NCBI GenBank assembly: GCA_002451015.1
Contig: DKBB01000263.1
Location: 1-32,713 of the forward strand
Origin: Acidobacteria bacterium UBA6911
GTDB lineage: Bacteria; Acidobacteriota; UBA6911
DNA: 32,713 nucleotides
Reading direction: 5' to 3'
The notes under the pieces were generated by a model that saw only the letters and a list, made by a program, of their open reading frames with translations, was not told where the DNA came from and searched no databases. Shown piece by piece: positions 1 to 32,713 of the stretch; position 1 is the stretch's first letter, and every line of letters starts with the position of its first letter. The position numbers were made by a program, and so were the translations under genes.

Positions 1-25
1 GGAAGATCATGGGTGTCCACGTTTA

Positions 26-41
26 TGGAGCGACAATTGCT
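26..41 (+). promoter_or_regulatory. possible sigma54-like -24/-12 element (weak)
   Basis: TGGAGCGACAATTGCT has TGG and TTGC at the 16-base spacing of the sigma54 consensus TGGCACRNNNNTTGCW, but two consensus positions between them differ. It would start RNA near position 52, about 110 bases before the first gene. A TGG/TTGC pair at this spacing is expected a few times by chance in a window this size, so this is only suggestive. Confidence 0.3.
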
Positions 42-65
42 TAACCTTGAACCCATAGGTACAAT
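37..65 (+). promoter_or_regulatory. possible sigma70-type promoter
   Basis: TTGCTT (37-42) and TACAAT (60-65) are separated by 17 bases. The -10 box is good and the -35 box is poor. It would drive the small secreted protein starting at 163. It overlaps the weak sigma54-like element at 26-41, and at most one of the two is likely to be real. Confidence 0.3.
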
Positions 66-162
66 ATTATTTACTCGCCGGAAGCCGGGCGTCTCTCTGA
101 AAAATTTATTGCATCTCATCAGGGGATCTGGGTAAATGATCCGAAAAGATAGGGGATTTCAT

Positions 163-570
163 ATGTACAATTTGAATTGGAACAAACATTTCCGTGCCCT
201 GATATTGATACCATCGGTTCTGTTTGTGGTGTTTTCGGGAACGGAACTTACAGCCCAGGAACAGGTCGTCCCGGTGGTTGACGGTCAATCAGGTCAATGC
301 AAGGCGGATTTTACCGTCATGGATGGGGATAAGAATCCTCTCTATGATGCAAAGATTGACGTTACTTTTCGTCATGGCTTCTTTGGAGTGCGTAAGATGT
401 CGCTTCAGGTTGGCACGAACAGTGAAGGCAAGGCGCGCGTTGTCGGCTTGCCCGACAAGTCCAAAAAGACATTTGAATTTAAAATTTCCTTTGGGATATT
501 GTCCGATACCGTTTTCATGCGTACATCCGACGATTGCAAGGCTGTCTTTGACGTTGTGCTTCAGGAGTAA
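163..570 (+). CDS. small secreted protein of unknown function
   Basis: I do not recognise a family. The 135-residue product begins with a positively charged stretch, a hydrophobic core (ALILIPSVLFVVF) and a likely signal-peptidase site near TELTAQEQ, so it should be exported. The mature part is about 100 residues, predicted mostly beta, with two cysteines (in SGQCKADF and SDDCKAVF) that could form a disulfide; such a fold could be Ig- or transthyretin-like. ATG 163 is preferred because AGGGGA lies 6-7 bases upstream and gives a normal signal peptide. An in-frame ATG at 136 also has AGGGGA before it and would add nine residues. The next gene starts about 100 bases downstream on the same strand. 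Confidence 0.6.
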   Translation: MYNLNWNKHFRALILIPSVLFVVFSGTELTAQEQVVPVVDGQSGQCKADFTVMDGDKNPLYDAKIDVTFRHGFFGVRKMSLQVGTNSEGKARVVGLPDKSKKTFEFKISFGILSDTVFMRTSDDCKAVFDVVLQE

Positions 571-672
571 CGCGGCTTTCGGGCAGCCGTTGATTATTGT
601 GCGGATTCAATCCGCGGAACAGAACCGGATATATGTCCTGCCATATGTCAGTCAAACATGGAGGGAATTCCT

Positions 673-1089
673 ATGATGTCGGAAGAGTCCAAACAAGGAT
701 TGAAGTTAGAATACGGATATGGATGTTCGGTGGCTATGCCTTTCCATCAGGCGATTGAGCGGATTACGGAAACTCTGAAGGAGGAAGGGTTCGGAGTCCT
801 CTCCCGGATAGATGTTCATGAGAAAATGAAAGAAAAACTGGGCGTCGATTTCCCAAATTACGTTATTCTCGGAGCATGCAACCCGCCTATTGCATACGAG
901 AGTCTGCAGGCCGAACCGAATCTCGGCCTGTTGCTACCCTGTAACGTAGTCGTGTACGAGAACGAGGGCAGGACCTTTGTAGCCGCGATAGATGCGAAGA
1001 AAATGCTGTCCATCGTGGGGAATCCCGCTCTTGAAGCCGCCGCCGTTCAGGTCAACGAAAAGCTGCAGAGAGCGATCGATCGATTTTAA
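673..1089 (+). CDS. DUF302 domain protein
   Basis: The 138-residue product matches the DUF302 family: an N-terminal alpha/beta domain ([37 protein letters not shown]), then the typical [34 protein letters not shown] block and an A(A)VDAKKML-like stretch. The GACNPP and [10 protein letters not shown] cysteines are the usual conserved pair. The biochemical role of DUF302 is not established; members occur near sulfur-oxidation and metal genes. Start 673 is chosen because GGAGGGA sits 6 bases upstream; an in-frame ATG at 658 lies upstream of that site. No signal peptide is visible, so the protein is probably cytoplasmic. Confidence 0.85.
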
Positions 1090-1156
1090 CCCGGACCGAT
1101 TATCTCCGGACACAGGATCCGCCGATCGCCAAATTATTTGAGCTGTCCATAGGATT

Positions 1157-2476
1157 ATGTTGCAAAATCTTTTTAAACTGCAGGAAAAAGGAACGAACCT
1201 GAAAACGGAGGCTGTCGCAGGCATTACGACTTTCATGACGCTGTCCTACATCATCTTCGTTCAACCGACGGTTCTTTCTTCCTGCGGGATGGATTTCGGC
1301 GCGGTTTTAGTCGCCACCTGCGTTGCGAGTGCGATCGCGACCATTGTCATGGGGCTGTACGCGAATTACCCGGTCGCCCTGGCTCCGGGCATGGGGCAGA
1401 ACTTCTTTTTCGCCTACACGGTTGTCCTGGGAATGGGAATCTCATGGCAGAAGGCTTTGGGCGCCGTATTTCTTTCAGGGGCTCTTTTCCTCTTTCTGTC
1501 CTTTTTCGGTTTCCGCGAAAAACTGATCGACAGCATTCCCGACTCTCTCAAACAGGCCATAGCCGTCGGCATCGGCCTGTTTGTGGCGATGATAGGATTC
1601 CAGTGGTCGGGAATCATCGTTGCCTCCTCCGGAACCCTTGTCAGCCTCGGATCCCTGCACACCAAACCCGCCCTGCTTTCCACCCTCGGCCTTGCGGTGA
1701 CGATCATTTTGATTTCCGCTCGCATCCGCGGCGCACTTCTATGGGGTATTCTGGCGACGGCGTTGGCCGGTCTGCCTCTCGGCGTGGTCAGGTACCATGG
1801 AATCGTAGGTAAAATTCCTTCACTGGCGCCGACATTTTTCAAACTCGATATCGCCGGAGCTTTCGATCTCGGATTGGTCAGTGTTGTGTTCGTGTTCTTC
1901 TTTCTGGCGTTGTTCGATTCCGTGGGCACTTTGATCGGTGTCAGCGACCAGGCCGGATTCCTGGTAAACGGAAAACTGCCTCGCGCAAAACAGGCACTTG
2001 CGGCGGATGCGTTCGGTTCCGTGTCCGGATCGGTTTTCGGCACTTCCACGATCACGGCCTATGTCGAGAGTGCCGCCGGGGTCGCTGAAGGGGGCCGAAC
2101 CGGCCTGGCCAACATGGTTACGGGCGCCATGATGCTGTTGTCGCTATTCTTCTATCCTCTTGCAAGAATGATCGGCGAAGGCGTTGCCATGGCCGACGGA
2201 TCTCAGATCTACCCGGTTGTCGCTCCCGTCCTCATAGTTGTAGGAAGTATGATGCTGCGCAACGTGAGCAGGATCCCGTGGGGAGATACCACAGTGGCCA
2301 TCCCCGCATTCCTGACAATGACCGTCATGCCTTTCGCCTTCAGCATAACGGAAGGTATCGCCTTCGGATTCATATCGTACTCGCTGCTGAAAATCGTGAC
2401 CGGCAGGGGGCGCGAGGTACACGGACTGGTCTACCTGTTCGCCGCCCTGTTTGTAGCCCGCTATGTATTCCTGTGA
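1157..2476 (+). CDS. NCS2/AzgA-type purine permease
   Basis: This 439-residue, about 12- to 14-helix membrane protein belongs to the nucleobase:cation symporter-2 superfamily, AzgA (adenine/guanine/hypoxanthine) branch. Diagnostic stretches are ALAPGMGQNFFFAY near residue 75, the DSVGTLIGVSDQAGF block near residue 255 and STITAYVESAAGVAEGGRTGL near residue 297; the last two carry the acidic residues that contact purines in the family. The length is typical for AzgA. It is probably an inner-membrane proton-coupled purine uptake carrier; the exact substrate cannot be read from sequence. The ribosome site before ATG 1157 is poor (ATAGGATT). It may be cotranscribed with the reductase-like gene starting 32 bases downstream. 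Confidence 0.88.
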   Translation: MLQNLFKLQEKGTNLKTEAVAGITTFMTLSYIIFVQPTVLSSCGMDFGAVLVATCVASAIATIVMGLYANYPVALAPGMGQNFFFAYTVVLGMGISWQKALGAVFLSGALFLFLSFFGFREKLIDSIPDSLKQAIAVGIGLFVAMIGFQWSGIIVASSGTLVSLGSLHTKPALLSTLGLAVTIILISARIRGALLWGILATALAGLPLGVVRYHGIVGKIPSLAPTFFKLDIAGAFDLGLVSVVFVFFFLALFDSVGTLIGVSDQAGFLVNGKLPRAKQALAADAFGSVSGSVFGTSTITAYVESAAGVAEGGRTGLANMVTGAMMLLSLFFYPLARMIGEGVAMADGSQIYPVVAPVLIVVGSMMLRNVSRIPWGDTTVAIPAFLTMTVMPFAFSITEGIAFGFISYSLLKIVTGRGREVHGLVYLFAALFVARYVFL

Positions 2477-2508
2477 CCAGGGACCTGTTGCCTGCAAAGA
2501 CTCCTGAT

Positions 2509-3378
2509 ATGCTTATACCGGAAAACTGGAAAATACTCGTTACGGGCATTACCTCCATACACGGGTGGCCCATATATCAACGCCTGAAGCAGCATTTGCC
2601 GCCGGAGAGGTTATACGGCATTCGTCCGCCCAACACTGCAGTTCCTGCCGGTCCGGGGATAAACGCCGCCTGTATTACCGACAAGGATCGGCTTTCCCGA
2701 ATTCGAACCCGCTTCAAGCCGACGCACGTGGTGCATTGCGCCGGAGTCTGTGACCTGGATGTCTGCGAAGACCGGCCGGAATGGGCTTATGCAATGAATG
2801 TCGAAGGCACACAGGTGATCGGCGAAGTGTTCGGGGACCGGCCCGTCACCTATATGAGTACGGACCTGGTTTTCTCGGGGGAAGATCCGCCCGAAGGCGG
2901 ATATGCCGAATGCCATGAAATCGATCCTGTCAGCGTGGCCGGCAAGACCTTCGCCGAGGCCGAAACACACCTCGACACTGATGACCGTCACTGCATCATC
3001 CGTTTGGGCCTTCCCCTGGGCGATTCGGTCCACGGGGACAAGGGGGCCATCGACTGGATTGAAAGCCGCTTCAAACGTCAATTGCCCGTGACGCTTTTTC
3101 ATGACGAATATCGCAGTTGCGTGTCCTGCGACGCCATAGCCGACATGGCAATGCATGTCCTGTCAGGGCAATGGACCGGACTCTATCATTTCGGAGGCTC
3201 CCGTTCCTGGAGCCTGCACGATATCGGCGCCTACGTCATCCAGCGCGGTGGCTATGATCCGTCTCTGCTCAATGGTATTCTGAGGAACCAGGAGGTGGAC
3301 GGCCCTCCGCGGATCGGCGATGTATCCCTGAATTCCAGCCGCTATAGAGAACGCCTCGAGAAAAAAGATGAAGAATAA
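2509..3378 (+). CDS. RmlD-like SDR-fold protein with degenerate active site
   Basis: The 289-residue protein aligns with the RmlD_sub_bind/extended SDR fold: a nucleotide-binding loop TGITSIHG (residues 12-19), THVVHCAG (72-79), NVEGTQVIGE, STDLVFSG (117-124), and the region that holds the YxxxK catalytic pair. That region reads PVSVAGKTFAEAE, so the expected Tyr is Ala144 and the expected Lys is Phe148. The second glycine of TGxxGxxG is also Ser. Family knowledge says Tyr and Lys are needed for reductase or epimerase chemistry, so this copy may be a binding or scaffold protein (compare the RmlD-like MAT2B regulatory subunit). I chose ATG 2509 because an earlier in-frame codon at 2278 would run through the permease gene. 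Its end overlaps the SUI1 gene by 11 bases. Confidence 0.75.
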   Translation: MLIPENWKILVTGITSIHGWPIYQRLKQHLPPERLYGIRPPNTAVPAGPGINAACITDKDRLSRIRTRFKPTHVVHCAGVCDLDVCEDRPEWAYAMNVEGTQVIGEVFGDRPVTYMSTDLVFSGEDPPEGGYAECHEIDPVSVAGKTFAEAETHLDTDDRHCIIRLGLPLGDSVHGDKGAIDWIESRFKRQLPVTLFHDEYRSCVSCDAIADMAMHVLSGQWTGLYHFGGSRSWSLHDIGAYVIQRGGYDPSLLNGILRNQEVDGPPRIGDVSLNSSRYRERLEKKDEE

Positions 3379-3748
3379 AAGAATTTCCGGTTCCCGGCAG
3401 TCGGAATACAGCCTGGTCTATTCGACCTCCGAGGGCCGTATATGCCCGGATTGTTCGAATCCTGTGGATCGCTGCACTTGCCGTAGTGAAGCGGCAGCTC
3501 CAAAGGGGGACGGAATTGTTCGTGTATCCCGTAGTACAAAAGGACGTAAAGGCAAGGGAGTAACTGTTGTTGCAGGCATTCCCATGACGGGAGATGCGCT
3601 TAAAAAACTTGCTCAGAAACTCAAGCAACGCTGCGGCGCAGGCGGGACTGTAAAAGACGGGACGATTGAAATCCAGGGGGAGCATCGGGATCTGCTGTTT
3701 TCCGAGCTGACTAAACTGGGATACAGGGTCAAACGCTCCGGAGGGTAA
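3368..3748 (+). CDS. yciH: bacterial SUI1/eIF1-like translation factor (YciH)
   Basis: The 126-residue protein has a short N-terminal cysteine cluster (C26, C29, C36, C38), which could bind a metal, followed by a complete SUI1 domain: KGKGVTVVAGIPMTGDALKKLAQKLKQRCGAGGTVKDGTIEIQGEHRDLL, then LGYRVKRSGG. This matches bacterial YciH, a homologue of eukaryotic eIF1, which is thought to check initiation fidelity on the 30S subunit. Its first codon lies inside the last codons of the RmlD-like gene, so translation is probably coupled. No strong Shine-Dalgarno is visible before ATG 3368 (GAGAAAAAAG only). Confidence 0.92.
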   Translation: MKNKRISGSRQSEYSLVYSTSEGRICPDCSNPVDRCTCRSEAAAPKGDGIVRVSRSTKGRKGKGVTVVAGIPMTGDALKKLAQKLKQRCGAGGTVKDGTIEIQGEHRDLLFSELTKLGYRVKRSGG

Positions 3749-3832
3749 CCATGGAATCATATTTTCCAAATTAATGAGTTATTTTCTTTCCCGGGATGTT
3801 CGAATTTGAAAGGAAGAAAAAGGAGAGTGCAT

Positions 3833-4423
3833 ATGTCTAAACGCCGGTCTTACTTATCGGGCGAGGCTATTGTTCTTATTTTTTTCCTGATTTTTCAGCC
3901 TCTGTCCGGCAACGGACAGAAAAAAGATTTTTGCTCCAAAGAGGATGGAAGGGACTCAATATTAATAAGAGGAGAAATTTCGGCAGGGAAATTATTTTCG
4001 AGGCCGTTTGGAAATGGAATGATGTTTTCTTTAAAACCCATTGATAAAGGGTGGATTATTGGAGTGAATGAAAGAAATCAACCAGAATTCGATATAGCCC
4101 GTCTAACCCTTCCCTTGCACGGTCCAAACCCCAGATTCATTGAAGGCTGGCATTTCAGGAATTCATCCAATACCGGACCGAATGATGGGTCGGTTAATGT
4201 GCCCCAGGAAAGCCGGGAATTTATATTTTCTCCTATTGTCCACACTATTTTCGAAAAGGGCAGAGAAAGGAATGTTGGGATGGATGATATTGAGAAGATA
4301 GAGCAATATGGGCGCGGAGAGCTGTATATGGAGGATTATAGGCTTTCGGATTTAGAGGCGGGGATGATAGCCGGGATAGCTTATATGAGGTTCAGGGTTT
4401 GTCTTTCATGGCCCGTTGATTGA
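3833..4423 (+). CDS. exported protein of unknown function
   Basis: I do not recognise the family. The 196-residue product starts with MSKRR, a hydrophobic core (AIVLIFFLIFQPL) and a plausible cleavage after LSGNGQ, so it is probably periplasmic or outer-surface. The mature part includes GEISAGKLFSRPFGNGMMFSLKPIDKGW, an aromatic/basic middle, and a C-terminal AGMIAGIAYMRFRVCLSWPVD that reads like edge beta strands. ATG 3833 is preferred over the in-frame TTG at 3806 because AGGAGA is 6 bases upstream. The coding sequence is clearly AT-richer than both neighbours, which may mean recent acquisition. It converges with the symporter gene. Confidence 0.7.
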   Translation: MSKRRSYLSGEAIVLIFFLIFQPLSGNGQKKDFCSKEDGRDSILIRGEISAGKLFSRPFGNGMMFSLKPIDKGWIIGVNERNQPEFDIARLTLPLHGPNPRFIEGWHFRNSSNTGPNDGSVNVPQESREFIFSPIVHTIFEKGRERNVGMDDIEKIEQYGRGELYMEDYRLSDLEAGMIAGIAYMRFRVCLSWPVD

Positions 4424-4456
4424 AGCTTCCATGATTATATCCTTTGAGATGAAAGT

Positions 4457-5974
4457 TCAAAGCCGCCAGCCCGTGTCCGTCTGTTCGATTATGTTTTTAC
4501 TCGGCCGTCTGCCTGCAAGGCTGAATATTGCGAGAGCAAAAACGGCCAGGATAAAGGGCCCCAGGCTGAAATGCACCGGCAGTTTTACGATAAACTTGTC
4601 GATGTAGCCGAAAACCGGGGCGCTCAGTAGTCCGGTCAACATGGCGGCCAGGGCGCCGGCGCCGTTGGCGCGTTTCCAGAAAAGACCGCCTATAAGCGGT
4701 GCGGCGAATACCGCAAGCATGACGCCGATCCCCATCCAGATAAGCCACGCCAGCAGCTCAGCCGGGTAGAGTGCAAGAACCAGGGATATGGCAGCTGCGA
4801 TAATGACGGAAACGCGGCTGATCAGCATTATTTTACGGTTGGGTGCATCCGGTTTCCACAGGTTGCGAAAAAGATCCCAGGCGCAGGAACCGCCGATGGT
4901 TAAAAGAAGCCTGTCCGTAGTCGACATTACGGCTGCCAGCACCAGGACGGCAAAAAACGACTGCAGGACCGGCCCCGTCAAAGTCTCCGTGGCTACAATG
5001 AACGTGTAGTCCGTGGGATTGGCGACCCCTTCCGGCAGGGAAAGCCTCCCTTCCTGCGCCATGCTCCGGGCCGCGAGTCCGACCCATTTGACGACGTGAT
5101 GAAAAGCGCTCATGATGACAAAAGCCGCCAGAGGAGCCCATCGAAAATAGGCGTTTTTGCGGGCCGCCAGCACGTTGTTGATTATATGTGGAGCGCATGA
5201 GAGACCCAGGCAGACCATAATCCCGAACGATACGATGAAAACCGGTGTGAAAAACATATCCGGAGAGACAGGCGGATGTTGCTGCGGGCTGGCCGCGTGC
5301 AGCATGAGTGGATCGATCGAGGCCAGGACACGGTTGATCTCCGTGAGTCCCCCCGCCCGGGACACAATCAGGGGGCCGACCGCAAGAACGCCGACCACGA
5401 GAATGCTCCCCTGGAGCAGCGTGGTCCAGCTTACGGCATAGAGACCGCCCAGGAAAACGTAGACGGTAACCAGCACGGCGCCGATCAGCAAGCCTACGGG
5501 GTATGATACCCCCAGGATTCTGTTCAGGGTAATGCCGATAGCCGTATACTGCCCCACCAGGTAGATCAGGGAAATAATCACTACCGCCAGGCCACTGACG
5601 CCTCTGACCATCCGGGGGCTTTCGAACCGATGCGCAAAGTAATCCTGCAGAGTCAGGTGATTGTGCCGGCGGGCGATCCGGTGCAGTTTCGGACCGAAAA
5701 AACAGAGGACGACAACCAGGGTGCACGGCACGAAAATCTGGTCGCATATGCTGGGCCAGCCGGATACATAGCTCAAGCCGGCGGCTCCCAGGAGCGCCAT
5801 GCCGCTGGCCATGCTGGCGACCATGAGAATGGTGAATACCCAGAATCCGAGGCTCCGGTCGGCGACCAGGTAACTGTCGAAATTCTGAATTTTTCGCGCG
5901 GCCCAGAATCCGATCAGCAGCAGGATTCCGAAGTAAAGGATGGAAAACAGCCATGTGGAACCCGGATCGTTCAT
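4457..5974 (-). CDS. sodium:solute symporter family (SSS) protein
   Basis: The 505-residue protein has the SSS/SLC5 layout, about 13 transmembrane helices. Typical segments are YFGILLLIGFWAARKIQNFDSYLVADRSLG at the N terminus, ASMASGMALLGAAGLSY in helix 2 (one side of the Na+ site), GGLYAVSWTTLLQGSIL, and AAVMSTTDRLLLTIGGSCAWDL in the helix 8-9 region. It resembles the pantothenate/proline branch, but the substrate is unknown. The start ATG overlaps the stop of the 46-residue peptide gene upstream (ATGA), and GGAGGA lies just before it. The neighbouring esterase and FAD enzyme suggest uptake of an organic acid or ester-derived compound. The gene ends convergently with the exported protein gene. 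Confidence 0.9.
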   Translation of the reverse strand: MNDPGSTWLFSILYFGILLLIGFWAARKIQNFDSYLVADRSLGFWVFTILMVASMASGMALLGAAGLSYVSGWPSICDQIFVPCTLVVVLCFFGPKLHRIARRHNHLTLQDYFAHRFESPRMVRGVSGLAVVIISLIYLVGQYTAIGITLNRILGVSYPVGLLIGAVLVTVYVFLGGLYAVSWTTLLQGSILVVGVLAVGPLIVSRAGGLTEINRVLASIDPLMLHAASPQQHPPVSPDMFFTPVFIVSFGIMVCLGLSCAPHIINNVLAARKNAYFRWAPLAAFVIMSAFHHVVKWVGLAARSMAQEGRLSLPEGVANPTDYTFIVATETLTGPVLQSFFAVLVLAAVMSTTDRLLLTIGGSCAWDLFRNLWKPDAPNRKIMLISRVSVIIAAAISLVLALYPAELLAWLIWMGIGVMLAVFAAPLIGGLFWKRANGAGALAAMLTGLLSAPVFGYIDKFIVKLPVHFSLGPFILAVFALAIFSLAGRRPSKNIIEQTDTGWRL

Positions 5975-6111
5975 AAATTCAAATCCTCCGGATCCTGAGT
6001 GTCAGCACTGTCTCCTGTCGGGAATCGTACGCCCCACCATATCAGCAGGACAAGGATCAAAACGGGAATTCCGAAAGCAACAATTGTGGTTGAAAGCGGC
6101 AGTCCGAACAT
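5971..6111 (-). CDS. 46-residue symporter small accessory membrane protein
   Basis: A short gene of 46 codons plus stop lies between the FAD enzyme and the symporter. The product, MFGLPLSTTIVAFGIPVLIL and then VLLIWWGVRFPTGDSADTQD and PEDLNL, has one hydrophobic helix (about residues 8-28), an aromatic-rich edge (WW) and an acidic tail. It matches in size, layout and position the small single-helix peptides known to be encoded directly before SSS-family symporters. Its TGA stop shares ATGA with the symporter start, so translation is coupled. It begins 25 bases after the FAD-enzyme stop, with AGAGGA rather far (about 14 bases) upstream. It probably helps the symporter fold or be stable; this is inference. 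Confidence 0.8.
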   Translation of the reverse strand: MFGLPLSTTIVAFGIPVLILVLLIWWGVRFPTGDSADTQDPEDLNL

Positions 6112-6136
6112 GGCTGATTAAAGTGTCCTCTGTAAA

Positions 6137-7576
6137 TTAATGCGTTCCAGTCAGAATCGCTCCCTGTTCCACCAGCATGCGCTGCAGCTCCGTCACATCC
6201 GACTCCAGCATCCTGGGAGTGATATTATCCCTCGCGCAGAGAGCCGCCGCAACACCGGCGGCCTGCCCCGATACCATGGTCTGCATGAGGAAGCGCTGGT
6301 ACGCCTCGCGCTTCGCTGATATAGCCTTGCCCGCCACGAGAAGATTCTCAATACTCCTTGGAACCAGGCACCGGTAGGGAACGTCATGGGATCCGCCATT
6401 CTTGGGCACATCCGGCGGTTTCATCGTTCCAAGCGTGCCGGGACCTACCACGTGAACGGCGCCGGCCGGGAATGCGCTCTTGTATATGACGTCGTCGAAC
6501 TTGCGCTCCTCGACGACATCCTCTCCCGTCAGCACATAGTCTCCCATGATGCGGCGTCCTTCTCGAATGCGCACTTCGGGGCAGACTCTCGTGATATAGG
6601 CATTCTTAAATCCGGGCAGGTACGTCTTTATGAATTTCCATGCTACGACAATCTGTTTCCGGCACTCGATCTCGGCGAAAGTCAGATCGTTGACGTCGGT
6701 CGCATCGCAATTTCCTATCTGGGAAGAGTGCTGGAAATGGGCTTGGATGACTCCCCCTTCCCGCGGGATCAGGAAAAAGCCGACGCCGCTGTACCCGTGC
6801 CATTCGCCGGTTTCCAGGCCCTTCATCTTGATGCTCCGGTACCCCATGACCTCACCGAATTCGGTGATGGAATCCACCTTGCGTATCCGGGCCACAAGCT
6901 CGTCGTAGGTCCACGAGTGCTGTGTGTTTTCCTGGAATCTTTCAAACTCAAATTCTTCGGGATTGCGCTTGATATAATCCAGAACCTCTTCCCAGTCGAC
7001 ACCGTCGGCGGTGAAAGACAGCGAATGGGGTTCCATCTTGTCCTTCGGCAGGATTTCGTAAGGGGCGCCGGCACGGGCGGCAATTTCTCCTTCACCGGTA
7101 CAATCGATAATAACCCTGCCGAAAAGGGTTTGTCGCCCCGAGACGTTTTCCACCGTCACACCCTTTACGGTATTGTCTTTTTTTAGGACATCGACGGCGA
7201 GGGAATGAAGGAGAAGTTTCACGTCGTTCTCCTGCATCATCTCGAAGATCATAAGCCCCCACCAGTCGGGATCCACGTAGGCGAAGGTATACCAGCCGCG
7301 GAAATCGGGTTCCATGTGAGGAAGTGCGTGGCCTTCTTTAAGGAGGCGTTCATGCGTTTCGGTAATGATGCCGCCGATAATCCGCTCTCGCCGGTCGTTA
7401 TAAAGATTGGCGTATGCGAAACCCGGAGGGCCTGAAATGTTCAGTTGGCCTCCGAGGGCTCCGTTCCGTTCTATGACAAGAGTATTCGCTCCAGTTCTGG
7501 CTGCGGCAATGGCTGCTGCGACTCCCGAAGTTCCACCGCCGACCACGATCACATCGTACTCGTTGCTTGTATCCAT
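6137..7576 (-). CDS. FAD-dependent oxidoreductase (FAD_oxidored family)
   Basis: The 479-residue protein opens with a Rossmann dinucleotide loop (YDVIVVGGGTSGVAAAIAAARTG, residues 7-29) and the acidic ribose-binding residue in VIERNGALGGQ. A middle block VIIDCTGEGEIAARAGAPYE and a C-terminal second FAD segment (VPYRCLVPRSIENLLVAGKAISAKREAYQRFLMQTMVSGQAAGVAAALCARDN) complete the PF12831-type fold. Such enzymes are often found in sugar or organic-acid catabolic clusters as dehydrogenases whose substrate is rarely known. It has no signal peptide. It sits between the Tat esterase (59-base gap) and the symporter peptide (25-base gap), probably in one operon. Function beyond the family is not claimed. 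Confidence 0.88.
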   Translation of the reverse strand: MDTSNEYDVIVVGGGTSGVAAAIAAARTGANTLVIERNGALGGQLNISGPPGFAYANLYNDRRERIIGGIITETHERLLKEGHALPHMEPDFRGWYTFAYVDPDWWGLMIFEMMQENDVKLLLHSLAVDVLKKDNTVKGVTVENVSGRQTLFGRVIIDCTGEGEIAARAGAPYEILPKDKMEPHSLSFTADGVDWEEVLDYIKRNPEEFEFERFQENTQHSWTYDELVARIRKVDSITEFGEVMGYRSIKMKGLETGEWHGYSGVGFFLIPREGGVIQAHFQHSSQIGNCDATDVNDLTFAEIECRKQIVVAWKFIKTYLPGFKNAYITRVCPEVRIREGRRIMGDYVLTGEDVVEERKFDDVIYKSAFPAGAVHVVGPGTLGTMKPPDVPKNGGSHDVPYRCLVPRSIENLLVAGKAISAKREAYQRFLMQTMVSGQAAGVAAALCARDNITPRMLESDVTELQRMLVEQGAILTGTH

Positions 7577-7635
7577 TGCTGGCTCCCCAATATATCAATT
7601 CCGGTAAAACCGGTGATGGTTTCACACAGGCGCAG

Positions 7636-9324
7636 TCAGGCTGGAAGCGCCTTTCTGGCTTCCCCGTCGGGATCGTTCTTCACTTCCGGAAGGTCGTCCA
7701 GGATCATGGTTTCTCCGATGCCGGAAGAATACTGCGGCCATTCGGGCAGCCCTCCGCCGTTGGGATTGCCTGTTTTCATAAATTGCAGCAGGGAACCGGC
7801 CATCTTCTCGGACAGTTTCCGCGGGCGTGCTCCCCCGCCCGTGTGGGACAGCATGAGGTCCGTATTGTAAAACCAGAAACAGATATCCAGGCAGTGAAAC
7901 GCCCGCATGCGGTGGCCGAAAAGCGGCGGTTGCCAGGCGAACCATGCGAGATAAACCGGAGCATCCTGTTTCGATTTCTCGTCCGCCAGTGCTACGGTTC
8001 TTTGACGGTTGCTGGCAATCATCGACCAGATTTCGATCGGCTTTTTTTCGGGGAAGGCTTTTGCATATGCGGCAACCACTTCTTCAGCCTTGTCTCCGAA
8101 CCCGGCGCTGAAACCCGCCCGTTCGTTTATTCTCTCAGCGACTTCTTCCAATGTGACATTTTCAAGTGCCGCATCGTCACGGCTCGGGGACATTTCGTTG
8201 AATGTGGAGCATATCAGCATGGGTATGTCCGACGCCGTCGGCGCGGCTTGAGGATAGTAGGGATGCTGCGGCAGATAAACACCGTCGACGACCGGGCTGA
8301 AGCCTCTTCTCATTCCCGCCGGTCCTGAAGGCGTTTCCTCCGTCAATTTCAGCGAAGCACGGTTGGCAATGGCGTAATATTCCTTCCAGGGCAGTTGCTG
8401 CAGTTTGTCCACTTCCGTCTTTTTCAGTCCCGCTTCGGCCAGTACGTAAGATCCAAGTTTTTCCGAATATTCTTTTTCACCGACCTGTAATGTGGCGCCG
8501 CTTAACACAACTGCTTTGTGAAAAAGTCCTTTGGCTGAAGGCATGGCGGTCAGGGTCGTGACCTTGGCGCCTCCGCCCGACTGGCCCATAATAGTCACGT
8601 TATCCGGATCTCCGCCGAAATTCGATATGTTGTCCCGAATCCATTCCAGTGCCGCCACAATATCGAGCATCCCGACATTGCCCGAGGCGCCGAATTCGTC
8701 TCCTCCAACGCCGGCAAGGTTGGTAAAACCCAGTGGGCCCAGCCGATGGTTCAGGGAGCAGAAAACGATGTCACCGTATCGGCTCAGGTTTTCCCCGTTG
8801 TATCCGTCCTGCTCGATGCCGTTGCCGTTGGTGAACCCTCCTCCGTGCAGCCAGACCAGGACCGGCCGTTTTTTGCCGTTGCCGTAGCCTGGTGTGAAGA
8901 CGTTGATTCTCAGGCAGTCTTCGCTGACATCATCATAGTTCCAATGATCCTGAAAGGACTGGTATCTGTTTGCGTACCTGTTTTCCATATTCTGCGGGGC
9001 TGTATTCCCCCACCACACCGCAGGAAAAACATCGGTCCATGGCTGTGGCTTTTGAGGCGGCATAAACCGGTTCTTTCCCGAGGTGTCAGCCCCGTACGGC
9101 ATGCCTAAAAAGTAATAAATATCTTTTAGAATGTACCCCCGTACCTTTCCGAACGCGGTATCTGCAACGGCGATGTCGTCTCCTATAAAAAGTATCTGGC
9201 CGTCCTGCCGGTTTCCATTTTCGAGCGAGGATGTGCAAGAAGAGGATAAAAGAACCGGGCCGATACCGAACCCGGCTGCTGCTGTTCCGAGGGTCTGAAA
9301 GAATTCACGTCTGTTCGGCTTCAT
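7636..9324 (-). CDS. type-B carboxylesterase, Tat-exported
   Basis: The 562-residue protein is a type-B carboxylesterase. Visible motifs are SEDCLRINVF (134-143), the oxyanion-hole HGGGF (160-164), the nucleophile elbow GQSGGGA with Ser249 (families usually show GESAGG), the acidic residue region FNEMSPSRDD, and a likely catalytic His in MRAFHCLDICFWFYN. The N terminus NRREFFQTLGTAAAGFGIG is a twin-arginine signal. SSSC at residues 27-30 could be a degenerate lipobox, so the enzyme may be anchored, but -3 is Ser rather than Leu. AAGGGAG lies about 10 bases before the start. It is the first gene of the esterase/FAD enzyme/symporter operon and probably releases an alcohol or acid in the periplasm for uptake. 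Confidence 0.9.
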   Translation of the reverse strand: MKPNRREFFQTLGTAAAGFGIGPVLLSSSCTSSLENGNRQDGQILFIGDDIAVADTAFGKVRGYILKDIYYFLGMPYGADTSGKNRFMPPQKPQPWTDVFPAVWWGNTAPQNMENRYANRYQSFQDHWNYDDVSEDCLRINVFTPGYGNGKKRPVLVWLHGGGFTNGNGIEQDGYNGENLSRYGDIVFCSLNHRLGPLGFTNLAGVGGDEFGASGNVGMLDIVAALEWIRDNISNFGGDPDNVTIMGQSGGGAKVTTLTAMPSAKGLFHKAVVLSGATLQVGEKEYSEKLGSYVLAEAGLKKTEVDKLQQLPWKEYYAIANRASLKLTEETPSGPAGMRRGFSPVVDGVYLPQHPYYPQAAPTASDIPMLICSTFNEMSPSRDDAALENVTLEEVAERINERAGFSAGFGDKAEEVVAAYAKAFPEKKPIEIWSMIASNRQRTVALADEKSKQDAPVYLAWFAWQPPLFGHRMRAFHCLDICFWFYNTDLMLSHTGGGARPRKLSEKMAGSLLQFMKTGNPNGGGLPEWPQYSSGIGETMILDDLPEVKNDPDGEARKALPA

Positions 9325-9867
9325 AGCGGATGCTCCCTTTCAGTGATAGTGGCGGACTGCACCATTCATAACCTTAACCGAATTTCTCATTTTAACGCTA
9401 AAAGGACGAATTAAATCAGGAATATGTCCAAAAGATACCTGTATCGAATTTTACCGTTATGCAAACGGGGATATTATGGGAAAAAGCCAAATGCCCCAGC
9501 CTGTGGCTGGGAATGAATGGCAACAGGGGAGGTGGGGGCGGAAGCCCCATGCTTTTTTCCTTGGGAAGAAGCCCCGACCTATGATTGGAGATATTCACCG
9601 TGATATCGGTGAACTTCCCGCCGGAAACCGTTTTCGGGGCATAAAGGGTTATGTGGATGTTGCGTTTGTGGGGGAAGGCTCGATAAGCGAAACGATGCAC
9701 CGTAAAAGGAGGAAGGATCAAAGTATTGAAAGCGGGCACCCGGCCTGGCCTCCCGGCAGGTATCCGGGTGGTGTCCGCGCGCTATGATAGGAAGCTGCAT
9801 TCCAGTGACGGCGGATTTTATTATTCCTGTGCGGGATCGAAACCATCCTTGCCGAATGGATCGCTTT
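9325..9867. other. structured intergenic stretch, no supported gene
   Basis: This 540-base gap separates the start of the esterase gene from the end of the receiver gene. It holds several hairpins readable on the plus strand: CCCAGCC-TGT-GGCTGGG (9495-9511), GGGGC-GGAA-GCCCC (9535-9548) followed by TTTTTT at 9552-9557, and TTCACCG-N6-CGGTGAA (9594-9613). Open frames exist on both strands (about 105 codons each) but neither shows a family match or a ribosome site, and their base composition follows the hairpins. An orphan small RNA, an attenuator or a decayed mobile element are possible; no promoter is clear. Confidence 0.35.
9535..9557 (+). terminator. hairpin plus T-run, possible intrinsic terminator
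   Basis: A five-base-pair GC stem closed by a GGAA loop (GGGGC/GCCCC, 9535-9548) is followed after ATGC by six Ts (9552-9557). It has the form of a plus-strand terminator, although no plus-strand gene precedes it. The T-run begins four bases late, which weakens the call. Confidence 0.3.
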
Positions 9868-10281
9868 TTATGGCAGGAGCTCCTTTATTTTTTCGATGAA
9901 TTCCGACTTTACAATAGGCTTTGAGAAATAGCCTTCCGGAGGCGGTATGTGCTTTCGTGTGCTCAGGAATTTCTTCAGCCCGTCCGGTTCTCCTCCGTAC
10001 CCTGTTACTGCTGTGACGATGACCACCGGAATGCCCTGCAATGCGGAATTCTCTTTCAGGTCGCGATAGAACTGTATCCCGGATTCCTCCGGCATCGTGA
10101 TGTCCAGGCAGATAAGTTGCGGATGTTCCGATTGGACCTTTTCCATGCCCTCCCGTCCGTTGGAAGCGGCGACCGTCTTGTAGCCGTTATCTTGAAGAAG
10201 CGTTTCCAGGTATGTGACAACATGGGGTTCGTCATCGACGACCAGGATTTTCTTTTCGTCGTAGGATATGTTTTCACTCAT
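9868..10281 (-). CDS. stand-alone response regulator receiver (second of pair)
   Basis: The 137-residue protein is a single CheY-like receiver: acidic pocket DDE (16-18), phosphoacceptor Asp60 in LICLDITMPEESG, the Thr/Ser position in VVIVTAV, and conserved Lys in YFSKPI. No output domain follows. It is the last gene of the respiratory operon, 48 bases after the first receiver. Signal transfer is probably from the adjacent PAS kinase, or it may act as a phosphate sink. An insertion after helix 4 (VTGYGGEPDGLKKFLSTRKHIPPPEG) is longer than in CheY and similar in place to the insertion in its neighbour. Confidence 0.9.
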   Translation of the reverse strand: MSENISYDEKKILVVDDEPHVVTYLETLLQDNGYKTVAASNGREGMEKVQSEHPQLICLDITMPEESGIQFYRDLKENSALQGIPVVIVTAVTGYGGEPDGLKKFLSTRKHIPPPEGYFSKPIVKSEFIEKIKELLP

Positions 10282-10329
10282 GATTGTGTTCTCCTCTCAG
10301 CGGTTTATGGAGTCCATATTCGTCCGCGT

Positions 10330-10857
10330 TCAGCCTTTTGGGATTTTTCTCAGCGCTTCCAGCGCCCGATGCATCGCCTCGGGACTGGCTGCCTGAAGGC
10401 TCCGGGTCAGTTCATCCTTAAGACTCCGTTTCTCCGCCATGTCCGGGCTTTCCTCAATACCGAGGGCACGTTGAATGGCCTGTACATAAGCGTTCGGGGA
10501 TACAGGTTTCTCCAGGTATGTGCCCGGTCCTGACATTACCCTGTTTTCCAGCAAATCATCCAGATCCTCCCGACCCATTTCGTCCTTGGCGTGAGCCGTT
10601 ACTATCAATACAGGGATTTGGGAAAGAACCGGATCTTTTCTAAGTTCGTATAATAGCTTGTGTCCCGATTTTTTTGGCATTACCAAATCCAGCGAAATGA
10701 AATCAGGGGCGTTTTGTTTTATTATTTTCAGGGCTTGCTCTCCGTCGGATGCCGCAACAACATTGAACCCAGCGTCTTCGAGTATGGTCTGGAGGTACAG
10801 CCGTACATTCGGCTCATCGTCGACCACGAGAATGGTCTTTTCCTCATTTTTAGTCAT
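10330..10857 (-). CDS. response regulator receiver with helical tail (first of pair)
   Basis: The 175-residue protein has a receiver domain: DDE (13-15), Asp57 in FISLDLVMPKKSG, VLIVTAHA, and Lys in YLEKPV. A roughly 45-residue tail after ALGIEE (DMAEKRSLKDELTRSLQAASPEAMHRALEALRKIPKG) is predicted helical and is not a known DNA-binding domain. The gene begins two bases after the kinase stop, so the two are translationally linked. Both receivers share the extended loop before the final helix, which suggests a tandem duplication followed by divergence. The output is unknown; partner binding through the tail is a reasonable inference. Confidence 0.9.
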   Translation of the reverse strand: MTKNEEKTILVVDDEPNVRLYLQTILEDAGFNVVAASDGEQALKIIKQNAPDFISLDLVMPKKSGHKLLYELRKDPVLSQIPVLIVTAHAKDEMGREDLDDLLENRVMSGPGTYLEKPVSPNAYVQAIQRALGIEESPDMAEKRSLKDELTRSLQAASPEAMHRALEALRKIPKG

Positions 10858-10859
10858 GA

Positions 10860-11981
10860 TCAGCCATTCCTTCCTTCGGCCGGCGCCTCCTCCCGGGAGG
10901 GAGCATGCGGCAGCCGGTTGCGCGGAAATTCCATGCGAAAAACGGACCCGAATCCTTCAGTGGATTCAAAAGATACGGTTCCCCCGTGCTGCTGTACAAT
11001 TTTTTGTGTCGTCAAAAGTCCAAGACCGGTTCCCCGATCGGAGCCTTTTGTGCTGAAAAAACAGGTGAACACATTCTTTTTGACCTCGTAATCCATTCCG
11101 GTCCCGTTGTCGGCAACCTCGAAGACCAGGAGACCGTCACTGTCATATGAATTCACCGTTACGCGCCGTCCCGGCTTGTCGCTGATGGCACATGCATCCA
11201 AGGCATTGGAAACCAGGTTTGTAAGGCAGGTGTGGATTCCCTGCTCATCCATGTTCGCATAGAAAATATCTTCCTGCAGGTTGGCAACCAGGGCAATACC
11301 GGCCATGGCCGCCTTGTCTTTGAACAGTTCGATGACATCCATGGCGATTTGATTCGGATTTACCCATTGGACTTTCGGATTTTTGCCCTTGGAAAATTCG
11401 AGGAACTCTTTCACAAATGAAGTTATGCGTCCAATGTCTTCCTCCAGGATCTGCCATCCCGCAAGCATGCGTTCGTTGTTTCCCTTAAGCAGCCCGGATT
11501 GAAACACGTACAGACCTCCTTCAAGCCCCATCAGCACGTTTTTGATGCCGTGGGCCAAGCCGGCCACTGTCTGTCCGACTGTCGCCAGCCGTTCGGCTTC
11601 CAGCTTTTCTTTCTCCAGAAGTTTGGTCTCCGTAATATCCGTGGACATTTCGATGATGTAGGGGATGTCCCCTTCCGGACGGATAAGTGGGACCATGTGC
11701 ACCAGGTAAAAATGCGGCTTGCCCTCCATGAAAACACCCTGTTCTTCCCGAACACGCGTCTTTCCGTCGATAAAAGTCCTGGATGCCGCACATCCTTTGC
11801 ACCGTTCGCTCCGGCCTTTATAGACGGAATAGCACGGTTTTTCCTTCCAATCGCCGAAGGCGGTGCGAAAGCTCTGATTCGCTTCGACAATACGGAAATC
11901 GTTGTCAATTACGGCGATCCGCACCGGCACCTGGTCCCATAGCTGGGTGCGAATCCAATGGCGTACGTCTTCAGTTTTCAT
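10860..11981 (-). CDS. PAS-domain sensor histidine kinase, cysteine-containing PAS
   Basis: The 373-residue soluble kinase has an N-terminal PAS domain (about 15-120), a dimerisation/H-box with His144 in ATVGQTVAGLAHGIKN, and an HATPase_c domain: N box LVSNALDA, G1 DNGTGMD, G2 GSDRGTGLGL. No membrane helix is present, so the signal is cytoplasmic or comes from a protein partner. The PAS holds C50, C61 and C64 (PCYS...RCKGCA), a spacing that suggests a metal, Fe-S or thiol-responsive site. The start codon lies within the last codons of the NrfD-cytochrome gene (11-base overlap), which places the kinase in the same operon as the redox complex it may monitor. Confidence 0.9.
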   Translation of the reverse strand: MKTEDVRHWIRTQLWDQVPVRIAVIDNDFRIVEANQSFRTAFGDWKEKPCYSVYKGRSERCKGCAASRTFIDGKTRVREEQGVFMEGKPHFYLVHMVPLIRPEGDIPYIIEMSTDITETKLLEKEKLEAERLATVGQTVAGLAHGIKNVLMGLEGGLYVFQSGLLKGNNERMLAGWQILEEDIGRITSFVKEFLEFSKGKNPKVQWVNPNQIAMDVIELFKDKAAMAGIALVANLQEDIFYANMDEQGIHTCLTNLVSNALDACAISDKPGRRVTVNSYDSDGLLVFEVADNGTGMDYEVKKNVFTCFFSTKGSDRGTGLGLLTTQKIVQQHGGTVSFESTEGFGSVFRMEFPRNRLPHAPSREEAPAEGRNG

Positions 11982-13992
11982 ACTCGGGTCCCGAAAATAC
12001 GGCCCCGGCAGGTCCCTGCTCGGAGGCGATGTTGCTTTTGTGAGATACGTAAGGGCTCATAAGGCGGAAATGACTGCCACTGATGTCACGGTGACAGTTT
12101 CCGCAGTCGGAAAATCCCGATGGATACTTTCCCGGATTTTCGGTCGCTTTCTGTTCGTGGCAATTGATACAAAGCCCGTGCATCGCCTGCATGTATCCCG
12201 GAGCGTGTTCCGTTGTTTTTTCATTCTGGGGGACGATAGAGCCGCTCAACCTCATGCCGTAATGGCATTCTTCGCATGGTTTGGCTGTTTCCCTTGTTTT
12301 TGCTTTTATCGTGTTAAGGTGACACCCGGAGCAACCCCTGTTCCCGTCCAGCCTTTCAATGTGGACGGAATGATTGAAAAGATCGGTGGGAAGATACATG
12401 TCCCGGTGGCATTTGTAGCATGCAGTGTTCTGGTCGAACGGCAGTGCCTGGTGGTGGCACAGGGTGCAGGAGACCTCCCCTTCAAGGTTGTCCCGGTGAA
12501 ACTGGTGAGGAAAGGCAACCAGCCTGCCGTTGCGGTTGCCGTCAAGGATGAGCAGTTGTGTGGCGTTTGCTCCGCTGTATTCCGGACCGGGCGGGAATAA
12601 ATTGATTCGATAGGTATGAAATCCGGATTTTACTGCAGCATCGGTCAATGAACCGCTTATGTTCATCGGGGCTTGTACCGGTGTGCGTGCCAGGATGGAA
12701 CCGCTCCAGACGTCCCCCGGCAGGGATGCCGCCGCCATGGCTGCCCCCGCGACCAGAGCCAGGGAGTAGCGCCGGAGGGCCGCGTGCGATTCGGGCATCA
12801 GTATCCGAAGGTTGAGTGGGTTGTAGGGTGTCAATTTGGGAACGCGGGTTGCGGCCGCAGTCTCATCGTGCCCATGGTCGGCCTGCGTCACGTTGAAACG
12901 CTCGACAAAAAAGATGAATACCAGCATTGCAACCGCAATGATACCGATAGTGACCGCGAATTCCATCCATGTCGGGAAGTACGAGGCGCCTTCCGGACGG
13001 GCGAATGCCACAATGCAGAGATTAAAACGGTAACCCACCATGCCCAGTAGGGTGAGGCAGGAAGCCGTTCCAATGCCGGCGGGATTCGACCGGATCCTAC
13101 GGAATGACAACAGTACTGCAGGAAGGAAAGCGGCCAGGACGATTTCATACAAAAACAGGTTTCCCTGCCATGTGCCGTTGAAAGCCTGGTTCAGCTTGTG
13201 GCGCAGCGCCAGGTCCCCGAGCCGGAGGAAAGCATATGCAAAAAGTACGAAGGATGCCGCTTTGCTCAGTCCTGAGAGCAGGTCGACCCTCGGTTTGTGC
13301 CCGAAATACCAGCAGGAAAATAGCGATTCGGCTGCGATGGTCATCAGTCCGAGACCTACGGCCGAAACGAAAAACAGGATCCAGAGAATGGGGCTGTACC
13401 AGAGAGGATGTACGCGATCGGGAGAGATCAGGAAAAGAGAGCCCAGAGACGACTGGTGCAGGGTAGACAGGACGATTCCTGTAATGACTATAGGAATCGT
13501 CATCCTTTTCAGAATCGCGTATATTTTACGGAATAGAGGTCGATTGAACCGGGAGTGCTCGAGTATTACGGGACAGAACTCCAGAAACAGGACCGTCAGA
13601 TATAGCATGACGCACATGGCCACTTCGAACAGGACTGAATGAGGCTGCGGGTAGACGGCAGGATGCCAGATATTCAATGGAATTCCAAGATCGTACAGCA
13701 GCCCGACGGCAACGGCAATGTAGCCCAGGAAAGCGGTAAGAATCGCCGGTCTTGCAAAGGGCCTGTATTTTTCAAGGTGGAAGATATATACCACGGCTGC
13801 GATGACGAATCCGCCGGCTGCCAGGGCCACCCCGCTCATCACATCGAATGCAATCCATAGGCCCCAGGGAGCGCTGTCTGAAAGATCAGTGACAGCGCCC
13901 AGCCCTCGAATGAAACGGGCCAGGGATACGGTTATCCATATCCCGGTCAGCAGCCATAAAATACTCTTGAGCTTGATTTTTCTGTCTGTCAT
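11971..13992 (-). CDS. NrfD-type membrane subunit fused to hexaheme cytochrome c
   Basis: The 673-residue protein is a fusion. Residues 1-370 are an NrfD/HmcC/DsrP-like quinone-interacting membrane subunit with about 9-10 helices and the signature DSAPWGLWIAFDVMSGVALAAGGF (39-62). After a cytoplasmic-looking linker (HGHDETAAATRVPK) a further helix (RRYSLALVAGAAMAAASLPG, 407-426) leads to a periplasmic domain with six CXXCH haem sites at C509, C525, C554, C573, C608 and C630. Free histidines in FPHQFH (495-499), HSVH and MHGL could be distal ligands. In Hmc and Dsr complexes the NrfD protein and the multiheme cytochrome are separate subunits. Its start overlaps the ferredoxin stop by one base. 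It likely exchanges electrons between a periplasmic carrier and menaquinone. Confidence 0.9.
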   Translation of the reverse strand: MTDRKIKLKSILWLLTGIWITVSLARFIRGLGAVTDLSDSAPWGLWIAFDVMSGVALAAGGFVIAAVVYIFHLEKYRPFARPAILTAFLGYIAVAVGLLYDLGIPLNIWHPAVYPQPHSVLFEVAMCVMLYLTVLFLEFCPVILEHSRFNRPLFRKIYAILKRMTIPIVITGIVLSTLHQSSLGSLFLISPDRVHPLWYSPILWILFFVSAVGLGLMTIAAESLFSCWYFGHKPRVDLLSGLSKAASFVLFAYAFLRLGDLALRHKLNQAFNGTWQGNLFLYEIVLAAFLPAVLLSFRRIRSNPAGIGTASCLTLLGMVGYRFNLCIVAFARPEGASYFPTWMEFAVTIGIIAVAMLVFIFFVERFNVTQADHGHDETAAATRVPKLTPYNPLNLRILMPESHAALRRYSLALVAGAAMAAASLPGDVWSGSILARTPVQAPMNISGSLTDAAVKSGFHTYRINLFPPGPEYSGANATQLLILDGNRNGRLVAFPHQFHRDNLEGEVSCTLCHHQALPFDQNTACYKCHRDMYLPTDLFNHSVHIERLDGNRGCSGCHLNTIKAKTRETAKPCEECHYGMRLSGSIVPQNEKTTEHAPGYMQAMHGLCINCHEQKATENPGKYPSGFSDCGNCHRDISGSHFRLMSPYVSHKSNIASEQGPAGAVFSGPEYEN

Positions 13993-14783
13993 TACTCGTT
14001 GTTTTTCTCTCCCTTCGATGCCTGTGTGTGCGATGCGGCTGCGGAAAGCTTCATTCTTCTTTCAATGACCCAGTAAATTACCGTCATCAATCCCCCCGTG
14101 CCGACGATAAGCGGCGGCACCTTCGAAAGCGCGGACCATGTCAAAGCGGGGAGGGCTTGGTTGCCCGGTCGGGGATTGTAGCTCAGGAATCCGAGCGGAA
14201 TGTCGGAGATATAGACAACCGAAGAGCCCCCGGCTTCCGTTTCTCCCACCACCGTCTGGATGTACCGCTCCGGGTTCTCTTCAATTCGGCGATGAGCCTC
14301 CCTGATTATTTCGTCGCGAGATCCGAAAATAGTCGCCTTTTCCGGACAGGCCTCGACGCAGGCCGGCGTCCGGCCGTCAAGGACTCGCGGATGGCACATG
14401 ATGCATTTCCGGACGTAGGGCGTCGGGCGTTCCCAATCGTAGCGGGGAATTCCGAAAGGACAGGACACAAGGCAGTACCGGCAGCCGATACACTTGGATG
14501 AATCGTATATAACCGGTCCTTCGGCGGTTTTCTGCAGTGCCCCGACAATGCAGGCCGAAACGCAGGCGGGCTCCTCGCAGTGACGGCAAAACTGACGGAT
14601 GAATCGGTTGCCCTCTCTCCGTATGATGGTCGTGAACCGCGTGGAGGAAAGGTCGTCAATGCTGCGTTTCCAGCGGCGCGGCAGGTCCGTTCCCAGGTTG
14701 TTTTCCTGTTTGCATGCCTCGACGCATCGCTCGCAGCCGGTGCAGAGCGTTGTGTCCACCAGGATGCCCGTTCGTACCGTCAT
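13992..14783 (-). CDS. four-cluster ferredoxin subunit (HmcB/DsrO-like) with C-terminal anchor
   Basis: The 263-residue protein carries four [4Fe-4S] cysteine sets: C14/17/20/24, C66/69/74/78, C98/101/104/108 and C127/130/142/146, the pattern of DmsB/HmcB/DsrO ferredoxins. A transmembrane helix near residues 223-240 (VPPLIVGTGGLMTVIYWV) anchors it, as in HmcB. DsrO-type proteins normally have a Tat signal, but here the ferredoxin fold begins at residue 7, with no leader. ATG 14783 is chosen because its ATGA overlaps the cytochrome b stop; the frame is open further upstream but that would overlay the preceding gene. It is expected to wire the NrfD subunit to the rest of the complex. Confidence 0.9.
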   Translation of the reverse strand: MTVRTGILVDTTLCTGCERCVEACKQENNLGTDLPRRWKRSIDDLSSTRFTTIIRREGNRFIRQFCRHCEEPACVSACIVGALQKTAEGPVIYDSSKCIGCRYCLVSCPFGIPRYDWERPTPYVRKCIMCHPRVLDGRTPACVEACPEKATIFGSRDEIIREAHRRIEENPERYIQTVVGETEAGGSSVVYISDIPLGFLSYNPRPGNQALPALTWSALSKVPPLIVGTGGLMTVIYWVIERRMKLSAAASHTQASKGEKNNE

Positions 14784-15481
14784 ATAGGTTCCCCTTCCTT
14801 GCCGAGTGCAACAGCCAGTCTGCTTCCCGCGTCCGCCGGCCAGTGCCAGCCCAGTTCCGATATAAGCTGGACTCCGGGCAGTAGAATTGCGTGGGTCAGT
14901 TTGGTCAGGGGGATCAGAACCATAACCAGGTTGGCACTCATGACATGAATGAATAAAACGGCGGAATAGGAAAATGGATTGAATCCCGGGTGCATGACCA
15001 GAAAGCCGGAGAGGAAGGGCAGGGCAATGATCGGCGGCAGCACAAAGTCCTGGGGCCGTGACAGCACACGGGTCGATTTGGCCGACAGCCTTTGTATAAC
15101 CAGCGCCACGGCTGTAACGACCGCTGTGATCGTAAGTATGTCCGCCAGCGTATTGGGGATGGCGGGCCAGGACAATCCAGTGCCCCGGAGCCAAAGGACG
15201 ACGTGACCGGCCAGAAAGAGCGGTACGATCAGAATGGCTATATGAAATATCATGGAGGTCAGGCTGAACAGGGGATTCTGCCGTATCCTTCCTGCAGGTA
15301 CAATCCATTGGAGAGTACTTCGCCAGATCTTGTATAACGGCAGGGTTTTGTCGCCGGCCCGGTGCCAGGTTTTGTAAATGTCCCAGAGAGTCAGTGCCAA
15401 ATGTCGAACCAGGCCGAGAATCATGAAAGAAAATGAGAAAACGAAGGCCGGGCCTCTTGCCCATTCAAGCCAGTGTTCCAT
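14780..15481 (-). CDS. NarI/DsrM/HmcE-like cytochrome b membrane subunit
   Basis: The 233-residue protein has about five to six membrane helices. Histidines in helices, H80 and H93 (MIFHIAILIVPLFLAGHVV) and further His residues in FIHVMSANLVMVLIPLTKLTHAILLP, are candidates for two haem b ligand pairs as in NarI, DsrM, TmcC and HmcE. It follows the HdrD-like gene by one base (TAAGATG), which supports ATG 15481; an earlier in-frame codon at 15505 would overlap the upstream gene. It should form the membrane module that passes electrons between quinol and the cytoplasmic Fe-S subunit. Confidence 0.88.
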   Translation of the reverse strand: MEHWLEWARGPAFVFSFSFMILGLVRHLALTLWDIYKTWHRAGDKTLPLYKIWRSTLQWIVPAGRIRQNPLFSLTSMIFHIAILIVPLFLAGHVVLWLRGTGLSWPAIPNTLADILTITAVVTAVALVIQRLSAKSTRVLSRPQDFVLPPIIALPFLSGFLVMHPGFNPFSYSAVLFIHVMSANLVMVLIPLTKLTHAILLPGVQLISELGWHWPADAGSRLAVALGKEGEPI

Positions 15482-15482
15482 C

Positions 15483-16835
15483 TTACGCCCCTTTACTGAA
15501 ATCAATTACTTTCAATAGAAGATCGTGCAACCCGACCACCTGGACATTGTCCAGCCCGTTGTCCTGGCACACCTCACGCAACTGTTTTTTGCAGTTTGCG
15601 CAGGGAGCGACGAGATACTTGGCCCCCGTTTCGCGGATCTGGTCCGCTTTGCGTTTTCCCAGCGGTCCGGTGCGGAATGCCCGAATCTCATCGATTGAGA
15701 CGGTTCCCCCGCCTCCTCCACAACAGTAGTTTTCGGTCCTGTTGGGGGTCATTTCGACGAAGTCACTGCAAATGGAGTGAAGTATTTCGCGCGGTTCCTC
15801 CGTGATGCGGCCTGCCCTTGCGATATTGCAGGGATCGTGATAAGTCATGCGTTCCAGGATTTTTTCGTTCCTGAGGGGTATCTTGCCGGCTTCAAGCTGA
15901 GCCCAGGTATACTGCATGCAGTTTACGACAGGGGGGGCATCCGGGCCGCAGAAGGTCGGGATGAACCACGCACTGCGCGTCGCATGGCCGCATTCGCCCA
16001 CTAGGACTTTCTTGCCCCGTAGACGGCGAACCTCCCCGGTTACGTTATTCACGATCCGCTCCATCATGCGGTCACTGTAAAAAAGTCCGTAGTTGATACC
16101 GTCATAGTTGCCGCTTCCGATCGTCCATGAGCCGCCCGTGACGTGCATGACCGCCGCGTTTCCCATGAGCGTATCCGCTTCGAGCAGGTAGTCGGAGACT
16201 GCAGGAAAGAAAACGTATTCTGCCCCTGCAACATCAATAGGGAATTTGGCCTTCACCTGATAGAGTTCTTCAAGTTCTTCCTCCAAAAACTCACAGGTGT
16301 CCCGGAGCGCCGGGACCGGAATAGCGGAAGTATTGCCCACACCGTCGAGTTGCTCTCGCACCGCTACGAGAAGGGCTTTGGGTATCACGTTGATTTCCGC
16401 CAGCAGCCAGCGTGATAAATGGGTGATCAATCCATGGTCAATTCCCATGGGGCAGGTGGATTTGCAGCGTCGGCAGGCCGTACAGCGATAAAATGACTCC
16501 GCCATTTCGTCCAGGTAATCATCGGTGAGGGTGAAACCGCTTCCCAGCCTGGCTAGCAGAATCCCGGCATGTGTAAAATAGCGACGGTAAATGCGAAGCA
16601 ACAGTTCGGAGCGGTGGCAGGGTATATCCCGGTCTTCTCCGGTTGACTGATGCAGTTGACAGGCGGCGGCGCAACGGCTGCACTTTGTGGAAATTCGCGC
16701 ATACACGTCCAGTGGCAGCGCATAGTTGGAATGTTCGAGAACGGCTGCAAATGCCTCCAGAAACTTTCCAGCCCGGTTTTCCTCAATTTGCGAACTGTCC
16801 TCAACATAGTAGCTGTACTTGCTTTGTACGTTCAT
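15483..16835 (-). CDS. HdrD-like Fe-S protein (DsrK/HmcF/TmcB type)
   Basis: The 450-residue protein has two N-terminal Fe-S sites, C52/C55/C59 with C73 and the classical C118/C121/C124/C128 (CTACRRCKSTCPMG). A C-terminal half follows with the CCG signature: DPCNIARAG, ENYCCGGGGG and APCANCKKQL. In HdrD and DsrK this CCG set binds a special [4Fe-4S] centre that reduces a disulfide. A complete first CCG repeat is not visible; only GECGHA remains near residue 265-300. It is soluble and should sit on the cytoplasmic side of the cytochrome b. Together with the next three genes it makes a compact Hmc/Dsr/Tmc-like complex. Its substrate (for example a DsrC-like thiol protein) is not encoded in the window. 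Confidence 0.9.
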   Translation of the reverse strand: MNVQSKYSYYVEDSSQIEENRAGKFLEAFAAVLEHSNYALPLDVYARISTKCSRCAAACQLHQSTGEDRDIPCHRSELLLRIYRRYFTHAGILLARLGSGFTLTDDYLDEMAESFYRCTACRRCKSTCPMGIDHGLITHLSRWLLAEINVIPKALLVAVREQLDGVGNTSAIPVPALRDTCEFLEEELEELYQVKAKFPIDVAGAEYVFFPAVSDYLLEADTLMGNAAVMHVTGGSWTIGSGNYDGINYGLFYSDRMMERIVNNVTGEVRRLRGKKVLVGECGHATRSAWFIPTFCGPDAPPVVNCMQYTWAQLEAGKIPLRNEKILERMTYHDPCNIARAGRITEEPREILHSICSDFVEMTPNRTENYCCGGGGGTVSIDEIRAFRTGPLGKRKADQIRETGAKYLVAPCANCKKQLREVCQDNGLDNVQVVGLHDLLLKVIDFSKGA

Positions 16836-16852
16836 GAATCGGTGATCCCTTC

Positions 16853-17209
16853 TTATAACGTCTCGGCGGATCCGGTTGCCGGCGTTCCGGGTCGATCCGA
16901 CCCGGGTGCCAGCTTGTCCTGGAGGAAGCGATGCAGAACATCGGTTGTTTTCCCGGAAACCCAGGAAATGACACGGATGCCCGAAGCCGTCAGGAGTCCC
17001 TCATGGGCGTCCAGGATTCCGCTGCAGATCAGGACCGAAACTTCCTGGTCCCGCAGGAGCCGGATACGATCGAATTCCTCTTCACTCCTGAGGGTGAAAT
17101 CATCCTGGGCAAACACCCTGTTATTACGAATTTCGTATATTGTGATACTTGACGAATATTCGAAACAGGGTGTCACTTCCCCTTCATGATGTGGAATTGC
17201 CACTTTCAT
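16853..17209 (-). CDS. NifX/NafY-fold cofactor-binding-type protein (first gene of redox operon)
   Basis: The 118-residue protein begins MKVAIPHHEGEVTPCFEYSSS, the start pattern of the dinitrogenase iron-molybdenum cofactor family (PF02579), and continues with VSVLICSGILDAHEGLLTASGIRVISWVSGKTTDVLHRFLQDKL. It is shorter than NifB C-terminal domains and has no nitrogenase gene near it. Such orphan members are thought to carry or sense metal clusters. It is closest in look to the protein at 26257-26637 (MKVAIPLWQGRVSPVFDEAS). It lies directly downstream of a sigma54 promoter at 17237-17252 and 17 bases upstream of the HdrD-like gene, so it leads the respiratory operon. Confidence 0.85.
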   Translation of the reverse strand: MKVAIPHHEGEVTPCFEYSSSITIYEIRNNRVFAQDDFTLRSEEEFDRIRLLRDQEVSVLICSGILDAHEGLLTASGIRVISWVSGKTTDVLHRFLQDKLAPGSDRPGTPATGSAETL

Positions 17210-17236
17210 GTACTTTCCCCTTCGGCCTGCATACAG

Positions 17237-17252
17237 TGCAAATACGGTGCCA
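17237..17252 (-). promoter_or_regulatory. sigma54 promoter P1 of the respiratory operon
   Basis: On the minus strand the sequence reads TGGCACCGTATTTGCA, matching TGGCAC-N5-TTGCW with the invariant GG and GC at the right spacing. The predicted start is near 17226, about 17 bases before the NifX-like ATG at 17209. An inverted repeat (17337-17357) lies about 120 bases upstream, the usual place for an activator site. Confidence 0.85.
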
Positions 17253-17336
17253 ATGAAAGTGAAATCTGTAATGGGCTTTTAATAATAGGGATAGGGAGTA
17301 TCGACGGCTTTCCCGATAGCGGCAGGCATAACAGAA

Positions 17337-17357
17337 TTGAAACAGGTGCTGTTTCAA
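17337..17357. promoter_or_regulatory. inverted repeat TTGAAAC-N7-GTTTCAA, candidate activator site
   Basis: Perfect seven-base arms (17337-17343 and 17351-17357) are separated by seven bases, and a third half-site, TGTTTCAG, follows directly. The repeat sits about 120 bases upstream of P1, a typical upstream activating sequence position. The same half-sites form the repeat at 18981-18996 at the activator gene. Confidence 0.6.
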
Positions 17358-17489
17358 TGTTTCAGTTCTGCAACCGTCGGCCGTGTCTCTGAAGTGCAAC
17401 CGGACAAATGAAAGAAATTTGGATATGTCCACATGGGAATAAGGATTCCAATAGCGGCACGAAGCTTTTTTCTTGCGAACATAATGGAA

Positions 17490-18926
17490 TTAAATATTCG
17501 TTCCCGGTTTTTCAATCGAGTAACGTTTCATCTTGCGCCAGAGGGTTGTCCTGCTCACTTTGAGATCCAGTGCTGTCCGTATTAAGTCATAGTTGTTGCG
17601 GCGCAATGCCGTCTGGACGGCATCGGCTTCGGCCCACTTGAGTCGCGATATGGTTTTTGAGGGCGTTGATTCGACAGGTGCCGGTGGAAGATTTTGGAAT
17701 TCTTCGGGGAGATGGCGAACGCCGATCTGCGGATCATGGCAGAGGACGAAGGCGTACTCAATAAGATTTTCCAATTCCCTTACGTTGCCGGTAAATGCAT
17801 GCCGCATGATCCGCTCCATGCATTCCGGCGTCGCCCCGGAGATGTTCTTGCCCCGTTTGGCATTGAACTTGGCTATGAAATGGTCCACAAGATAGGGGAT
17901 GTCTTCCCTGCGTTCGTTCAAGGATGGAACTGAGAGGCGCACTACCGCAAGACGAAAATAAAGATCGTCCCTGAACCTGCCGCTGCTGACGAGTTCCGCC
18001 AGTCTTGAATTTGTCGCTGCGACCACGCGCACGTTGCTGCGGACGGATTTCACCGAACCCAGCGGTTCGTATTCCCGTTCCTGAAGCACGCGGAGCAATT
18101 TGACCTGTGTGGCGGGCGACAGTTCGGATACTTCATCCAGGAATAATGTGCCGCCCTCGGCCAGGGCCAGGCGGCCGGCTTTATTGCGTTTGGCGTCTGT
18201 AAAAGCCCCCTGAGCGTAGCCGAACAACTCGGATTCGAAAAGTGATTCCGGAAGCGCCCCGCAGTTGACGGCAACGAGCGGTTTGCGCCGCCTGAGGCTG
18301 AAACTGTGCACGGCCCGTGCCAGTAGTTCCTTGCCGGATCCGCTCGGACCTTCAATTAATACGGTCGCATCGCTTTCCGCGATATCGGGAAGAATGGCGA
18401 ATATTTTGCGCATCCCCTTGCTTTTGCCGACGATGTCTTCAAAAGTGTACTGCTGTGAGATTTCCCTGCGAAGCTGTTCGAGTGCCGAAAGGTCCCGAAA
18501 GGTCTCAACCGCGCCTAAAAGGTTGCCGCCCGAGTCTTTAAGCAGGGCAGTGCTCAAACTGATTGGAACGGAATGTCCCTTGTTGTTGAGAATCCTTGCG
18601 GGAACGTCGATGTTCTCGCGTCCCGACTCCAGTGTCCTCTGGAGGGCGCACCTTTGCTCGCAGACATCGGCGTGAAATACATCGCGGCATTTCTTGCCGA
18701 TTGCCTCCATCGCCGAAATTCCTGTTATACGCTCGGCGGCCCTGTTAAAAGACGTTACGCGCCAGTTCTGGTCGACGGTAAAAACCCCGTCCGCCACGGA
18801 TCCGAGGATAGTTTCCAGAAATCTTTTATCCAGTTCGGTCTTCATCTGTTTCATGTATTGAGTCTTTCCGTTCGATATTCGTTTCCATTTCGTGTGCGGG
18901 CTAAAGGAATTATTCATGTCCACCAT
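17490..18926 (-). CDS. PAS-AAA+-HTH sigma54-dependent transcription activator
   Basis: The 478-residue protein has a PAS domain (about 35-150), an AAA+ domain with Walker A GPSGSGKE (193-200), the sigma54-contact loop GAFTDA (240-245), Walker B LFLDEVSE (261-268) and the R-finger region FRDDLYFRLAV, and a Fis-type HTH at the C terminus (DLIRTALDLKVSRTTLWRKMKRY). It has no receiver domain, so it senses a ligand directly through the PAS. The PAS carries C80, C89 and C93 (KKCRDVF...VCEQRCAL), a likely redox, haem or Fe-S site. ATG 18917 or ATG 18854 (after GGAAAG) may be the true start, since the longest frame lacks a good ribosome site. It is the obvious candidate to drive P1-P6. Confidence 0.92.
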   Translation of the reverse strand: MVDMNNSFSPHTKWKRISNGKTQYMKQMKTELDKRFLETILGSVADGVFTVDQNWRVTSFNRAAERITGISAMEAIGKKCRDVFHADVCEQRCALQRTLESGRENIDVPARILNNKGHSVPISLSTALLKDSGGNLLGAVETFRDLSALEQLRREISQQYTFEDIVGKSKGMRKIFAILPDIAESDATVLIEGPSGSGKELLARAVHSFSLRRRKPLVAVNCGALPESLFESELFGYAQGAFTDAKRNKAGRLALAEGGTLFLDEVSELSPATQVKLLRVLQEREYEPLGSVKSVRSNVRVVAATNSRLAELVSSGRFRDDLYFRLAVVRLSVPSLNERREDIPYLVDHFIAKFNAKRGKNISGATPECMERIMRHAFTGNVRELENLIEYAFVLCHDPQIGVRHLPEEFQNLPPAPVESTPSKTISRLKWAEADAVQTALRRNNYDLIRTALDLKVSRTTLWRKMKRYSIEKPGTNI

Positions 18927-18980
18927 TGATCTGTTCTAAAAAGCCTTTTCCCGGACCGTGTCGATCCCTTTATTTCCGAC

Positions 18981-18996
18981 GTTTCAACATTGAAAC
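18981..18996. promoter_or_regulatory. perfect inverted repeat over the activator gene start site
   Basis: GTTTCAACATTGAAAC is a perfect palindrome (seven-base arms, two-base centre). It starts just downstream of the -12 element of P2 and covers the predicted transcription start near 18990. A protein bound here should block its own promoter, which fits autorepression by the encoded activator. It shares half-sites with 17337-17357. Confidence 0.6.
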
Positions 18997-19000
18997 TGGA

Positions 19001-19016
19001 TGCACTGACCGTGCCA
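19001..19016 (-). promoter_or_regulatory. sigma54 promoter P2 of the activator gene
   Basis: The minus strand reads TGGCACGGTCAGTGCA: a perfect -24 half (TGGCACG) and GTGCA in place of TTGCA at -12, spacing 16. The start is predicted near 18990, 65-135 bases before the coding region depending on the start codon used. Confidence 0.75.
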
Positions 19017-19248
19017 TAGCGAAAATCTGGCAAAGCTGTTGATAATAAATCCGATAGGGGGAGGCAGCATGAAGCAGGCGTAGTGTGTTCATTGCAGAAT
19101 GCAATGAAATTGCATCCAAAACCACTTAAAGTGCAATTCTATGAGGGGATTCAATGTTCCAACGGTTGGAATATGATTTTTCTCTAAAACAGGAGCAGGT
19201 TTTGAGAATGAAAGCGGAAAACTCAAATCCTGCGTTCGCAGAATTTCC
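19017..19248. other. intergenic region with palindromes
   Basis: No gene is supported here. TTGCA motifs overlap in inverted arrangement at 19091-19115 (ATTGCA, ATGCAAT, ATTGCAT) and another TGCAATT is at 19132-19138. TTCCAAC-G-GTTGGAA (19157-19171) is a perfect inverted repeat about 170 bases upstream of P2's start and could be an activator site for it. A stem TTTGAG/CTCAAA (about 19200-19226) follows the stop of the C_GCAxxG gene but lacks a convincing T-run. Confidence 0.45.
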
Positions 19249-19881
19249 TTATTCCTGCAGATTTTCAATAATAATTTCAGCCGCGATGCGCACGCCGATT
19301 CCGGGGACGAGGCTGCACTTTTCGAAGCCCTTGGCCTGTTCGAATGCCTGCATGTTTTCCGGACTTGCCGCAGGATCCATGTATCGGCCAAAAACCACAT
19401 TTTCCTGGATTTTGGGACACGTTACCGCACCGACTTCCTTTTCAAATCGGGGCATGAACTGGCGGGTAATCCCGATGCTGGCACGCACGCCTTCTTCATT
19501 CAAAAGGTCGTTGCTGCCGAATAGGAGTCCGAAACTTATCAGGCTGCCGGTGACGGCACCGCACATCCAGCCGGTGCCGCCGAATCCCGGAAACGGGGAC
19601 AGGGCCTGGACTGTTGCCAAGTTGCCGAGACCGAATTCTTCCATAAGTGCCAGGGCGGTGCTTTTAGCGCAATTTCTCAAGACATAGTTGTATTCCTCCG
19701 CCCTGCGCTGTACGCGCTCAAGGATTTCCATGCGGTTGAATGTCAGTACATCCCGGTTCAATGCCTTCGACGGGATTCCGTTTGCCATAAGGTCTTTGCA
19801 GCGGCTTTCGATTGCGTCAAGATCCCATTTCCTTTCCACCAGTTCCCGCAGCTTTGATTCGAGTGTCGGAGTATCCACCAT
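19249..19881 (-). CDS. C_GCAxxG_C_C family redox-type protein
   Basis: The 210-residue protein belongs to the C_GCAxxG_C_C family (PF09719): Cys71 (RNCAKSTA), the core MCGAVTGSLISFGLLFG with Cys107, and downstream Cys155 and Cys189, giving the C-GCA-C-C spacing that names the family. The function is not known; members are predicted redox-active and are common in anaerobes. Start ATG 19881 is preferred over the TTG at 19902 because AAGGG lies 6 bases upstream. It is 26 bases downstream of the ATC-hydrolase-like gene and shares its sigma54 promoter. No signal peptide is seen. Confidence 0.85.
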   Translation of the reverse strand: MVDTPTLESKLRELVERKWDLDAIESRCKDLMANGIPSKALNRDVLTFNRMEILERVQRRAEEYNYVLRNCAKSTALALMEEFGLGNLATVQALSPFPGFGGTGWMCGAVTGSLISFGLLFGSNDLLNEEGVRASIGITRQFMPRFEKEVGAVTCPKIQENVVFGRYMDPAASPENMQAFEQAKGFEKCSLVPGIGVRIAAEIIIENLQE

Positions 19882-19907
19882 AGTCTGCCCTTTCCTTTTC
19901 AACGACT

Positions 19908-20378
19908 CTACTTTTTTACTTCAATTATATGTTCGCAGCATCCGTCCCCCGCAGGTAAGGACTTGCCGATCCTGTATGTCAGGCGGGGATTCAGTGTTTC
20001 AACGACGGTCCGCTCCATGGTTGTATGCGCCTGGCACATGTCCGGATTGTCGAAATCGAGGGGGCACCGGTTGACCCGAACGATAATGCGGTCTTTGCTT
20101 TCCTCAACCGTGGAAACCAGGTCTTGGCCGCGGGCGACAGTATCGAAAATGCGAAGCAGGTACCCTGCAACGGATTCCAGATCGGTTTTCTCCAGTCTGG
20201 ATTTCGCTCTTTCGGCAACACTGAGACCGTATTCACGGCTCATGTCCGCAATCAGTTTGAGTCCGTCGTCTCCGAATTTTCGATATATGAAATCATAATT
20301 GCTTCTCAACCTGGCGTACAGCCCGCTGACTGCACTTCGATAGACCTGTTCGATGGTACGGGTGTTTTTGTTTTTCAT
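19908..20378 (-). CDS. ATC-hydrolase-like (L-2-amino-thiazoline-4-carboxylate hydrolase family) protein
   Basis: The 156-residue protein has the layout of PF14196: a helical N-terminal half (YARLRSNYDFIYRKFGDDGLKLIADMSREYGLSVAERA), then RVNRCPLDFDNPDMCQAHTTMERTVVETLNPRLTYRIGKSLPAGDGCCEHIIEV. Conserved cysteines C105, C115 and C147/C148 suggest metal or thiol binding; a V4R-like sensor fold is an alternative. The true substrate is unknown, and the family name comes from one characterised thiazoline hydrolase. Start 20378 is chosen over an in-frame ATG at 20450 because AGGA lies 6 bases upstream and P3 (20446-20461) would otherwise overlap the coding region. Confidence 0.75.
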   Translation of the reverse strand: MKNKNTRTIEQVYRSAVSGLYARLRSNYDFIYRKFGDDGLKLIADMSREYGLSVAERAKSRLEKTDLESVAGYLLRIFDTVARGQDLVSTVEESKDRIIVRVNRCPLDFDNPDMCQAHTTMERTVVETLNPRLTYRIGKSLPAGDGCCEHIIEVKK

Positions 20379-20445
20379 GCTATTCCTGTCTCCCCCTGTC
20401 GCTACATCATGCAACTTTTGAATAAAATTTACGACAGAAACTATC

Positions 20446-20461
20446 AGCAACTGACGTGCCA
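20446..20461 (-). promoter_or_regulatory. sigma54 promoter P3 (ATC-hydrolase-like/C_GCAxxG operon)
   Basis: The minus strand reads TGGCACGTCAGTTGCT, a full match to TGGCACRNNNNTTGCW. The start is predicted near 20434, giving a 55-base leader before ATG 20378. It is divergent from P4, 260 bases away. Confidence 0.9.
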
Positions 20462-20719
20462 GTATTCCGCCTTCGCCTAGCCGAGGCAGAGATTCGGCCG
20501 CGTTTCAGCGGACAGGTCGGTGGACAGATCGGCGTACAAGTTGCCCGGCAGGCCGCCATCCCGCCGACATTTGGGAAACAGCCAGCAATAGGAATGGGCG
20601 GCTTTAGAAATTGATGTTGTGGCATTTTGCAACCGTAGGATATGCGGCACTGGGCTAAAGTGTCTTCTAAGTGCCCTGATTGCACCGTTTGATTGATTAT
20701 TCGCTGTATGCAAGCCCAT
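20462..20719. other. shared divergent regulatory region between P3 and P4
   Basis: No gene is supported between the two sigma54 promoters. GTTTCAG and GGGAAAC half-sites similar to those at 17337 and 18981 occur about 70 bases apart but do not form a tight palindrome. GTTG-N10-CAAC occurs at about 20617-20634. The activator binding site here is not identifiable with confidence. Confidence 0.4.
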
Positions 20720-20735
20720 TGGAACTGAATTTGCA
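20720..20735 (+). promoter_or_regulatory. sigma54 promoter P4 (DUF5320 gene)
   Basis: TGGAACTGAATTTGCA matches the -24/-12 consensus except A for C at one -24 position. The start is predicted near 20746, 60 bases before ATG 20809. Confidence 0.75.
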
Positions 20736-20808
20736 ACAAAAATAAGAAAGTATTCAGAAAGGAATTTTGAATATTAAATTTTTAATCAATGCGAAGGAGT
20801 AAGTAAAA

Positions 20809-21198
20809 ATGCCAAGAGGAGACAGATCCGGGCCTGGGGGTATGGGCCCGAGAAGCGGGCGCGCAGCAGGATACTGCGCAAATTATGATGCGCCCGGTTT
20901 CATGAATCGGTTTATCGGCGGTGGCTTCGGTCGAGTTGCCGGTATGAGATACGGACGGGGCTTTGGCCAAAACAGGGGATTCGGCAACCGCGGAAGAGGC
21001 TTCGGTCTGAGGAGTATGTTCCGTGATTCCGGTCTGCCGGGTTGGATGCGCTTCGGCCGGTATTTCGGACAGGGGCCGAATCCGGATCCCGGTATGGAGA
21101 AGCAGGTGCTCAAAAACCGGATGGAGGTACTCAAATCAGAGTTGGACCAAATCCAAAGCAGGCTGAATGATCTTGAGTCCACGGCATCGGACCAATGA
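20809..21198 (+). CDS. DUF5320 family Gly/Arg/Phe-rich small protein
   Basis: The 129-residue protein starts MPRGDRSGPGGMGPRSGRAA, the hallmark N terminus of DUF5320, followed by a low-complexity FGR/GFG segment (residues 30-75) and a C-terminal coiled coil (MEKQVLKNRMEVLKSELDQIQSRLNDLES). The function is unknown. Family members lie next to MinD/ferredoxin ATPases and NifX-like proteins in many anaerobes, exactly as here. GAAGGAG lies upstream of the start, and the gene has its own sigma54 promoter. It converges with the ZIP transporter gene. Confidence 0.88.
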   Translation: MPRGDRSGPGGMGPRSGRAAGYCANYDAPGFMNRFIGGGFGRVAGMRYGRGFGQNRGFGNRGRGFGLRSMFRDSGLPGWMRFGRYFGQGPNPDPGMEKQVLKNRMEVLKSELDQIQSRLNDLESTASDQ

Positions 21199-21227
21199 TT
21201 TAATGGATCTCGTGGGGGGATTGCGGG

Positions 21228-21965
21228 CTAGTCGTGATGAAAAAGTACGATAGTTCCGATTCCCAACGCAATCAGGAGCAGTTCCCATGCAAGACTTCCC
21301 GGACCTCCCGAAGCTCTGCGCCCGGGGATGAGGTCCGCCAGGGCAATATAGATGAAACCGGATGCGGAGATGGACAGAAAATAGGGGACGGATGACAGGA
21401 GAAATGGCATAAGCAGGTAGGTCGCCAAGGCTCCCGTGACAGCTGTAAGGCTGGAGATCGTATTGAATAAAAGGGCTTTTGATTTTGAATAGCCGCTCTC
21501 GAGCAGTATTGCGAAATCGCCGATTTCCTGTGGAACCTCGTGGGCGATGACGGCTACCGATGTCGTGATTCCGAGTGATATCGAACTTGTAAAGGCGACT
21601 GCGATAGCTATCCCGTCCACAAAATTGTGGAGGGAATCCCCGAACAGTATCAGTGTTCCTGCCCGCGTATGGATATCGCAGGGCTCTTCATGGCAGTGCC
21701 GCCACAGGGCGAACTTTTCAAGCATGAAAAAGAGTATCAATCCTCCTAGAACGAACGGGTAAATACTTTTGCCGGTTAACTGTTCCTGCGCCTGGGGAAT
21801 CATCCCGAAAAATGCCGCTCCCAGAAGAGTCCCGATTGCATAAGGGATCAAGGCGGAAGTAAGCATATGTATCTGGCGCTTCCTGAATAGAAGCAGAAAG
21901 GCTGCCAGTCCCACCGAGCAGATAGATCCGAGAAGTGTAAAGCTAAGAATATAAAGAACAATCAT
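21228..21965 (-). CDS. ZIP-family metal transporter
   Basis: The 245-residue protein has about eight membrane helices and the two ZIP metal-site helices HNFVDGIAIAVAF (from His113) and HEVPQEIGDFAILL (from His142), with a His/Cys-rich loop between helices 3 and 4 (WRHCHEEPCDIH). It should move divalent metal (Zn, Fe or similar) across the inner membrane; the direction and metal are not decidable. ATG 21965 is preferred to TTG 22010, although neither has a strong ribosome site. It follows the second MinD gene by 91 bases and may be the last gene of the P5 operon, which would link metal supply to the cluster-handling proteins upstream. Confidence 0.88.
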   Translation of the reverse strand: MIVLYILSFTLLGSICSVGLAAFLLLFRKRQIHMLTSALIPYAIGTLLGAAFFGMIPQAQEQLTGKSIYPFVLGGLILFFMLEKFALWRHCHEEPCDIHTRAGTLILFGDSLHNFVDGIAIAVAFTSSISLGITTSVAVIAHEVPQEIGDFAILLESGYSKSKALLFNTISSLTAVTGALATYLLMPFLLSSVPYFLSISASGFIYIALADLIPGRRASGGPGSLAWELLLIALGIGTIVLFHHD

Positions 21966-22056
21966 CGTATCGCCGGCATTTTCCCGGTTCCCCTCGAAAT
22001 GCCTGTTCAAACAACGGGCCGTCGTTTCTTGTCCGTAGAGTGCAGGGGGATACGGG

Positions 22057-22968
22057 TTAGACCTGTATCACCGAAGCTGCTTCTATCGATTCCATTTGTT
22101 GTTGAATATTCTGCCAGATTTTACGGATGTCCCGTGCCGCCGCTCCGCCGTATTCCACAACCGGAATCCCCTTGATTTGCGCGGCGGTCACCGAACGGTC
22201 GAACCCGATCTTGCCGGCGAACGAGGCGCCGGCCGACAGGGCGTCCCGTTCGATTTCGCCGGCAAGACGGGGGTTGAGATCCCACTTGTTGACGCATACG
22301 AGAGTTGGAATATTGAAGTGTTTCGTCAGTGAAAGGACCCTTTCCATGTCGTGAACGCCCGACAGAGTCGGTTCTACGACCACGAAAGCCAGGGATGCTC
22401 CTGTAAGGGATGCGATCACGGGACATGCAATACCTGGAGGACCATCGACGATTATCCAAGGGATTTTTCTTTTTCCCGAAATTTGGCGGGCTTCGTTCTT
22501 AACCGTGCTGACAAGTTTGCCGGAATTCTCCGCGCCTATTGCCAGGCGCGCATGCACCATGGGGCCGTAGCGGGTCTCAGAGACCAGCCATTGGCCACAA
22601 GTCCGCTCCGGAAAGTCGATGGCCTCTTCAGGGCAGAAATGGACACAGACGCCGCAGCCTTCGCAGGAAAAAGGATCAATCGTAAAAAGGGACTGTCGCC
22701 CGTAGCGGCGAGTTTCGTGGACTGCATGAAAACGGCATTTTTCTTTGCAGACGCCACAGGCCGTGCAGTCGTCTTTTCGTATCACCGCTTCATGACCGCT
22801 CTTAAAATTTTCCAGTCTTTCAGTCACGGGGGACAGAACGAGGTGCAGATCCGAGGCATCGACATCGCAGTCCGCAATTACGGATGTGCCGTTCAGGGAA
22901 GCGAATGAAGCGGTCAGGCTCGTTTTCCCCGTGCCTCCCTTGCCGCTTATGACCACCATTTCTTTCAT
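22057..22968 (-). CDS. MinD/ParA-type ATPase with inserted ferredoxin domain (second copy)
   Basis: The 303-residue protein has a deviant Walker A (GKGGTGKT at 9-16), the DCDVDASDLH switch, an inserted 2x[4Fe-4S] ferredoxin domain with C68/71/74/78 and C102/105/108/112, and the P-loop continuation IIVDGPPGIACPVIASLTGAS and LVCVNKWDLN. This is the Mrp-related MinD/ferredoxin ATPase family that comes in tandem pairs in anaerobes, with a proposed but unproven role in Fe-S or metallocofactor handling. ATG 22968 overlaps the stop of the first copy (ATGA). The pair is diverged, so probably forms a heterodimer. Confidence 0.92.
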   Translation of the reverse strand: MKEMVVISGKGGTGKTSLTASFASLNGTSVIADCDVDASDLHLVLSPVTERLENFKSGHEAVIRKDDCTACGVCKEKCRFHAVHETRRYGRQSLFTIDPFSCEGCGVCVHFCPEEAIDFPERTCGQWLVSETRYGPMVHARLAIGAENSGKLVSTVKNEARQISGKRKIPWIIVDGPPGIACPVIASLTGASLAFVVVEPTLSGVHDMERVLSLTKHFNIPTLVCVNKWDLNPRLAGEIERDALSAGASFAGKIGFDRSVTAAQIKGIPVVEYGGAAARDIRKIWQNIQQQMESIEAASVIQV

Positions 22969-23852
22969 GCTATGCCCTCGGGATCCCCGCTGGTTTTTGG
23001 CATCGATGGCCTGCATGGACGGGATTCCGATAGAATGTGCTCGTCAAGGCTCTTGAACAATTCCTCGAAGCCGGGAACCGAGTCGACCAACAGTCGTCCC
23101 TGTGAATATGCTTCCGCCGCTTTGCGGTCATCCGGGATTTCCAGCAAAATCGGTATCTGTTCTTTTCGGCAGAAATCGGCAACGCTGTGGTCCAGAGAAC
23201 TGACCCGGTTAATCACAACGCCGAAATTAAGATCCAGCGTGCGCATAGTTTCCACTGCCAGTTCCAGGTCGTGCAGTCCGAAAGGAGAAGACTCCGAAAC
23301 CAGCACCACATAGTCACTCTTATTGACCGCTGCGATAACCGGGCATGAGGTCCCGGGCGGACAGTCAATTACAGTCATGCCGTTTATGCTTGTATGCTGC
23401 TTGATCGCGCGTATTAAAGGAGGGGACAGCGACTGGCCGACATCCAGGATGCCCTGAACGAATTCAATGTGATCCCGGGTCCCGATATTGATCGTGCCTA
23501 TTTCTCTTCTGCCTTCAGTAATGGCTTTTTCCGGACAGACTTCGACACATCCGCCACACCCATGGCACAGCTCCGGGAAAACGAACGGTTTCGATTTCAA
23601 TGAAACGATGGCGTTGTATCGGCATATCCGGCTGCATTCGCCGCAACCGTTGCATCTCTTATCGTCGACTCTGGGGAACGGGAGAGTGAAACGCTCGGTA
23701 GAGTCGATCTCCGGATTCAGAAAGATGTGACAATTGGGTTCTTCCACATCACAGTCCAGCAAATGCACCGCTCCCTGTTGAACCGCAGCGAGGTTTAACG
23801 CGACTGTAGTTTTGCCTGTACCGCCTTTGCCGGAAGCAACCGCCAGAATCAT
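22965..23852 (-). CDS. MinD/ParA-type ATPase with inserted ferredoxin domain (first copy)
   Basis: The 295-residue protein has Walker A GKGGTGKT (8-15), DCDVEEPNCHIFL, two [4Fe-4S] cysteine sets (C67/70/73/77 and C96/99/102/106), then VIDCPPGTSCPVIAAVNKSDYVVLVSESSPFGLHDL and FGVVINRV. It is the partner of the next gene in the tandem pair. The C-terminal 20 residues (SESRPCRPSMPKTSGDPEG) are probably disordered. Both ends overlap neighbours by ATGA (the NifX-like gene before it, the second copy after it), a tightly coupled operon. Confidence 0.92.
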   Translation of the reverse strand: MILAVASGKGGTGKTTVALNLAAVQQGAVHLLDCDVEEPNCHIFLNPEIDSTERFTLPFPRVDDKRCNGCGECSRICRYNAIVSLKSKPFVFPELCHGCGGCVEVCPEKAITEGRREIGTINIGTRDHIEFVQGILDVGQSLSPPLIRAIKQHTSINGMTVIDCPPGTSCPVIAAVNKSDYVVLVSESSPFGLHDLELAVETMRTLDLNFGVVINRVSSLDHSVADFCRKEQIPILLEIPDDRKAAEAYSQGRLLVDSVPGFEELFKSLDEHILSESRPCRPSMPKTSGDPEGIA

Positions 23853-24214
23853 TTCCAGTGCCCTGTCACGTCAGAAGAATTCGTTGCATTGAGCTGACCG
23901 GACCGGTATTTGTCCACGGCCTGGGAAACGGATAATCCTTCCGCACCAGTAAAAACTTCGATACCGGCGGCTTTCAGGGTGCTGAAAGCCTTGGGCCCGC
24001 AATGTCCCGTGATCAATATCCGGGCCCCATGTTTGGATATGGTTTCCGCCGCCTTGATTCCCGCTCCCTGTGCTGCATCCAGGCTTTGTGAGTTGGAAAC
24101 CACTTCATAGGAGTAGGTATTGGTATCATAAATAAGGAATTGTGCTGCCCTGCCGAAGCGGGGATCCACTGCCGAATCCGGGCTCGATCCCTGGGAACTA
24201 ATTGAGATTTTCAT
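23849..24214 (-). CDS. NifX/NafY-fold protein (second paralog)
   Basis: The 121-residue protein is a full PF02579 domain: MKISISSQGSSPDSAVDPRFGRAAQFLIYD, then AAQGAGIKAAETISKHGARILITGHCGPKAFSTLKAAGIEVFTG. The TGHCGPKA loop is typical of the MTH1175-like subgroup. It follows the 49-residue gene by a one-base overlap (TAATG) and overlaps the first MinD gene by ATGA. Its place directly ahead of the MinD/ferredoxin pair supports a role as cluster carrier or sensor for them. It differs clearly from the two MKVAIP-type paralogs in the window. Confidence 0.92.
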   Translation of the reverse strand: MKISISSQGSSPDSAVDPRFGRAAQFLIYDTNTYSYEVVSNSQSLDAAQGAGIKAAETISKHGARILITGHCGPKAFSTLKAAGIEVFTGAEGLSVSQAVDKYRSGQLNATNSSDVTGHWK

Positions 24215-24363
24215 TATTGCTCCATCCTGTAGTCTTTGATTTCAATGTTGTCCTGCCCGCCGGTTGTATCGGGGAATGTAGAGAACGCGGATAACAGTTG
24301 ATCCGATTCGCCCTGCAACAGGGAGGAAATCGAAGTGCCGATGTCGAGCGCATATGTCGTCAT
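24214..24363 (-). CDS. 49-residue protein of unknown function
   Basis: The product (MTTYALDIGTSISSLLQGES, then DQLLSAFSTFPDTTGGQDNI and EIKDYRMEQ) has no recognised domain, no signal peptide and no cysteine. Its ATG shares ATGA with the stop of the zinc-ribbon gene and its stop overlaps the NifX-like start (TAATG), so it is translated within the operon if at all. Those overlaps are the only support for it being a gene. Confidence 0.55.
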   Translation of the reverse strand: MTTYALDIGTSISSLLQGESDQLLSAFSTFPDTTGGQDNIEIKDYRMEQ

Positions 24364-24554
24364 TCCCGTATCATGCGGGTCCCACATTGCGGGCACTGCT
24401 TGTTCCTGCACGGCATTCCGGGTGAATGCGGTTCAGTGTAATGACACTTCGGGCACAGGCAGTTGCCTCCGGGAACACTCTGAATATCTGAATTGTCCTG
24501 TCCGGATCTGCCTTGAAATATCCGGCCGACCCCTCTTTGTGCTCTTCTTTTCAT
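24360..24554 (-). CDS. small zinc-ribbon protein of MinD/NifX clusters
   Basis: The 64-residue protein has a Gly/Arg-rich start (MKRRAQRGVGRIFQGRSGQD) and a C-terminal ribbon NCLCPKCHYTEPHSPGMPC and CPQCGTRMIRE, the CPxCG...PHxxGxPCxxxxCPxCG pattern of the small proteins found beside MinD/ferredoxin ATPases. ATG 24554 is preferred since AGGA lies about 8 bases upstream; a longer in-frame start at 24626 would run through the palindrome at 24580-24611. It is the first gene of the P5 operon, with a leader of about 220 bases. Confidence 0.8.
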   Translation of the reverse strand: MKRRAQRGVGRIFQGRSGQDNSDIQSVPGGNCLCPKCHYTEPHSPGMPCRNKQCPQCGTRMIRE

Positions 24555-24579
24555 TGTTTTGTCCTGTACTTTCCTTAAT

Positions 24580-24611
24580 GGATTCCGGGACCAAGCTTCG
24601 TCCCGGAATCC
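24580..24611. repeat. 32-base near-perfect palindrome in the P5 leader
   Basis: Arms GGATTCCGGGAC (24580-24591) and GTCCCGGAATCC (24600-24611) pair perfectly over 12 bases around the loop CAAGCTTC, whose AAGCTT is itself palindromic. There is no T-run after it in either direction, so it is not a terminator. It looks like a REP-type mobile palindrome or a leader hairpin that could control translation of the zinc-ribbon gene 25 bases downstream. No second copy is seen in the window. Confidence 0.75.
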
Positions 24612-24787
24612 AAATTGGCGCGGCAAAGCTTCTACATTTCCCTGCCGGAGTTGATCTTCCGAATACCGGTATAGGCGCCGTAGTTTAATGTTCCTGCATT
24701 AGCACCCTCTACCACCGCATCGCAGCCGAATTCTCTCGGTGCATGCGGGTAGTAACCGGGAAATGCGATCTTCGCAATAAGGAATTA

Positions 24788-24803
24788 AGCAGGTTTCGTG
24801 CCA
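24788..24803 (-). promoter_or_regulatory. sigma54 promoter P5 (zinc ribbon-NifX-MinD-MinD operon)
   Basis: The minus strand reads TGGCACGAAACCTGCT; -24 is perfect and -12 is CTGC instead of TTGC. The start is predicted near 24776. TTTCATGAAA (24860-24869), a perfect palindrome of the TTTCA half-site, lies about 90 bases upstream. Confidence 0.75.
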
Positions 24804-25033
24804 GGTTGAATAAAGCCTTGTATTCACCTGGTATACGGCTGAAAATTTGGACCCGGTTGTTTCATGAAAAGAAATTTGTTGCAAAGCGCAATACATTCTT
24901 TGATTTATCTGTGGCAATTTGCAAACTTGTCGCTTTCCTCATCCTGTGAAGGGGCGTGCCTTTCACGAATTTATAACGAAATTCCCACAAAAACGGAGCG
25001 TGTCGGACCTTCATGATCGCCTGCCAGGAAGGC
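24804..25033. other. shared divergent regulatory region between P5 and P6
   Basis: No gene is supported here. Candidate activator sites are TTTCATGAAA (24860-24869) and the broken repeat GTGAA-N11-TTCAC (24946-24966), which lies about 104 bases upstream of the P6 start. A TGGCAATTTGC at 24912-24922 resembles a sigma54 element but its spacing is too short. Confidence 0.45.
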
Positions 25034-25049
25034 TGGCACGATCCTTGCC
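25034..25049 (+). promoter_or_regulatory. sigma54 promoter P6 (Mrp-NifX operon)
   Basis: TGGCACGATCCTTGCC agrees with TGGCACRNNNNTTGC throughout. The start is predicted near 25060, giving a leader of about 48 bases before ATG 25108. Confidence 0.9.
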
Positions 25050-25107
25050 TTTATCTACGCGTGCTGGCAGTTTAAGAAAACGATGGCCTATCGGAAGGAA
25101 TGTGAAA

Positions 25108-26187
25108 ATGGCTACTGAAAAACAAATCAGAAAATTGTTGTCCAAGGTTCGGGATCCCGAAAATAATAAAAATATTATTGAGCTTGGAATGGTCCGCAAT
25201 CTGAAAGTTAATGCGGATACAGTATCTTTTACCTTGGCTATGAGCAGCCTCTCACATCGGTTCAAAGACAAAATCGTGTGCGATGCGAAGTCGGCGGTCC
25301 AATCCGTGGACGGTATTCAAGCGGTGGAAATCTTTTTGGCGGAGATGGCTCCGGCGGAAAAAGCCTCCCGGCAGAAGGAGGCTGGTTTGAAGGGTGAAGC
25401 GGAACGATTCAATAATGTGAAACATGTGATCGCAATCATGAGCGGTAAGGGAGGCGTCGGGAAATCTCTTGTAACCGGGCTCCTGGCCGGCAGTTTGCGC
25501 CGCTTTGGTTACCGGGTGGGTGTGCTGGATGCGGACATCACAGGCCCCAGCATTCCCAAGATGTTCCTGCCTGAAGGAGCCCTGCTTGATTTCAGCCCAA
25601 AAGTAATGCTGCCGGTCAAAACACGTACGGGTATTTCAGTCATATCCATCAATCTTTTTCTGGAGAGTGAAGACCAGGCTGTGATATGGCGCGGACCTTT
25701 GATCAGCAATACCATCCGGCAGTTCTGGAGCGATGTGCTCTGGGGGGACCTGGATTACCTGTTAGTGGATCTGCCGCCCGGAACCTCGGACGCTTCTCTG
25801 ACGGTATTGCAGTCGCTGCCGATGAGCGGCGTCGTATTGGTGACGTCACCGCAGAGCCTGGCTGCAATGGTCGTGCGCAAAGCCGCCGGAATGATACGGC
25901 AGGTTGGAATTCCAATATTGGGCCTGGTGGAAAATATGAGTTATTTCGTGTGTCCCGATACCGGAGTGCACCACAGGATTTTCGGTCCCAGCGATTCTGA
26001 AGCTATGGCACGTCAACTCAACATGACTTTTCTGGGGTGCCTGCCTATTGACCCGGCGGTTTCGGCTTTATGCGATCGAGGAGAAATTGAAAGCTGCCCG
26101 GGGGATCTGTTCGACTCCGTATCGCAGCGAATCGTCAAAATCGCCCCGGCGGCTGATGCACCGAAGATGGCCCGGCGGGCGTCTTAA
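25108..26187 (+). CDS. Mrp/ApbC-type P-loop ATPase with MIP18 domain
   Basis: The 359-residue protein has an N-terminal MIP18/DUF59 domain (1-80), a linker, and the Mrp/NBP35 ATPase: Walker A GKGGVGKS (113-120), VGVLDADITGPSIPKMF, LLVDLPPGTSDASLTVLQSLP and ENMSYFVCPDTG. Mrp proteins are Fe-S cluster carriers or assembly factors. The usual bridging CxxC reads CPDT here, so only one of the two cluster cysteines remains at that site. ATG 25108 is chosen because AAGGAA precedes it and P6 is just upstream; the open frame extends back to 24919 through the promoter. It is followed by a NifX-like gene after 69 bases. Confidence 0.92.
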   Translation: MATEKQIRKLLSKVRDPENNKNIIELGMVRNLKVNADTVSFTLAMSSLSHRFKDKIVCDAKSAVQSVDGIQAVEIFLAEMAPAEKASRQKEAGLKGEAERFNNVKHVIAIMSGKGGVGKSLVTGLLAGSLRRFGYRVGVLDADITGPSIPKMFLPEGALLDFSPKVMLPVKTRTGISVISINLFLESEDQAVIWRGPLISNTIRQFWSDVLWGDLDYLLVDLPPGTSDASLTVLQSLPMSGVVLVTSPQSLAAMVVRKAAGMIRQVGIPILGLVENMSYFVCPDTGVHHRIFGPSDSEAMARQLNMTFLGCLPIDPAVSALCDRGEIESCPGDLFDSVSQRIVKIAPAADAPKMARRAS

Positions 26188-26256
26188 CCGGAATCGGAAG
26201 GTATAAACCTTAAATTATTCGGTCATCTGCTTGATAAACAGACACTGGCTGTAAAT

Positions 26257-26637
26257 ATGAAAGTCGCGATTCCGTTATGGCAGGGACGTGTCTCGCCCGT
26301 CTTCGATGAGGCGAGCAGAATTCTTATCGTCGATATTTCCGAGGGCAAGGAAAAATCGCGACAGGAAGAATCGCTCCTCATGCGCAGTCCGTTCGAACGG
26401 GCTCGAGCGCTTCCAAGCCTGGGAGTGAATTTGTTGATCTGCGGAATGATTTCTCACGCACAGCAAACGGCACTGGATTCGGCCGGGATTAAAACTATTC
26501 CTCACATTTGTGGGCATATGGAAGATGTCATCGCTGCGTTTCTTGACGGGCGAATAGAGAGAGGGGCGATGTTAATGCCCGGGTGCGGTCGCCGAAAAAG
26601 ATCCCGGCATTACATGAACAGGAGAGTTAAAAGGTAG
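26257..26637 (+). CDS. NifX/NafY-fold protein (third paralog)
   Basis: The 126-residue protein (MKVAIPLWQGRVSPVFDEAS at the start; LGVNLLICGMISHAQQTALD in the middle) is another orphan PF02579 member. Its C-terminal tail MPGCGRRKRSRHYMNRRVKR is very basic, with one cysteine, and could touch nucleic acid or an acidic partner. It is closer to the 16853-17209 copy than to the 23849-24214 copy. It is probably cotranscribed with the Mrp gene from P6, and the operon ends at the terminator at 26768-26800. Confidence 0.88.
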   Translation: MKVAIPLWQGRVSPVFDEASRILIVDISEGKEKSRQEESLLMRSPFERARALPSLGVNLLICGMISHAQQTALDSAGIKTIPHICGHMEDVIAAFLDGRIERGAMLMPGCGRRKRSRHYMNRRVKR

Positions 26638-26767
26638 AGTTTTTTTCGGTTGGGGGGATAATGCCACGTATGGATAGAGAGCGATAGCTGCGTTCAAGTT
26701 TTTGAAATGCGGCGCAGGATGAACGAGACACGTGCATCACAATGCCCGGAATGCCACAGGGAAAATT

Positions 26768-26800
26768 CCCGGAAGATCAGCGGCGCATCCGGGCTTTTTT
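26768..26800 (+). terminator. intrinsic terminator of the Mrp-NifX operon
   Basis: CCCGGA (26768-26773) pairs with TCCGGG (26788-26793) around a 14-base loop and is followed by C and six Ts. It lies 130 bases after the NifX-like stop. The rest of 26638-27032 holds no supported gene. Confidence 0.65.
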
Positions 26801-26986
26801 ATATAGGGGCAGGACTCATGGAGTGTAGGGAATTCAGATTGCGCCTGTTGGTTCGACACTTCGGTGCCAACCTGTTGGAGACGGGACCGGCGATGCGAAA
26901 AACTGCGACGGGAATGTTGACTGTGAGTAGGATAAGTGGAAAGTTAGAAATGGATGGAATTTTAGGGGAAGTTTTTAAAAACGCCC

Positions 26987-27010
26987 GCCGGGGCAGCACC
27001 GGCTTGTTTT
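26987..27010 (+). terminator. weak hairpin with T-run ahead of the CoA-disulfide reductase
   Basis: GCCGG-GGCAGCA-CCGGC (26987-27003) precedes TTGTTTT. The stem is only five pairs. It could be a second terminator or a leader structure for the gene that begins 23 bases later. Confidence 0.3.
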
Positions 27011-27032
27011 GAAATAGGGATAAGGAGGCAAT

Positions 27033-28730
27033 GTGAAGGTAGTTATTGTAGGCGGAGTGGCTGCAGGCCCGAAAGCCGCGTCCAGGATCATTCGTATGAA
27101 TTCGGATGCCGAGGTCACAATCGTAGAAAAGGGTATGTTTCTGTCCTATGCCGGATGCGGCCTACCCTACTACATTTCCGGAGAAGTAAAGGAGCAAAGC
27201 CAGTTGATGGAGACTCCTGCGGGAGTGGTACGGGATGCGACGTTTTTTCTGAATGTTAAAAACCTGCAGGTAAGAAATCGTACCGAGGTTCTGGAAATCG
27301 ATCGATCCAATAAACGCGTTCTTGTAAAAGCGCGGGACAGTGGAAGTGAATCCTGGATTGAGTACGATAAACTCGTACTGGCTACGGGTGCGAACCCTGT
27401 AATCCCTCCAGTCCCGGGCGTGGACAAGAGCAACGTTTTCACACTTCACGGGGTTCACGATGCGGAAGGAATCAAAACAATTCTGGCGGAGCATAAGGCC
27501 AAGGACGTCGTGATTGTCGGAGGCGGGCTTATCGGAGTGGAGGCAACTGAAGCGCTGGCGACGCACGGTTGCCGCGTGACTGTGGTGGAAATGCTTCCTC
27601 AAATACTCAATATACTGGACCCGGAAATCGCACGTCTCGTTGAGCAGCATATGGAAGCAAACGGGGTTCGCGTGCTGACCGGTTCCCGGGTGACCGCTCT
27701 GGAATGCAGGGGGGAATCCGACGATCGTATAACCCACGTATGTACCGATAAAGGGGATATCCAGGCTGATATGGTTATCCTGGCTGTCGGAGTACGTCCG
27801 GAAACGACCCTGGCGCGTCAGTCAGGGCTCGCTCTGGGGGATAGAACCGGGGCCATCCGGGTGGACGACCATATGCGTACCTCGGACCCCGATATCTATG
27901 CAGCCGGTGATTGCGTAGAGTGCGTGGACCGCATAACCGGACTTCCGTGTTATACGCCCCTCGGATCCACGGCCAACAAGCAGGGAAGGGTGGTCGCGAT
28001 CAATATCTGCGGTGGCGATGAAGCATTTCCCGGGGTGGTAAGCAGTTCGGTTTGTAAGGTGTTTGAATACAGCGTCGCCCGAACCGGCCTGACTGAGCGC
28101 GATGCCGTTTCCAAAGGTTGGGATGTAATTACGGCCATGGCTCCGGGACCGGATCGGGCCCATTACATGCCTCAGGCTAAAGTGCTTCTTATGAAAATCG
28201 TAGCCGACCGAAAAACGGGACGGGTGCTGGGGGTCCAGGTTACTGGGCCCGGTGAAGCAGCGAAAAGAGTTGATGTAGCCGCAACCGCCATTTCCTCTTC
28301 GTTGACCCTGGATGATGTAGCGCATCTGGATCTTTGCTATGCACCGCACTATTCTCCTGCACTGGATAATCTCATTACTGCTGCCAATGTCGCCCGCAAT
28401 AAGCGGGACGGATTGATGACCGGGATCTCCGCGGAGCAGGTTTATCGCAAGATACAGGACGGGGAGGATTTTTTCTTTCTGGATGTCCGTTCTCCACAGG
28501 AATATGACCAGGTCCGTCTTCCGAGTTCGACGTTGATACCGCTGGGTGCCCTCCGCAAAAGGCTGGATGAAATTCCCAGTGACAGAGAGATAATTGCGTA
28601 TTGCCAAATATCATTGCGCGGGTATGAGGCGGCACTGATTCTCAAAGGCGCCGGTTTCAGGGATGTCAAGGTGCTGGACGGCGGTATCGCAATGTGGCCC
28701 TATGAGAAGGCGACCGCGCAGTCGAGTTGA
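27033..28730 (+). CDS. CoA-disulfide reductase-like flavoprotein with rhodanese domain
   Basis: The 565-residue protein combines a pyridine nucleotide-disulfide reductase (FAD loop VIVGGVAAGPKAASR; active Cys42 in SYAGCGLPYYISG; NAD loop VIVGGGLIGVEATEAL; DIYAAGDC) with a C-terminal rhodanese domain (about 465-560) whose catalytic Cys524 lies in AYCQISLRG. This is the CoADR-RHD/Npsr layout, known to reduce CoA persulfide or polysulfide with NAD(P)H. It is cytoplasmic and full length. The start is GTG 27033 with AAGGAGG just upstream; an ATG two bases earlier is out of frame. No sigma54 promoter is visible. It fits the sulfur/thiol theme of the redox cluster. Confidence 0.92.
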   Translation: MKVVIVGGVAAGPKAASRIIRMNSDAEVTIVEKGMFLSYAGCGLPYYISGEVKEQSQLMETPAGVVRDATFFLNVKNLQVRNRTEVLEIDRSNKRVLVKARDSGSESWIEYDKLVLATGANPVIPPVPGVDKSNVFTLHGVHDAEGIKTILAEHKAKDVVIVGGGLIGVEATEALATHGCRVTVVEMLPQILNILDPEIARLVEQHMEANGVRVLTGSRVTALECRGESDDRITHVCTDKGDIQADMVILAVGVRPETTLARQSGLALGDRTGAIRVDDHMRTSDPDIYAAGDCVECVDRITGLPCYTPLGSTANKQGRVVAINICGGDEAFPGVVSSSVCKVFEYSVARTGLTERDAVSKGWDVITAMAPGPDRAHYMPQAKVLLMKIVADRKTGRVLGVQVTGPGEAAKRVDVAATAISSSLTLDDVAHLDLCYAPHYSPALDNLITAANVARNKRDGLMTGISAEQVYRKIQDGEDFFFLDVRSPQEYDQVRLPSSTLIPLGALRKRLDEIPSDREIIAYCQISLRGYEAALILKGAGFRDVKVLDGGIAMWPYEKATAQSS

Positions 28731-28768
28731 CTGTTCCGACTTACCACGGGTTGCTAGAGTAAATGATA

Positions 28769-30067
28769 TTAAAATTGAACCGGTATGCCCATGAAGGTAT
28801 CGGCTTTCGGCTTTTCTATAGTCAACGAGTCGATGATCGTGCCGTCCTGTAAGACGGTTTTAACGGTTATTTTTTGATCCGTTCCCTCGACGACGAAGTA
28901 ATTGGGCTGCTCCAGCGGCGCATAAAAGAATGCGCTGTGCTCCCCTTCTTCTATATCCTCGTAAGTTTTTATTCCGCTTCGTCCGGTAACATAGTAAATG
29001 GTGCCTTCCGAGGGCTTCTCCTTGGCAATGCCGCTTTTGATCGGATGGGTCCTCTTGATGCCGTGATCGTGAGCGTTGAAGACAAGGTCTACATGGTGCT
29101 TTTCCAGTATCGGGCAGAAGGCATTCCGGACTTCCGCTTCATCCCGATTCAACTTGACTCCGTACGGCGCCCGATGAAAAAAGGCGATATTCCATTGCTT
29201 ATGGCTTGTTGTTAAATCAGACTCCAGCCAGGACTGCTGGATCGAAAGGATATCGCCGTATCTCCTCTGCTCAAACCCCTGGCTGTCGAGTGCGACCAGG
29301 TGAACCGGTCCGAAATCATAGGAATACGCCTGCTCTTTCAGGCCAAAGGGGCCGTTCCTGGGCAGGGTGAAATGGGCTGTGAAGAATTCGGGTTTCCAGG
29401 TGTCCCGCGATCCGTAGGATTCATGATTCCCGGATAACGGCATTGCCGGGATGGTGTCGATGACGCCTTCTACCGCCGCGAACCATGCGTCCCAATGCGC
29501 CTCAACCTGTCCGAAGTCGACAAGATCCCCTACATTGACGAAAAAATCCGCATCCGGATTCGCCTTGAAAGCGTTTTGGATTGTTTCGCGCCATATGCCG
29601 TAAGGATCGCTTCCGGTTACGGGACTTTGACTGTCGCCGAATACCAGGAATTTGAAGGTGTTCGCTTCAGGATCGGCCGTTGTAAAGGTGTGTTGTTCGC
29701 TCCAGTGGGTTCCGTCGCCGACCCTGTAGGAATACTGTGAATTCGGGGACAGGTCCGTAAGAGTCGCGGAAAAAATATGGGAGGTTCCGAGATCGCTGGT
29801 AAATGCGCGAGCCTGCGCTTCTGCCTGTTGGGCATCGTTCCCCGGATCCGTTCCCTTCCCGTATCGGACGAATCCGGATGTGACGGTTGTATCCGTTCTC
29901 CACGTAACGGTCATTGTGGTCGCGGGATCTCCAGTCCATGTAAGTGTGATATGGTCCGGTGCCGGAGTGGCGGTACTGACGGGAGCTTGTCCCATTGTCA
30001 CGGTCAGTTGAACAATGGTACAGGCGTACAGAAATGCCAGTGCCATGAAAATGCGACTCGTTTTCAT
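28769..30067 (-). CDS. exported purple acid phosphatase-like metallophosphoesterase
   Basis: The 432-residue protein has a signal peptide (MKTSRIFMALAFLYACTIVQ), an N-terminal fibronectin-like domain (ITLTWTGDPATTMTVTWRTD) and a metallophosphoesterase domain with GDSQ, NVGDLVDFG, SGNHESYG, FFHRAPYG and NAHDHGIKRT. These are the five metal-site blocks of purple acid phosphatases; the usual GHxH reads AHDH here. It should hydrolyse phosphate esters in the periplasm. ATG 30067 is supported by AAGGGAAG 7 bases upstream. It is transcribed alone, convergent with the flavoprotein gene. Confidence 0.88.
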   Translation of the reverse strand: MKTSRIFMALAFLYACTIVQLTVTMGQAPVSTATPAPDHITLTWTGDPATTMTVTWRTDTTVTSGFVRYGKGTDPGNDAQQAEAQARAFTSDLGTSHIFSATLTDLSPNSQYSYRVGDGTHWSEQHTFTTADPEANTFKFLVFGDSQSPVTGSDPYGIWRETIQNAFKANPDADFFVNVGDLVDFGQVEAHWDAWFAAVEGVIDTIPAMPLSGNHESYGSRDTWKPEFFTAHFTLPRNGPFGLKEQAYSYDFGPVHLVALDSQGFEQRRYGDILSIQQSWLESDLTTSHKQWNIAFFHRAPYGVKLNRDEAEVRNAFCPILEKHHVDLVFNAHDHGIKRTHPIKSGIAKEKPSEGTIYYVTGRSGIKTYEDIEEGEHSAFFYAPLEQPNYFVVEGTDQKITVKTVLQDGTIIDSLTIEKPKADTFMGIPVQF

Positions 30068-30271
30068 ATATTCTTCCCTTTCCACGTCTTAACCTGCAGT
30101 TCCCTGTTCTCCGGCCTGTTTTCCACTTGCACCGGGAAACTACTTGGGAACTGTAATTCCGGCGAGACTATTGGAACCGCGCTTTCGGTGTCAAGCAATT
30201 TCAAATAGCCATGCTCTTAAAAAAGTATTACCTGTGTGAAAGAATAAAATCAAACCATTGCCCCCGATTTC
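30068..30271. other. intergenic region upstream of the phosphatase
   Basis: The region holds the inverted repeat CAGTTCCC (30097-30104) and GGGAACTG (30146-30153), eight-base arms 41 bases apart, in the leader or promoter of the phosphatase gene. It could be an operator pair for a looping regulator, for example a phosphate-responsive one. No gene is supported. Confidence 0.4.
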
Positions 30272-30287
30272 TGGCAGAGTATTTGCT
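30272..30287 (+). promoter_or_regulatory. sigma54 promoter P7 (DUF169 gene)
   Basis: TGGCAGAGTATTTGCT matches the consensus except G for C at the sixth base, with correct spacing. The start is predicted near 30298, about 100 bases before ATG 30401. The position ahead of a gene with a strong ribosome site supports it. Confidence 0.65.
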
Positions 30288-30344
30288 TAAAGTTATCAGG
30301 ATACTGATTGTGATATGCTCGAAACACACCGGCGGCCTGTGATG

Positions 30345-30365
30345 GTGACTGGATCCGACAGTCAC
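30345..30365. promoter_or_regulatory. inverted repeat in the DUF169 leader
   Basis: GTGACTG and CAGTCAC, perfect seven-base arms seven bases apart, lie about 50 bases after the predicted P7 start. In RNA this would form a leader hairpin; in DNA it is an operator-like site. No T-run follows, so it is not a terminator. Confidence 0.5.
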
Positions 30366-30400
30366 TCGAGGGCTGACTGAGAAACAAGGAGGTTTTCCCA

Positions 30401-31264
30401 ATGAAAGAAAAATTATCCAGGCGCGAGGCGATAAGCCTGGGACTTGGGACTGCAATGGCGGGAGCCGCAGGAAAACTCGTTGCTGCAACAGACACGGAAT
30501 CTTCATCCGACCGACAGGAGGGAAATCAAATGGCGGATTTAAGCGAATTCAACAAGTATGGTGAAGACCTGGAAAGGCAGCTGATGCTGCGGACTTCCCC
30601 CATTGCCGTGAAAATGCTGGAAAAGGAAGCCGACATTCCTGAAGGGGCCGTAAGACCCAAGAAAGACCGCGGATATCATCTGGCACAATGCCAGGCTTTT
30701 GCCATGTCACGACGGGAAGGGACGACCGTGGCCATGTTGAAGGAGGATCACTGGTGTCCGACCGCTCCTATGGCTTATGGAATGGTGGACCGGCCGGAAT
30801 CCATTGAAAAATGGACCCATCCCTACGACTGTTTTGAGCAGGGGAAATATGTCGGCATCGTTACGGCGCCTTTGAAAAACGCCAATTTCCCCCCGGATGT
30901 GGTCATTGTGTATTCGAATCCGGCACAGTTGAGGGGACTGCTGCTGACAATGCCGGTCGCGGATGTTCCTTCCGTGAGCGGGCATTTCTTCCCGCCCTCC
31001 TGCGGCTGGTCGGTGGTTGCTCCGATGAAAACCAAACAGTTTTATGTGGTTGTTCCGGATCCCGGCGAGTACCAGCGGGCTCTAACCGAGGAAGGGGACA
31101 TGATGTTCTCCATTCCCGGTGAAAAAATGCCTGCGATGATGGCCAATGTCCGGAAAAACGAGCATGGGCCTTTTTCATACCGGGATCATCACATGTTTAT
31201 GCAGCCGGATTTCGAAAGACCCGATTTCTATAAAGACCTCTTTAAAAGCTGGGGGCTGGATTAA
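30401..31264 (+). CDS. DUF169 domain protein with Tat-like signal
   Basis: The 287-residue protein starts MKEKLSRREAISLGLGTAMA, a twin-arginine-like leader, then a complete DUF169 domain: LMLRTSPIAVKML, LAQCQAFAMSRREGTTVAMLKEDHWCPTAPMAYGM, FPPDVVIVYSNPAQLRGLLLT and PSCGWSVVAPM. Conserved cysteines in QCQA, HWCP and PSCG suggest metal or thiol binding. DUF169 has no settled function; it is found in anaerobes beside redox and corrinoid genes. The exported form is unusual; a second in-frame ATG after GGAGGGAA near 30530 (MADLSEFNKYGEDLE) would give a cytoplasmic protein of about 244 residues. AAGGAGG lies before ATG 30401. Confidence 0.85.
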   Translation: MKEKLSRREAISLGLGTAMAGAAGKLVAATDTESSSDRQEGNQMADLSEFNKYGEDLERQLMLRTSPIAVKMLEKEADIPEGAVRPKKDRGYHLAQCQAFAMSRREGTTVAMLKEDHWCPTAPMAYGMVDRPESIEKWTHPYDCFEQGKYVGIVTAPLKNANFPPDVVIVYSNPAQLRGLLLTMPVADVPSVSGHFFPPSCGWSVVAPMKTKQFYVVVPDPGEYQRALTEEGDMMFSIPGEKMPAMMANVRKNEHGPFSYRDHHMFMQPDFERPDFYKDLFKSWGLD

Positions 31265-31268
31265 CCGC

Positions 31269-31288
31269 CCACGCCCGGGGATGCGTGG
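31269..31288. terminator. hairpin between convergent genes
   Basis: CCACGC-CCGGGGAT-GCGTGG follows the DUF169 stop directly, with only CTTT after it. The stem is strong but the T-run is poor. It probably ends the DUF169 transcript. Confidence 0.45.
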
Positions 31289-31364
31289 CTTTGTGCCGCA
31301 CAGAGGGTCGTAAAGGGCATTTATGGGTAGCTCGTTTCCCATTCAAGATTTTTTACGGGAAACA

Positions 31365-31799
31365 TCAGTAATCCAGCGTCAGGAACCGGCCTTTGGTGAA
31401 GTTGTAGAAACCGGCTTTTTCGGCGACGGTGACTCCTTCCGAAAGGTCGGACTCCGTTTTACCCGCGGCTTTCAGACACCCGGGACAGGCCGCGATTGTA
31501 ATGCCTTTCCCCACCAGGGTGGCCAGTTGCTCCTTCGATCCGGGGAATTGAGCATAGGTGATATTGGGTGATTCCTTTAAAACAACCTCAATGCCTTTAA
31601 TGTCGAAATAAAGGATCACATCTTTATCTTCCGACATGATGGTTGCCATGTTCAACGCCATGGCCACCCGGTGCGGGTTGTCGATGCCTGCCGTGATGTG
31701 GATAAACATCCCGTCCCTGGTGACTGTTTCAGGAGCCTGTCCAGTTGTGCAGGCGCAGAGGCAGAAGATCGCAACAGTGAGTAGGTAAATTCTTGCCAT
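31365..31799 (-). CDS. DsrE-like lipoprotein
   Basis: The 144-residue protein has a lipoprotein signal with lipobox L-C-A-C (Cys17) and a DsrE/F-like fold: GMFIHITAGIDNPHRVAMALNMATIMSEDKDVILYFDIKGIEVV, then GKGITIAACPGCLKAAGKTESDLSEGV. Cys105 and Cys108 sit where DsrE-type sulfur carriers hold their active cysteine. It is probably a periplasmic thiol or persulfide handling protein. It starts 28 bases after the TonB receptor stop, so probably shares its operon. Confidence 0.85.
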   Translation of the reverse strand: MARIYLLTVAIFCLCACTTGQAPETVTRDGMFIHITAGIDNPHRVAMALNMATIMSEDKDVILYFDIKGIEVVLKESPNITYAQFPGSKEQLATLVGKGITIAACPGCLKAAGKTESDLSEGVTVAEKAGFYNFTKGRFLTLDY

Positions 31800-31827
31800 G
31801 GTGTGTCTCCCTCAATTTGATGAGTCG

Positions 31828-32713
31828 TTAAAATAAGAACCGCAAGGTGGCCCGGATATTTCTGCCGGGACTCAGTGCATACAGTTTGTAAGTGTCCAGA
31901 AAATTTTTATAGGACCGGTTGGTGGCGTTGCTGATCCAGAGATCGAAAGCAAGGATGCCCGCATCAAAGTGACGCTGAATGCCGGCCCCAAGATCTAATA
32001 GCGCATAACTTTCTGTGTCCAGTGGAAACGGTTCGTCTATTCCGGAGATCTTTCCTTCCCCCGTAACGGTTGCCCTGACCTCCACGTAAGGGTGGATCCA
32101 ATCCTTTGAAGGGGACCCGTGAAAATGGGCGCCAATAATGAATCGATCCGGTGGCGAGAACGGCAGATGGGTTCCCGTTGCCTGGTTTTCTGACCGAAGG
32201 GCGTCGCCCGCAATGCTCAGGGTCAGCCAGGAAGCCGTGTCCACGGACAACTGTCCTTCGAAACCTTTAATAGTTGCGTCGGACTGATCGAAGACACCGA
32301 CGGGAAGCCCGTCCTCCATTTCTCCGGTGAGTTTCTGGTAGATATAGTCGTCATACGCGTTGTAGAACAGGGAAAGAAATCCCCGTACCCGTCTTTCTTC
32401 CAGGCGAAGCGTAAATTCCAGGTTTTGGTTCGTTTCTTCTTTGAGTAATGGATTTCCCCTTTCGTAAAGAAGGGCTCCATCATGAGGGCCTTCGGCAAAA
32501 AGTTCGTACTCGGATGGATTGCGCCACCCCCTGCTGTAGCTCAATCCTAAGGAAAGATCCTGGGTGTATCTGAAGATGACGCCCAGGGATCCTGTCACGG
32601 GTGTATAGCTTTTAATGAAGTCTTCCGGAATGTTTCGGTCGGGATTCGCGGGTACCTCCAGGCGCCGATTGTCGTAACGGAATCCCAGGTTTATAACCAG
32701 ACGATCATAATTC
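31828..32713 (-). CDS. TonB-dependent receptor, C-terminal part (cut by the window end)
   Basis: The frame stays open to the right edge of the window, so the start lies outside. About 295 residues of the beta-barrel are visible: alternating strands such as LVINLGFRYDNRRLEV, SLGLSYSRGWRNPSEYELFAEGPHDGALLYERGNPLLKEETNQNLE and KGFEGQLSVDTASWLTLSIAG, ending NIRATLRFLF with the terminal Phe of outer-membrane proteins. The NPSEYELFAEGPHDG and NPLLKEETNQNLE blocks are typical of TonB receptors. The ligand cannot be told from this part. Its companion DsrE-like lipoprotein hints at a metal or sulfur compound. Confidence 0.92.
   Translation of the reverse strand, partial: NYDRLVINLGFRYDNRRLEVPANPDRNIPEDFIKSYTPVTGSLGVIFRYTQDLSLGLSYSRGWRNPSEYELFAEGPHDGALLYERGNPLLKEETNQNLEFTLRLEERRVRGFLSLFYNAYDDYIYQKLTGEMEDGLPVGVFDQSDATIKGFEGQLSVDTASWLTLSIAGDALRSENQATGTHLPFSPPDRFIIGAHFHGSPSKDWIHPYVEVRATVTGEGKISGIDEPFPLDTESYALLDLGAGIQRHFDAGILAFDLWISNATNRSYKNFLDTYKLYALSPGRNIRATLRFLF

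What the first reader, a model, noticed from the sequence alone, without database searches (positions are those of the whole stretch)
16853..26637. Self-contained sigma54 regulon around a redox complex and cofactor-handling genes
Six -24/-12 elements with correct spacing stand directly before genes: 17237-17252(-), 19001-19016(-), 20446-20461(-), 20720-20735(+), 24788-24803(-) and 25034-25049(+). A PAS-type sigma54 activator lies among them. Three are full or nearly full matches to TGGCACRNNNNTTGCW. The regulated genes (Hmc/Dsr-like complex, three NifX-like proteins, paired MinD/ferredoxin ATPases, Mrp, ATC-hydrolase-like, C_GCAxxG, DUF5320, possibly ZIP) form a coherent set. I know of no described system with this composition; that it is undescribed is inference.
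Basis: partly seen in the sequence, partly recalled or inferred. Interest (0 to 1): 0.9.

Follow-up and report, generated by a model that had tools for sequence, protein, structure and literature searches.

The report
Sigma54-driven ORP and redox operons
A bacterium, probably an acidobacterium, appears to switch on two neighbouring gene sets through one special class of promoter: a variant of the known "orange protein" metal-cofactor system, and a membrane electron-transfer complex that comes with its own switch protein.

Summary
In detail: all six -24/-12 sites are at the stated places (1 exact, 4 with one mismatch, 1 with two); six in the intergenic DNA compare with 0.22 expected. A seventh lies before a DUF169 gene (30272). 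The core (NifX_b-MinD1-MinD2 divergent from Mrp-NifX_c) is the ORP ("orange protein") system described in Desulfovibrio vulgaris, so "no described system" is wrong; NifX_b's best solved-structure match is ORP itself. Here it is a variant: MrpORP is split into two genes and its Mrp half lacks CXXC. The Hmc/Dsr-like operon is a second, separable module: the string activator-NifX-DsrK-HmcE-HmcB-(NrfD+cytochrome c)-kinase-two receivers stands in a planctomycete without ORP genes in the 18 kb read. Two box types suggest two layers: TKGC-N5-GCAA boxes for the ORP-side promoters and the activator gene, a GTTTC/GAAAC palindrome for the redox operon. "Self-contained" is unproven: four of five close relatives keep another activator beside MinD2 that the window lacks there, and no whole genome is held for the window.

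The parts
17237..17252 (-). sigma54 -24/-12 site TGGCACCGTATTTGCA before NifX_a and the redox operon
   Evidence: 1 mismatch; leader of about 17 nt if transcription starts 12 bases after the GC
19001..19016 (-). sigma54 site TGGCACGGTCAGTGCA before the activator gene
   Evidence: 1 mismatch
20446..20461 (-). sigma54 site TGGCACGTCAGTTGCT before ATCh-C_GCAxxG
   Evidence: exact match; TGGAACGTAAGTTGCT in L001
20720..20735 (+). sigma54 site TGGAACTGAATTTGCA before DUF5320
   Evidence: 2 mismatches; TGGAACTGTATTTGCA in L001
24788..24803 (-). sigma54 site TGGCACGAAACCTGCT before small Zn-ribbon ORF-NifX_b-MinD1-MinD2
   Evidence: 1 mismatch; counterpart in L001 and L002
25034..25049 (+). sigma54 site TGGCACGATCCTTGCC before Mrp-NifX_c
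   Evidence: 1 mismatch; counterpart in L001 and L002
30272..30287 (+). seventh sigma54-like site TGGCAGAGTATTTGCT before DUF169 (outside the finding)
   Evidence: 1 mismatch; in L003 and L071 the only sites assigned to DUF169 have 2 mismatches and lie about 1 kb away
17336..17358 (.). palindrome ATTGAAACAGgtgCTGTTTCAAT, candidate activator box of the redox operon (overlaps CTGTTTCAATGTTTCAG, 17349-17365)
   Evidence: 10-base perfect arms, 83 bases above the -24 element; CTGTTTC-N(1-4)-GTTTCAG occurs once in the window and in 1 of 154 loci, L153
18981..18996 (.). palindrome GTTTCAACATTGAAAC over the predicted start of transcription of the activator gene; candidate autoregulatory box
   Evidence: start inferred as 12 bases after the GC of -12
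19088..19108 (.). TTCATTGCAGAATGCAATGAA, holds a TTGC-N5-GCAA box, 71 bases above the activator's promoter
   Evidence: 9-base perfect arms
20620..20632 (.). TGGCATTTTGCAA box between the ATCh and DUF5320 promoters
24879..24891 (.). TTGCAAAGCGCAA box between the NifX_b and Mrp promoters
   Evidence: TTGCAAAGTGCAA in L001, altered in L002
24912..24924 (.). TGGCAATTTGCAA box between the NifX_b and Mrp promoters
   Evidence: kept with changes in L001 and L002
9868..10281 (-). receiver-only response regulator RR2
   Evidence: PF00072
10330..10857 (-). receiver response regulator RR1
   Evidence: PF00072
10860..11981 (-). sensor histidine kinase
   Evidence: NCBIfam AtoS-like 164.7 bits, below cut-off
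11971..13992 (-). HmcC/NrfD membrane subunit fused to a class III-type cytochrome c
   Evidence: PF03916 + PF02085; 6 CxxCH
13992..14753 (-). HmcB-like ferredoxin subunit (span analysed; the start lies some codons further up)
   Evidence: NF045715 228 bits, cut-off 420
14780..15505 (-). HmcE/TmcC-like membrane anchor
   Evidence: NF045723 125.7 bits, cut-off 240
15483..16835 (-). DsrK/TmcB/HmcF-like CCG iron-sulfur subunit
   Evidence: NF045796 268 bits, cut-off 400
16853..17209 (-). NifX_a (Nitro_FeMo-Co family)
   Evidence: PF02579 28.1 bits, cut-off 26.3
17490..18926 (-). PAS-AAA-HTH sigma54 activator, GAFTDA, PAS C-X8-C-X3-C; homologues of about 452 aa suggest the start at 18854
19249..19902 (-). 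C_GCAxxG_C_C redox protein (start uncertain)
   Evidence: PF09719 56.1 bits
19908..20378 (-). ATC-hydrolase-like protein (ATCh)
   Evidence: PF14196 19.7 bits, below cut-off
20809..21198 (+). DUF5320 protein
   Evidence: PF17253 80.8 bits
21228..22010 (-). ZIP metal transporter (start uncertain)
   Evidence: PF02535 119.9 bits
22057..22971 (-). MinD2, ParA/MinD ATPase with two 4Fe-4S motifs (Orp3/Orp4 type)
22965..23852 (-). MinD1, ParA/MinD ATPase with two 4Fe-4S motifs (Orp3/Orp4 type)
23849..24214 (-). NifX_b, orange-protein (ORP/Orp8) homologue
   Evidence: PDB 2wfb 'ORP' E 1.8e-27
24360..24554 (-).
   Evidence: relatives in 11 loci, 9 of them read; fused to NifX in L040 and L049
25108..26187 (+). 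Mrp with FeS_assembly_P domain, CXXC absent (CPDTG)
26257..26637 (+). NifX_c, the Di-Nase half of a split MrpORP
   Evidence: NF041136 31.6 bits over 265-364

Best explanation
Two sigma54-controlled modules stand side by side. Module 2 (19249-26637) is a variant of the ORP system: divergent operons NifX_b-MinD1-MinD2(-ZIP) and Mrp-NifX_c, with satellite operons ATCh-C_GCAxxG and DUF5320. Sigma54-RNA polymerase at their -24/-12 sites is activated from TKGC-N5-GCAA boxes 75-158 bases upstream, and the products load and move Fe-S or metal-sulfide cofactors. Module 1 (9868-18926) is a redox module: a PAS activator with a C-X8-C-X3-C triad drives NifX_a, an Hmc/Tmc-like complex (DsrK-type subunit, two membrane subunits, ferredoxin subunit, tethered cytochrome c) and a kinase with two receivers, from a GTTTC/GAAAC palindrome, and may limit its own gene through a like palindrome at its start. 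A TTGC box above the activator gene would make module 1 follow module 2's regulator. Shown: sites, boxes, gene families, separability. Inferred: which activator reads which box, the signal (redox, metal or Fe-S at the triad), which side of the membrane each subunit faces, transcription itself.
For: Sites. ORP identity. Module 1 whole and collinear in L153, a genome drawn from the planctomycete phylum: EBP 70%, NifX_a 49%, DsrK 76%, HmcE 61%, HmcB 64%, HmcC-cytochrome 54%, HK 63%, RR1 66%, RR2 60%, sigma54-like site with 2 mismatches before NifX_a. DsrK-to-kinase genes beside a related EBP, no NifX_a detected, in L121, L122, L123, L126. Ten genomes of other ORP loci: none has the HmcC-cytochrome protein at E 1e-60. 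TKGC-N5-GCAA: 4 of 8 window places lie in 1,579 intergenic bases, shuffle mean 0.18, 0 of 3,000 as high; same box above 7 of 9 EBP-B genes read. GTTTC box shared by the window and L153 alone among 154 loci. Recognition helix SRTTLWRK in 41 of 45 homologues of the window's EBP at 70% identity or more, unlike types A and B.
Against: The TTGC boxes could be read by the window's own activator: its gene carries one. The GTTTC box was chosen after seeing it, lies before NifX_a in the window but before the EBP gene in L153, and L153 has no exact TTGAAAC. The L153 promoter is a poor match (2 mismatches). Strict IHF sites are at chance level. EBP-B genes in L143 and L144 lack the TTGC box. L120, whose DsrK is closest (78%), has neither EBP nor sigma54 site before the operon. 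No genome is held for the window, so an EBP-A or EBP-B in it is unseen.
Confidence: 0.6

Rival explanations
1. One-activator regulon: the PAS activator at 17490-18926 binds the TKGC-N5-GCAA boxes and drives all six promoters, ORP side and redox operon alike.
For: Four TTGC boxes serve five of six promoters, its own included. EBP-B, among the nearest lines by identity (54-56%), mostly has the same box above its own gene (7 of 9). No other sigma54 activator appeared among the window genes that I scanned.
Against: Its recognition helix differs from that of EBP-B (SRTTLWRK against NPSTLYRK/DPSTLYRK). No TTGC dyad stands before the redox operon. L001 and, altered, L002 keep the TTGC blocks between the NifX_b and Mrp promoters, yet no nearer relative of this activator than 54% turned up in those two genomes. 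L153 has the activator with its redox operon, without ORP genes in the 18 kb read and without such a dyad.
Confidence: 0.3
2. The sites are real but the redox operon is mainly transcribed from another, housekeeping promoter; sigma54 control concerns only NifX_a and the ORP side.
For: The closest redox operon by DsrK, L120 (78%), is preceded by an ArsR-looking gene and has no such site before it.
Against: NifX_a to RR2 is one strand with gaps of at most 48 bases and several overlaps, and the order is kept in L153. One-mismatch sigma54 sites precede the redox genes in L121, L123 and L126, though not in L122.
Confidence: 0.08
3. Chance matches to a short consensus.
For: One one-mismatch site lies inside coding DNA (18307), so such matches do arise.
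Against: 6 intergenic sites against 0.217 expected, and counterparts of four in relatives.
Confidence: 0.02

Closest known systems
ORP (orange protein) system of Desulfovibrio vulgaris Hildenborough, DVU2103-DVU2109
   Same: Orange-protein NifX homologue, two MinD-type ATPases with two 4Fe-4S motifs each, Mrp and Di-Nase domains, two divergent operons with sigma54 promoters and palindromic boxes between them, GAFTDA activator
   Different: MrpORP is split into two genes and its Mrp part lacks CXXC; satellite operons (DUF5320, ATCh, C_GCAxxG, ZIP, Zn ribbon); the activator gene does not lie at the divergent promoters and is preceded by a sigma54-type site where DVU2106 has a sigma70 promoter; strict IHF sites not found. 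DVU2106's sequence was not in hand for comparison
Hmc / Tmc / DsrMKJOP / Nhc transmembrane redox complexes
   Same: CCG iron-sulfur subunit, NarI-like anchor, HmcB-like ferredoxin, NrfD subunit, cytochrome c
   Different: The NCBIfam equivalog scores fall below cut-off; cytochrome c fused to NrfD with 6 CxxCH; a NifX gene leads the operon; sigma54 activator and kinase/receivers attached
EBP-B cluster of relatives (NifX, and genes that look like DUF364, NifU, NifS)
   Same: Related activator (54-56%), TTGC-N5-GCAA box above 7 of 9 EBP-B genes
   Different: Other neighbours, named here from sequence by eye; not in the window
NrfD-cytochrome c fusions ('Ni/Fe-hydrogenase subunit HybB-like')
   Same: Same fusion: by my count 119 of the 120 hits listed carry both Pfam domains (7,944 hits among 8,000 scored candidates)
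   Different: Nothing; the fusion itself is not new

Membership tests
ORP system | Orange-protein (Orp8) homologue | tested here: met
   NifX_b to PDB 2wfb 'ORP', E 1.8e-27; PF02579 89.7 bits
ORP system | Two paralogous MinD-type ATPases each with two 4Fe-4S motifs (Orp3, Orp4) | tested here: met
   PF01656 and ferredoxin domains in both; two CxxCxxCxxxC in each
ORP system | MrpORP: Mrp NTPase fused to Di-Nase domain | tested here: not met
   Mrp 310 bits over positions 2-231 and NifX_c 31.6 bits over 265-364 of NF041136, in separate genes; cut-off 450
Mrp/NBP35 proteins | Deviant Walker A and CXXC | tested here: not met
   Walker A GKGGVGKS present, but CPDTG in place of CXXC in window, L001, L002. 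Of 50 loci aligned (some are the same place twice) 44 have CXXC; the other 6 are L001 and its copy L149, L002, L059, and L133 and L134, whose alignments do not reach it
ORP system | Two divergent operons, each with a sigma54 promoter, activator palindromes between | tested here: met
   24788(-), 25034(+), boxes at 24879 and 24912; that an activator binds them is not tested
ORP system | Cognate activator gene of the cluster | tested here: inconclusive
   An EBP (type A) stands behind MinD2 in L001, L003, L071 and L140 but not in the window or L002; the window's EBP is another line, GAFTDA like DVU2106
ORP system | IHF sites between activator box and promoter | tested here: inconclusive
   WATCARNNNNTTR: 2 in the window, 1.87 expected, neither between an ORP box and promoter; weaker sites not tested
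ORP system | Orp5 (DVU2105) homologue | not tested
   Its sequence was not in hand
ORP system | Complex formation, role in cell division | not testable with these tools
   Needs experiments
Hmc complex | Equivalog-level HmcB, HmcC, HmcE, HmcF | tested here: not met
   228/420, 316/550, 116.8/275, 190.9/750 bits against cut-offs
Hmc complex | Separate 16-heme cytochrome HmcA | tested here: not met
   Cytochrome of 6 CxxCH fused to NrfD; no other cytochrome gene seen in the operon
DsrMKJOP | DsrK at equivalog level | tested here: not met
   268 bits, cut-off 400
sigma54 promoters | GG at -24, GC at -12, fixed spacing | tested here: met
   6 of 6
sigma54 promoters | rpoN-dependent transcription | not testable with these tools
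   Needs 5' mapping and an rpoN mutant

The most novel reading that the evidence does not exclude
A mobile sigma54 redox module (cysteine-triad PAS activator, NifX protein, Hmc-like complex with tethered cytochrome, kinase and receivers), apparently shared by Acidobacteriota and Planctomycetota, has been wired under an ORP-type metal-cofactor regulon, so that the cell's cofactor status sets its transmembrane electron flow; NifX_a would deliver or sense the cofactor of that complex.
Probability: 0.2. Interest if true: 0.65.

Novelty: new variant of a known kind. Interest (0 to 1): 0.42.

Why it matters
The ORP system has been studied in Desulfovibrio, and what it is for is still open. Here ORP-type clusters with sigma54-type sites are seen in loci labelled Acidobacteriota, Thermodesulfobacteriota and Planctomycetota, in the window's clade with a split Mrp that lacks its cluster ligands, and in the window beside a redox operon whose first gene is a NifX. 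That gives direct tests of what ORP-type proteins supply, and of what the invariant PAS cysteines of this activator family sense.

Tried and rejected
Chance matches: rejected. An orthologue of the window's activator in close relatives: none better than 56% in 6 genomes; none at E 1e-158 in the 15 genomes of the order; in the 38 genomes of a class, at E 1e-152, 6 had a match, all 54-56%; none at E 1e-170 in samples of two phyla, 396 and 395 genomes, where only 4 candidates a genome were scored, so these blanks mean little. The HmcC-cytochrome protein: 6 of 9 genomes of first loci at E 1e-3, the best over the NrfD part only; 116 of 396 genomes of the first phylum at E 1e-60, of which 3 match over most of the length; 1 of 343 in the planctomycete phylum and 0 of 355 in the phylum of L004 at E 1e-180, 3 candidates a genome scored. 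The NrfD-cytochrome fusion as something new: rejected. RNA families at gathering level: none in the window. IHF sites: at chance. CAACNGTTG as a shared box: 2 in the window, 0.49 expected, reached in 11 of 100 shuffles, dropped. With 25 of 120 ATCh hits typed: 2 with the activators, 3 with HmcC. Indirect and selective; not used as an argument. Papers: DUF5320 in two unrelated papers (listing); searches for ORP with NifX/Mrp/sigma-54 gave, on this topic, only Desulfovibrio papers (listings); for Hmc/NrfD with sigma54/EBP nothing on point (listings). The 2011 ORP paper is not held; I saw it only as a reference in other papers.
Full report
Observation. The six sites are at the given coordinates. 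One is exact, four have one mismatch and one has two; all keep the GG and GC. With that core required and at most one mismatch, the window holds 7, against a mean of 0.35 and a maximum of 2 in 300 dinucleotide shuffles. Six intergenic stretches (1,736 bases) hold 6 with at most two mismatches, against 0.217 and a maximum of 4 in 2,000 shuffles. One of the 7 is in coding DNA (18307) and one stands before DUF169 (30272), outside the finding. In relatives the Mrp and NifX_b promoters have counterparts in L001 and L002, and those of ATCh and DUF5320 in L001, where the second stands before a NifX gene that precedes DUF5320.

Where the window comes from. No whole genome is held. MinD1 finds 73 loci; the closest are Acidobacteria MAGs, L001 80% and L002 78%, then a Desulfobacterales MAG, L004, at 64% and two more Acidobacteria, L003 and L071, at 63%. 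The window is therefore most likely from Acidobacteriota (inference).

What the ORP side is. NifX_b's best solved-structure match is 2wfb, named ORP, E 1.8e-27. MinD1 and MinD2 are ParA/MinD ATPases with ferredoxin domains and two CxxCxxCxxxC each. Mrp matches the NTPase half of MrpORP with 310 bits, and NifX_c the Di-Nase half with 31.6 bits (cut-off 450). This is the set of the ORP complex: Orp3, Orp4, Orp8 and Orp9, with an Orp5 that I could not test, in two divergent sigma54 operons (PMC6345978, first of seven parts and passages seen). They are activated by DVU2106 at palindromes 88 and 131 bases above the starts, with IHF (PMC3897727, first of six parts and passages seen). DVU2106 has GAFTDA (PMC4641369, passages), and so has the window's activator. 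A site with at most one mismatch within 260 bases of NifX_c, NifX_b, Mrp or ATCh stands in 17 of the 73 loci by my count's list; many loci are cut short and no shuffle control was run on that set.

How it departs. MrpORP is split. Mrp lacks CXXC (CPDTG) in the window, L001 and L002; of 50 loci aligned, 44 have it, and of the six without, two are alignments that do not reach it, one is a second copy of L001, and one is L059. Full-length MrpORP over the cut-off exists elsewhere in 3 of 6 related genomes, and in none of 14 control genomes. A 64-aa zinc-ribbon gene at 24360-24554 has relatives in 11 of the 73 loci; I read 9 of these, and in two it is fused to NifX.

The redox module. 15483-16835 is DsrK/TmcB/HmcF-like, 14780-15505 HmcE/TmcC-like, 13992-14753 HmcB-like and 11971-13992 NrfD fused to cytochrome c with 6 CxxCH, followed by a kinase and two receivers. 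No equivalog cut-off is reached for these. In L153, a genome drawn from the planctomycete phylum, the activator (70%), NifX_a (49%) and all seven further genes stand in the same order, with a two-mismatch site before NifX_a, and no ORP gene in the 18 kb read; the contig ends there. Of 11 redox loci read, five show DsrK, HmcE, HmcB and HmcC in full: L121, L122, L123 and L126 have a related activator beside them (49-51%) and no detected NifX_a, with a one-mismatch site in L121, L123 and L126 and none in L122; L120, the closest by DsrK (78%), has no site there and an ArsR-looking gene upstream. L119 and L124 are cut short, and L125, L127, L128 and L129 hold only part of the set. Conversely, 10 genomes of other ORP loci have no HmcC-cytochrome relative at E 1e-60. 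So the redox genes are separable from ORP.

The activators. In L001, L003, L071 and L140 an activator of type A stands directly behind MinD2; the window and L002 have none there. Type B (54-56% to the window's) stands near NifX and genes that look like DUF364, NifU and NifS by eye. On trees the window's protein falls with neither: it groups with L011, L014 and L017 at 96/97 and 93/89, its place is left open, and its branch is long, so its place is unsure. Cysteines 80, 89 and 93 in the PAS domain are present in 26 of 26 sequences, and the C-X8-C-X3-C pattern in 45 of 45 homologues of at least 70% identity, all 45 with GAFTDA and 41 with SRTTLWRK in the recognition helix.

The boxes. TKGC-N5-GCAA occurs at 8 places; 4 lie in the 1,579 intergenic bases before the promoters: 19092, 20620, 24879, 24912 (shuffle mean 0.182, 0 of 3,000 reach 4). 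They stand 75-158 bases above the -24 elements of five of the six promoters. The same dyad lies at or above the start of the EBP gene in 7 of 9 type B loci (found in L010, L096, L097, L098, L100, L141, L142; not in L143, L144; the pattern was looser, but every hit fits TTGC-N5-GCAA). Several type A loci show GTNGC-N6-GCAAC-like dyads by eye. Before NifX_a there is no such dyad but a 10-base-arm palindrome, one of only four perfect repeats with arms of 9 or more and gap of 8 or less in the window; a second is the TTGC palindrome above the activator, the other two are the hairpin at 24579 and one in NifX_b. TTGAAAC/GTTTCAA occurs 7 times in the window, 4 of them in the palindromes at 17336 and 18981 (shuffle mean 0.42, 0 of 3,000). 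CTGTTTC-N(1-4)-GTTTCAG occurs once in the window and in 1 of 154 loci, L153, above its activator gene. This motif was chosen after seeing both, which weakens it.

Mechanism. The best account is two layers: a TTGC-box activator for the ORP side and for the activator gene, and the window's activator for the redox operon with possible self-limitation. DVU2106 likewise limits its own gene, there at a sigma70 promoter (PMC3897727). The one-activator reading remains open at about 0.3. The signal is unknown; a redox or metal centre on the three invariant cysteines is inference.

Verdict. A real and well-placed sigma54 array; its core is a known kind (ORP) in a variant form. New here, as far as the searches go (listings only, open-licence papers), is the linked redox module with its own activator line.

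Noticed in passing
30272-30287 (+): Seventh sigma54-like site, one mismatch, about 115 bases before a DUF169 gene at 30401; a strict IHF-consensus match lies at 30248-30260.
   Followed up: partly
18307-18322 (-): One-mismatch sigma54-like site inside the activator's coding sequence.
   Followed up: no
25951-25965 (+), in Mrp: Mrp carries CPDTG where most relatives have CPxC: the CXXC cluster ligands are missing in the window, L001 and L002.
   Followed up: yes
24360-24554 (-): Small zinc-ribbon gene with relatives in 11 of 73 ORP loci, fused to NifX in L040 and L049; no Pfam match over cut-off.
   Followed up: partly
24579-24612: 13-base-arm hairpin in the long leader before NifX_b, next to a block (about 24612-24720) conserved in L001 and partly in L002; no Rfam match.
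   Followed up: partly
L126 7770-8243 (-), L123 4849-5469 (+): A small gene that looks, by eye, like a MerR/excisionase-type DNA-binding protein stands before DsrK where the window has NifX_a.
   Followed up: no
for example P0242, P0255, P0300: Activators of about 800 residues with extra PAS-type domains, about 50-56% identical to the window's, some named Thermodesulfobacteriota.
   Followed up: no
L101 (G002:C221): Kinase and receivers like those of the redox operon (41-50%) at a contig end beside a piece of an NrfD-type gene.
   Followed up: partly
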